From: Vitis vinifera
Lineage: Eukaryota > Streptophyta > Magnoliopsida > Vitales > Vitaceae
Direction of reading: 5' to 3'
Length of the DNA: 64,000 nt
NCBI RefSeq assembly: GCF_030704535.1
Contig: NC_081808.1
Span: 20,820,501 to 20,884,500 of the forward strand
Below the pieces are notes generated by a model. That model was not told the origin of the DNA and made no database searches. It worked only from the letters and a program-made list of their open reading frames with translations. The position numbers and the translations under genes were made by a program. Below are positions 1 to 64,000 of this stretch, in pieces. The first letter of the stretch is position 1; each line of letters begins with the position of its first letter.

Positions 1-513
1 ACACCGAATTTAGAATAAGCAACTTAAAAAGGCACCTGCATAACTGGGAACAAACAACTTAAATGGTAAAACACATATATTTTGTATCTTATCGAGTTTA
101 AATGCAAGTTTAAGCATCAACCTTATTTTTGGTCAATTATGCATTTATAAGCATTTATTAGCCAATATAGCCTAGACTACCGAAAGGAACCATGTAAAGT
201 TTTAGAAATTCAATACCTATAGAGCAACAAAAGAAAAACATGCATGCATGTGTGATCCATCTTCATCCATCAATTTCATCACAAATTTTGTTTGGTTGAC
301 ATGTTGGGTCGATGATTCACATTGTAATGCAAGTCTCAAGGTTAGAATTGAATGTCTATTGTGACCCTTATACCTTGGCTGTGAACCCCTGAGGCCTTTT
401 CTTGTGCCTCACATGGGTTAAGCCTCAACCAATAAGCCTTAAAAGCATATTAACACTAATTTTAGAGGCTTAGGGAGGTTAAACATGAAGAAATATGAGT
501 GCTGAGGACTAAC

Positions 514-1890
514 CATCAGAGCCACCAATATGCTTGCCATTCACAAATATTTGTGGAACAGTGCTTCGACCCACCAAATCTAGAAGGACATTCTGAATTT
601 GAGTCCCATCATCTGAACATTCATGACAACAGATCCATTCCAAATCACTTGTACATATTAATAAAAGTCAATGCAAATACAAACAATTGTAGCTAATAAA
701 TACCTCTATGATCAAGCTCCACAACAAAAGGTTCCTCATGCAGTTCGCTAAAGATGCGCTTTGCCCGCAAGCAATACCTACCCTCCACAAAAACCAACAA
801 ACAATACCATAGTCAAATAGTAATTTGAGAGAAAGAGATGTCACAACAATGTCCAGCTTGTGATTTCATGAAGTTGGTTGCAATGTGGAGACAAAATGCT
901 CTTGTGTGTCTTCAGTACACACAGGCATATACACTTCACTTAATTGTTTCTAAGATAAGATCAGGATCTTCTCTGAGTCTCTACCCATGTTCAATCAATT
1001 TGAATTCAGCTCACAGGTACAGGAATAGAAATAATACTTAACACTGTGTTACTGAAGCGAATCTGATTGTACAATCCTTATCAGTTACAGGCTAAGCATG
1101 GTATAAGGGTAATAACCCAGGGCAGCTAACGTCAATGAATACTTCACACAACTGTGCATGTATTCTAGTTCAAAGTAATGTCCAGAGTCCCAGTGATCTT
1201 TTCAGGCAGTCCAATAATCAAGGCAAGGAATTCCAGACCTTCAGCCATTCCAAACAAGCATCTACCAGTTTACTCTGTCATTGAAGGCAGGCAGAAAACA
1301 ACTAGCATTTTCCTTAGGAAGCTACTAAATATGAGCTTAAATTCTAAACTAGTTGTAGGACTAAAGGATGATTTTTAGCAAGTGTAGTAGAGAATTGGTT
1401 CTCTTGTTCAATATTCCTTTATATTATCATCGTATCGGATCATTCTATCATTGCCGGGCCAAAAATCAATACCTCCAGCTATGATTTCTCTAGTTCATAT
1501 ACGATTTAGGTTAAGGAAACATAAAACCAAAACGAAAACCACCTCAGTTTTCCCCGCAACCAAACAAAGGCTAAATCAAAGAAAAAGGGAGAAATCATCA
1601 AACACTCGTTTAAACAAGAAATCAATTAGAAATGAATGGTCTAAATGATATGATTTAGATTTTTAATAGCATTAATTGCGCCCAAGATTCTGAAACACAG
1701 ATGATAGGTAATAGGGAACAGAGGAGTCTTACGGGCAATAGGATTTGGAGAAAATGGCAATCTTGTTGGCGTAGATTGTGTTTTGCACGAAGGCTGGAAC
1801 TGAATTGGAAGCTAGGGTTTGACCCGGAGCATTTGCCACCAAAACACCCAGCAGTATCACAAGAACCACACTGTGATGCCGGGCCTTCAT
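514..1890 (-). CDS. Class I CPYC glutaredoxin, secretory type (3' end outside window)
   Basis: Glutathione-dependent thiol-disulfide oxidoreductase. Three exons are readable on the minus strand: 1890-1733, 777-704 and 612-514, with GT-AG junctions and continuous phase (331 nt, 110 codons plus one base). Residues 1-27 are a hydrophobic signal peptide ([12 protein letters not shown]). The active site CPYC is at residues 52-55, and the proline codon is split by intron 1. Exon 2 carries [10 protein letters not shown] and exon 3 the [16 protein letters not shown] glutathione-binding end. Signal peptide plus CPYC suggests the GRXC3/C4 group, acting in the secretory pathway. The exon ends at a GT donor at 513-512, and no terminal exon fits in 1-480, so the stop codon lies beyond the left edge. 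An 84-residue open frame at 1655-1909 is a shadow of exon 1. Family assignment is very likely; the C3 or C4 identity is uncertain. Confidence 0.88.
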
Positions 1891-3497
1891 CGTCTTTTCT
1901 CTCTCTCAAGTTTGGGAATTTCTCAAAAAGAGCGGTTTTTTAAAGACATATTTAAAAGGGCTGTATGATTAACAAAAGGGTATCGGACCTACATCTTTTT
2001 TTTTTCCCTAAAGGTACCATCGAAAATTCAATTTTAAAAATCTAATCCTCATTTTTTTTCTTTTTTTCCTTTTTCTTTTCTTATTCTAACAAAAAAAAAT
2101 TAAAGATATTTATTTAAATTCACCGGTAAGAGGATTTAACCTTTTTTATATATTTTTTAAAAATAATTAATTTTTGATATAAATATCTTAATGATTTCAA
2201 ACATTTACATATAGTTTTAATTTTTTTCTTTTTTAATCAATTAATTTTATATAAAATGAGGTAAATTTTCTTGTAGAGGTGTTCAATGGGTTGTGTCGGG
2301 CTGACATGGTTCGATATTGACTAGGTCATTACGGGCCAACATGTTGGGCTAGCATGGCCCACTTAAAAAGCATGTCAGATCGGGCGGCCCATGCAAGGAA
2401 CAAAGATGGCTCAGCACGACCCATAGGTCTGCGGGCTAATCATGTCGGGCCCGGCTGTGCCGACGGGCCTTGGCCCATGGGCCACCCACTTTGTTAAAAA
2501 TTTTAATTTAATTTTTAAATCATTTTTTCTTAAGTTTTTTTCATTATTAAATAAAATTTCTTTTTATTACTTTAAACACCTCTAATAATTATACTTGACA
2601 TTGGCCGTTGTTAAGAGGGGTACTATTGACATAAAAATTAAAAATAATTATTAATTTACCTTTTTATCCCTAAAATTAGTTATATAGATATTAAGAGGGA
2701 TATTATAGACATTTGACATGTAATAAAAAGTAAAAAGTGAATTTTAAAAGGGTCAAGTGAGCCGACATAGTGGGCACGGCGGGCCGTGCAGGCTGTTTCT
2801 TTAGGCCTAGCACGGCCTGCTCCTTTATCTCCGGGAGCCCATGGGCCGACGGCCCAATCTACAATGCAACCACACTTTAACACATTGGGCCTCTTTGATG
2901 TTTGTTTAACCGCCATAGAATATTTTAAGATTAAAAAAAACTGAAAATCTAAAATTTAAAAAATACGAATGAAAATATAATAGATAAGAATATCTTCTTC
3001 TACAATTTCTTATTTTAAAACTCACTTTGAATATCTCCAAATACTTAGAAAGCAAACATTGATTTCTTATTCTACGTTAATACAAAGACTTTATAAGAGA
3101 TATCTTTGTCAATCTAATTAAAAAATAAAAAATAAAAAATAAAAAATTGATATTTATTTAAAAAAAAGAAAAAGAAAAAGAAAACACCGAGTGTCTGCCA
3201 TTAATAGATTTAGACTTTTAGTTTGATGAAGGCGTTACTTTTCTTGGCATAATCCCATTTTGCTTAGGTTTGCCCTTTCTTTCTAATTCGATTCAACCCT
3301 ATTCTTTCGACGAATAAAGAGTAGAAAGACGGTAGATATTGAACAAGAATAGATTCCCAACGACATTTCCCAACAAATCTGATTGACATAAATCCTAAGA
3401 TAATCAATTGAACGATTCCTTATACATCAAAAGAATTTCTGATGAAGAAATACGCATCTGTAATTGGAGTTTGTTGAAGAAAGCAGTATTAAGAGGG
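1891..3497. other. Intergenic stretch, AT-rich with GC-rich TE blocks
   Basis: No gene supported. It should hold the glutaredoxin promoter near 1900-2000. The rest is AT-rich sequence interrupted by GC-rich blocks at about 2280-2480 and 2745-2900, described as a hAT-like element. Confidence 0.6.
2274..2900. mobile_element. hAT-like non-autonomous element remnant
   Basis: A 13-base end at 2274 (TAGAGGTGTTCAA) is matched in inverted orientation at 2572-2584 with one mismatch. It is followed by a GC-rich block with many GGGCC, GGCCC and CGGGC motifs. A second block of the same style lies at 2745-2900. GC-rich subterminal repeats around an AT-rich core are common in plant hAT MITEs. No convincing 8-bp target duplication is visible, so the boundaries, and whether this is one element or two, are uncertain. 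Confidence 0.42.
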
Positions 3498-3818
3498 TTA
3501 AGATTTGGGCTTGGATTCATTCCTGTAATATTCGTCGTAAGCTTCTAGCTCCTCGTAATACACGTCCCACACGCACCGGACGCATCCGCTGCCGCAACAA
3601 TCACCCGGCAACGGCTTCTCCGGCAGAGGCGGCGGCGGCGATTTCTCCGGTTGTTGCTCCCCTTTCTTGTTGCTATTCTCCATGGATTCCAGTGGTTGGT
3701 TCTTGGATAACTCGTCCGCCATTAGGTCTGGGATTCTGATACACGAGGCTTTCGGATCTCGAAAACGATGAGCGAAGAATCTCCGGGCAGAGATTAGCGA
3801 GAGGGGCAGATCTCTCAT
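3498..3818 (-). CDS. Oxidoreductase-like (OXLD1-type) small protein
   Basis: A 106-residue single-exon protein. Its C-terminal third carries the conserved signature of the oxidoreductase-like domain, CCGSGCVRCVWDVYYEEL, preceded by a proline-rich PPPPLPEKPLPG stretch. The biochemical role of this family is not established, and the name comes from similarity to the N-terminus of some oxidoreductases. I chose the Met at 3818 because residues 1-25 (MRDLPLSLISARRFF...) are rich in Arg and Ser and lack acids near the start, which suits a mitochondrial presequence. The open frame continues to a Met at 3989 with one at 3932 between, so a longer N-terminus is possible. Four cysteines in the motif could bind a metal (inference). 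It stands alone between the glutaredoxin and aldehyde dehydrogenase genes. Confidence 0.75.
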   Translation of the reverse strand: MRDLPLSLISARRFFAHRFRDPKASCIRIPDLMADELSKNQPLESMENSNKKGEQQPEKSPPPPLPEKPLPGDCCGSGCVRCVWDVYYEELEAYDEYYRNESKPKS

Positions 3819-3989
3819 GGACAATACGACATCGTTTCGGATATTCTGGAATTGTGGATTTGGTAGCGTGGAAATGTGGACTCCAGGGCGGCGACGAAGA
3901 AGTTGAGGATGATGAGGGAGGGGCGTTTCCATCCACCGTAGGCCCAATTCAATTGTGAAGTACACAAATGCCGTCAAATAATAAATCAC

Positions 3990-4611
3990 GCGTAATGTTC
4001 ACTACAGTTCTGGCTGTACAATTTGTAAAATTTCTCCTTTTTTATTTTTTACTTTAAATACACGTCAAGTAACCAAAATAGGGCTAAAATAAAACAATTG
4101 AAAGTATAAAAATTGTTATTTGATATTTGTAAAATAAAAGTTTATTTAAAAACTTAAAATATTTTTAATCTGTTTTTAATATTTTTATTTTTAATCATTT
4201 TAAGTATTTATATAATGATTTTTAGAAAAAAATCTCAAAAAAACAAATAAAACATATTTTTTTGAAACACCTTGTTTTAGTTTTTAAAAATAAAAAATAG
4301 AAAATAATCTATCGTACTTTTTGTTCTAGACAATAGATCATTCTTCAATACCTAAATAGATGCATAATTTCTAGAAACATGAAAAAAAAAGATAATTTCT
4401 AAATTTAAACAATCAGGAAAGACACCATAATTTATTGCAATTTCTAATTGGGCCCCAAAGGCCATAGAGAACATTTTTCAAATTTGTAACATAGTTAATA
4501 CTTATAAGCAATGCCATGATTTGGGGTATAAAAGTAGACAGTGAATACAGGAATACAACTGGAAGGCACTGGTATTTGATATTTGGGGCTAAAGCTTTCT
4601 CCATCTCACTC
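3990..4611. other. Intergenic, AT-rich
   Basis: AT-rich spacer between two minus-strand genes. The 4400-4610 part is probably the 3' untranslated region of the aldehyde dehydrogenase. No other feature seen. Confidence 0.55.
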
Positions 4612-7721
<3,110 letters not shown>

Positions 7722-10471
7722 AAATATATGAATACTAGGCTTGGGAATTAGGTTGGCCGTGTCTCATCTGTTGGATAAGGGCATTAAATGCCACCACCCA
7801 ACATCTTCCTCCCTTCCAATTTGAAAACTTTGACGTCCATCCAACGCCCTCTGCCCATTAATTAATGGTGGGTGTGGTGACGAACCTGCTTTTGTAACGA
7901 GCCCTGTGAGGGTGGGTGTGAAGTGTAACTGAACTGACCTGTCCTAAGGTTACATATCGTCACAACTTGCTCCAACAATTCATTCGGTGACAATATGTTC
8001 ATTTGCCTGATCGTTTTCACCTTTCTAACCATCAAACAGATCAAGGCGAAATATCAGAGTGCTCAATTTTAGAAGCCAAATCGAAAATACTGTCCTCTTA
8101 GAAACATTTCTAGAAACATTTTAATTTAATAATAATAAGAAAAAAACTTTTAAAAGACTTACTTAATAGAAAAATGTTTTCCAAAAAAAAAAATTTAATT
8201 TAAAAACTTTTGTGGAAACATTTTTGTAAAACACTTTTGTTAGTACACTGTGATAGTCAGCCCTATTCTAGAATTTTCCCTTCTATAGATAAACAACTTT
8301 TTACGTACTATGTATATATTGATTTAGAATGTGTTTAATAGTGATTTTAAAAAATATTTTTATTTTTTTTAATATTTAAAAGATAAAAAATTTTATATGT
8401 TAAAAAAAGAAAATATTTTTTTATCAAACACACTCTAAATATATAATTAAAAAATATTTTCTAGGTTTTAAAATGAAGTCATGTTTGCATTAACATGATC
8501 ATTTTTAAATTCTTTTTTACATAGATGGTTTATATAATTATTGAACATGAATGCTTGGTTGTCGTCTTCGTCGTGATTACTTGAATGCTCTCTTCAACTT
8601 TCATATTTAAACTTTATTTTTAAGAGTTTTTTTTTCTTCTTTTGTTAAATGTAACTTGTAAGGATGTTTAAATATATCAATAAGATGTGAACACCTTTGT
8701 TTTTCCTCAAATGTCATGCATAAAATAAATATTTATTTAATTAAATTTTAAAAGTATCAAAATTATTTTTATTTTCACTAAATATTTTTACATCTTCATC
8801 ATAAGTACTAAAACAAGAAGTAAGCAACGATTCTCTATCAATTAGAAAATGCTTGTACGTCTCAAATTTATCCCATAAAAATCTTATTTAACCGTAGGTT
8901 GCTGTGTTTTTCTCGTGAATCTCATTTTCCGGGAAAAGAAAGGAAAAACAGAAACAAAGCCTTAATTGTAGGTTGCTGTGGTATTGTCATGAACCTCATT
9001 TTAGTCATGGTAGGAAGACAACTCATAACTTATACAAGCAATGTACGAAACCCAAGTAAGCAAGGTGGAAGTACCACATACAACTTGCACCACATATTTG
9101 AATCCAATACAAGTCACCAGTCACCATTGAAGTTGTTGGGGGAATTGGCTTTTGACCTGGACACTTGACACGCCCATTTAACGAGAGCAGTGCTGGCGAT
9201 GTAGATTTTGGGTTCCTTTAATTGCAATGTGGGCCTACTTAAGCGGTAAGACGTGTTTGTGTCAGCATCGCAATAAATCAATAATGCCTCTCCCTGAAAA
9301 ATGACAGACAGAGACCTTGATGAAATAGGCGAGTGGTGGAGAATTAGTTTTCCCTGCCGCATTTAATTCATTTTCAAATTGATCGGACCATAAAAATTGG
9401 TAGCTCACGTTTAATTTAGTAAAATATAGGGGAAAATCATTGATTTAGATAGTTGGATGATCGATCATTTGGCGATTTTTTCTGTTGGTGCGGCTAAATG
9501 TGATCTAACAACTAGAATTTATATATTTGGTCTTAAAAGAACTCTGTCTTCATATGAAACTACTCTAAACTACTTAGAGGCAGGTGAATAGATGGACTCA
9601 ACAATTGTCCTTAAAATTAAATTTTCTATCACACACTTTGATGGAAGATATGATGATGTGCAAAAATCACCTAAAAACATTGGGTGTAAAAAAAAAATCA
9701 CATATGGTTTTTTTTAACTATAAACAACCCACGGTTTTATTTTATCAAATACACCTATTTTCTAGAGTTTTATACCTTTAACGCATGCACTTTTTTTTTT
9801 CACGTCTCCAATACAATACTCTCATGTTCTATTTAGTAGATCCCTTGAAGCCTTAATTAAAGTTTACATAGTGCAAAACTTATATCTAAGTTTACATAAT
9901 CTGACTTACCTTGTGCTCTTTAGTAAATGTTGAGTTTGTATTTATCTTTTTCTTGCTCTCTTTATTTATTTCTCATTACTCCTATATTGATTTTTATCAT
10001 ATTATTGATTATATTATTATTTGTATTCGATCTATGTAATTGTCAAATTTGTAAAAACTGACCATTATCCTATTCATCCCACTTTCTTTGTCTAGGGTAA
10101 TTACCTTAAGTTAGTATAATTAGAATCTTAATAAAACTATTGAGAGGTGAAGAAAATTTCATCTTTAATTAGCCAACACATGGATGGTTCATAGACGAAT
10201 TGACAAAGATGAGAAGCTCATGTCTATGTTGGATAACAAAAATAGGGTATTTTTAAAACATTGAAAGTTAGACAAATCATGTTCTTCGTCCTTTGAAGTT
10301 GACATGGATGAAAACTCCTTATCTCAATTCATCCTTTTAACTTTCTTGATACTTTGATAGATGGCATATGTGCTTCAGGGAGAATGCTAACTTAATATCG
10401 CAGAAAGGTTTAAAGTACTCACATCTCTTCCTTCTTTTTACAAATAAAGTGCTAATTAACTCGATGTCCAA
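7722..10471. other. Intergenic, AT-rich, no gene seen
   Basis: The 7722-8300 part is the likely ALDH3 promoter. Short open frames at 8899-9168 and 9114-9362 (opposite strands) show no family features. The rest is low-complexity AT sequence with one MITE. Confidence 0.55.
8333..8450. mobile_element. Short Tourist-like MITE
   Basis: Inverted ends: TTTAGAATGTGTTTAATAG on the left and, reverse-complemented, TTTAGAGTGTGTTTGATAA on the right, around a poly-T/poly-A core. The GTGTTT-ATAG end resembles the 13758-18199 Harbinger element and the copies in the MADS gene intron. Confidence 0.5.
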
Positions 10472-11600
10472 GAGGAATCAATGAAAGCACTCACATCAAC
10501 ACTTCCCATTGCTTTTAGGAGACACAAAGTTCGATGTTAGACAAAACTACTATATTTGTTAGTAAAGTTGCAAAGTTGAAACTATACAGGAAGACACTCT
10601 TAGAAATTGTTGCTCCTAAGATGAGCTAAAAGGAGAAAATATGGAATGACAATTCTCTATATTGATTTCATGAACCATAATGGATGGAATATAAAATCAT
10701 ATTATCTATGTCATGTCCCAAGACCTATTATAAGGGCATGATGGTCATTTCATACCTCAATCAATGAAATCACTCACATCAACATTTTCCGAGGCACAAA
10801 GTTTGGTGTTAGATAGAGCTACTACATTTGTTAGTAAGGTTGCAAAGGTGGAAGTTGTATACAAAGACACTCTTAGAAATTGTTGCTCCTAAGATGAGCT
10901 AAAAGGAAAAAAAATATGGAATGACAATTCTCTATATTGATTTCATGAACCATAATGGATGGAATATAAAATCATATTATCTATGTCATGTCCCAAGACC
11001 TATTATAAGGGCATGATGGTCATTTCATACCTCAATCAATGAAATCACTCACATCAACATTTTCCGAGGCACAAAGTTTGGTGTTAGATAGAGCTACTAC
11101 ATTTATTAGTAAGGTTGCAAAGGTGGAAGTTGTATAGAAAGACACTCTTAGAAATTGTTGCTCCTAAGATGAGCTAAAAGGAAAAAAAATATGGAATGAC
11201 AATTCTCTATATTGATTTCATGAACCATAATGGATGGAATGTAAAATCTTATATTATCTATGTCATGCCCCAAGACCTACTCTAAGGGCATAATAGTCAT
11301 TTCATACTTCAATCAATTAAATCACTCACATCAACACTTTCCTTTTTTTTTAAAGGCACAAAGTCTGGTATTAGATAGAGTTACTACATTTGTTAGTAAG
11401 GTTGCAAAGTGGAAGTTGTATAGAAAGACACTCTTAGAAATTGTTGCTCTTAAGATGAGCTAAAAGGAAAAAATATGGAATGAGAATTCTCTATATTGAT
11501 TTCATGAACTGTAATGGATGGAATGTAAAATCATGTTATCTATGTCATGCCCCAAGACCTACTCTAAGGGCATGATGGTCATTTCACATCTCAATCACAA
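10472..11600. repeat. Four-copy tandem array, unit about 275 bp
   Basis: The anchor ATGGAATGAC (ATGGAATGAG in the last copy) recurs at 10641, 10916, 11191 and 11475, giving periods of 275, 275 and 284. Copies 2 and 3 are almost identical. Copy 4 differs mainly by a poly-T insertion near 11340. Stops occur in all frames, so the unit is not coding; the 67-residue open frame at 11260-11463 is incidental. Confidence 0.85.
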
Positions 11601-13146
11601 AGACTAAAAGTGCAACCAAATTCTTGTTCAAAATATGTAAAACATTTTACATTCCTCAAAACTCAACTTAAAAAAATTATTCATAAACCACTTTGCAATT
11701 ATCCAAACAACTTCATACTCAAACAATTAAAATAGTCATCAATTTTTAACATTTAAATAATGTATCAAACTCATAGTCTAAACCCAAAAATCCTAGTAGA
11801 GAATAAATTTTGTTCTAACCATTACTCCTCACATAAACAAAGAGTACTTGAAAAATATTCAACAAAAAAGAATTAGCTCAAAGCTCAATAAAGAATATTA
11901 ATATAGTTTTATGGATCAAAATTTTCACATATGATTGCAAATAGGAGAAACAAATTAATAATCATTTTCATAAAAATGATTGAACTTTGAACATGTTAAG
12001 ACATTCCACATTTGTAATCAAAATTATTTATGTTAATAACAATTTCATATCTAATCAAAGTTAAATCATTTCCAAATATTTTTAACTATCAAATAACAAA
12101 TGGTGTCCAATTAGGTAAACATTTATAAATGGTTGAACAAAACCCTGGAGTTTAAGGTTCAATGCAATTATATTTTCTGCTAAGAAATGTAAAGGTCAAC
12201 AATAATAGCTTAATTGTTAGGCCAAACAAATTAGAGTCAAACAAAAAATATAATATCTTCATACTTTTATGTGATATACAATTAAAATAATCTAACATAT
12301 TTTTCATACAAAATATAATTATAATATACAATTAAAATAATCTAACATATTTTTTTTTATACAAAATGTAAATAACATATTATTAACATCATATTAAAAT
12401 AATCTAACATATTTTTCATACAAAATGTAATTATGATATACAATTAAAATAATCTAACATATTTTTTATACAAAATGTAAACAACACCATCATCATCTTC
12501 CTCTTCTTTTCTAATCGCTAAGCCCTTCTACCATTAGAGTGGTCTTCCTTTATCTTTTCTTCTATGCATGTGAAAACCATATTGTTCAATTTCAGTTGAA
12601 GAACTGGTTCTTAATCTATTTATGCCTATCCTCACGTCTATAAGAAATTCTTTCTAGAGCGTGAGCCTGTATTTCACACAAACCTATTCATTTGATTAGA
12701 GTTTGGTAGAGATTTCATTCATTTATTATTCTTTCTTCTCCATCTCTCCAACAAAGGGTTTATTATATTTTTCTTCTCTCCCGCAAATGGCTGCAAGTCA
12801 TATCATTCTAGGGTTCTCCTTATTATTGTTATTATTTTTTAAAATTATATTTGAAAATTTTCATTCATGAAATTGTATCAATATTCCTTATTTAACTTTG
12901 AATTGATTCCCTTTTATTAAATATTTCTCGATTACTCTTAGTTCACATGAGAAGTAATGATTAGGATGAGATTTATTCTTTATTACAATTTTTTGGGTTT
13001 AAACTTTTATTCTGACATATTGTTTAAATCCTAGAAATTGATGACTTTGAATTATTTGAGTTTGAAGTTGTTTGGATAATAAAAAAATGGTTGATGTGTT
13101 GATTTTTTAAAGTTGAGTTTTGAGAAATATAACATGTTTTACTTAA
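11601..13146. other. Gene-free AT-rich stretch
   Basis: AT-rich, no coding signal. It contains the 50-60-bp repeats annotated at 12275-12480. Confidence 0.55.
12275..12480. repeat. Short imperfect repeats, four copies of 50-60 bp
   Basis: The phrase ATTAAAATAATCTAACATAT followed by a T-run and ATACAAAATRTAA occurs four times in succession, with small differences in the T-run and spacer. Confidence 0.7.
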
Positions 13147-13591
13147 GAAGTGTTTGGTAAAACTTAATACTTATTACTTATTGACTTAAGTTGAATTCAA
13201 GTTAAATTATAATTAAGTTGTTAACTTAAAACTTATTACTTAATTGTTACTTTAAATATTAAGGTTGTATGATAAAATTGATTTTAAATCATCAAATTAA
13301 TATATTTATCCTCATAAATTATAATTAGAGCAAAGGAAGTTGAATAACAGTAAAGGTCTTAGAGTCACAAAGGAGATCATAGAGGTAACTAAGGTAAATG
13401 ATGTTAAAAAAGTAAAATGAAAATACAAACTTAAGAATAAGTTAATTATTTTTATTTATTACTTAAAATTATTTTTTATTTTAAGTTATATTATTAAATC
13501 ATTTTACCAAATACATTTAATTTACTTAATGACTTAAATTCAGTTATTAAATCACTTTAAGTTATTGAATTGTTTTACCAAATACTCACTC
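13147..13591. mobile_element. MITE, copy 1 of a family also at 28.9-29.3 kb
   Basis: Inverted ends GTGTTTGGTAAAAC (left) and, reverse-complemented, GAGTATTTGGTAAAAC (right) flank an AT-rich core with repeated ACTTAA/TTAAGT motifs. The core matches the 28.9-29.3 kb region over most of its length, including the degenerate phrase around GATCATAGAGGTAA. Confidence 0.6.
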
Positions 13592-16328
13592 ATTCTAAAC
13601 ATAAATTTGATAACTAATAACATTTTATTTGAGTCATTTACACTTTAAGTTTCTAAGTTTGAAGTGTGAAGTGACCATCATGTCTTTAGAGTGGGTCTTA
13701 AGGTGTGACAAAGTAGTATCAGAATCAATCAACAAATTTGATATGAAGGTTTATTTAGAGCCTGTTTGGCAGTGATTTTCAAAAGTGTTTCTACTCTTAA
13801 AAACACTTTTAAGTGCTTTTGGGATGAAAATAAGGTGTTTGGTAAATTTTAAAAAACACTTCTGAAAATTTGGAAAAACACTTAAAGTGATTTTTAAAGA
13901 ATCACTTGATACGTATTTTTTTTTTTTAAAAAAAAAACACTTCAAAATTTTAAAATATTCCAAAAATGCCCCCAAGTGATTCCCGATACCTCACTTTCCC
14001 TTTCACTCATACCTCTCTTCTTCATTTTCCTCCATCGCTCTCCACCTGAGACTACACAGTAGGAAAGGTGCTACACTTTCGTTCGACGTCATTGATCTGA
14101 TTGAAGGTAACCCTTTGTTATTTTCTTGTTTTTCTTTTCCTTGTTTTTAATGTCTGATTGTCTTGAAATGTTAGTTAGGGTTTGAGTTTTTGGATTGTTT
14201 GGTTAGGAGGAAAGTATGAGAAAATGAAATGGTAATCAATACAACAGTCAAGTCTCATTTCCTAGTATTTCTCTCTCTAAAACTCTCATTCTCTATTCTG
14301 GTTCACATATGCAATTGCTCTATTTAGGGTTTTTGGTTCACATATCTACTACCATCACCTTGCTTAAACTAGCGCCACTAGTTCACTGGGCTAAAATAAG
14401 GTCTGAAATAATTTCTTGGTCAATTTTCAATTCAAAGATGACAAGTCCTGAAATTAGCCAAGTCAATCTTGTTCCCAAGTGGACATAGTGCATATGCAAT
14501 CCTGAGAAAATGTATTAGCCTAGAACTAGAATTCGAGCTCTAAACCATGTGGGTTGATCATGCTCAATGATGTTAATCCAGTAGTGTGTTTGTTGTTGGA
14601 AGTTTGAATTTTTTTTTTCTCTTTTGGTTTTTGGGTTTTCTGTTTGTTGTTGGTTATGGTTGGTTTAAGTGTTTGGATGTCTTGAAAAGACTAGAAAACA
14701 TAATTGTCGAAAAGGTTAACTACTGAGAAAAGCTTACAAAAACATTCTGTATAAGGTGTTGAAGCAGAGAGATGAGTCTGATATATACATACAGAAGTGA
14801 CAGTTTGGTGAATCCATACCAGCAATGGAAGATTACCCTGTCCCTGTTAAATTTTCTCATCAAAATTCAAGAAAACACTAGATTTTTCCCCTTTCAGTTT
14901 TGATTTTCTTTTGAGTTGGATCTTTGCCTCTGAAGGGTGTGGTGTTGAAATAAGAAACCCCAAAGAGATTGCCCTGGTTTCATAACCAAATTTCATCTTT
15001 ATTTCCAAAATCACTCTTTTTCCTTACAGTTACAGATTCTCTTTCCATATTCCTGGAAAATACAGGGCCCTGCTTTGTATTTTTGACATGAACATGATTG
15101 TGTAACTATTATTTAGTTATTTGAGATTGAGTGCAAAATATGGGGCTTTTTGTTATCTGAGATTGACACACCATATAATGAGTAGCATATATTTGGGATT
15201 TATTTTAGCTGCAGTACACACCATATAAAAAATTTGAAAAATTCAGATAACATCCATATTGCTTCTGTTACTTTCGATATTCAACTCTGATGTGTTTTAT
15301 TTAATGGGTTTTTCATATTTTCCAGTGCTTTAATCTTTCAGCAACCTATTCACTTTTTTTCTAGGTTGATTTGTTTTGCATGTATGTTGCATCTAGAATG
15401 TGCATTATGGATTACTTTGTCACTTACATAATAGGGCAATTTTTCATAGGTATATGTTCTAAGATGATAAAACTTCTTCAGAAATTGTCCTATGAATGGA
15501 TAAATGGTTCTGCTTTGAAATATTTCTATAACATGCAAATCAAGTTTTCTTTTGGATTTAATAGTGATAGTCGCCATCATCGGAACTGTTTTGTTATGAT
15601 ACACCTGTTGTTTCTTCAGCTTCTTCATATGTTCTTTCTTCGAAGGGGAATGTGAAGCTAGCTAGCATACTCTTTCATGACAGTTCTTTGAATTTAGAGA
15701 TATCAGCCTTGCTGCATTAAGTTGGTTCAAACTCATGTTCCAACTTTAGCCATTCTTAAATTTATTGACAAATCTTGAAATATTTTTAATGCTTGAATTG
15801 ATAAAATGAAGCATTTTTTTAAAAAGAGCTGACAAACTGCAATGAGTTTCTTGTCCTAAACTGTGAGTCAACAAATATATTCATTTGAGCTTTCTATTGC
15901 TGGTAGCTCACTGTGAGTCATTTCAGATTACTGTGATTTTATTGTTGGCTAAATTGATGGTTGGATAGTTGACTTATGTGCTTGATGTGGAAAATAAAGT
16001 TTTTCTTAATGAGTTAAATTTCCCAAAGATAAAAAGCTATCAACTGAAATACCAAATTCTGCTCAGGTTTTCACGTCATCATTATTCTTATGGTTTGGTT
16101 TGAAAAATTCAGACAACATCATTGTTCTTTTTCTTATTTGTTTATTATGCTTTACAAAATCTGCCTATATGATGCTCAATACCGAGTTTACACTTAAAAA
16201 ATTTAATCATACCAAGCATTGTTTACACTAGATAACCATATATTCTTGATGTTTTGTTCCTTAATTCTTTCTTTATTCTTCATTTTAGTTGTGTGATTCT
16301 TTGTTTGAAAATTATTATTTCTCTAAAA

Positions 16329-16352
16329 TATATATATATATATATATATAAA
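16329..16352. repeat. (TA)n microsatellite
   Basis: A run of alternating TA immediately upstream of the MYB-like open frame in the Harbinger element. A similar (AT)n run is at 18001-18024. Confidence 0.85.
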
Positions 16353-16358
16353 TAGAGG

Positions 16359-17335
16359 ATGTTTAGCAATATAGTTCAACCATTACAACAACCAAGTGGT
16401 AAAGAAAGTGAAAAACAAAGCAAGGCTTATTGGGATGATATTACAATGGATGCTTTTATCAAAGTTTGTGTGGCTAAGACTCTGGCTAGAAATAGACCAA
16501 ATAGTCACTTTAGCAAGTTGGGATGGAAAAATGTAATAAAAGCCTTCAACAATTTGACTAGAAGAAACTATCAATATAGGCAACTTAAGAATAAATAGAA
16601 TTCTCTTAAAAATGATTGGCAACTTTGGAATACCTTGATTGGGAAAGAGACTGGGCTTGGGTGGGATTCTATGAGACAAACCATCAATGCAAGCAATGAA
16701 TGGTGGGATAAGAAATTGAAGGTATGTTTTGTTTATTCATTAAATTTATTTGATTAATTTATATATTGGTTATGAAATATGATAAATTAAATACTCTTGC
16801 AGGAGAATCCTGAAGCAATAAAGTTTAAAACAAAAGGCTTGAAAAATGTTGAGCAATTAGACCTACTTTTCAAAGATATTGTTGCTACTAGTGAAGGAGC
16901 TTGGGCACCATCACAAGGCTTTGTAGGACAAGATGTTGATGATTCATCTAAGGTGGGGGAACACAAAGATAATATAATAGAAGGCCAAGATGATTGTAGT
17001 TGCAATCCGTCACTTGATACTATCTCCCATAATTTTGAAGCTACTACTCAACCTTCTATGGAAAAAAAGAATGAAGGAAAAGAGATGAAACCAAATCTGA
17101 GCTTGTGACTATCCAGTTAGAGCGCATTTGTAGTGCTGTGGAGAATAGGTCTTCTATCTCATCTAGAGGAGATAAGCCAGGTTGTAGCATTGTTGAAGTG
17201 ATGAAAATCATACGTGACATGCTTGAAGTGAAGAATGACTTTGAGTTATATATGAAAGCCACAAATATCATGGTTGTCAAGGAAAATAGAGAGATGTTTG
17301 TTGCATTAGAAGACCCAATTGATCAGATTGCATGA
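16359..17335 (+). pseudogene. MYB/SANT-like DNA-binding protein of a Harbinger element, broken
   Basis: Harbinger ORF1-type protein (plant L10-interacting MYB-like family). In autonomous elements it binds the transposon ends together with the transposase. Exon 1, 16359-16721, encodes the trihelix/SANT-like domain: YWDDITMDAFIKVCVAK, then GWKNVIKAFN, LKNK and DWQLWNTLIGKETGLGWD. A TAG stop at 16596-16598 replaces the expected Trp between LKNK and NSLKNDW. An intron with GT-AG ends spans 16722-16802. Exon 2 continues with ENPEAIKFKTKGLKNVEQL and GAWAPSQG, then is interrupted near 17060-17100 by a frameshift. The C-terminal part (TIQLERICSAVE, GCSIVEVMKII, KENREMFVALE) is in another frame and ends at 17335. 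One nonsense and one frameshift mutation make it inactive as it stands. Confidence 0.75.
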
Positions 17336-18202
17336 CTTAAACATAAACATGTTTGAGGGTTGGAGTTATTTCTTATTCTTATATGGAAACATATTTTTGT
17401 TACCTAATATTGTTTAGTTGTTAGGTTGAGGGGAGGGAAGAGATGTTGGTTTGCTTTATGTGTGAATTGAAAAGTCATTATGCCATTTTTTTATACTTTT
17501 TATTATTTCTTTCTCTAAAAATTTTGACTATTAGATGAGCTTTGGTGGTAAACTTCTTATAAAATTTGGTATTGTTTTTCATTTTATTAATGTGTAGTTC
17601 CTTTATTCTTTTTTTATATTTCATCTTAGTCATTTAATATTTTTTTTTAGGTTCATTATTTCTATAAGATATGTTCCCCATTTTTTTTGCTATGAAAACA
17701 TTTGTCTTCTTATTTACTTTTAATTAGAAAAGTTTTTTTTATAGAAATTAATAGGAAATCATATATTGTTTTATTTTGAAAATTATCTTTTATTCAATGT
17801 TTTTTTTTATTGATTTAGATGTTTTTTATAAATATTTTTTTAAAATTTTATTATAGTGATTAAAAAAATTATTAATTTAAACTAATATATAATCAAATAA
17901 TTTGTTATATCATGATTGATATTTATTTATTAATGTAATTCTTCTTGTAAAAAAATTATTTAAATCATAAAAAAAAAATTATTTTTAGTTTTTTTAACAA
18001 CATATATATATATATATATATATGTCCGTTTTGGTAATTGATTAATATCAAAAGTGTTTTTATACTTATACAATATATTATCAAAAACACTTGAAAATCA
18101 TTTTTTCTGATTTTCGAAAAAGTATTTTCCAATAAAACACTACAAAAGAAAACACTTGTAAGAAAAACGTTTTTATCAGAATCACTATCAAACGAACTCT
18201 TA

Positions 18203-19635
18203 GCCTCATAAAGGGTCTTCTTTAATCGATTTTATAACCTCATAAATATAATTAAAATATTGTGTTTGTACGAGAGATCGTTGTAATATAGACTTATTGT
18301 AAATGAATGAATTCTTCTAAAATCTTACGGACAGGACTTGTTGGATTCAAAAGGGACAATATCACGCAAATAAAATGAGTGTTTCCAATGTAACCATTTA
18401 AACATTAACAAAGGAAATGGAGCAAGTCATTCATGTCTGACTGCTCAGCTCAAAAATAAGATTTCTCACTCCAAAGGGAGATGGCCCGCCTATCAAAATC
18501 ATGACTGTTTAAATTAATTTATATTTTCAACCCACGACCAGGAGGCATCTCATCATCCAGTGTGCGGTTGCTAAGTTTCAAACCCAAGAACCAGTGGATG
18601 TCCCCCTAATTCCTGGATTGCTGTCCGTGATAACTGATAACCAGCCACAAGATGCTTGTAGGAATTAGTCCAATTGGAGTAACCCACTTACGAATCTTTC
18701 TTCTTTTTTTAAAGCGACCCTCAATGATGAATATCAAGGATTGAGGTAACGGAGTGTAAAAGCAATGGCGCGGCATGCATCATTGTGCCGCTGTAAGGCC
18801 GTGAGCTAAAACCAAGGCGGCGTTTGAAACGGGGGTCATAATGAGATGTCAGAAGCACCTCGCATTGAACCAAGTGAGAGAGAGGGGTCAGGGATGAGAT
18901 GGGACTTAACCTATGCAAAGCAACAACGTTAATATCTTCGAAACCTCTCCATCACTGCCTCGATTTTGACGCTTCCAGGTAATTAAACCTAAACCTATTT
19001 CCACCCTATACCTTCTATCTTCACCTACATACTCATGCACTGACCAGGGACGTGAATTCACAGCATGCGACGAGACCACATTGCTAGAGCTTGGAGAAAA
19101 CTAATTAACAATAAGTTAAACATGAAGTATAGGCATGATTCTAGCGTTACATCCATTCAGTATGAGCCACAAATTGAGATTGAGAGCCTCAGCCAAGCAC
19201 CTTTTATTCAAATCCGACCTGAAATGGTGAGAGGCGTTACAGAGCTAGTGACATTATCTTGTTTTGTCTCTCTGAAGTCCTAAGTCATAAATCATATATA
19301 TAGTGGTCTTAACCTTAACATATTGCCGTCACCTGGGAGTGATTTACACGGCAGAAGGTGGTTTAAGGGAAGGGGCACCCTACGGAATCGAAATGTGCTG
19401 TCTGAAGTCAAAGGACCCGACACCACACGTTATCACACTAATACCTAAAGAGCCCTTTCACGGATTTGGAATACAACATTCCCAGCTACACTACAATCTC
19501 ACTTTCCTCGCCACTTACCCGATACAGAAACTCATTTTTCTTTTTCCTTCTTCTTCTTCTTCTTCCTCCACTTATTGTGCCCTTGAACCACATTATTTGA
19601 TTCTTGAGAAGAAGGAAGGAAGCAAAGCAAGAAAG
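18203..19635. promoter_or_regulatory. Upstream region of the TM6-like MADS gene
   Basis: No gene found. A TATA-like ATCATATATATAG lies at 19291-19303, and a CT-rich (TTC)n tract at about 19545-19570 looks like 5' leader. The transcription start is not determined. The long open frame 19303-19971 simply reads through this leader and exon 1. Confidence 0.4.
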
Positions 19636-21660
19636 ATGGGTCGTGGGAAGATTGAGATCAAGAGGATAGAGAACCCCACCAACAGGCAGGTCACCTACTC
19701 CAAGCGACGAAATGGAATTTTCAAGAAAGCCCAGGAGCTCACCGTTCTTTGTGATGCTAAGGTTTCACTCATCATGTTCTCCAATACTGGAAAATTCCAC
19801 GAATATACCAGTCCTACTATAACGTATGTCCCCTCCATATCCCTTTATATATTTCATACTGAAAAGGAAACCCTAAGACGCTTGCGATCAAACATGGCTC
19901 TTTTCTTCTTTTTTTTGGTTACCCAGGACGAAAAAGGTCTACGATCAGTATCAGAAGACTTTAGGGATTGATCTTTGGAGCTCTCACTACGAGGTTAGTA
20001 TATCCATCCCTCTTTCGATCAATTCTCGATCTGATCGGAACTGTGTGACAATTTCTTTTGTATGTCGATGCCTGCAGCGAATGCAAGAAAACTTGCGAAA
20101 ACTGAAAGAGATCAACAACAAATTAAGGAGAGAGATCAGGTAAAGAAAAGGAAAAAAAAAAAAAAGCAGTGGTGTGATATTTAAAGTTTAAGTATGCAGT
20201 TAGTAATTGAAATGAATCATATTGCGTGCGAGGCAGGCAAAGAATGGGTGAAGATTTGGGCGATCTGAGCATTGAGGACCTGCGCGGCCTTGAGCAGAAG
20301 ATGGACGCTTCTTTAGGATTAGTACGCGAACGGAAGGTGGGATTATGGAACATCTCGCTCATAGGTTTTAGGTTGGTCTGAGGCCAAAAATATTTCGATT
20401 GGTTTGATGGATCCGTAAAGAATTTGGGGTTTCTAAAAATTTCGATGTCGTTTTCCTTCCTAGCAATAGTGATGATTTTATTTTCCAGGAAAACTGAAGG
20501 GTTTAAGAACTTGGCAAAACAAAAAAATAAAAAATAAATTCGCAATCTTCCTTTCACTGTATTATTGTAGAATCAAGAAAGAACTTTTCTCCTTCCTAAC
20601 TTGGACCTGCATTAGAATTTTTTTTAGCTCGGATCTCATTCCTGCAAGTTTCGCAGGACAAGATTTCATCATAATCACAAACCTAAATTTGTAATTAGGA
20701 ATCTTTGCAAATTTTGCAGAGAAAAAAACTTCATAGAGATTTGCTCATGGCTTTCGTTTATGGTTCTTGTTTTCTGGTTTTTAGCTTTAATACGATCGAA
20801 GCTACTGATTCTCGCAAATTTCAACCAGCCAACTTAGGGTTTTGTTATTTTTCTTAATTTGAAGAAATGTTTTTTTTTGGCTTCACTTTGATTTCGGTTA
20901 CTGATCTACAGAAAAGTGATTTTGTATACCATTCTGTGTGGATTTATTAAGCTTCATGATTTTGTTAACAGTACCACGTGATCAAAACTCAGACCGAGAC
21001 CTACAGGAAAAAGGTTAGCTAACAATGGTTCTTCTTTTTGTTTCCATGTCCTTTGATTTATTTACTTAATTTCATTAAGGAAAAAAAAAAAAACATTTGA
21101 ACTACAATTCTTCTTGTGATTGCAGGTCAGGAACTTGGAAGAACAACACGGAAATCTCCTTCTCAACTTTGTAAGCGTCTTGAAATTAAACTTTGCTACT
21201 CCTTTTCTATTAGAGCTTGTTTCAAAAAGCGTTTTTAATCTTTCACAAAAAAATATCAAATATTAAAAATATTAGAAAGGTTTGTTAAAATCATTATCAA
21301 ACAGATTCTTAGAATCGTTTGGTTTGTTAGTAATTTCACGAATTACTTTCAATATTTCTAGTACTTGAAAATTTTTATTATTCAAGTATTAGAATTATTA
21401 AAAACGCTTTCTAAAATAATTTTCAAACGCACTCTTATACTATGATTAAGTAAATGATACCAGCATCTTCCATTCAATTGTTAAAGGAGGCAAAATGCGA
21501 TGATCCACATTACGGATTAGTGGAAAATGATGGAGATTATGAATCAGCGGTGGCATTCGCAAACGGGGCTTCCAACCTCTATGCCTTTCGCCTGCATCAG
21601 GCCCACCCTAATCTTCACCATGATGGGGGATATGGATCACATGATCTGCGCCTTGCTTGA
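19636..21660 (+). CDS. TM6: MADS-box B-class protein, TM6/paleoAP3 lineage, 225 aa
   Basis: MIKC-type transcription factor. B-class proteins pair with PISTILLATA to specify petals and stamens. Seven exons with continuous phase: 19636-19823, 19927-19993, 20078-20139, 20237-20336, 20972-21013, 21126-21170 and 21487-21660 (678 nt). The MADS domain (residues 1-60) begins [13 protein letters not shown] and contains [19 protein letters not shown]. The I and K regions span about 61-168. The C-terminal domain carries a PI-derived motif ([13 protein letters not shown], about residue 200) and ends exactly in YGSHDLRLA, the paleoAP3 motif. Euap3-type genes end differently, so this is TM6/paleoAP3. Exon sizes 67, 62, 100, 42 and 45 are classic for the B-class genes. 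Intron 6 holds two small MITEs. Intact and probably functional. Confidence 0.95.
21213..21434. mobile_element. Two adjacent Tourist-like MITEs in intron 6 of the MADS gene
   Basis: Left unit starts GAGCTTGTTTC at 21213 and ends near AAACAGATTC at 21313. Right unit starts GAATCGTTTGG at 21317 and ends CAAACGCACTC at 21434. TTA stands before, between and after them (21210-21212, 21314-21316, 21435-21437). Ends resemble the Harbinger element at 13758-18199. Confidence 0.65.
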
Positions 21661-24600
21661 TCAGTAGCAATGGACCATGGTACATTTCCTCTTTGGACAT
21701 CTAATTATCAAACTCTTCAATTAGAATGATATCTAATTAAGCAAACTATAATCTAAGACTTGGGTGTCTGTATTCTGTTTTTATGAACTTACAAGTATCA
21801 TCATAATGACACTGGACAGCTTTGGTGCCTTCTGTGTTATGGTAATTTGTGCTTAATTAATCAATGCTATAAAACGCCCTCTATTGTCTGGTTCTATATG
21901 GATTGCATTTTTCTTGGTGTCTCTAATGTGGGAATTAGCTAGTTCTCTCTTCTGGGCTTCCAATTTTATGGTCATCAACACACAAACAACTTTATTTTGC
22001 CATTTGCCCATTGGTTAGATTTTGAGAGGCAGACCTATAGGGCGGTATGCTTTAAGAAATTAGTCATGAGTTTTTTCCCTTTTTTGTTTGTTCTCCATTT
22101 TCACTAATTTACTTGCACCATGCTTGGATGTTGGGATGTTTTGAAGAGAGAGATTTGGACCAGAAAAGGAACAAAATTGATTTGAAAACCTCGCGTTTGT
22201 GATTTTTTTAAGCTATGTTTGGTTCCCGAAAAATACAAAGGAATGAAAAATAATGTTAAAAACAATAAATTTCTTATGTCTAGTTTCACTATGAAAAATA
22301 TGAAAGAAAATTAAATATCATTAAAATTAATTGAAAATTCATGCATTTTAAAATCTATAAATTTAATTTCCTTTGTTTTTATTTTATTTTATTTTATTTC
22401 CTTCAAATTTTTCGAAAATCAAACATAACCTCATAAAATGGTTGAATTTCGTGAAATTGGATTTTATCAAAGTATATGTTAAGTTACAATTTCATTTCTT
22501 CCAACATTGTTCTTATGTCCTTCTATATAATTTGTTTGTGTATATTCTTAAAACAGTAATAAATAAATGAATAAATAAATCTTTTTCATCTCCTTAATAG
22601 TATCAAAGAAAGGAAAAAAAAATTATTTTCATTAATTTCATGAATTCCCTTTCTTATCAAACAAAATAAATAAATTGAAGCCATCAATTTCCTTTCATTT
22701 CAAATCCCATAAGTACTTGAACTTTTGTCCTTCAAAATTTGATTTTTGTGTCTGGATCATTCATGTATTGGAACAACTTATGTTATTAAGCATTTAATTG
22801 GTTTCTTTCTCATGTATCCAATGTTTGAAACATGCAGCTTTGAGGATGCAATCCTAGGATCATATCAGTTTTCATACATAGCAGCTTATCATTAAAAGAT
22901 ATTTGATTATTGATAACTTGTACAAGCCCACCTTCTTGATCCTTAGAGGCTCTGACCATATATATTATGCTAATTACATTGTGTTTGGCTATATCTTTTT
23001 CGATGTACTAGTAAAAGTTATTTTTTTTCAAATATTTTTTTAGAATATTATTTATCAAGTGTTTCTCTCTAAGCATTATAAGTAATTTTTAAACTTTTTA
23101 AAAGTAATTTTATAATTATGTCAAATATTTGATTTTTTTCAAAACATTTTTTATATTGTAAGTGTTTTCTAAAAGCACTTTTAAGCAAACTTGTAAAATA
23201 AGTTTGATAGTGATTTTAAGAAGTGTTTATCGTATTTCCTACAATTGAAATTTTTTATCTTTTAAGTATTAAAAATGTAAAAAATACTTCATAAAATCAC
23301 TACTAAAAGCATTCTTACGGTATATTTAACAGTAATTCCAAAAAGTATTTTTAGTATTTTTAATACTTAAAAAATAAAAGTTTTCAAGTATTAAAAAGAC
23401 TATAAACACTTTTCAGAATCATTATCAAACGCACTTTTAATATGAATTTCCTTTATTAATGATTTTCTTGACACGTTTTCCTAATTGTTTCTTTTTCCTT
23501 GTTCTTCTTGAATACGGATTAAAATCGAAAAATAATGATTTTTTACAAAATAGAAATATGTATTCAAATTTATTTTTCAAATATTTTCAAACTTGGAGGG
23601 TGTTGGTATCAACTTAATATCATTCAATAACTAAATTTAAGTTATAAATTAATTATAATCCATAAAAAAACTTAATATCACTATTTATAAATTAAAAATG
23701 ATTTTAAGTATTAATATATAATAATTAATTTATTCTAAATTATAAACCTTTTGAACATATTTATCCATATATAGCCAAAGTTTCTTTTACATTTTACATT
23801 GACTCATATTTACAATTCATTTACCCATATCCAATGAAAGTTTCTCTTACATGGTTGATTCATATTTACAATTCATTTTTGCATGGTAAATATTTTAGTA
23901 AAAGGGATGTCTAGTTCCCTATGAAGGTCAACCAATCAAGTGTTAGTTGACCAAAATGATAATGGGTTGCCCACCACCCAACAAGTATGTATCATGTATG
24001 TCAATAGTTGTAAGGTATTTGTACAAAGGAGTATAGTCCACATTCTTCATAGGTGGAATTGATAATAAGATAGGGAAAGAAATCTACCGAACTTGAACCT
24101 CATACCTGTAATTCTAAAATGTATGAGTCAAGTTTAGGTTACACAAGTCCACTAGTTAGTTAGGTCAAAACTCGAGTTGATCGGATCACACTACATAAAG
24201 AATAAAAACAAAACTAAAAATATAAAAAATAAAAAATAAAAAATATAACTTTTAAAAAGTAACATATTAACACACTAAAATAAAGTTTGTCCATAAAAAT
24301 TATATTTTATTAATCTCATCAGCATCGTAAAATTTGGAATGAGATAAACCATTTAATTAGATAAAAAATTGATCTATCTATTTTTATATAAGATAAATTG
24401 ATTGAGTGTTAATTAAATTCTAAAAATTAATTAAAGTTTAAAAATCATTAATTAAATGGTATAATATAAAATTTAATTATTTAACTGAAATTAGTAAATA
24501 TTTAATTCGGGTTCAGGTTGTTGGACATACCAACCCAAGCCCACTCCGGTTCAAATTTGGTATTGCAAAAAGGAATGTCCAAGCCTACCCAAAATGGGGT

Positions 24601-25620
24601 TGGGTTCGGGTTTGAAGGAGTTCAACTCCCCTAAGCTACACCCATATCCAGAAAAACAAATTTCTCTTTCAAAACTCATTACAAACGAGACAACGCAAGA
24701 GGAGAAAAAATGATGGGTAGGGATAGGGTTAGGGGCACGTGAAAGTGATATCTTTGTTTTTGTTAATTCCTATTATGGTTTACACAATACAATGATAAAA
24801 AATACCTCAAATTTATTCTAAAAAATCACCCAATTTTTAGAATAAGTTTTCAATCCAAAATTTGTCAAACATGTTTCTAACTTTGAAATTTGTTTTTTTA
24901 TTCTTAAAAATAGAAATTTGTTTTTAAAAAATCATTGTGTTTGGTTGTGAAAATATTTTCTAGTTTTCACTTTTTGAAAATAGTTTTTGTTTTTTTTCTT
25001 TTATTGAAATATGTGTTTAATTTTAAGTTGTTTACTTATGTAAAAAAATATAAAGTAATATCGAGATATATTATTATAAAGGATAGTACTATTATTTTTA
25101 TAATTATACCCTTGATCTTATTATATTTCATTTATTATTATTCTTTTTAATTTTCTCAACCACATTTAAAAAAAAAATCATATAGTAAAATAAATTAGTT
25201 TCTAATATAAAAATAAATCCACTTATAATAATTCAAAGTCTAATAAAAAAATACTTATACCATACTTATAATATAAAAATAATAATACAATGAATCTAAC
25301 ATGTTAATAATTTAGTTTCTAATTTAAAATAAATCTACTTATAATAATTCATAGCCTAATAAAAAATTATTTGATTTTAAATCTATATGAGATCATATTT
25401 TATTTATATTCATAACATTTTTATTTCTTTCCATATGATGGATGGATTCACGAAGTCTTTGCTTTCTTTCACCTTGTTAGGGGGTTTGGTCAAAGGGAGG
25501 TTTGTAGTCACACTTTCTTACTTATTGTTGGTTTTAAGAGAGGCGTTGCCCTTTGTAAAAGTTTTACTTCTCTTTACTTTGGATATTGGATAAACAGCTC
25601 CATGCTTTTGTTAGCATTTT
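21661..25620. other. Intergenic, AT-rich with MITE debris
   Basis: 21661-21900 is the likely 3' untranslated region of the MADS gene. The rest is AT-rich. Fragments with GATAGTGATTTT/AAATCATTATC ends occur at 23190-23440. Open frames at 22373-22570 and 24935-25150 are low-complexity Phe/Ile/Lys-rich translations of AT DNA and are not credible genes. Confidence 0.55.
23190..23440. mobile_element. Pair of Tourist-like MITE remnants
   Basis: Two back-to-back units with ends like the intron-6 pair: one from about 23198 (TTTGATAGTGATTTTAAG) to 23318 (AAAAGCATTC, then TTA), one from there to about 23438 (ATCATTATCAAACGCAC). Degenerate. Confidence 0.45.
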
Positions 25621-26757
25621 GGCCGGGCTTTTTTAACTTTTACGGCTATTTTAAAAATTAATTCCTAAAAAATGGTACTTTTCAAAATAATTCTTAAAAT
25701 ATGGTACTTTGAAAAATAATTCCAAATCTACGGCACTTTTTGCCACTTTGCATAAAATTGAATTTATGTTAAAAGTGTTTTTTGAAAAGACGTTTTTTTA
25801 TAACTTTTTTATTAGTCATAGATGTTAAAAAAAATTGAATTTATACTAAAGAAATATCATTTTCACAATACCATAAAATCAAATTAATACTAAAGGTGTC
25901 TCTATAAGAGACATCTTTGATAATTTTCATATCAGTCACACAGTGAAAAAAATTGAATTTACATTGAAGGAGTTTATGTAATTCCACAAAATTGAATTTA
26001 TACTAAATGTGTCTTTTGAAGAAACACTTTCCACAATTTTTATATTAGTCATCTATCAAAAAAATTAAATTTATATTAAAAATGTCTCTTGAAGAAAAAC
26101 CTTTGAATGTAAATTTAATTTTATGAAATTGTGGAATATGTCTTTTGAAAATACACTTTTAGTATAAATTCAATTATTTAAATGGATGATTGATACAAGA
26201 ATTGTTGAAGGTGTCTCTTCAAAGAGACACCTTTAATATTAATTTAATTTTGTGAAATTATAGAAAGTGTGTATTAAGAAGACATCTTTAATATAAATTC
26301 AATTTTTTTTATTATGAAACTAATATGAAAACTATGAAAAATGTTTATTTTAAAAGACACTTTTAATATAAATTTAATTTTGTAGAATTATAAAAGGTGT
26401 CTCCTGAAGAGACACTTTTAATATAAATTCAAATTTTTTTAACATGTCTTATTGATATAAAAATTATGGAAGATGTCTCTTAAAGAGACACCTTCAATAT
26501 AAATTCAATTTTATGGAATTATGGAAAATGTCTCTTCAAAAGATACCTTTAGTGTAAATTCAATTTTTTTTTTTAACATTTATGGTTGATATGAAAAATA
26601 TAGAAGGTGTCTCTTCAAAAAACACCTTTCAAAGTGGCAAAAAGTGCCGTAGATTTGGAAATATTTTTCAAAGTACTATATTTTAAGAATTATTTTGAAA
26701 AGTACCATTTTTTAGAATTATTTTTTAAAATGGCCGTAAAAGTTAAAAAGGCCCCCA
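25621..26757. mobile_element. Long-TIR foldback element with internal hairpin repeats
   Basis: About 130 bp at the left end (from GGCCGGGCTTTTTTAAC) reappears in inverted orientation at the right end (to GTTAAAAAGGCCCCC), including TACGGCACTTTTTGCCACTT. The interior is made of repeated 20-30-bp palindromes built on GTGTCTCTTCAAAGAGACAC, alternating with TTAATATAAATTCAATTTT in both orientations. No coding potential and no clear target duplication. Mutator-like or foldback origin is possible; the superfamily is not settled. Confidence 0.7.
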
Positions 26758-26797
26758 ACTCTTCCATACTATTGATCCTATTTATGGGTAAAGCAAT

Positions 26798-27034
26798 TTA
26801 GGCGTATGATTTGTTCATGGTCTTGATAAGAACTTCAATTTGTTCAGCCATTTGTATCTCTAACTGTGTTGAAGTTGTCATCATGACTTGCATGATGGCA
26901 TTAGAAGAATTAGTATGATTAGCCATTGATGGTTGTATTACTTTTAAGGTCCCATAGGAGACAATACTAGACGCATCATCTTCTTTAGTGGAAGAATATT
27001 TTAAAGTCACCTCTTGAGCCATCATTAGTGCCAT
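26798..27034 (-). pseudogene. Possible retrotransposon gag remnant
   Basis: A 78-residue open frame with MAEQIEVLIKTM and Ser/Thr-rich spacers, vaguely like the N-terminal part of some plant gypsy gag proteins. No zinc knuckle, and stops lie beyond both ends. Could be chance. Confidence 0.2.
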
Positions 27035-27479
27035 TCCACTAATTCAACCAAGTCTTTTTTTGTCTTCAAGAAGTTGTCTTAAAAACCGCATTCATCTTAG
27101 GCTGAAAAAGCAATTTTCACTTTATTCTAAGTGATAAGACTCAACTTATCCCAATTTTAGCAGCTTTGGTAAGTTTAGATTAGGGAGATTTTGACTCCTT
27201 GATCACCTAATTTCTTTTTTTCAGGTTCCATATAGTGCATTGTAAATTTCTTATTAAAAAAATGTAAAATTATCTCACCATATACTAAAGATTTATGTAT
27301 ATTATTTAAGTTCTCACCGTAAAAAAATGTAAAATTATATACGTTCTCAAAATCTAATTTGTTTTTTAAATCTCCAAATATTTAACTTATTTTTTGAATC
27401 TTTAAAAGATTTTAAAAGTTTCTTGGTCCAAACGTGTTTTCTAAAAGCCAAGGATTAAAAAATCCTTTGTTTTATTATC

Positions 27480-28565
27480 CCTTATATTTGAAGGATAATG
27501 ATCTATGTTGATGGCAAAATTCCCCTGCTGCAATAGTAATCACCAATAACGGAATCTCGATCAACGCATTGTAGTAATTCCTCCTTCCTCCTGCAAAAAA
27601 GGTGTCCGGATGAGTTGTCTGGACACACCCTCCGATGACTAAGTTAGTCTTTTGGAAGTTGTTGGAAAATAGAGTTTTCCTTTGGGAGTATTGCTCCTTG
27701 ATTTTTGTCAAGGATGTTTATCCCTTAGCAGGATGTTTATCACTTAGTAGGATGTTTATCCCTTCTTTTTTCTTATCGCTTACCTCCCTGAGAGTCTCCT
27801 TATAGCGTTTATATATGAGTCAGAAAGTATGGTCTCGTTGTGCTAGCTGGTCCCATTGTCATGATTGCGGCTCATAGGGTGGCGAAGCAATCATGACGTT
27901 TCTGGTGCGAGATGGCGGCTGTCAGGAGGATATTTAGGCGATGGATGTCGCGTCAATTTATGACTTTAAATATCGGGATGTGTCAGGAGACCTGAGAAGA
28001 CTTGAGAGTGTCTTGTCGAATGTATCTTGCATTAAAGATGAGTGACAGTTCAGGAGACTTGATCGTCAGTATTATCAGAGTTGCTTTTTGATTGTGGGCG
28101 GAAATGAATCCGGCGAATCGCGAGTATCTGACGAGCCAAGCTATCTGGGGAATCTAAATCGTTGGCCACGGATGTTCTCCGAATAAGCGTTACTGAAGGA
28201 TCCGGACATGTCTGCTCGGGGAAGTTGAAACGTCCTCCTCTCCCATCCGGCGGCAGGCGCCGGATGTGAAATATCCGGAGAAGGTGAAACGTCGGCCAGA
28301 TAGAATTGCGGCTGTGAGATATCCGGAGAAAGTGGGATGTCGGTCGGACAGAATTACGGCTGTGAGACATACGGATAATGTAGACGTTGGCGGGGCAGAA
28401 TTCCAGATGTGAGACATCCGGGTGGAATGATTGAGAATTTCCGTTCGGGTGGAATGAGCGATGATTTCTGTCCGGGTGGAATGAGCTATGCCACGCGTCG
28501 CAAGGGGGACGTCTATGTGTCCAAGAGAGAGGAAGCCACGTGGCAGTTTTTAGAGAGATCCCACA
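27480..28565. mobile_element. GC-rich LTR-like remnant
   Basis: Composition changes sharply to GC-rich sequence with GTGTCCGG, GTCTGGACAC and CCGGA motifs. There is a triplicate of an 18-base phrase (TTAGCAGGATGTTTATCNC) at 27712-27762, and a 48-bp tandem repeat at 28265-28420. This resembles the control region of a plant LTR retrotransposon, but ends and target duplication were not found. Overlapping open frames on both strands are products of the repeat and are not genes. Confidence 0.4.
28262..28425. repeat. 48-bp GC-rich tandem repeat, about 3.5 copies
   Basis: TGTGARAYATMCGG recurs at 28265, 28313, 28361 and 28408, giving periods of 48, 48 and 47. The spacer contains GTCGGNCRGANAGAATT. 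It lies within the LTR-like remnant. Confidence 0.8.
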
Positions 28566-30239
28566 ATCTAGAAATTAAAATTAACAAGTAATTATTTATC
28601 ATTTAATTAAAAAAAACTAATTAATTTATTTTCTATTTCATCGTAAACCAATATCTCCTTTATGTGGGTCCCATGGAACATATGCCATGATCTTATTTAA
28701 ACTACGGATGAGATGTGACAAATTTTGATTAGTGCCACGTTTTAGATATTTATCATTACATTATTTAATGCCAGCGTTTCACAATTGTCTCATGCTGCTA
28801 AGTCTTGCAACAAAGCAATTTTTATTTGATCACGTAAGATATATGTCGATTAAGGATTGGCTATTTATTTACACGTGAACATTAGTGAGTGGACAGATGT
28901 AACCAATTAAAAATATCAACATTATATTATAATAAAATTGTTATAATATTTAAGTTATTAACTTAAAATTTATTATTTAAATTTTATTTTAAATATTAAA
29001 ATTATTTAATAAAATTAATTTAAAATTTATTTTAAATTATCAAATTAACATATTTATTATCTTAAATTATAATTAAAGTAAAAGATATCGAATAATAATA
29101 AAAGTCGTGAAGTATCAAACTAGATCATAGAAGTAATTAACATAAACGATAATAAAAAGGTAAAATAAAAATACGAACTTAAAAATTATTTCTACTTATT
29201 ACTTAAAGTTATATTTTACTTTAAGTCATATCATTAAATTATCTTACTTAATATACTCAATTTACTTAATAACTTAAATTAAGTTATTAAGTTGATTTAT
29301 TAAAAAATTATTAAATAAAAAATAAAATATTTAATTTTTTATTAAATAATAACTCATTTTTAAAAATATTTTCATGAAAAATACTTTTTAATAATAGTAT
29401 CTACATTTTTTTATGAAATAATTGTTTTTATGAATTTATTTCTAAAAATATAACATTTTATATTCATATCAAAATTATTTTTGAAAAGACGATTTTAGTA
29501 TAAATTTATTATAATAAAATATCATTTTAAAAAGATAACTTACCTTATAATTATTTTAAAAAAAATATTTCAATATAAATATCTATTGTGTTCATGCTAA
29601 AATTATTTCATATATTTTTTAAATATTTTATCAAAAAAAAAATCTTTACCCACATTTAAAATAATAATAATAATAATAATAATATTTAAATAAAAAATCT
29701 TGGTAAAAAGTATCATATGTTCATTTTGCTATACTATAAGATCTTTAAAATTTTAATATTAATGATTGAATTCAATCATTTACATTCCCCAAATGTAATT
29801 AAAATCGTACAACTACGTGACCTACAAACGCAGAATAAAAAAATTTAAAAATAAAATATTAAATGATAGTCTGATGACTGAGGAGAAGAAGACAAGAACA
29901 GTCCTATCCCCACGCAAGCCTCGTTCAAATCCAACGGCGAGAAACGGTCCGAGCATCTCACTTCACGCTCTGGTGTCAAAACGACATCGTGTTGTTCGTT
30001 ACGTTGCTTCCATCACCGCCGTTGCCCTCAGAAAAATGCTGCCCCCTGGAAGTATAAATCTCAACGCCCTCTGAAAATTAAATTAATAAAATATATCCAT
30101 GTCCGTTTGAGGGTATCCAGCTCCAGCTACTTTGGCGCGCTATGAAAACTGCGTGTAGAATTGATGGGGGGTATTCGAAGAGATCCATTCTCAGTATTTG
30201 AAGTAACGGCTCTGTCCAATCGGTAAGAAATAGACAGGC
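28566..30239. other. Intergenic, AT-rich; promoter of the MCRS1-like gene at right
   Basis: Contains a second copy of the 13.1-kb MITE (28925-29325) and an (AAT)n run at 29660-29682. 29850-30239 is more GC-balanced and is the probable promoter and leader of the next gene. The 85-residue open frame at 29817-30074 has no family features. Confidence 0.5.
28925..29325. mobile_element. MITE, copy 2 of the 13.1-kb family
   Basis: Collinear with 13180-13570 over most of its length, with shared phrases such as ATCAAATTAAYATATTTAT, TAAATTATAATTA and ACTTAATRACTTAAATT. More decayed at the ends than copy 1. Confidence 0.55.
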
Positions 30240-33200
30240 ATGACAGCTCTTGCTTCAGTCTCGGCATCTGCATGGATCCCCGAGGACGACCTCTTGTTGA
30301 AGAACGCCGTCGAGGTACCTTCCTTTTTTTTCCTCTGCCTATTTGATTATGTGGAAATTAGGGCATCGTGCAGCCTTTTAGATGCTGGGGATTTTCATCG
30401 GCTACGCCTCGGCGGTTCTGTGGATTCAACCCGAAAAAGCTTTGTGAATCAACTCGGACAAGCGCATCTTGATGAGAATTTCTCCCGATTCGAATCCCAT
30501 AGGATGGTTGATCTTATTTTATGTTAGTTTTTCTGGTAATAAACAAGGAGATGGATTGATTTCTGAAGAATTTGGTATGAAAACTCTGTCACTTTTCAAT
30601 TTTAGAATTAATTCCTCTTTGGTATGGTTAGCTACTGGTGCTTGCGAATGAATTCGAACTTAGGTATCATGATTTTGATGCGGCTGTAATGCTTGTGTGT
30701 GAAATTCCGGTGGTGTGCTTTGTTGGATTCACATTCTTTGTGTGGTGTTGCGTTGCTTGAATGCTGTGGTTTTCAGTCTTTTTTTGCTTATATGGTGAAT
30801 AATTTTATGTAATTTGCTTGTGCAACTGAGAAAGAAATGCATAAATGTACTTGGAAGGCAATATAATCCGCTGCTAATCTTTAGTTTCCACACCTAGCAT
30901 TTGGACCTTTTCCTTTAAACAGAAAATAGTAATAAATTAGAAAGAAGCATAAGTTTTCTGTTTCTGCCTCTTGCATATGCTTTATTTTACTGGATGTTTT
31001 GCTTGCTTTGATGTATGTTGTGATTTTCTTGCAGGCGGGGGCTTCTTTGGAAGCACTTGCTAAAGGTGCAGTGCAATTCTCTCGCAGATTTACAGTCCAA
31101 GAACTAAAAAACCGATGGCATTCTCTCCTCTATGATCCTGATATTTCAGCTGAAGCTTCTGCATGCATGGTTCAGTTTGAACCTTCAGCATCCAATTATT
31201 CGTTCAAATCTAACAGATCGGGTAATTGTAAAGAAAATGTAGAGGTTCTTGGAAAAAGAAAAGTTGAAAGCATTCGTAGAAAGTATCATGCTATGCGGAA
31301 GAGGATTCACAGTAAACCTTCTAACTCTGATGATCTAAATTTTCTAGATAGAATTCACAGTAAACCTTCTAACTCGGATGATCTAAATTTTCTAGATGTG
31401 CCAAATGCTGATGGCTATATGTGCAATGGAGGTGGTTGTGAAGAGCATATAGTTCTTGATAATGAGCCTCCTGTTGGCAGTTATGCGCTGGGAGATCGTG
31501 TCTTGAGCCATTTTGGTCTTCAAGATAATGTACCCCAAGATATTCCTCATATTATAGGAGATAATTTAGTTGACTTCGGGAATTGCTCAGGCTTTGAGGA
31601 CAGAGGGCTTCCAGATAGAAACCTATTCAATAACAATGATTTTGAGAGAAAGCCCTTGTCTACTCTTGATTCACTAAATACAAATTTAGGAAATGTTGGC
31701 TCTGAATTCGGAGGAGGACAGCATTGTGAATCACCTGTTTCAGATGGTAGTGCTTCACTTCACCAAATGGGGTTTCCATCACCACTTCCTAGGGTGCCTC
31801 TGTGGAAAACAATTGAGGACATTTCAGCACCTGTGATGCCAATCAATGTCAACCTGGGAGATAGAACTGTAAGTGCAGAAGAGACATTGACACTTGCTGC
31901 TGCTGCTGATGGTAATAAACCATGCTCATCAGGGTATGCTGTCCATTCACAGCCAACATTGAAAGACACATGCGTTGGATTAAATAACTCAACTGCTATC
32001 ACAGATGGTGAGTTTGCAGATCTTTCAGATTCTCTCTTGAACTTCTCAGATGAGAATGAGCTTCTCTTTATGGAGGCTGATGGGAAAGACCCAATGGATA
32101 AGTCTTGTTTGGATAATCTTGACTCAGTTCTGTTGAGTTCTCCCAATGAAGTTCATGTTGATGATATGGCCAATATTAGTGACCCTGAGACATTGATTTC
32201 AGGTACATCGATTGTAATACATGGCAGTGCATGTCCTGCTGAATTAGTTGTTAGCGCTGACCCGTTACAATCCAGTCACAGCAATCAGGAAGGTGTTCAT
32301 TCAGAGGTCACTATGCCATCATCTACATTAATTTCAAATCCTCATTCTTCTGAACTGCAGGAAGGGGTTATGTACTGCACATTGAATACTGAGGACAGTG
32401 AAATCCCATACAATGATGATAATTTCTTGCCTGCTACATTTGCTTCCACAACACAGCCAATTTTTGAAGAGGCTTGTGAGCCAGCATTCTCCTCTGACAT
32501 CCAGAAGGACAGTGAACAAGCACCAAGCTTAATGAATAAAGATAAAAATCCTGCACCATCTTTCAAGGCTCCCCAGATGATAGGAAAAGATAGAATGCCA
32601 GAAATTGTTCCAGACCACCAATTTATTGGTTATGGAAACAGATCTGAATTGTCTGGTGACAACTGTTTGGCTACAGCTTCCAGACATTTTAACAGCATTC
32701 CTGTAGTCCCAAGTCATCATAGTTCAGCACATGCAACTCCAAACTCTGTCATGGATGGAGCTCCTGGGCGAGGGGTTCTAAATGTCAAATCAAGGGTACA
32801 TTGTGATTTTCATAGTATTTAAAGCTTATTCCTTAGGGCAGCTTTTTCATGCTTGTGGTCATGTTAAAAACAAATGCTGAATTTGATCGATGTGAACAGG
32901 AAAAAGAAGCTCCAGGTACATATGGGGAGCATTTATTTTTACATGCAGGATCAGGTTCCACCAAAATGAATTTTCTGGAACCAATAAACTCCTTAATGTC
33001 TGATCAAGAGGAATCTGAAAGTGATGATGATGTGCCCTACTTTTCTGACATCGAAGCAATGGTAAATCTTAGATGCTTGTGATGGTTGGATGATGCCTTT
33101 GAATTCTTTTCTTTAGTTCATTTATAATCTTTCCTATTTTTAATTGTTATATATTTTGTCCAGATACTTGAGATGGACTTGTGTCCAGAAGATCAGGATT

Positions 33201-36200
33201 CATATATTGGTAGCAAAGGTAATTCATCTAACATCAGGTTCATTTAGCAAAGGATATATCCTGCTTCTGCTCTTAGCTCATCATCATGTAATTGTTTCAA
33301 ATGCAAAATTCAGCTTAGAAGGAAGTTTAGGTGGTAGAAGGTCTATTACTTTTAACATCCATGCATGTAACTGTTACCTATAAATTTGTTATTTATGATG
33401 AAGCAAGTTGATATTTTTTCCCCTGACACCTGGGTCAGGTTGCGAGGGTTGGGCTCCATGTAGCTTTTCCCAAAGTTGGGTCTGTTTATATTTTCCAACT
33501 GTCAATAGTGATTGATTTTGGATATTAATGGCTTTAGTATAGTTGCCATCATGTTTTGTTTATTATATATTTCAATATTCATATGAATATCAATCAACTC
33601 TATTTTATTATTATCCAAAGTAAAGGGAGTCAGCTAATCATCAAATGCAATGAAACTGTTCTTCTTTACCTAGAGTGAACTCTATAATGTGTGCTACACA
33701 TATTAGATTGTGAGTAACTTGGTTTTGTCTGCTGAAATCTCCAGTCTCAAGATATCAACATGAGGATGCTAGGAAGGTGATCATAAGGTTAGAACAGTGT
33801 GCTCAATCTTCAATGCAAAGAGCTATTGCATCTCAATGTGCACTTGCCATCTTCTATGGCCGCCATTTGAAGCATTATATTAAAAAGGCTGAGGCAAGTT
33901 TTTTAAAATTTAACCTTTTTTCCCTTAAAGCATGATCAATTAAGCTGATTCATTTTTATTCAGCTTATTCATTGCCACTTCAAGATCATTAATTTGAATA
34001 TCTTTTTTCTATTCTGATTTTTTTTTTATTCAATATGAGCTAATCTAGAGTAAACGGCTATTGATACATTGTTGTTACAATGGGATGGCAGAAGGCTTTA
34101 GTTGAGTTACTCTAAATTTGGATCAAATGTGATAAAGTTCCTTGGGCACTTTCCTCACTTGGATATGATTGATGGGCATTTTGTCGGTCTTGGTTTATTT
34201 TGGAAATGTACTCACTGCTGGAGCTGCCAATGTTTTATGCCATGACTAATTAGCTTATGATGATCAAATGACTTGGTTTTGAATTGGTATATGTTGTATC
34301 CTCCTTGTATTGTTGTGTTGTGTTGTGTTTAGTAATTATTTATAATCTGTTAAGCAAAAGCTTAAAGCTTGTAAGATTTGGGCTCACAATTTATATCATG
34401 CACTCCAATACACTCTCTCATGTGCAACCATACACTTGCACGTGAAGAGACACATAGACACATGTAAGCCCATAGATAACCAATTTCCTTAAAAGCTTAA
34501 GCTCATAAGATTTGGGCCCACAATGTATATCATGCACTCCAACACTCTCCCTCACGGGCTGCCCCATACTTGCACATGGAGAGATACATAGAGACATATG
34601 CAAATGGAGAGACACATGGACACATGCAAGCCCATGGATAACCAATTTCCCTAAAACTTTAAGCTTGTAAGATTTAGGTCACAATGTATATCATACACTC
34701 CAACACCCTGCCTCACGACCCCATACTCCACATGGAGAGACACATAAACACACACAAGCCCACAGATTAAAAAAATCACAAACAACCTCCTTTGGGCTTA
34801 ATAAAGTGGGGAAATGAACATGCGGTGAAGTTCGAATGCATGACCTCCTGCCAAATGAGATTTTGATATCTTTTTTTTTTATAGGTAAATTTTTTGTCCC
34901 CATTGGGACTTGAACCTAGAACCTCCCACATACCCTTCCCAAACCTTTACCCCTTGAGTCAAGCCTCAAGGGCAATGAGGTTCTTATATCATGTTAAACA
35001 ACTAATTTTCCTAAAGGTTTAAGCTTGTAGGATTTAGGTCCACAATGTATATCATGCGCTCCAACACAATTAATGTTTTTGTTTGAGATGTAGTCTGGTT
35101 TTATACAATTCTGTTGACTGGTTTGGGCACTAGTTGCTGAGCTCATGATTATTTTTAACGCTGAGATTTGAGGCTTTCTTTATTGGGGTTATGTGATGCT
35201 CATCAATTTTTAGCTTGACTATTTTCTCTTTCTTAATGGAACCACCTTCTGCTTTGTAGGTAATACTTGGTAGAGCAACAAATGAGATTGATGTTGATAT
35301 TGACTTGTCAAAGGAAGGGCGTGCTAATAAAATATCTAGACGGCAGGTGGGATTTTTGTGATTTCCTTGACTTGTGTTGTAGATATTGATGGTTTGCAAG
35401 ACCCTTTTTGAGCTTGTAGTTGTTGTGGTTATTAGATAAAAGGAAATTTATGGGATGCGTACTTTATCTGTGAGTACTTTGATATGTATCGCATTTTGAC
35501 TAGGATATGGATTGTCAAGCATGGCAACTCGCTGAATGTTGCCACATCACCTGATTGTTGGAGGAATTAGAGAGAATTGTGTCATAAATATAATATTGTT
35601 TTTCAGAATTCGAGTAATTAAAATGAACACCTTGCAAGATAAAAGGGTGTGTCATTTCTAGATTTCAACAAGGGGGCTGCAGACTCACTATCGATATGGT
35701 GGTTCTTTTTAGGAAAACTTTATTAACACCCTGTTTCATTTGATTGCTTAATTAGGTAATTAGTTATCTTTTGTATAGGATATTCTTATCTCAAATGGTC
35801 GATTAGAAATGGGAAATATTAATAATTAGAGGATACCATAGCTGCTGAAACTGAACCATAACTGTGGGATCCTGAGATACTCATGTGATGGGTGAATGTT
35901 TTCAAGGACCTTTTTACCCTTTAGAATGAACTTTTATTGTTCAAATTTGGGATAGTGTGGTATTTTTCTTTCTTTTTTCTTGTTTCATTTTCTTTTCTTT
36001 TATTTACCTCAAGCCTAGGCTAATTTAGTTAAGAACAAGAAGTAACTGCTACTTCTTTACCTTTTATCACACCATTTAGGCTTCTTGGATATCCCTTACA
36101 ACCCTCAATGCCCTGCATAACATGTGAGTATGACTAGTCTTCCTTGCATCTGCTTAGGCTATCATAAGGATGCAAGGGGATGGATCTTTCTTATTGAAGA

Positions 36201-37584
36201 ATCTTGGGAAGAATGTAATTTTATTGAATGGCCAAGAAGTTGCTACTGGACAGGTTGGGGGTCTTAGTTCAAGTAGTTTGATAGAGGTACGTGGTTTTCA
36301 ATCTTTAACTTTGAAATGACTGATACAATCATGGTGCTCTTTTCCTGCCATTCTTTAACTTCTTTGTTACCTCAATTCTGTTTTTTAATATCTTTACCCC
36401 CAACCAGCAGTCTTCTCTTACACGTTTTCACTAATCAAAATTGTGGTGCATGAAATGGGTGTTTGCTCTCATTTAATTTCCACAATTTCTTTTGAAGATC
36501 ATATTTTTGGGTATGCTTGAAAAGAATTTTCAACTGATTTGTGGTTTTGCAGGTTTCTTCATTGTCATCCATGTAATCACAATTAAAAAAAAAATACAAA
36601 AATAGCTATTTATGTATAAGGTTGATAATGCAACAGTGCAGCAATGTTTCTTTACGTGGTTAAGTTTCTGGTTTTTCTAGGTCACGCCGTAAAAGAAAGT
36701 TTGATAAACATTTATGCATATGCAACTAAACATCAATGGTAACTCCTTTAACTACATTGTTAAAGATGTACAATATCTGATCAACAACCTCCAAAATACT
36801 TCTTCATGTGAATTGTACAGAAGAGCTGCAATGTGATTATAAAATTTTAAGCTTTATATGCTAGAAGTTTTTATTATTGAACATACAATCCTGTAATCTA
36901 GCACCCAGGTATATTGCTTCAATTCTATATGAATATGGTGACTTACCAAAAAAAGAGCCAAACCAATGATTTTACATGTTGGCCTATGTTATGATGGTGT
37001 CTCAAATTCCATCCCCTTCATTTGTAACCCTTCTATGTTTCTGCCTTGTAGATCAACTGAACAAAACAATATTAAGGGTTATTTCGGCTTTAAAAATATT
37101 GAGAATGAATCAGGTTTTGGGTTAGATTTGACAGGAGTGGGTTAGGTTTGACATCTTGGGAGCTAGCGTTGTGGTCAACTCCATTGTGAGTGAAACTTTC
37201 TCAATTCTTACCCCATGTGAACATAGATTATAGGCTGAATAACATGAAAATCTTTGGCTATTTTGTGTTGTTGCTTTTATTGTTTGTTTTTCATCAAATT
37301 CTTTCAGTCCCAGGAACCTCAGATGTTGGTTTTTGTTGCAACTCTATGCCCTCTTTCAAGCATCAAAAATGCTATTTTCTATATGCATTAGAATGCTTGC
37401 ATTGTAGTTGTTCAACTTTTACAAGCCTAACCAATCTATGGCAAATGGTTGATTGCAGATAAGGGGAATGAGATTTGTGTTTGAAGTGAATCAAAAATCT
37501 GTGAGGCGGTATCTGGCAAATGTTGCCAAAAAAGGCCAAGTAAAGAGCACCAATTTTGAATGGTCCCCTAATGGGGTTCCATGA
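30240..37584 (+). CDS. Microspherule protein 1 (MCRS1)-like, FHA-domain protein, 847 aa
   Basis: Nuclear protein. MCRS1 relatives join chromatin-remodelling (INO80/NSL-type) complexes, and plant homologues pair an MCRS N-terminal domain with a C-terminal FHA phosphothreonine-binding domain. Eight exons, all in phase: 30240-30314, 31035-32795, 32900-33061, 33164-33218, 33745-33893, 35260-35346, 36158-36286 and 37459-37584 (2544 nt). The MCRS domain starts WIPEDDLLLKNAVEAGASLEALAKG and holds RFTVQELKNRWHSLLYDP. The middle is long, acidic and Ser-rich. FHA residues start near 735: VILGRAT, GRANKISRRQ, FLLKNLGKN, LLNGQEV. Intron 5 uses a GC donor (GAG then GCAAGT at 33894), because a GT alternative shifts the frame to a stop. 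Residues 115-130 are duplicated in tandem. Intron 5 (1366 bp) holds repeats and a SINE. Intact. Confidence 0.9.
34340..35070. repeat. Repeats of roughly 140-160 bp in intron 5 of the MCRS1-like gene
   Basis: A phrase like AAGATTTGGGCCCACAATGT followed by ATATCATGCACTCCAACAC recurs near 34373, 34508, 34670 and 35031, with GAGAGACACATRGACACATG between. The first three are tandem; the fourth follows the SINE. Confidence 0.7.
34870..34985 (-). mobile_element. tRNA-derived SINE
   Basis: On the minus strand: a 5' part with TTGACTCAAGGGGTAAAGG (box-A-like), then GGTTCAAGTCC (box B) about 40 bases on, then a short tail ending ACCTATAAAAAAAAAA. This is the pattern of plant pol III SINEs. It sits between repeat copies inside intron 5 of the MCRS1-like gene, opposite to the gene. 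Confidence 0.6.
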
Positions 37585-40500
37585 CTCGAAGAATTCTGTT
37601 GAAAGGTGCATCTCCTCTCCTTTTCCAGTCCGTTTTCATAAACTAATTTTAGTTTCAGTTGAGTTTGCCCTTCTGATGAGGAATGTCAGTTTGCTGCCCA
37701 TCCATAGAATGTATAGCCCTATTATGTTTTTAATATATTGTCAATCCTTCACCTAAAGAAAAAAGAAATGAATAGTTCATCCTGTAGGTATTGGTAGTGT
37801 TAATTGATAGCCCTTTTCTTCCTTTTCTTTACTAGGCTCAGGCCTAATGGGCTTGTTTTGTAAATTTTGGGTATTCTCATTTCTCTGCAATTGAGGGCCG
37901 GAAATCTGCATTCATAGTTCTAGTTACCCTCCTTGGGTTTGCTGATTTAATGTTGAAAAAGGAACCAACCAAAGGAGAGGGGGTGGAGGGGGAGTTCTTC
38001 AAGGTAAAAAAACGAAGTGAAAGAACGACACTAAGCTAAATAGTAGCATTAGATTCATTGGGAAGAATTTAGGATACAAGATTCTGGTTTCTTCTCTCTC
38101 TTCATAACCAGACTTGGCCCAGGAAATTTGAGGTCCTTCATCAGATGAAATAAAAGGATAATTATGTCCTTTACAGCATTCAAAGCAGTAAAATTTCCTT
38201 CATTGCCTATTATCATGGTGGCCATCGTGTCAGTTTGGATTTGACCAGAGCCATCATTTGCCTTTTGTTTAGAAGTAACACCTTCTACAGGTTCACTTTG
38301 CAATATACTTGGTAGACACCCAAGCTCCCATGAAATATTATAGTGGCCTGACAAGCTGTGTGCTTTATGCCCATTCCTCTTCCGCCCAGATTTTGCTTTT
38401 AAATCAAGGTTTACTAACTGCCCAGAATGTGGATACAAACACGTAAACAGAGGTTTAGTGCGGTTCTCGTGCCTTCGAAGCAAGACACATTACTTTGAAT
38501 AGCGGGGACGGTGGTTATAGTGTTTGGCTCTATCTATTTGCTTCTGGGATGATTCTCACTATCTCTACTTTGCCCCTTGTTTAAGTTAAATTGTGGTGGT
38601 CCACGCCTGATTGAACTTTCTTCGGTTCTGCATTGTTTTTTTGATTAAATAATGAAAGAAACTGTTACCCATTTCAGTACCTACCCAACCCATATATTGG
38701 TCCGCACAACGTGTCATTATTGCCTTCTCCTCATCTTTACAAACCTTTCAAAAGAGGGAAACTAAAATATTGTTGAAGCTGTTCTTTTTCCCCAACGACA
38801 AGACTTGGGTGATTCCTTTTTCATTGAGCTTTTTCTACAATTTTACTCGATATTTTAACATGAAATTAGATAAAATATTTCATCTTCAAGCCCTCAATGT
38901 ATATCAAATTTGAAATTCCGATTTTAAACGTGGAATATAATACTTTTGAAATATGATTTTTGTATTGATTTGCTAACTCTTTGTTTGGATCAGGACAACG
39001 AGGAGGAAAAAAAAAATTAGAAAAAGTTTTAACTTGTCAAATATAAGGGAAATAAATGGTAAATAAGATTCTCTAAAAGTTAATATATTTTTTACATTTG
39101 CAATCTATATACAATAAAATTAAAGTTAAAAAAATTATTACATTTTAAATTTGGTATTTTATTTTTAATTATTATAATTTTTTTTTTCGAAGTTTACAAA
39201 TTTACAAAGCTTAAAGGAAAACTAACATAGTCAGCGTGACATTAAAAATGTTTTGCATTTCATCATGTAATATGTCTATATATGCCAATGTACTGAGAGG
39301 TGGGGAATGTAATAATGGGTTGGTATCGATCGGGGAGACAGAGATGGCCTGGGATCAGATATTGGGCAAGCCCACGTAACCCACTTTGTGTCAACCATTT
39401 TGGTGGCAATAGGCATTGCACGGCTGGTAAGTAGTGGGCATGGCTTCTTCCATTTCTACCGACGAAGGAACTGCTGTGCGCTACTCGGACCTTCTCTAAT
39501 CATACCAAATTCCCACCTACATGATCAAAATTGATTCAATCCAATGGATCTATGTCTTGGCTTTTTTACCACCCCTTTTTAATTACAAGGTTTGACCTAT
39601 CACATCCAAAATTAGGTATTATTTGTTTGGTGACATCAAATCATTTTTATCGTTGTTTACACCATAGTTGTTACACATAGGTATTATCTTGCCACTTATG
39701 GACTTCCATGTTCAATTTGGTGGTTGTTCGTGCTACTATTATTACTATGATTATTATTAATTATTCATTTTTCACAACTAATTTAGTACTAAAATACGAG
39801 GGAAGTCCAATCATAAACATACGTGGGTTACCAAACACTAATCATTTGTGACTCGAACATGCTACGTTTCATCCTCATCCGCTCATTGAATACAAATCTT
39901 GATGTTAGTTATACAAATCCTGATTGCTAATGAATCATGAAGTTCTGGATATAGTTGGTTGGGTGCAAAATCATAATGCACAGAAATAATCACAAAGAAG
40001 TTGTTGGGAGTACACTATAAGAATCTGAATTCCCCAGCTTTTAAAAGGCTTGTTCAAAATTCAAAGTTTGTTAGCAATAATAAATGGACATATTCAACCA
40101 CTAATCTTTACAGTGGGGACCTTACGACCAAACGAGGCCAGCTTGGGAGGTCTTGTACCTACAAACATTTGGAGTTGGCATTGGATTCCAAACTCCAATA
40201 TTCAAACATTTCATTCGATTTTAGATTACCACTAAATAATTCTACTTTAATGGTTTCAGTGGAGTGATTTCTCTGCCAATAATTAACCTGGCATAAATGG
40301 GTGGTGGTGCAAGAGTTTTCTATACTTAGGACATGTGCCCACATTCCCATATCTTGAAGGACAGCACGGACATCTCGAAAATGGACGATTGGTGGTAATT
40401 TTTTTTTTTTTCTTAAAAAAAATAAATTAGGTGAAATGTTTGTTGGAAGAATAAATTTGTAAAATATATTCGTATCATTGTTTGAAAATCTGGGTTTAGG

Positions 40501-40986
40501 AGAATAATATTAAAAAGTAATTTGTCGGGTGTTGGAGGCTTGTTTGAAGGGCGAGTGTAGGTTGGGCAACTTGGGCTGCCAATGGATGGCTTTTGGCTGC
40601 CGATTTGAGTGTTGTATGGAGAGAGCATAGCGGTTGCTAACAACCGAACAGTCCTTTCGCTGTCACGGCGAAAGCATACAAATTTAAATTTAAATAGGGC
40701 CATTGGAGTCTCTGACAATTGCCCGTGAAAAATGAAAATACCCAGAAAAGACCTCTGAGCTATAACAGGAAAAAAAAGGGTAAAACCCAAAACTAAAAGC
40801 CATGGCCTGTGCCCTCCCAACTTGCTTGCGCCTTTTCTCTCCAAATTCCAATTTCATCCACTAAACCTGCGCTCCTCGTTCACTCCGTCTCTCTCTCTCT
40901 TTCTCTCTTACTTACCGTTTCTCATGTTATCTTCAATTCTCTTGAGCGAAATCTAAACTCCAAACACTCCCTTACGAAGGCAGAGA
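37585..40986. other. Intergenic between MCRS1-like and LRR genes
   Basis: 37585-38040 is likely MCRS1-like 3' untranslated region. 38500-40700 holds no recognised gene; frames at 40001-40267 and 40413-40844 have no family features. The LRR promoter is probably within 40550-40986, with an AT box TTTAAATTTAAATAG near 40682 and a CT-rich leader near 40890. Confidence 0.5.
38055..38483 (-). CDS. Unrecognised 142-aa open frame, doubtful
   Basis: An open frame on the minus strand just downstream of the MCRS1-like gene. The composition is not low-complexity, but I recognise no domain. Residues 1-50 are basic, and a hydrophobic stretch (DIIILLFHLM) lies near residue 105. It could be a chance frame antisense to a 3' untranslated region, a decayed fragment or a lineage-specific gene. 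No promoter or poly(A) evidence. Confidence 0.2.
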   Translation of the reverse strand: MLRRHENRTKPLFTCLYPHSGQLVNLDLKAKSGRKRNGHKAHSLSGHYNISWELGCLPSILQSEPVEGVTSKQKANDGSGQIQTDTMATMIIGNEGNFTALNAVKDIIILLFHLMKDLKFPGPSLVMKREKKPESCILNSSQ

Positions 40987-42255
40987 ATGGGCGCTCCTTG
41001 TTTTTCCCTGTCTTCTCTGCTTCTGGTGATTGCAGTTGCAGGTCTGTTCTTTTTAGGAGATTCCAAGACCTACTGGGGAGATATAGAGGTGCTGAAAGAG
41101 CTGAGAAAAGGACTCGACCCTGGCTCAGTGATTCCCGGCTCTTGCTTGAGCTCGTGGGACTTCTCAGTTGATCCATGCGACAGCGTTTTCGGCGAGCGCT
41201 TCACTTGTGGGTTCAGGTGCGATGTCGTCGTCTCCGGCTCCAGTCGAGTTACTGAAATCAGTCTCGACCAGGCGGGTTACGCCGGGTCGCTCTCTTCTGC
41301 CTCCTGGAACCTTCCTTACTTAGAGACTCTGGACCTTTCCGATAATTTCTTTTCTGGGTCGGTTTCTGCCTCTTTGTCAAACTTGACTCGTCTACGGCGA
41401 CTTGGGCTATCAAGAAACTCCTTCTCCGGCGAGATACCCACTTCCATCGGGTTTATGCACAGCCTGGAAGAGCTATACCTCGACAGCAATGGTTTTGAAG
41501 GAGCAGTCCCAGCGAGTTTCAACGGTCTGGTGAACTTGAAAAGGTTGGAGCTTCAAGGTAACAAGCTGTCAGGAGAGTTTCCCGATTTGGGTTCTCTAAA
41601 AAACCTTGACTTCCTAGACGCCAGCGGTAACGTCATCTCCGGCAACGTTCCAGACACGTTTCCGACATCACTGGTCGAAATTTCCATGAGAAACAACAGC
41701 TTGGAAGGAAACATCCCTCGAGCGATAAAAAATCTAAGCTTTTTACAGGTACTGGATCTGAGCCACAACCGACTCAATGGCTCAGTCCCCTTTTTCGTCT
41801 TCGACCACCCCACTCTGCAACAGGTCACCCTCTCCAACAACCACTTCAACTCCATAGAAGTCCCCACGAACCCGGCCACCCAAAGCCAACTCATAGCCCT
41901 GGACCTGAGCTACAACGACCTCCGAGGATTGTTGCCATCCTTCTTGGCCTTGATGACAAAGCTCTCAGCTCTCTCCCTAGAGAATAACAAGTTCACAGGA
42001 ATGATACCCACCCAGTACGCCTTGAAGGCTGTGGTTCCCGACGCCGGAGTGTCCCCATTCGAGAGGCTAATGCTGGGAGGGAACTACCTGTTCGGACCCA
42101 TTCCATCACCGTTAATGGAGCTGAGACCAGACGGGGCAACAGTGAGGCTTGTGGATAACTGCTTGTACAGGTGTCCGGCAATGTTCTCCTTCTGTCAGGG
42201 CGGTGAACAGAAGTCGTTAATGGAGTGTAAGAGGTTTGGACCAGTGATACCTTGA
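40987..42255 (+). CDS. Secreted leucine-rich-repeat protein, 422 aa, single exon
   Basis: Extracellular LRR protein without kinase domain. Residues 1-26 are a signal peptide (SLLLVIAVAGLFFLG). An N-terminal cap with paired cysteines (CLSSWDFSVDPCDS, CGFRCDV) follows. About ten plant-type LRRs of 23-24 residues run from about residue 88 to 380, with LxxLxLxxNxxxGxIP signatures such as LETLDLSDNFFSG and LQVLDLSHNRLNGSVP. A C-terminal cysteine cluster (DNCLYRCPAMFSFCQGG) closes the solenoid. No transmembrane segment or kinase follows, and the stop is at 42253-42255. Related plant proteins act in cell-wall or defence signalling, but no specific partner can be inferred. Intact; a 21-base genomic A run follows about 150 bp downstream. 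Confidence 0.9.
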   Translation: MGAPCFSLSSLLLVIAVAGLFFLGDSKTYWGDIEVLKELRKGLDPGSVIPGSCLSSWDFSVDPCDSVFGERFTCGFRCDVVVSGSSRVTEISLDQAGYAGSLSSASWNLPYLETLDLSDNFFSGSVSASLSNLTRLRRLGLSRNSFSGEIPTSIGFMHSLEELYLDSNGFEGAVPASFNGLVNLKRLELQGNKLSGEFPDLGSLKNLDFLDASGNVISGNVPDTFPTSLVEISMRNNSLEGNIPRAIKNLSFLQVLDLSHNRLNGSVPFFVFDHPTLQQVTLSNNHFNSIEVPTNPATQSQLIALDLSYNDLRGLLPSFLALMTKLSALSLENNKFTGMIPTQYALKAVVPDAGVSPFERLMLGGNYLFGPIPSPLMELRPDGATVRLVDNCLYRCPAMFSFCQGGEQKSLMECKRFGPVIP

Positions 42256-44393
42256 GCAGTGTGACCCATCTCCATCTCCCATGTGAATCCCTTTGGCTTT
42301 TGGATTCTTCCACTATTCTCTGTATTTTTTATTTTTCCATATTTGTAATTACTAATCGGTAATAATTAGCCATTAAATGTTGTTGTTAATACCGGGTAAT
42401 TATGAAAAAAAAAAAAAAAAAAAAAGCTTTTGTTTTTCTGAGGAAGATGCTCGATATCATACTAGATTTTCGTCTTTCCTCTGAGAGACACAGGGCACTG
42501 CTGCGACCTGTCCACCTTCCTCTTCAGGAAGTGGGTCCACGCTCCCTCAAAAGCCCAACTCCGTTTTAGAGCTTGGGCCCATTGGCCCATTCAACCTCGA
42601 AAGAGGCTTTGTCAGCCCACTGAAAGGAAGCTGAAACGTCTTTATTCATATATTGCATAAATAAATGTACGGCAAAATGTATAACAGAAAAATTGTAACA
42701 AAAAAAGAAGAAGAGAAAAAGGCGAAAAAGGAGAAAAAGGAGAAAAAATATAAGTGAAAAAGCAAAGAGAGGATACTTGTTCAAATGGGTTATGTTTTGA
42801 ATATTTCAAAAGATTGAAATATTCTTCTAATTGTCTTACTATTTTTAACCAAACTCATTTTTTTCTAAATAATTATTACATTTAATAGAATTAGTATTTA
42901 TTTTAGATTTTAGGATAAAATAAGACTAATTTCTCATTAAATGTTTCAAATAATTCAAACATGTCCTTTGTCGCTCATGCTTAAAGGTCTGTTGGGCCAA
43001 ACTTAAACGAGATCATATGAAAAGTTTACAAAAAATTAATCAAAAGTGTTAAGAAGTATGATGTATATATAAAACCCAAAACTTACACGTTCAAGTCACC
43101 TTTTTACAATTTACATGTTTGTTTCCTCTTTCCCAACCTTCAATTTTGAAGGTTTACCGAATAAAAGGGTTATAGATATACAAAAGCTAATTGAACTAGC
43201 TTATAAAAAATGAAAGGTTTTTTCTTTTTATTTTTTTAAATCTCAATAAAGCCTTTTGATCTAGGTTTAATATATAGAATTAATTCGTTAAAAATGATGA
43301 AGTGATCACTTGATTTGTGAATCAAACTCTTCCCATGTTTTTACTTGAAAAATAACTCTTTTTTATTTTATTTATGTAAATGTCATTTATCATTTAAAGT
43401 ATTTATATGTAGGGTTTTAAAAAAAGAGTTATTTTTGTAAGAAAATAATAATGATATTTTTGTAAGAAAATAATAATGATATTTTTGTTCAAATGAGGTC
43501 CAAATATGATAAAGGGTTAAATTTCAAATTTTAGGTTTTAAATGTCCCTTTTAATCAAATAACCTTAATATCGAAAAAGTTGTTCGATAATATAAAAATG
43601 AAAAAAATGTAACTTGTTATTGAATTTTCCTTTAATGGCTTATATAATAAGTAAGCTACTTCAGTTCCATCAAACTTCAAAAAAATCAATATTGTCTCTT
43701 TAAATTATAATTTATGATCCTTTTCAATTTAGCTTGTGGCTGAAGTAAGAAAATAAATGTCAATGTGACATGAATTTTAGTATAAAGTTGTGAAATGTTA
43801 ATGTGACATGATATTAGTGTGGACACTGATACCACATCCCTTAGCTGGCATCGTAAAATAGTGGTATGGGATGTTAACGTGACAATTGATAATGGTGCCA
43901 CCAGGGCCGGCTTGCCTGGCATTTTCAGGAAAAAAATTACCACAATATTTATGAATGTAAAATAATAGTTAATTTTTTTCAACTTAACTCATTTGCTTCT
44001 TCAATTAATGTTGATGATTTTTTTTCCTCATGATTTACTTTATATTTATGAATGCCTATTTGGGAATCTTTCTTGCCCATCACACTCAAATACAATTGTT
44101 AAATCTAAACCTAAATTTATTATCATGAAAATCGAGATTAATTACACCTTAATTTCACAAAAATGAATATAAAATATCAATAAATCTTTTAAAGTGGTAG
44201 TAGATTTTATTATTGAATAAGCTTAACTGAGTCTAATTTAATATTTTTATTATATTTTTTTTATAATAATATTTATTTACTTTTTTTTTTTTTATAAATT
44301 TAAAAAAACTATCAAACTATAATTATATTGTTTCCTTGTTTATTTTTCTATTTTTATTTGAACTTTTTTGTTATTATTTTGGAAATTTGTTTT
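42256..44393. other. Intergenic, AT-rich
   Basis: 42256-42400 is the LRR gene's 3' untranslated region, ending in a 21-base A tract (42405-42425). The rest is AT-rich, with a direct duplication of about 30 bp at 43440-43490. No gene seen. Confidence 0.5.
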
Positions 44394-44894
44394 TATAGAC
44401 CCCTTCAAAAACCAATGACTTTTCTTTTGTTTTGGGACCACTTGGGGAAAAGCTGGAAATCTCGTTTAGAGTGGGGGCCGACTTTGGGGATAAACGAGTA
44501 GCATGGGATGTGTGGGGGAGGATGTGACCATTGCCATGGCGGTGGTTGGAGCTTCAGAAGGTAATGGTTGAAGCAGTAGAGCTGGTGAAGGCCTAGTGGA
44601 GAAGAAAACCAACTAGGTGAAAAAGCAAAGGAGAAAAAGAAAAGAAGCGGGGAGCAGGGAAAAAACAGAGAGTGGGATTTCGGGAGCGAAAACGAATCAA
44701 GGGGGGAACGAGCTAAGCATAGGACAAGAAAACGGGCAACAACTAGGAAGGATATCTAGTTTGTCTTTTTTTTTTTTTTTTTTTGAGGAGCTCTCAAGTA
44801 AGCACTAGTGCGGTTTTTTTTTTTGGATACTTTGTTTTCTATGGGTGTTCCGGGTGCATAGTGTTGTGTGTATCACCAACCGAATTTATCCCCA

Positions 44895-45014
44895 CCTCTC
44901 ATCTTTCCAACCTTAACCTCCTCAACACCATGTGTCCGGTGGGTCTCCAAGTGAGATCTCACGACAACAGGCGGGTGGTGGCCTGCAGTAGCGCATGCTC
45001 TGCTTTCAACTCTT
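44895..45014 (+). pseudogene. Thaumatin-like protein fragment
   Basis: About 40 codons matching the middle of plant thaumatin-like (PR-5) proteins: LNTMCPVGLQVRSHD, then RRVVACSSACSAFNS, keeping the CP-VACKSAC-AFN cysteine pattern. Similarity stops abruptly on both sides (the left flank is unrelated, the right continues YPLAHTQ). The signal peptide and most of the sixteen cysteines are absent, so this is a captured fragment. Confidence 0.65.
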
Positions 45015-45347
45015 ACCCACTTGCACACACCCAACTCATAGAGTCATTGCTTCAATTTTTGTTGTTTTATAAGTTGGTTGGCTCAAGCTGCCAAAGAGAA
45101 AGGTGCAAAAGTTCATAGTGCATGGTTTAAATGGCCAACCCTCAAACCACTCCAGTATATAAATCATTTTCATAGCCTAAACGACTGCCTCTCGACTTTC
45201 GGTTTTCACCTCTGTTATTCAACTTCAGTTTCACGGGTGGCAATTGATTCTTTTTTATGTTTTTCCTATTTTAATTCAAAACGGTAAGCAAATTTAGATT
45301 TGGGGAGACCCATTTTTTCTTCGCCTTTTGTTTTTTCTCACTTGCCC

Positions 45348-45449
45348 ATGAAAAACAAACTGATGGACTACAAGCCTTTAACGGAGGTGGAGTTGAAAGC
45401 GCTATGTGAGCAGGTGAGGGCGGTTCTCTTGAAGGAGTGGAATTTGCAA
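45348..45449 (+). pseudogene. PP2A catalytic subunit N-terminal fragment
   Basis: From MKNKLMDYKPLTEVELKALC through EQVRAVLLKEWNLQP it follows the N-terminus of plant protein phosphatase 2A catalytic subunits (normally LMECKPL..., LCEQA, EEWNVQPV). It breaks off just before the CPVTVCGDIHGQF metal-binding motif. At the break the sequence continues directly into the enoyl-CoA reductase fragment in another frame. Confidence 0.7.
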
Positions 45450-45633
45450 CCACTGTTATTATTAATCCTTTGACTGCACTAAGAATGCTTGAAAACTTTG
45501 CCAATCTAAGTCCAAGTGATGCTATTGTGCAAAGTGGGGTGCATCATTCAGCTCACACGAATTTGTGGTATCCACAACATTAATATAATAAGAGATAAGG
45601 TTGGATCAAATGAAGTAAAAGAAAAAAAAAAGT
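45440..45633 (+). pseudogene. Mitochondrial trans-2-enoyl-CoA reductase (MECR) fragment
   Basis: Reads EFATTVIINPLTALRMLENF, SPSDAIVQ, then after a small deletion of the NGATSIVGQ-type nucleotide-binding loop and a frame change VGCIIQLTRICGIHNINIIR and SNEVKEK. This matches the central Rossmann part of plant MECR (fatty-acid synthesis type II). Missing the glycine-rich loop and both ends, it cannot be functional. It shares GGAATTTGCAACC with the end of the PP2A piece. Confidence 0.7.
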
Positions 45634-45719
45634 CAACAAATTATAATTTGATTGTACACAACATTTTATAAAATAATATAAAATCTCGGCATACACCATT
45701 AGCATTTGATGGGCCTTTT

Positions 45720-46607
45720 TGTTTTCTTTAAATGCCCTCGTCTTTTTCTTAATTCCCAATTCACGTTTTCAAATGTTAATTTTCAAAGCTTAGGTTTTTT
45801 TTAATCTAATTTCCAAAATCTCAATTCTCAAATAATTTTTTAAAACTCCAATTTTTTTTCAAATAATTTTCTAAACTCCAATTTCTTTTAAATTTAATTT
45901 CTAAGACTCTAATTCCTTAATTTAATTTTCAAAACTCCAATTCTCAAATAATTTTCAAAACTCCAATTTCTTTCAAATTTAATTTCCAAAATTCCAATTT
46001 TCACATTTATATATTTAATCATTATTATTATTATCTTTTTTTATTATTTATTTTTAAAATACCATCTTTAAGTTTGTTATTATTATTATTATTATTTTAT
46101 TCATTTATTTTAAAAATTCCACCCTTAAATAATTTTTTCAAATTTTCAATTTCCTAATTTAATTTCCAATTTCAAAAATTCTAATATTCACATTTTCATC
46201 TTACCCATTTTTTTCTCACATTTTCCTCCGCTCAAACATCTTCCTATTCTCTCTCATACATATATAGCCATCATACCTATTTATCTCATCTTTTTCCTCC
46301 ACTCAAACACCTTTTCATTCTCTCTCATAAGTATGCACACACCAAACCCATTCTTTATTTATTTATTTTTTTCTTTCTCTCACTATTTCCTCCACTTAAA
46401 TATCTTCCAACTCTCTTTCGTGCCCGTGGAACCACATTTCCATTTTATTTTTTCGTATTTTAACATCAAAGTTTAATGTTCCAAAATTTCAATTCTCAAT
46501 TAATTTCCAAAATTTCAATTCTTAACTTTAATTTTTAAAACTCCAATTTTCAATTAATTTCCAAAATTCCAATTTTCGTATTTATTTATTTAACCATTAT
46601 TATTTTC

Positions 46608-46673
<66 letters not shown>

Positions 46674-46990
46674 TATTATTTATTATTAAAATACCATCTT
46701 TAAGTAATTCTTCAAAATTCCGATTTCCAAATTTAATTTCCAAAATTTCAATTTTCGCATTTATTTATTTACTCATTATTATTTTCGTTATTATTATTAT
46801 TATTTTATTTATTTATTTTAAAATTTTCATCTTTAAACAATTCTTCAAATTTCTGATTTCCAAATTTGGTTCTCAATTTCTGAAATTCCAATTTTCCAAT
46901 TGTCGAACTTAATTTCCAATTTCCAAAATTCCAATTCTTAAATTTAATTCGCAAGACTCCAATTTTCAAATGAACTTCAAAAATCCAGTT
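45720..46990. repeat. Degenerate CAATTTCCAAAA-type repeats with (ATT)n
   Basis: Dozens of variants of AATTTCCAAAATTCCAATTT on one strand, with (ATT)n runs, the longest at about 46606-46683, and shorter ones near 46083 and 46790. The minus-strand frame at 46805-46999 translates the repeat and is not a gene. Confidence 0.8.
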
Positions 46991-47121
46991 TTCCCTCAAA
47001 TAATTTTAATTACACTCTGGTTTTCGAATAACCTTCTATTTCTTTTTATTTTACATACGTAAGAATGAGTTTTTCATAACTCCGAAATAATGAAATTTGT
47101 GAGACCAATTCATACAAGATA

Positions 47122-47231
47122 AATTGGGTTTTGGTGGGGGCCCAACATCAAAGAAGTTTTACTTAGAATAAAAATGAATTGGGTTTTGGTGGGGGCCCAA
47201 CATCAAAGAAGTTTTACTTAGAATAAAAATG
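47122..47231. repeat. Perfect 55-bp direct duplication
   Basis: The unit starting AATTGGGTTTTGGTGGGGGC at 47122 repeats at 47177 with no visible difference. Its GGTGGGGGCCC part is also present in the nested element at about 59084. Confidence 0.85.
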
Positions 47232-47777
47232 AACTTGAGTGAAATGTCATGTGTGCCATTAGTGATTACATATTCTGTTTGGTGATGCATGTGATATATT
47301 TTATGCTCATTCTTGTGCACTAAACCCATTTCATGATGGCGCATTACTCGCTCGCTACCAAGGTACGCACTCACTCTCACTTTGACCATTCTCCATGCTT
47401 TGTTTTGGCTCCCAATGTATGATCACTTTTTGGTGAAACACGTTTAATCAATCAATTGTCACACGCGCTTCATTTTATTAGTAGAGACCCGTTTTTAGGG
47501 ACTTAGAGGGGTGTTACGGTCTTTACCGTACCTTCCCAATGAGTAACCTGACCCCCGAGCCTCGATTTGATTTTTCATAGACCCCTTTTTCCGAATAAGG
47601 AGTCACACTTAAGGTTTTCTTTCTTATTTTGTTTACCCTTTTTTTAAAAATAAAACAAAAATAAGTGGCGACTCCAAGTCATTTTCTAAACAATAGATCA
47701 ATTTTTCATAAATAAATAAAAAGAGAGTCTCGCCATCGAGCGGGAACGCATCGAGCCAAAATGCGAGGTCCACAAAA

Positions 47778-47795
47778 TGACGACTCCACTAGGGA
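47778..47795 (+). promoter_or_regulatory. Primer-binding site of the Tat/Ogre element
   Basis: TGACGACTCCACTAGGGA follows the LTR end CCACA after three bases. A TGG start complementary to a tRNA CCA end is expected; here it reads TGA, consistent with one G-to-A change. The tRNA is not assigned. Confidence 0.55.
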
Positions 47796-49217
47796 TTATT
47801 TAGAGAGTCAAGCTTGAACTTAAGATAAGGCAAATGTGGCGTTTGATGGGTCGATCAATGGGTACCTATCTCTTGATTGCACATTGAGAGCTCTTAATAT
47901 CATTGGATGCGTGCTTGGTTATTGTATTCATTTGGGACCTTGACGTGTTGATTGTGTTGATTAATTATCTTGATTGAAGATTCTAATATAGCAATGTTTC
48001 TGTGCTTCATTGCTATATTCATTTGAGACATTGACATGTTAATTGTATTGATTGATTATCTTACCTGTTTTAGCATAGTAATTTTGATTTTTCCATGATT
48101 GTTCTACTCACTTCACATGCATAGACTCACTGTTCTATATATTTTGACTTGATGTGTTGATTCTCTGGCTTGTATATTATCTAAATCATCTTTGAGCATG
48201 TTGTATTTGTCATTATTCATCTTGATTGTCATAGCTCGTATGTGGACATGAGTGGTATATTCGTACTTTGCTTGATTGTATGTTACATGATTGCCTTCTC
48301 CGTGTGATTGCATGCCACTTGTCCATGTGGGCCGCACATCTATCCCCTTACCTCCAATTCTCTAGTTTCGGTCATTTCTTTCATCTTAGCTCTCACTTTT
48401 GCAAGTGTGAGGCCTTGTGTGTACTTGTTTCTTTGACCGAGCTAGAGGTTAGGAGTAGGGTCTAGCGACGGGCTATATCGATGTTTGAGAGCATTCTAGA
48501 GGTGACCAACACATTGATGTCGATTGGAGTCCGATCATTGAAGACCTGTATATCCCGGAACTAGGTTTCATAGATATTTGTGCGACCAGTATGTTTCCTC
48601 TTTCTGTTTTAGCTTCATAGGGTTTTCGGATGCACCCAAATCGCTCACTACGCACTTTAGTTGACTATTGAGAGTCTTAAGAGGTTTCACCATAGGAAAC
48701 CCCCTAGGATGTTGAGGTAGTGCATATGTGGAGGTGATGACCACCTTGCATGGAAGCGCCCTGTCTCTTCGGAGACATGCAGAGGGTTGTGTATCGCCGG
48801 AGGGTATGATCGCTTCTACTATGGATCTTTTAAAGTCCACCCTTATTCTTTTAAAGCCAACTTAACCTTATAGATTGGGTCATAGATCATTCAATTAGGA
48901 TTCTCTCCCTACACATGGGTGCATCTGAGGGCCTTTAGAGCCTCTTTGGTCACAGTTTAGATTCAGTATTCCCTTTTTTAGTCTCTAGTTGAGAGTGCAC
49001 CGAGATCAGTACGAGTTTGAGTTATGGTCGGACAGTCCGTCTACACTTTGATGTCTTGCTTGTTTCAGCTCAGATTAGCATTTCTTCTGTGTTTTCCCTA
49101 TGGCGTGACCTTATTTCGTTTCTCATGTTCCAGGATCGACGTTTTGTTCTCAGTCTGGATTTACCATCTTGATTCAGAGTATAGGGGAAATTAGTCTGAT
49201 TTTCGGAAATATCAGAC
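47796..49217 (+). other. Untranslated leader of the retroelement
   Basis: About 1.4 kb between the primer-binding site and the gag start, with no long open frame in the plus orientation. Long leaders are usual in this branch. Confidence 0.5.
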
Positions 49218-50954
49218 ATGGACCAGCAGGTTGTCACGATTGATCAGTTCACAGCCGCCATGACTTCTATTCAAGAGGCCTTGGCCAATCTCAGGCAGGA
49301 GATAGGCAGTCAGCAGAGTAGACTGCCCACAATTCAGGATAAGACACCTCATGACTCGTTGCCACCTTCACCACTACCACCTGTTCCGATAGTGCCTCAA
49401 GCCTCACCTTATCTGCTGCATGGTCATTCTGAGGTTACCCCACATGCAGTAGTTCAGACCACAGTCATTGATGATGCTCACACACGTATGGACCGTATTG
49501 AGCAACATATGAGACAATTGAGAGTATCTAATGGTTCAGCTATTTGGGATGATCTTGAAGGTATGCTAGTGGCTAGTTTACCGGCCAAGTTTAGAATGTC
49601 TAACATTGAGAGATACACGAGCATTGATTGTCCTCGCATTCACCTCTGACTCTACAACACAGTGATGAGGGCCCGCGGATTAGACAAGTCACATATGATC
49701 ACCTTATTCCCATTATCTCTGAGTGAAGCGACCTAGCATTGGTTCGCGTCTTTGGAGTCCTTGTGACACAAGACATGGGATGACTTGGCCCAAGAGATTT
49801 TGTGATAGTTTTCATTTAATACCATGTAGATGTATCGAGGAGAGAGTTTGAGGCTCTGACATAGAGATCGGACGAGTCCGTTTCTTCATTCATCTCCCGC
49901 TGGCGCGGGAAGATAGCCGAGATTATTGATAGGCCATAAGAGAGAGATCAAATACAGATGGTTTTGAGGAGTCTACAGCCCAGGATTGCTAGACATGTGG
50001 TCGGGGTATCCTTCACAGACTTTTGAATCTCTGGTTTTGGCTCTATATGATGTTGATGACAGTATTTCTAGAAGTCTATGGACAAATTCTTCCCCTGTTG
50101 ATGTTAAGGGGAATAAACCATCCGGAGGACAGCAATCGGTTGATATGAGTGCTATCAGTTCTATCAGTCAGAGGCCTCCCAAGCGTCATTAGCCAGTTCC
50201 ACAACTTCATGGGACTCACCCTTCTTGTGCACCTCATCAGTACAGGCCATAGACACCTCATCGGTACAGGCCACAGGCACCTCATCAGACTTATGATCAG
50301 GTTCACACACCTCCGACATTAGCACTACCTCACTATGTTGTCCAGGGCACAGAGAAACCTCCTGTTTCATACTCTGCTACAAGGCAGCTATGCTATGCAG
50401 CTCAGTTTGCCGCGAGACCTACATCATCTTATCCCAAGCCCATAGCTCAGTAGACCTCTACTCATTTTGCTTTGAGAACGCAGAGACAGTTTTCACAGTT
50501 AGGCATGTTGTTGAGCCAGGCTTTTCAGAAGCTTACAGAGGCGGGATTGTTGACGACTCTCACTCCCAGACCACCACCTCAGCCTGTTTCGCCTCTGTTC
50601 AAGATGGATCTACACTATGCATACTATTAGGAGCCTGGACATGAGACCGATCGTTGTATTGTTCTGAGACATGCCATCCAAGATCTGATTGATTAGGGTT
50701 TGGTTCACTTGGGTCAATCGAGTGTAACCACAAACCCATTACCATCCCACATCACACACGCGATTCCTTCTTCGGCTGATGACATACATTTCCTGGACTT
50801 TGCTGAGTTTGACAATCACATCCACATGTTGAGTTGGGATGAGTTAGCTCTAGAGCCCATGGTATCAGATGGGATTTATGAGATGGGCAGAGTGACTTTG
50901 AGTCCTTGGGTGCCTACTCCATTCAGACTGATTCCTAAAGCGGCATTAGTGTAG
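49218..50954 (+). pseudogene. gag of Tat/Ogre element, many stops
   Basis: Begins MDQQVVTIDQFTAAMTSIQE with a coiled-coil-like Gln-rich start. It continues through the capsid region (CPRIHL, HWFASLESL, LYDVDDSISRSLWT) to a degenerate zinc-knuckle segment (PGHETDRC) and HIHMLSWDELALEP near 50830. Internal stops at about 49647, 49730, 49773, 50190 and elsewhere replace Arg, Gln or Trp codons. Some parts need a frame change. Confidence 0.7.
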
Positions 50955-51229
50955 ACGGCGACAGTCGAGCCATTGACTTTCCACATTACAGTGCTCAGGC
51001 TCCATTTGTCTTGATTACGGATGTTGAGGAGGTTCAAACTCCATATGTTGATGATGTTCACATTCCCGATATACAGTATGTTATTCATGGGGACAAGGTA
51101 TTGCGATAACCGTCTCCTATAGCTGCTAGACCCTTAGAGAGGACATTCGCTCCGGAGGAGATCAGGAGATAGGATGACGAGATTATAAGGCAATTATAGA
51201 ACACACATGCTCGCATTTCTATTTGGAGT

Positions 51230-52768
51230 TTGATGGAATCTTCCAGCACTCACCGAGAGGCATTGATTAGAGCCCAGAGTCAGATCAGAGTCGAGACTAC
51301 CACCACCCCAGAGGGACTAATTCACATGGTGACGGCTGGTAGAGCCACCTGTATAACATTCTCGGATGATGACTTGCCGCCTGATGGTCCAGACCATATA
51401 CGCCTACTGTATATCTCAGTCGGTTGTTCAGGCTGTCGAGTCTCATCCTTCCTTCTGGACAATGACTCGGCCCTGAACGTCTGCCCCCTAGCCACCGCCA
51501 TTATCCTTGGCTATGCGCCCTTTGACTTTGGTCCCTCCACTCAGACAGTTTGAGCATACGATAGCACTCGAAGGGAGGTCATGGGCACTCTGGAGATTAA
51601 GCTATTGATAGGTCCGACCACATCTGTTACTTTGTTCCAAGTTTTGAGGATTCCTACATCATTTAACCTGCTTTTGGGTTGACGTTGGATCCATAGAGCT
51701 GGGGCCATTCCTTCTTTCCTTCATCAGAAGGTGAAGTTCATTCACGATGACTAGGTCGTCATAGTGCAGTTTGCGGGAGATATGTTCATTTCTGTTGAGC
51801 CAGTGCTTCAAATTAGTCATAATGATGACGACTTATTTCTGACTGGATTCACATTCGACGAGGTGCAGACCCTAGAGATGAAGGATTTTTGCCGAAACTT
51901 CGTGGCCATGTCGCTTGATCAGCACGACAACACGGTGGTACTCGATATGATGAGGAGTATGTCTTATTTACCCGGTATGGGATTTGAGCGACGTCAACAC
52001 GGGCCCAATGAGTTCATGACTATCCCATATCACAATGTACTGTTCAAACTTGGGTTCATCTCTACTGAAGTCGATTATAGATATATGGCGCGATTGCGCA
52101 AGGAGCGGGTGAGGGTCCGATTGACTCACACATCGTTCGACTATCCTATTCGCCCATACACCATGAGTTTGGTGGACTACTTCAGGAGGGCGTCAGGGCC
52201 ACAGATGCCTTTAGATGGGATCATTGGGGGGCTCAACACTATTCAAGAGGTCGAGCTTTAGCGTCTTGTTTACCAGCTGCAATTGAGTGACGAAGCTTTT
52301 GACACTTTGGCATCTACATTGGCCGCCCCATCATCTCCCAATTGTATGAGCCTTATGATGCTTTATTTCCTTGATGAGATCAATGAGCATGGGATATTTG
52401 CCAAGATCGGAGACATAGTTGATGGAGTTATTCCACATGACGAGTACATTGACGAGATGCTCGTGATGAGTATGAGCCAAATCAAAGAGATAGTTCGACC
52501 TGAGTTTGCTATGCCATTCAACCTCTTTGGGTTGTCTGCCATCGAGATTGCTGAGGAGATCCAGACCGTTCTTACTCCGAAGTTTACAAAGGACGATATA
52601 GTTGATGTTTTGTTTAACGACCCTGTTGGCTCAGTTGAGGGAGAACCGACTTTGTGGACTCACTTCTTTCATTTGATGTTTTATCGGGACTTGTCTCCCG
52701 TTCTGACGATGTTCATGACTTTTATTTATGGATTTGAGCATATTCGAGTATCTGTCTATCTCTTATGA
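51230..52768 (+). pseudogene. Protease and linker region of pol, broken
   Basis: HIRLLYISVGCSGCRVSSFL leads to the protease site, here LLDNDSALNVCPLATA (the usual third residue Gly appears as Asp). A Tat-type linker follows with GMGFERRQHGPNEF, ending near 52768. Stops at 51552, 51681, 51753 and 52259 interrupt it. A frameshift at about 52745 leads into the RT frame. Confidence 0.7.
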
Positions 52769-54221
52769 TATCACTTTATTTGCACACTTCTCACCCACAT
52801 CACAGATATTTGATATAGACGATGAGATTGCATAGCATGATTCAAATGATGACTCATCGTTTACTTCTGATTCGGACCCCATTGATCAGAGAGTTTCACC
52901 TGCTATAAAGGACACAGAGGTTGTTGATTTCGGCATAGTAGATCAACCTAAGGAGTTGAGGATTAGATAGGATTTATCTACAGATGAGAGAAACAACCTC
53001 ATCTAATTGCTCAGATCGTATTTGGATGTTTTCACATGGTCTTATGAGCACATGCCAAGCCTTGATCCATCTATTATCCAGCATCGTTTGCCACTTCTGC
53101 CCCATGCCAAACTGGTTAAGCAGAAGTTGAGACGATTGCACTCTCGTTGGAGCTTGCAGGTAAAAGAGGAGATTCAGAAGCAGCTCAATATAGGATTCTT
53201 ATCCATGGTCGAGTATCCCGAGTGGCTAGCCAATGTTGTCTCTATTCCTAAAAAGGACGACAATGTGAGAGTTTGTGTTGATTTTCGAGATCTCAACAAG
53301 GCTAGTTCTAAGGATGATTTTCCTTTCCCACACATCGACATGTTAGTTGACAGTACGAAAGGTCATTCGATGTCGTCCTTTATGAACGGATTTTCTGGGT
53401 ACAGTTAGATTCTGATGGCTCCAGAGGACATGGAGAAGACGTCCTTCATTATTGAGTGGGGTACTTACTGCTACAAAGTGATGTTGTTTGGGTTAAAGAA
53501 TGCAAGAGCTACCTATCAAAGAGCAACGACCACCTTTTTCCATGACATGATGCACCGGGATGTCGAGGTTTATGTAGACGACATGATAGTGAAATCCGGA
53601 TATAGAACTGATCACCTAGCAGCTTTGGAGAGATTCTTTAAGAGGATTAGACAGTTCAGATTGAGACTGAATCCCAAGAAGTGCACTTTTGGAGTGACTT
53701 CTAGGAAGCTACTAGGGTACATGGTCAGTGAGAGAGGCATAGAGGCAGATCCGGATAAAATCAAAGTCATCCTTAACATGTTTGCGCCGAGGACCGAGAG
53801 AGAAATCAGAGGCTTCTTGGGTAGACTTCAGTACATCAGCAGATTCATTGCTAGATTGGCGGATATTTGTGAGCCCATTTTTCGACTCTTGAGGAAGAGT
53901 CAACCTACCATTTGGGATTATTAGTGTTAGCGTGCATTTGAGAGGATCGGAGAGTACTTGTTGTCACCTCCAGTCTTAGTGCCTCCTATACCAGGTCATC
54001 CTTTATTCCTATACCTGTCGGTTTCAAACGTAGCTTTGGGTTGCATGTTGGCTCAACTCGATGATTCGGGCAAGGAGCGAGCCATTTATTATTTGAGCAA
54101 GAGGATGTTAGATTATGAGATGAGATATGTCATGATTGAGCGCTACTGCTTGGCATTGGTTTGGGCTACTTGGAGACTGAGACATTACATGACTGAGTAT
54201 TCAGTGCACTTAATATCCCGT
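52769..54221 (+). pseudogene. Reverse transcriptase and first half of RNase H
   Basis: The RT frame runs from YDITLFAHFSP through SLDPSIIQHRLPLLP, VVSIPKKDDNVRVCVDFRDL, FGLKNARATYQR and the catalytic YVDDMIVKS at 53571-53597 to GFLGRLQYISRFI. RNase H begins near FLYLSVSNVALGCMLAQ and is cut at HLISR by the nested element. Stops at about 52840, 52970, 53004, 53408, 53922 and 53928 are mostly TAG in place of CAG. Confidence 0.85.
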
Positions 54222-55474
54222 TGTAGACCCCCATTTTAGGGGCTTATTTTCCTCACTTTCCTGCAGATCTTTTAGCCAGGTGTCGCAGTTGTGGGTAGCC
54301 ATGTGTTGATTCTCGTTTGGTTGCTATGGCATTAGGTAATGGAATCAAGGAGCAAACAAGAGGATGACACGTGGAAATGTGGTTCTTTTGGCATTGCAGG
54401 TCGTTAGGGGGAGCGTATGAGAGAGAGAAGGATATTCTGGTTGAGACTAGGAGTGACCTGTAGGGGCAGAGAGTAGGGTTGCTTTTTGAGGTTGGTTAGG
54501 AGATATTTTTAGAAGAGGGCAAATGTGGTAGAGGGAAGAGGTATTCGTTATCAGAAAAATAAACCTTTTAGCTAAGAAAAACTGCAGAGGAAGGGTTTTT
54601 TGGGGCTGCCATTTTTCAGATATATTTTGAGGGTGTGAGTTTTAGAGAGAGTGGGGGGGTTTCTTTATAGAGTTTTTTTTAGAGGGCGCTCCTTTAAGGC
54701 TTGGGAGGAAAAAACTGCAGAGGAGGAGATATTTTGGGAGCAGGAGTTTTCTTTCTTGAGGATGAAGTTTTTGATGAGAGCAGGAGAGAGTAGGCTATGA
54801 ACTTCAGTGGGTGGCGAGAAAGAAGTGAGCAGACTGGTTTTCTGAGGGGTTTCTTTGGAGCTTAGATAGTTTTCGTGAGAGAGAGAGAGGAACTAGGGTT
54901 CTTGCTTGAGGTAGAAGAACATCAACTGAGGGGAAGTTGTGACGAACATAGTAAGGTGGAAAGCTAAGCATGGAAAAATAATGGTGATTTGATGAGTTTT
55001 GATCGATCTTGTCGAAGAGGATCATTCACAGGTATGCTTCTCTTCTCTTTCTCTGTTCATTCTTGGGTGATGTTTGTGTGTTGAGGGTAAACATATCCAT
55101 ATATCCCTTTTTAATGGTTCTTGCTTAAGGTCATTTCGTCCTTGTTTTTCTCCATAATATATTTGCAACCATCCTCTAGTTTTGTTTGATAATCTTTTGA
55201 TTTCACCCACCTTCATCTAAGCCCATCAATTGATGCATGACATGAGGCTAGTATGGGTTCCTTTTGTTTCAATTATCCGTACTCTATTTTGCCTTTTTTC
55301 CCTTGCTCTTGGTATTCATCCATGGTATGCTTTGGATGCGGTACTTGAGTCAAGAAATGCCTTTTTGAAGCACTTCAGATCATCAATCTTCCAAAGGAGT
55401 TGGATAAAGATACCACTCACCATTATGGGTCGAAGCGCTTTTAAATTGCACAGACTGCCGGTGCCCAGGACAGG

Positions 55475-55626
55475 ACCAAGTATTTGATGGTGGTAGTCTC
55501 AGGTGTGGTGGATCAGCAGAGGAATAAGATAGTTGATGTTGTTGTGACTGTGATTGCTAGGTTTCTCGGTGCCGCTCTGTTTGTTCCCATCCTGCAAGTC
55601 AACGTCATGTATGGAGTGATGCAGTG
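55475..55626 (+). pseudogene. O-fucosyltransferase fragment
   Basis: TKYLMVVVSGVVDQQRNKIV followed by ARFLGAALFVPILQVNVMYG corresponds to the conserved donor-fold entry of plant GT106-type O-fucosyltransferases (normally YLMVVVSGGMNQQRNQIVDA and LQVNVIWGDE). The first Gly-Gly-Asn is altered to Gly-Val-Val-Asp, a short insertion lies before ARFLG, and a frameshift follows the last motif. Upstream sequence from about 55340 may belong to the same gene. Confidence 0.65.
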
Positions 55627-56417
55627 AACGCAATATTGAACACATTGAAGTCTAGGCATCCCATGCTACCTATACTAACCCATGCTTTCCATTACCTATT
55701 GTACCGTTCTTTCATGACCCATTGATTCTCTATCTTCTCATATGCATGGAGTTCCATGCGCATGGTCATCCCTACCTTCCTATCCATTGTATACTTCATG
55801 TCCATCCATCATATTCTTTTCTAGCAGCCCATGCATATCATCACCTTTCTCTTTCTAAACTTATCCATACCCATTTTCTTATTCCCATTCACGCAACCAC
55901 CCTCACAGGTTCCTACAAGATTATTCTCCTATACCCTGTCGTCTACCTGATCTTCTTACCACCTTTTATATCCTTTATTCGTGTGGTGCCAATGAGTTCA
56001 TTGTGAGTCCAGTGGTGAGTAGGTGTGGTGTTCTTGGGCGAAATGAGTGGCACACGAGTTTTGTTTGAAGGTAGAATATTAGAACGGATTTGTGGTGAGT
56101 GGACTGCTGGGTGCTTATGTGGAATTGGGGTGATATCGGTTCAGCTGAAGATTGGTTCCGAGATGTTTTACATCGCATTTTTTGATGGTTCAGATGATTA
56201 TAGTTTGTGGGTTTGCTTGGAAACGGAGATGCAAAGGGTGACTTAAGGCTTGCCAATGACAGTGTCAAGTTCCATCGGCTGCATAATGTTCGCAGGGGTT
56301 TGCAAGAAGATTCAGTAGTGTTCATGAATAAAAGCACCATGTTGAAGCACTTCTTCAAACTCCATGTTAAAGCAAGGAGGAGGCGGCCTCTAGAGATGCC
56401 TTACAAGCTAAAAGGTA

Positions 56418-57071
56418 ATGTCATTTTGGAATACATCCTATATTGGCGTTCCTTTCACCAAGAGAGGGTGCACCAACCACTTATCTGCTGAGCCATCAGT
56501 GGCATTTATAATAAATAATCAAGATAAGCATGTGGATAAGGAAGAGGTTACCATGCCATGCCCCACCTGCACTCCACCAGAAGGAGGACATGGGGTTGTT
56601 TCCTCATGCCTGAACTGTCTCCTTGCGGGTGATATTCTGTACCGTTTTGAGTGTTCAATCAACCCCACTCTCTTTCTTGCAAAAGCACGTGGTGGAACTT
56701 GCACTCTCGCAGTCTCAGATCCAAATGAAATTGTGATCCATCGAGTAACCTACCTGCTTAACAATGGCTTTGGGTGTTATAATGTCTTCAAGAACAATTG
56801 TGAAGACTTCGCCATCTATTGTAAGACTGGCCTCCTTGTTATTGATCAAGGAACTACAGGACGGAGTGGATAAGTTGTATCTATAATAGGGGGGCCACTC
56901 GCAGCTGTTCTATCAACACCTTTGCGACTTGTGACCACCAATATATATGGGAAGACCGCAACTGCAGTTGGGGTTTACTGTGCTAGCCGGTTTGCTGCTG
57001 ATATTGGGATGAGGAAAGATATAGCAAATGTGAAACTAGAGAACTCTGAAGGCTGGTCCCGTGAGCTATAA
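56418..57071 (+). pseudogene. NC-domain (LRAT-like) protein fragment, intron-free
   Basis: A continuous frame of about 217 codons with one stop. It matches plant NC-domain proteins: GVVSSCLNCLLAGDILYRFE, LFLAKARGGTCTLA, FGCYNVFKNNCEDFAIYCKT with the conserved NCEDFA cysteine, then VVSIIGGPLAAVLSTPLRLV and SRFAADIGMRKDI. A TAA at 56871-56873 probably replaces Gln. The N-terminal His-containing half is reduced to a short piece (YIGVPFTKRG). Absence of introns over this length suggests an mRNA-derived copy. Confidence 0.75.
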
Positions 57072-57744
57072 ATCCCACTGGCAGCACCTTATTCGTTAAC
57101 AAGCCGTCATCACACCGATTCATGACCTTTACAGCGTCTTAGCAAACATGCAGAATTTCCAATGCTCTTCCTTGATAAAACTGAATACGTTGTACCAGCA
57201 AGTCACGTCACAAAATGCTCATTAGAATGTCAAGATGGAAGTCTCTATTGTTTGACTAGCAGTTGGAAAATTTGATTTTGGTACTCCAGCTATGACGGCT
57301 GAGGTTAAGATGAATGCAAATTAAAAGGGTTATACATGGTGTCTTCCGAACGTGGGTATTTTGTAAGTCCGTCCAGCAATTTGACATGAGTAGGAAGAGA
57401 AGAATTCGTTGATAAAACGTTACCATGAAATGACCGAAGTCCACTTTGCAAGAAGTGATAATTGATAAGAAAGAAATAAAGCAAGCAAAGCTGTCCTCGA
57501 ACGACGCCGGCGAAACCCCTTCGCCATCACCGAAACGCCAAGCAACCATTGAAGCTCCTTCACTTTCCCTCTCCTCTTATGGCCAGCGGGAAACTTACCG
57601 ATGCACCTACTCACAGCTGGTGGCCGCTGCAAAACCAAGATGTTGCGTTTCCTTCTCGTATTTCTGCAGCGATATCATCACCCCTCATCCATCTTGTGTT
57701 TGTGCTTACTAGAATGAGAACAATCCGAAGCAGAGGCCCAGAAG

Positions 57745-58330
57745 TTGATGGAGACTGCTTTTATCTCGGAAAGTGGCCGACCATTATAGTGCTAGGACCA
57801 ATCAAACCTTGGAAGAACGAGAAGCAAGTCCAATCATTCATTTGAGGAAACTAAACAACTGGATTAAGAGTGTCCTCATTCAGCTTTATGCTCTCCGAGG
57901 GGATGCTGTTCTTGATTTTGCTCGTGGCAAGGGTGGTGATCTAATCAAATAGGACAAGGCAAAGATTGGATACTATGTTGGCACCAATATTGCTGAAGGC
58001 TTGATAGAAGACTGTTGTACACGCTATAATGGTGACATAGACCATCATCAAAGGCGCAAAAAGTTCACATTTCCGGCTCGCCTTATATGTGGAGATTATT
58101 TTGAGGTTCGCTTGGATAGAGTTTTGGAAGATGATGCTCCTTTTGATATTTTCAGTTGCCAGCTTGCTATGCATTACTCATGGTCTACTGAGGCACCGGC
58201 ACGACGTGCTTTGGGCCAATGTATTCAGCATTACTTCGTCCAGAAGGCATCTTCATTGGAATGCTGCCAGATGCCAATGTTATCATCAAAAAGCTTAACA
58301 AAGGTTCATCAACTATGTTCTGGAGTTTCT
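57745..58330 (+). pseudogene. mRNA cap guanine-N7 methyltransferase fragment, intron-free
   Basis: Matches plant cap methyltransferase 1: KVADHYSARTNQTLEEREAS, LRKLNNWIKSVLIQLYALRG, then the SAM-binding motif as LDFARGKGGDLIK (usually LDLACGKGGDLIKWDK), KIGYYVGTNIAEG, RRKKFTFPARLICGD, DDAPFDIFSCQLAMHYSWST. A TAG at about 57949 replaces the Trp after DLIK. Two single-base insertions near 58214-58226 shift the frame before LLRPEGIFIGMLPDANVIIK. No introns are seen. The C-terminal half is absent. Confidence 0.8.
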
Positions 58331-59060
58331 TCTAGCATCATTAAACTGGCATGACAACAATTTGAGGGAAATGTTATAGTTCCCATGATGACTTGGTATT
58401 GATCCAGACATAACATATCATGATGAGGTCATATGGATCTTGCTGCTTCAGTACCCCGTTGACTGCATCAGCGGCATATATCAAGGTAAAAACCAGTTTA
58501 ATAAGTTGGAGGAATTAATATGGTGTTGTTTGAATTTTCAAAAAGCTATAAAACATCCAGAATCCTTTACATCCAAAATCCTTTACCTGCTTCCGAACTC
58601 CTTATGTCTGGAATGAGATATTATTAAAGCCTTCCAGTGTTAAGATGATTACAGTGGCACCGAACACGCCACAGCTCTGGACTTTGGACTCTGGACCCTG
58701 GGCCCACTCTACAGGTTTCTTGTTTGAATGGCCACCTATATGCATGGCTACCTTTTAGGGCACGTGGTATCTATTGCTTCATCATTTTTAGCTCAAACCC
58801 CCTTTTGTAAATAATCTTTAAATTCTATTTTTTTTTCTTTTTGATAATTCCATTTTCCAATTTTCAAATATTTTCAAATAACCTTTCGGTTTTTAGTCTT
58901 TTTAAATAATTTCAACTCCATATTTACCTTCATCAAAAATTCCATTTTTTTTAATAAAATTTGCCGTCATTTTCGAATTTTCTTTGATTTTTTTTTAAAT
59001 GTTTTAAAATAAGCAATGATTAAATTCTGTAATTCTAATTAATGAAATTTACAAAATTAA
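58331..59060. other. Unassigned part of nested element
   Basis: No coding similarity recognised. The 58790-59060 segment is rich in TTCCATTTTCCAATTTTC-like runs, comparable to the degenerate repeats of the host LTR. Confidence 0.45.
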
Positions 59061-59642
59061 TTCATGCTAAAATAAACGGGCTTTGGTGGGGGCCCCAACA
59101 TAAGTGATTTTATAATTGATTGATTTAATTGCCCTGCATGATTGATTTTATTCTGCTCTATGACATGCTTGAAATTATTCTTTAATTGTGCACTAACCTC
59201 ATTTCTTAATAGCATATTGTGGCTCGTCGCCCAGGTACGCATCTATTCTCATTCTGGTCTTTCTATATGCAAGTTCTGATTCTCATATGTGCATGATTGA
59301 CTTGTGTATCCATTATTTTTCTTATTGATCGCCACGTCAGCTTCCTTTTATTAGTAGAGACCCGACTTTAGGGACTTAGAGGGGTGCTACGGTCTTATCC
59401 ATACCTTCCTGATAAGTAACCTAACCCCCGAACCCAATCCGGTTTTTCACAGACCACCTTTTCCAAAATAAGGAGTCTCACTTAGGGTTTTTCTTTCTTA
59501 TTTTGTTTACACTTTAAAAATAAAATAAAAATAAGTGGCGACTCCAAGTCATTTTCATAATCAATAAATCATTTTTCAAATAAAAATCAAGCTCGCCATC
59601 AAGTAGGAAACGCATGAGCCGAAATACGGGGTCCACACCCGT

Positions 59643-60101
59643 CTTGACCCCTTGAGATATTTGTTTGACAGACCTGCTTTGGTCAAACGACTCATGACAT
59701 GGTTGGTACTTCTGACCGAGTTTGACATTCATTATGTCACTCAGAAGTCTATTGGAGGGAGCATTGTTGTAGATCACTTAGCCTTATTGCCGATTTCTGA
59801 TGGTAGAGTTATTGATGATGATTTCCCAAGTGAGGATGTTGTTGTTGTGACTAGTCTGTCAGGTTGGCGCATGTACTTTGATGGTGCGGCCAACCATTCT
59901 GGATACGGGATTGATGTCTTGTTGATATCCCCTCATGGCAACCACATTCCTAGATCTATTTGTTTGGCATTCTCAGATCGACATCCTGCCATGAACAATA
60001 TTGTTGAGTATAAGACTTGCATCTTGGGATTGGAGATAGCTCTTGAGCTTGGGATCAGACAGATGGAGGTGTTTGGTGACTCCAATCTAGTATTGAGATA
60101 G
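59643..60101 (+). pseudogene. RNase H remainder and second RNase H of host pol
   Basis: Resumes the host frame with LDPLRYLFDRPALVKRLMTW, FDIHYVTQKSIGGSIVVDHL, then a second RNase H starting WRMYFDGAANHSGYGIDVLL with NNIVEYKTCILGLEIALELG and VFGDSNLVLR. The D-E-D pattern is readable. A Gln-to-TAG stop at about 60099 ends the frame. Confidence 0.8.
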
Positions 60102-61607
60102 ATTTAGGGCGAGTAGAAGACTAGAGATGTGAAACTTAGACCTTAGCATGCATACTTAGAGCTACCGGTTTGGAGATTCAATGATTTGAGATACATACAT
60201 CTGCTTAGAGCGTAGAACCAGTTCGTTGATGCCTTAGCTACTCTAGCTTCCATGATTGATATTCTCACTGATACCGTTGTTCGTCCTTTATTGATTGAGT
60301 CGATATCAGTTCCTGCCTATTGTTGTTTGATTGATGAGACAGAGTTCGATGATGGCTTACTTTGGTACCATGACATATACCAGTTTTTGAGACTAGGTGC
60401 ATATCCTGAGGCCGCCACGGCCAAGGATAAGAGAGCATTGAGACAGTTGGTCGCCTTATTCGTGATTTGTGGTGAGACATTGTACAAACGATCAACTGAT
60501 GGGATGTTGTTATTATGCTTAGATCGCACTTCTATCGATTGAGTGATGAGAGAGGTTCATGCGGGAGTCTGCGGACCATATATGGGAGGGCATATGTTGG
60601 CCCATAAGATCATGAGGACTGGTTATTTCTAGTTGACCATGAAGACAGATTGTTGCCAGTTTGTTTAGAGATGCTTAGAGTGTTAGATACACGAGAACCT
60701 CATTCACGTGCTGCATTCGGAGTTACATGCGTTGACTTCACCATGGTCATTTTCAGTATGGGGTATCGACATCATTGGGAAGATTTCGTTGAAGTCTTCC
60801 AGTGGTCATGAGTTCATCTTGGTTGCCTTCGATTTTTTCACCAAGTAGGTGGAGGCCACCTCATATGCGAGATTGACATCGGCTGGAGTTGCTAGTTTCA
60901 TTAAATCACACATTATCTGTCGCTATGGTGTCCCTCATGAGTTAATCTCAGATAAAGGTATACATTTTAGAGTAGAGGTTGACACTTTAGTGCAGAAATA
61001 TGGTATCCAGCATCATAAGTCGTCTGCGTACAGGTCGTAGACGAACGGGGCAGTAGAGGGCTCGAATAAGAATATTAAGAGGATCTTACGAAGGATAGTC
61101 GAGACTTTTCAGGATTGGTCAGAGAAGCTCTCTTTCGCATTATGGGCTTATCGGACTTCTTTTCGCACCTTTACAAGAGTCACACCCTACTTTTTGGTGT
61201 ATGGTATGGAGACAGTGCTACTAGTTGAGATTGAGATGGTTTCATTGAGGGCAACATTAGAGCAGCAGATTCCAGAGGCAGGTTGGGCTCAGGCTCGATT
61301 AGACCAGCTCAATCTCCTAGATGAGAGGAGGTTGAGGGCAGCAGACCATGTTCGTGCATACCAGAGGAAGATGACCTGTGCTTTTAAAAAGCGGGTCAAG
61401 TCTAGACCGCTACAAAGAGCTGACTTGGTTCTGAAGGTCATCAGGGGATTGATCAGAGATCCGAGAGAGAAGTTCAGACCCAATTGGAGCGGACCTTACT
61501 TCATTAGGGAGCTGACCCTAGAGGGCGCTGCATGGTTGATGGATCTAGATAGAAACCGATTCTTGGAGCCGACCAATGGGGATCAGCTAAAAAGGTACTA
61601 TGTTTGA
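60102..61607 (+). pseudogene. Integrase region of host pol, many stops
   Basis: Zinc-binding HHCC region from VMREVHAGVCG to QFV-RCLEC near 60545-60690. Catalytic core with WGIDIIGKI (first Asp), SDKGIHF (second Asp) and NGAVEGSNKN (Glu). The end, PNWSGPYFIRELTLEGAAWL to GDQLKRYYV, stops at 61607. Stops at about 60540, 60630, 60667, 60687, 60845 and 61037 replace Arg, Trp or Gln. Confidence 0.8.
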
Positions 61608-62879
61608 GACCATGGTCATAGGATAGGTGGTCATCATTTCAGTTAGTCATATATTCTTTCACCCTTTTGATATATAGACCATTGCTAGCCCATTGAGCCT
61701 CGCATGTGCATTATAGCATTTCTTTCTTATCATCTTGCTCACATTTTTGCACCGGGATGGGGGCCCTTTAGTGTATGCATGCATTGTTTGGGAGTCTCAT
61801 GAGTCTTGGACCTACAAGTGCATATTTCTCTCATTATTTTTCCTACCATCACTCTACTGCATTCCATCGTATCTCATTGGTTGTGTTCTTCATATCTTTT
61901 TCTTTATTCTATTTACTACTTGTTTTTCTTTATATTATCTCCACCTGGAGTGGTGATTCTCCTCAATTGATTACATGGAGGATAGTCGCATCATTTTCAC
62001 TATCTATCTATCGGACACTAATTCAGAGATCCTTAGTTTGAGAAGGTCATCTCGTCAGAGAAAGTTTTTGTTACATTGGCACTTGACAGTGTGTTTATCC
62101 ACTATGGATATCATCTTTGGGGTTCATTTGTTTATGTTCAGGGTTTGTGCATTCGTATATATGTTAAAAAAAATCAGAAAAAAATGAATGAAATGAAAAG
62201 AAAATAAAAATAAGCACATGTGTGTATGTGCATAGTATTTTCCATCATTGAGCGTGTATATTGATATTTGAGGGTCATTTTATCGAGTATGTTTGTTGTT
62301 GAGAGTTCGTATGTGAGCTTTCTGAGATCTTCTTTTCTTTGTATTCACTTTGTCATATTTCTTTGAGAGTGAGATGAATGACTTTCTCTTAGGGGCTCTG
62401 GGTAATTGTCATTTCCATCATTACATTCATTGTTGATGTGACTTCACTCCATGTTTGATTTGAGTTGATCATCACTTTTCTTCGTATATTCTTTGTTTCA
62501 TTATCGTCCCCGTCATTGTTTGTGATTCATCTCGTTCGCCTCACCTCTTTGTTCTTTTCTTACACTGACCTATTCCAGGTTTGATATCTCTCTTGCATCA
62601 TTCTTACGTATCTCATTATCAGTTTGATTTGCTTCATCGTCTCATTATTAATATTATATTCACATTGTGCACCCTTAGGTCCATGGATCACGAGTTTTTC
62701 TATACATGTTGTATTTTATACATAAGGGCATGAGTTTTTTTTTTATCTTTGAGTATTTGGTCCTAGTTTCCCTTCATTTCTATTACCTCATCACCTTAGC
62801 CTACATTACGTTCCATGTCTTAAGATCACCCTGAGGCCATGAGATCAAATGTTGTCTTCGACAGCCCCTACTTGGACAG
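61608..62879 (+). other. 3' untranslated part of the retroelement
   Basis: T-rich non-coding sequence after integrase. Short open frames at 61735-62187 have no family features. Confidence 0.5.
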
Positions 62880-63850
62880 GTATTTGAGATTTGGTTGATA
62901 TTTAGATATCATCATGCTTCTTCTTCTGCGAGAAACCTCTTTGATGTTTGGACTCGATTCAGTTGTGGATATGGATGACCGGGATCATGCATTTGATGAT
63001 GGATGATTTGAGATTGTTTGATTTTCCGATCTACCATACATTTGATGTCATATTGGGGCATATTTCCTTTTCGGTTGAGATTTATAGATCTTCATGGAGT
63101 CACATGATTCTCATTACTCACGAGATGCATGTTGAGTTGATAGTCTATTGTTATCTTATCATGACCTCCCCAGTGTAGTCTCTCTTCGGTCATTCAGTTA
63201 AGCTTACACTTTTCGACATTTAGATATCATCATGTTTCTTCTTCCGGGAGACGTCTCCTTGATGTTTGGGTTTGATTCAACCATGGACGTGGATAACAGA
63301 GATCACACATTTGATGATGGATGATCTAATATTGTCCGATTTTCAATTTATTCCACATCTGATTCCATACTGGGGCATATTTCCATTTCAATTGAGATTT
63401 ACAAATCTTCATGGAGTCGCATGATCATCCCTACCTACGAGATACACGTCGAGATGATGACATGTTTGTTATCTTATCGTGATCCCCCAGTAGAGCCTCT
63501 CTAGAGCCATCTAGTCATACCCATATTTTTCGGTATTTGGTTGTCATCATGTTTCTCCTTCTGGGGTACGCCTTTTTTATTTGTGGGTTCGATTCAGATA
63601 TGGACGTGGATGACCAGGATTGCATATTCGATGATGGATGATTTGATATCATTTGGTTTTCCGACCTATCTAACATTTGATATCATACTGGGGCATATTT
63701 CTGTTTTGGTTGAGATCTGTAGATCTTCATTGATTTGCATGATCGTCCCCAGTCACAAGATACACATCGGACTGATGGTTTGCTTTCATTTTGTCTTGAT
63801 TCTCTAGTGGAGTCTTCCTTGAGTCATTCAGTTAGGCTCGTGTTTTCTGA
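62880..63850. repeat. Tandem array, unit about 317 bp, three copies
   Basis: A start phrase TTTAGATATCATCATG (degraded in copy 3) is found at 62901, 63219 and 63536, giving periods of 318 and 317. A further trace is near 63850. Each unit contains GATGATGGATGAT and CATACTGGGGCATATTTCC. Copies differ by about one base in eight, judged by eye. The array lies in the 3' non-coding part of the Tat/Ogre element, and the window ends before its LTR. Confidence 0.8.
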
Positions 63851-64000
63851 TATTGTCGCAATTCTTAGATGGAATTACCTCAGATGCACAGCCTCCCATG
63901 TCATCATTCAGTAGAGTACATGTCAGATATCTTATACATCCCATGGAGTTATTCTCGAGTTATCAGGATAGACCGGATGCCCTAGTTGCTATACTAGGGC

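Follow-up and report, generated by a model that had tools for sequence, protein, structure and literature searches.

The window, a stretch of 64,000 nucleotides of Vitis vinifera DNA (NC_081808.1, positions 20,820,501 to 20,884,500), contains a forward-strand unit of 5416 bp (54222..59637) with exact LTR termini (TGTAGA...TCCACA), flanked by the target duplication CCCGT on the left (54217..54221) and on the right (59638..59642). It has the TG...CA ends and short target duplication of a solo LTR and lacks an internal region; its length, ends and duplication, as given in the initial annotation, were all exact on re-reading. The start of the unit (54222..54536) is conserved with relatives (91% identity to C19:23352534), as are its terminal ~650 bp (58989..59637; 82-87% to other LTR ends among the matches listed). 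The unit was inserted within the RNase H region of another forward-strand element (49200..61604), whose pol is present in broken pieces; Pfam recognizes RVT_3 there, and found no match for the pieces that we take to be gag, protease and integrase. The right end of the solo LTR is, as had been proposed, kin to the left LTR end of this interrupted element (83% over 312 bp, window 47467-47774). That left LTR (44394..47774, forward strand, start approximate) carries no host-gene cargo at E ≤ 1e-3, and the two LTRs of the interrupted element yielded only weak matches, to thaumatin (0.0049) and STPPase (0.0042).

The interior of the solo LTR is made up of pieces of at least four host genes (ABCE1/RLI, an O-fucosyltransferase, an NC-domain protein and a cap methyltransferase), every one of them in LTR sense, as the initial annotation had stated. 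What had been read there as one O-fucosyltransferase piece comes from two genes: a piece of cDNA (55353..55481, 88% to C2:20408775) of a gene presumably encoding ABCE1/RLI, judging by the translation of the parent, and the expected O-fucosyltransferase piece (55467..55621, 85% over 155 bp, likely parent C13:28824818), for which the Pfam match is weak (9e-4, under the curated cut-off). The two overlap by 15 bases. Further downstream lie a piece of multicopy sequence (56435..56569, ~90% to C16:25690344 and others), an NC/LRAT-domain piece (56554..57045, 94% to one exon of a gene at C8:8546045; Pfam LRAT/NC, E 8e-12), a segment common to several other loci (57480..57723, 84-91%), a piece of mRNA cap guanine-N7 methyltransferase cDNA (57767..58306; Pfam E 5e-21 and 4e-23), in which six exons of C19:5044353-5046361 are joined, and a segment (58292..58648) shared with C6:5352919 and, up to 58602, with C2:18150532, which is perhaps repeat sequence. 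All of these run on the forward strand. The reading of a match to C10:2146256-2146535 as two exons was dropped after no GT-AG junction was found. The O-fucosyltransferase block also has apparent empty sites on C11, C6, C7, C17 and C9, which we rejected as pre-capture sites: at the two of the five that were fetched (C11 and C6), similarity to fucosyltransferase continues beyond the junction and GCTCT is common to both sides, so that these sites are 264-bp deletions. The same combination of cargo had no second copy among the 40 candidates scored out of 4114, the latter being a number of first-look candidates and not a count of LTRs.

Comparison with the parental genes shows that the captured sequences correspond to spliced messages. 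Across four genes, 10 of 10 parental introns that fall within captured stretches are absent from the LTR copies (five in the cap methyltransferase, two each in LIN and PP2C, one in calpain), and in every case GT-AG borders can be placed no more than a few bases from where the alignment breaks; the pieces are therefore cDNA of spliced mRNA. The methyltransferase piece in the window, with its five missing introns, is thus intron-free as initially described. The same description of the NC piece was correct as to the domain but is uninformative as to intron loss, because a single exon of the parent covers the whole piece; the ABCE1 and O-fucosyltransferase pieces are equally mute on introns, since each aligns as a single block. 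Six piece-to-piece junctions were read, and ~3-15 bases (raw counts) are shared at them, with only one of the two donors named at three of the six. In the window LTR, the ABCE1/O-fucosyltransferase junction has 15 shared bases (the ABCE1 sequence showing one mismatch and one gap), the junction between the multicopy and NC pieces shares TGCCATG, and that between the methyltransferase and the segment at 58292 shares AGCTTA. At the other three junctions, the shared bases are CACC (calpain/PP2C), TTCAA (upstream piece/calpain) and, weakly, ~3 bases (PP2C/LIN).

Related LTRs, 1.8-7.6 kb in length, have in common ~300 bp at the start and ~650 bp at the end and differ in their interiors, most of those scanned carrying different genes from one another. 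In an element on C16, two LTRs of 5.61 and 5.55 kb, with starts 18.9 kb apart, enclose a reverse transcriptase, an RNase H and RVT_3, i.e. two RNase H domains, and the first LTR is followed by the primer-binding-like AAATGGCGACTC. Both LTRs contain calpain, PP2C, LIN, glutaredoxin and part of JAB; they are unlike in blocks of ~510 and ~440 bp, the partner having only a truncated JAB. Similarly, both LTRs of an element on C17 contain MBTPS1 and SAM decarboxylase. At L028, CK2 beta and most of IBR are missing. Perfect 5-bp duplications flank 10 of 12 LTRs outside the C16 pairs; the same test did not find one at the C16 LTRs, where the site lies in an AT repeat. These pairs bear out the central proposal of the initial annotation, that host cDNA is stored inside the LTR itself. 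Its corollary that every copy carries the cargo twice holds for two elements and a segmental duplicate of one of them, three more pairs being suggested by spacing only. The further idea that a solo LTR still disperses the cargo has to be given up: a solo LTR is not mobile on its own, and what it does with its cargo is to preserve it, not to disperse it.

The archaeal-type second RNase H (RVT_3) following the first points to the family's affiliation, since RVT_3 in this position marks Tat. At the locus L011, the order is reverse transcriptase, RNase H, integrase by tblastn with pieces from the window, Pfam supporting the first two and the integrase label being our assumption. The unit at 54222-59637 is a solo LTR of a large Ty3/gypsy family that is probably Tat-like. 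The family resembles the Tat/Ogre lineage in its two RNase H domains and large elements; Ogre has a functional intron, according to the part of the source available to us (PMC12786077), whereas the candidate intron here lies inside the LTR and bears cargo.

The orientation of the cargo is uniform across the family, with host genes found in element sense only. At Pfam E ≤ 1e-3, 25 host-gene pieces were found in 13 of 21 LTR interiors, all in LTR sense, several of these matches being under the curated cut-off; the other eight interiors had none at this threshold. Read in their antisense frames, 20 of these interiors together gave one match at E ≤ 1e-3, to a transposon-type protease. A strand-matched control of 39 antisense frames from 13 interiors, including the window copy, gave no family at E ≤ 0.01, and a second set of 21 frames from seven interiors gave two, one of them at E ≤ 1e-3, of transposon type. 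The scan covered LTRs with delimited ends and thus left out L017, L019 and L021. In a sample of five loci, matches to SWIM (sense) and Peptidase_C48 (antisense), both in L049, were judged by eye to be of transposon type, possibly outside the LTR, and were not counted as cargo.

We consider it very likely that the LTR interior of this Tat-like Ty3/gypsy family is a mosaic of spliced host mRNA pieces gained by template switching. Sense-only, intron-free pieces with shared bases at their junctions fit a reverse transcriptase that switches onto packaged spliced mRNAs. In such a model, host mRNAs would be packaged along with element RNA, and during minus-strand synthesis of the LTR region reverse transcriptase would leave the element RNA at microhomologies, continue on a host mRNA or on several in turn, and then return. 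Normal strand transfer would copy the enlarged LTR to both ends, and the cargo would subsequently be inherited, trimmed and swapped between subfamilies by similar jumping. Later recombination between LTRs would leave a solo LTR like the one in the window.

Intron-free cDNA would also be expected if LINE-made processed pseudogenes had landed in the LTR and then spread with the element. We regard this as very unlikely, because none of the 25 pieces at E ≤ 1e-3 departs from LTR sense and because, at each of the six junctions read, one piece passes straight into the next without an intervening poly(A) run. The random orientation of LINE pseudogenes is thus not seen, nor are their poly(A) end and own target duplication at those piece borders that were read. 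Capture of genomic pieces at the DNA level, in the manner of Pack-MULEs or Helitrons, is common in plants (for maize, the accessible portion of PMC2774510 gives 1194 Helitron captures and 462 captures by other DNA transposons), and Pack-MULEs contain both exons and introns, as far as the available text of PMC4717578 goes. The absence of 10 of 10 introns refutes it in the case of the four genes whose introns were mapped, the single orientation of the pieces speaks against it as well, and we give it almost no chance.

The short common ends of the family, ~300 and ~650 bp, might suggest that short LTRs flank the captured pieces and that the apparent LTR is a whole small element. The initial annotation had named this outcome, or a later insertion of the pieces with ends of its own, as fatal to its proposal. 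The pieces showed no ends of their own, and the small-element explanation is refuted on C16, where the 5.6-kb unit is present twice with reverse transcriptase and RNase H in between, and on C17 over 2.5 kb from the LTR start; on the whole we think it extremely improbable. A single gain of cargo in an ancestor, followed by decay and reshuffling without recurrent capture, draws some support from the ABCE1/O-fucosyltransferase block, which recurs on C1 and in shorter form on C11 and C6, and from calpain-PP2C matches elsewhere. The C1 copy (L033), which includes the O-fucosyltransferase piece, has the block at 92% identity, yet its LTR start and the sequence downstream of the block are different. 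Most interiors scanned contain different genes, and as LTR copies match their parents at 85-97% identity, the captures seem to be of differing age, so that a single gain is very unlikely, if somewhat less so than the other alternatives.

In the window copy, the cargo may be framed by a predicted donor and a predicted branch point and acceptor, and so lie within an intron of the LTR leader. The putative donor, CACAG/GTATG (55027..55036, GT at 55032, forward strand), lies where purine-rich sequence gives way to T-rich sequence; a putative branch point, ACTAAC, with the acceptor AATAG stands at the end of the cargo region (59192..59212, forward strand), followed by a candidate second donor, CCCAG/GTACGC (59235..59240, forward strand). 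Across LTRs, donors of the form CAG/GTATG, GTGAG or GTAAG recur, as does ACTAAY...GATAG/CG as branch point and acceptor, with only 8 of 18 LTRs having a donor no more than 25 nt from the change in composition. Foreign cDNA would then build up between donor and acceptor while the spliced, translated RNA is undisturbed, and unspliced genomic RNA would retain the cargo and pass it on; the cargo may be tolerated precisely because it is inside this intron. Whether the LTR intron serves as a cargo bay for foreign cDNA, by which the LTR would become an inherited archive of earlier transcriptomes as well as a source of host-like sense RNA, we regard as evenly balanced. The literature searched held no description of a cargo-bearing intron inside an LTR.

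That LTR elements can capture genes is known, and the usual accounts are of fragments in individual elements; chains of several genes inside the LTR as a habit of a family were not found in the literature searched. In Bs1 of maize, the cargo sits between the LTRs, whereas here it is inside the LTR and recurs across the family. Bs1 and similar elements are otherwise like this family in carrying exon-only host fragments, which in Bs1 come from different host genes, and transduced genes in LTR retrotransposons are mostly in gag-pol sense, according to the accessible parts of two sources (PMC4717578, PMC7264820). The available text of a maize survey lists 425 elements with gene fragments, none of which combined pieces from two or more nuclear genes (PMC2774510). 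TRIM elements with captured exons, such as GmaRetroS15 of soybean, share intron-less exons from up to three genes per element, and there 30 elements of seven subfamilies, 1172-1449 bp long, have the gene match in the internal region, in the portion of PMC4717578 at hand; here, in contrast, the cargo is in 1.8-7.6-kb LTRs of elements also found with reverse transcriptase and RNase H. BARE-2 acquired foreign sequence in its LTR, and long Veju in the element, by abnormal template switching (PMC13317346, as far as its available text goes), resembling the switching proposed here, but their source was another retrotransposon or unknown DNA and not a chain of host mRNAs.

As relatives carry other genes at the same place, these LTRs have the appearance of a record of cellular messages, and as the chains are placed inside the LTR, a full element holds its cargo twice and LTR recombination leaves it behind. 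Template-switching rates, junction rules and packaging preference would become measurable from genome sequence alone. Cargo-bearing LTRs are a trap for gene annotation and a ready source of chimeric transcripts, perhaps also of small RNAs against host genes. If the intron model is true, each LTR records spliced mRNAs that were in the particle that made it, and sense RNA resembling many host genes would be made from LTRs.

The insertion at 54222-59637 of the window (G000:C4:20820501-20884500, in an assembly searched over 495.6 Mb and 21 contigs) begins with TGTAGA, ends with TCCACA and is flanked on both sides by CCCGT, in agreement with the TG...CA ends and the target duplication of the initial annotation. 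Its insertion site falls within the RNase H region of a broken Ty3/gypsy element, whose right LTR lies outside the window (~C4:20886963-20890072). Downstream of the integrase-like piece of this interrupted element, three tandem units of ~317 bp, ~65-77% alike, occupy 62850-63799.

The first 501 bp of the window copy matched 43 places in the assembly. Some 300 bp of LTR start and ~650 bp of LTR end recur in most of 20 fetched 10-kb stretches, in which the spacing of the shared ends gives LTRs of ~1.8-7.6 kb; about 3.7 kb of the longest of these is extra sequence. At E<=1e-6 none of the 20 stretches matched the central part of the window copy, and among the matches listed from a whole-insert search, with the best 40 of 4114 first-look candidates scored, 38 of 41 were 3' ends. 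Perfect 5-bp duplications flank 10 of the 12 LTRs outside the pairs on contig C16; locus L031 has ATGTC on both flanks, the duplication at L026 agrees at four of five bases, and L027, an LTR of the two-LTR element on C17, is followed by AAATGGCGACTC, as expected after a 5' LTR. No 5-bp duplication was found at the four C16 LTRs, whose sites are AT repeats or face the inside of the element. LTR-start matches at G000:C5:1875664, 1987674, 2090549, 2198436 and 2306311 are spaced by ~103-112 kb, as if a large unit were tandemly repeated, or as an assembly effect.

Units as long as the window copy really are LTRs. The C16 element has two such units, 5.61 and 5.55 kb long, whose starts are separated by 18.9 kb; their aligned blocks are 92-95% identical (K2P 0.066), and they enclose stretches resembling the window element's pol pieces. 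Pfam confirmed RT, RNase H and RVT_3 between them and gave no hit on the pieces labelled gag, protease and integrase, nor on the three sense frames of 2.5 kb lying between the integrase piece and the LTR. The two C17 LTRs have their first 2.5 kb in common (K2P 0.043). For these two elements, peptide matches between the paired LTRs bear out the proposal that two-LTR copies carry gene pieces inside both LTRs. Calpain, PP2C, LIN and glutaredoxin match at 81-91% between the C16 LTRs, with JAB cut to 19 of 41 residues in the second; MBTPS1 (100%) and SAM decarboxylase (92%) are present in both C17 LTRs, the second of which has a partial IBR and no CK2 beta. Match spacing suggests further pairs: C16-cargo matches on C2 (17.9 kb between them) and on C19 (23.6 kb), and window-block matches on C16 (13.8 kb). 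The cargo-bearing C16 element with the 5.61- and 5.55-kb LTRs has a segmental duplicate (G000:C16:20041749-20066187 and 20227094-20251512, ~185 kb apart, LTRs 97-98% identical).

Pfam scans of sense frames, with stops read as X, found 25 distinct host-gene pieces in 13 of 21 interiors at E<=1e-3, the threshold for counted pieces; the window copy was scanned as eight open stretches and one frame, the other interiors in three frames. The window copy holds O-FucT, LRAT/NC and cap methyltransferase, and the C16 LTRs hold JAB (best match COP9 subunit 5), glutaredoxin, PP2C, LIN and calpain (E-values 0.0054 and 7e-8 in the two LTRs). Elsewhere we found thioredoxin (L009), actin (L023), prolyl oligopeptidase (L016), CG-1, LSM and MLLE (L020), phosphoesterase (L022), CobW and GPHR (L025), SAM decarboxylase, MBTPS1 and IBR (L027), NUP160 and EF-Tu domain 3 (L031) and, on C1, the O-FucT piece again (L033). 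Five further loci, chosen by 3'-end rank among the whole-insert matches, yielded Nckap1 and H+-pyrophosphatase, placed by eye in L046, and redoxin, likewise placed in L050. The L046 pieces are only likely to be inside the LTR, because the fetched stretch lacks the LTR start; the scanned frames of L047, L048 and L050 took in some pre-LTR sequence. O-FucT, glutaredoxin, actin and IBR fall below the Pfam curated cut-off, in a comparison made without the five-locus hits. Weak hits (0.001-0.01) comprise E1 FCCH, Tub, CK2 beta, pterin-binding, thaumatin, STPPase and neurobeachin, and the sense frames of L018 and L026 gave no Pfam hit. At L047, all three frames of positions 3401-4135 (LTR orientation) contain open stretches, the longest of 245 codons, over a short internally repeated sequence (SGCLSSGICPP-like).

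The counted pieces come from sense frames and the antisense controls were near empty, so the gene pieces do run in the LTR direction, as initially described. The antisense scan covered 20 of the 21 interiors, all but the interrupted element's LTR: 39 frames of 13 interiors gave no family at E<=0.01, and the only hits from 21 frames of seven interiors were the transposon-type Peptidase_C48 (7e-5) and a model at 0.006 that was put down to chance. At L049 (G000:C7:13481700-13486684), SWIM-type and Ulp1-type coding pieces, placed by eye, lie on opposite strands upstream of an LTR end and resemble the remnant of a MULE-type transposon.

The source of the cargo is spliced mRNA. The cap methyltransferase piece aligns to C19:5044353-5046361 as six exons (92-97%) that are contiguous in the LTR; the five introns of this parent, with GT-AG solutions, are all absent from the piece. 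Likewise absent from the LTR copies are two introns of the LIN parent (C11; one exon junction has two solutions), two of the PP2C parent (C18) and one of the calpain parent (C6). Three of the seven parents aligned (NC, ABCE1 and O-FucT) do so as a single block and are therefore uninformative on introns. The claim of intron-free cDNA thus holds for the cap methyltransferase, and the NC piece has no bearing on it.

The LTRs may themselves contain a cargo-bearing intron. In 14 of 17, a purine-rich stretch gives way to T-rich sequence at AG|GTATG, GTGAG or GTAAG. Near the 3' end, 12 of 17 have ACTAAY...AG by pattern, with AA in place of the final AG in a thirteenth; the four without it include L033, whose sequence stops before the 3' end. 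After this motif come a short stretch and, in most cases, CAG|GTACGC or a similar site. In an unguided test, 8 of 18 LTRs had a donor within 25 nt of the strongest purine drop; the corresponding figures are 1.5 expected for random positions and 1 for the opposite switch. By coordinate arithmetic, the counted cargo domains sit between the putative donor and acceptor signals where both were found.

Gene capture by LTR elements is described in earlier reports (PMC2774510, PMC2773423, PMC3726574, PMC4717578, PMC7264820, PMC13317346, PMC12786077). Neither a family with multi-gene cDNA chains inside its LTRs nor a cargo-bearing LTR intron was found in the accessible parts of the literature searched; because that search took in few subscription papers and no repeat databases, the novelty of both is provisional.

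Six junctions between pieces were read, both donors being named in three, and the shared bases are raw counts. In the window copy a 15-base overlap joins ABCE1 to O-FucT, its ABCE1 side containing one mismatch and one gap; TGCCATG is shared between a multicopy piece and NC, AGCTTA between the methyltransferase and the next segment, TTCAA between an upstream piece and calpain, CACC between calpain and PP2C, and ~3 nt between PP2C and LIN. The C1 locus has 1.1 kb in common with the window copy at 92%, ABCE1/O-FucT included, and differs from it in the LTR start and in the sequence after the shared block, up to where the stretch ends, before the LTR end. In the two loci read on C11 and C6, 264 bp of the ABCE1/O-FucT block have been lost between GCTCT repeats. 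Judged from these sequence comparisons, the cargo appears to be both inherited and exchanged among LTRs.
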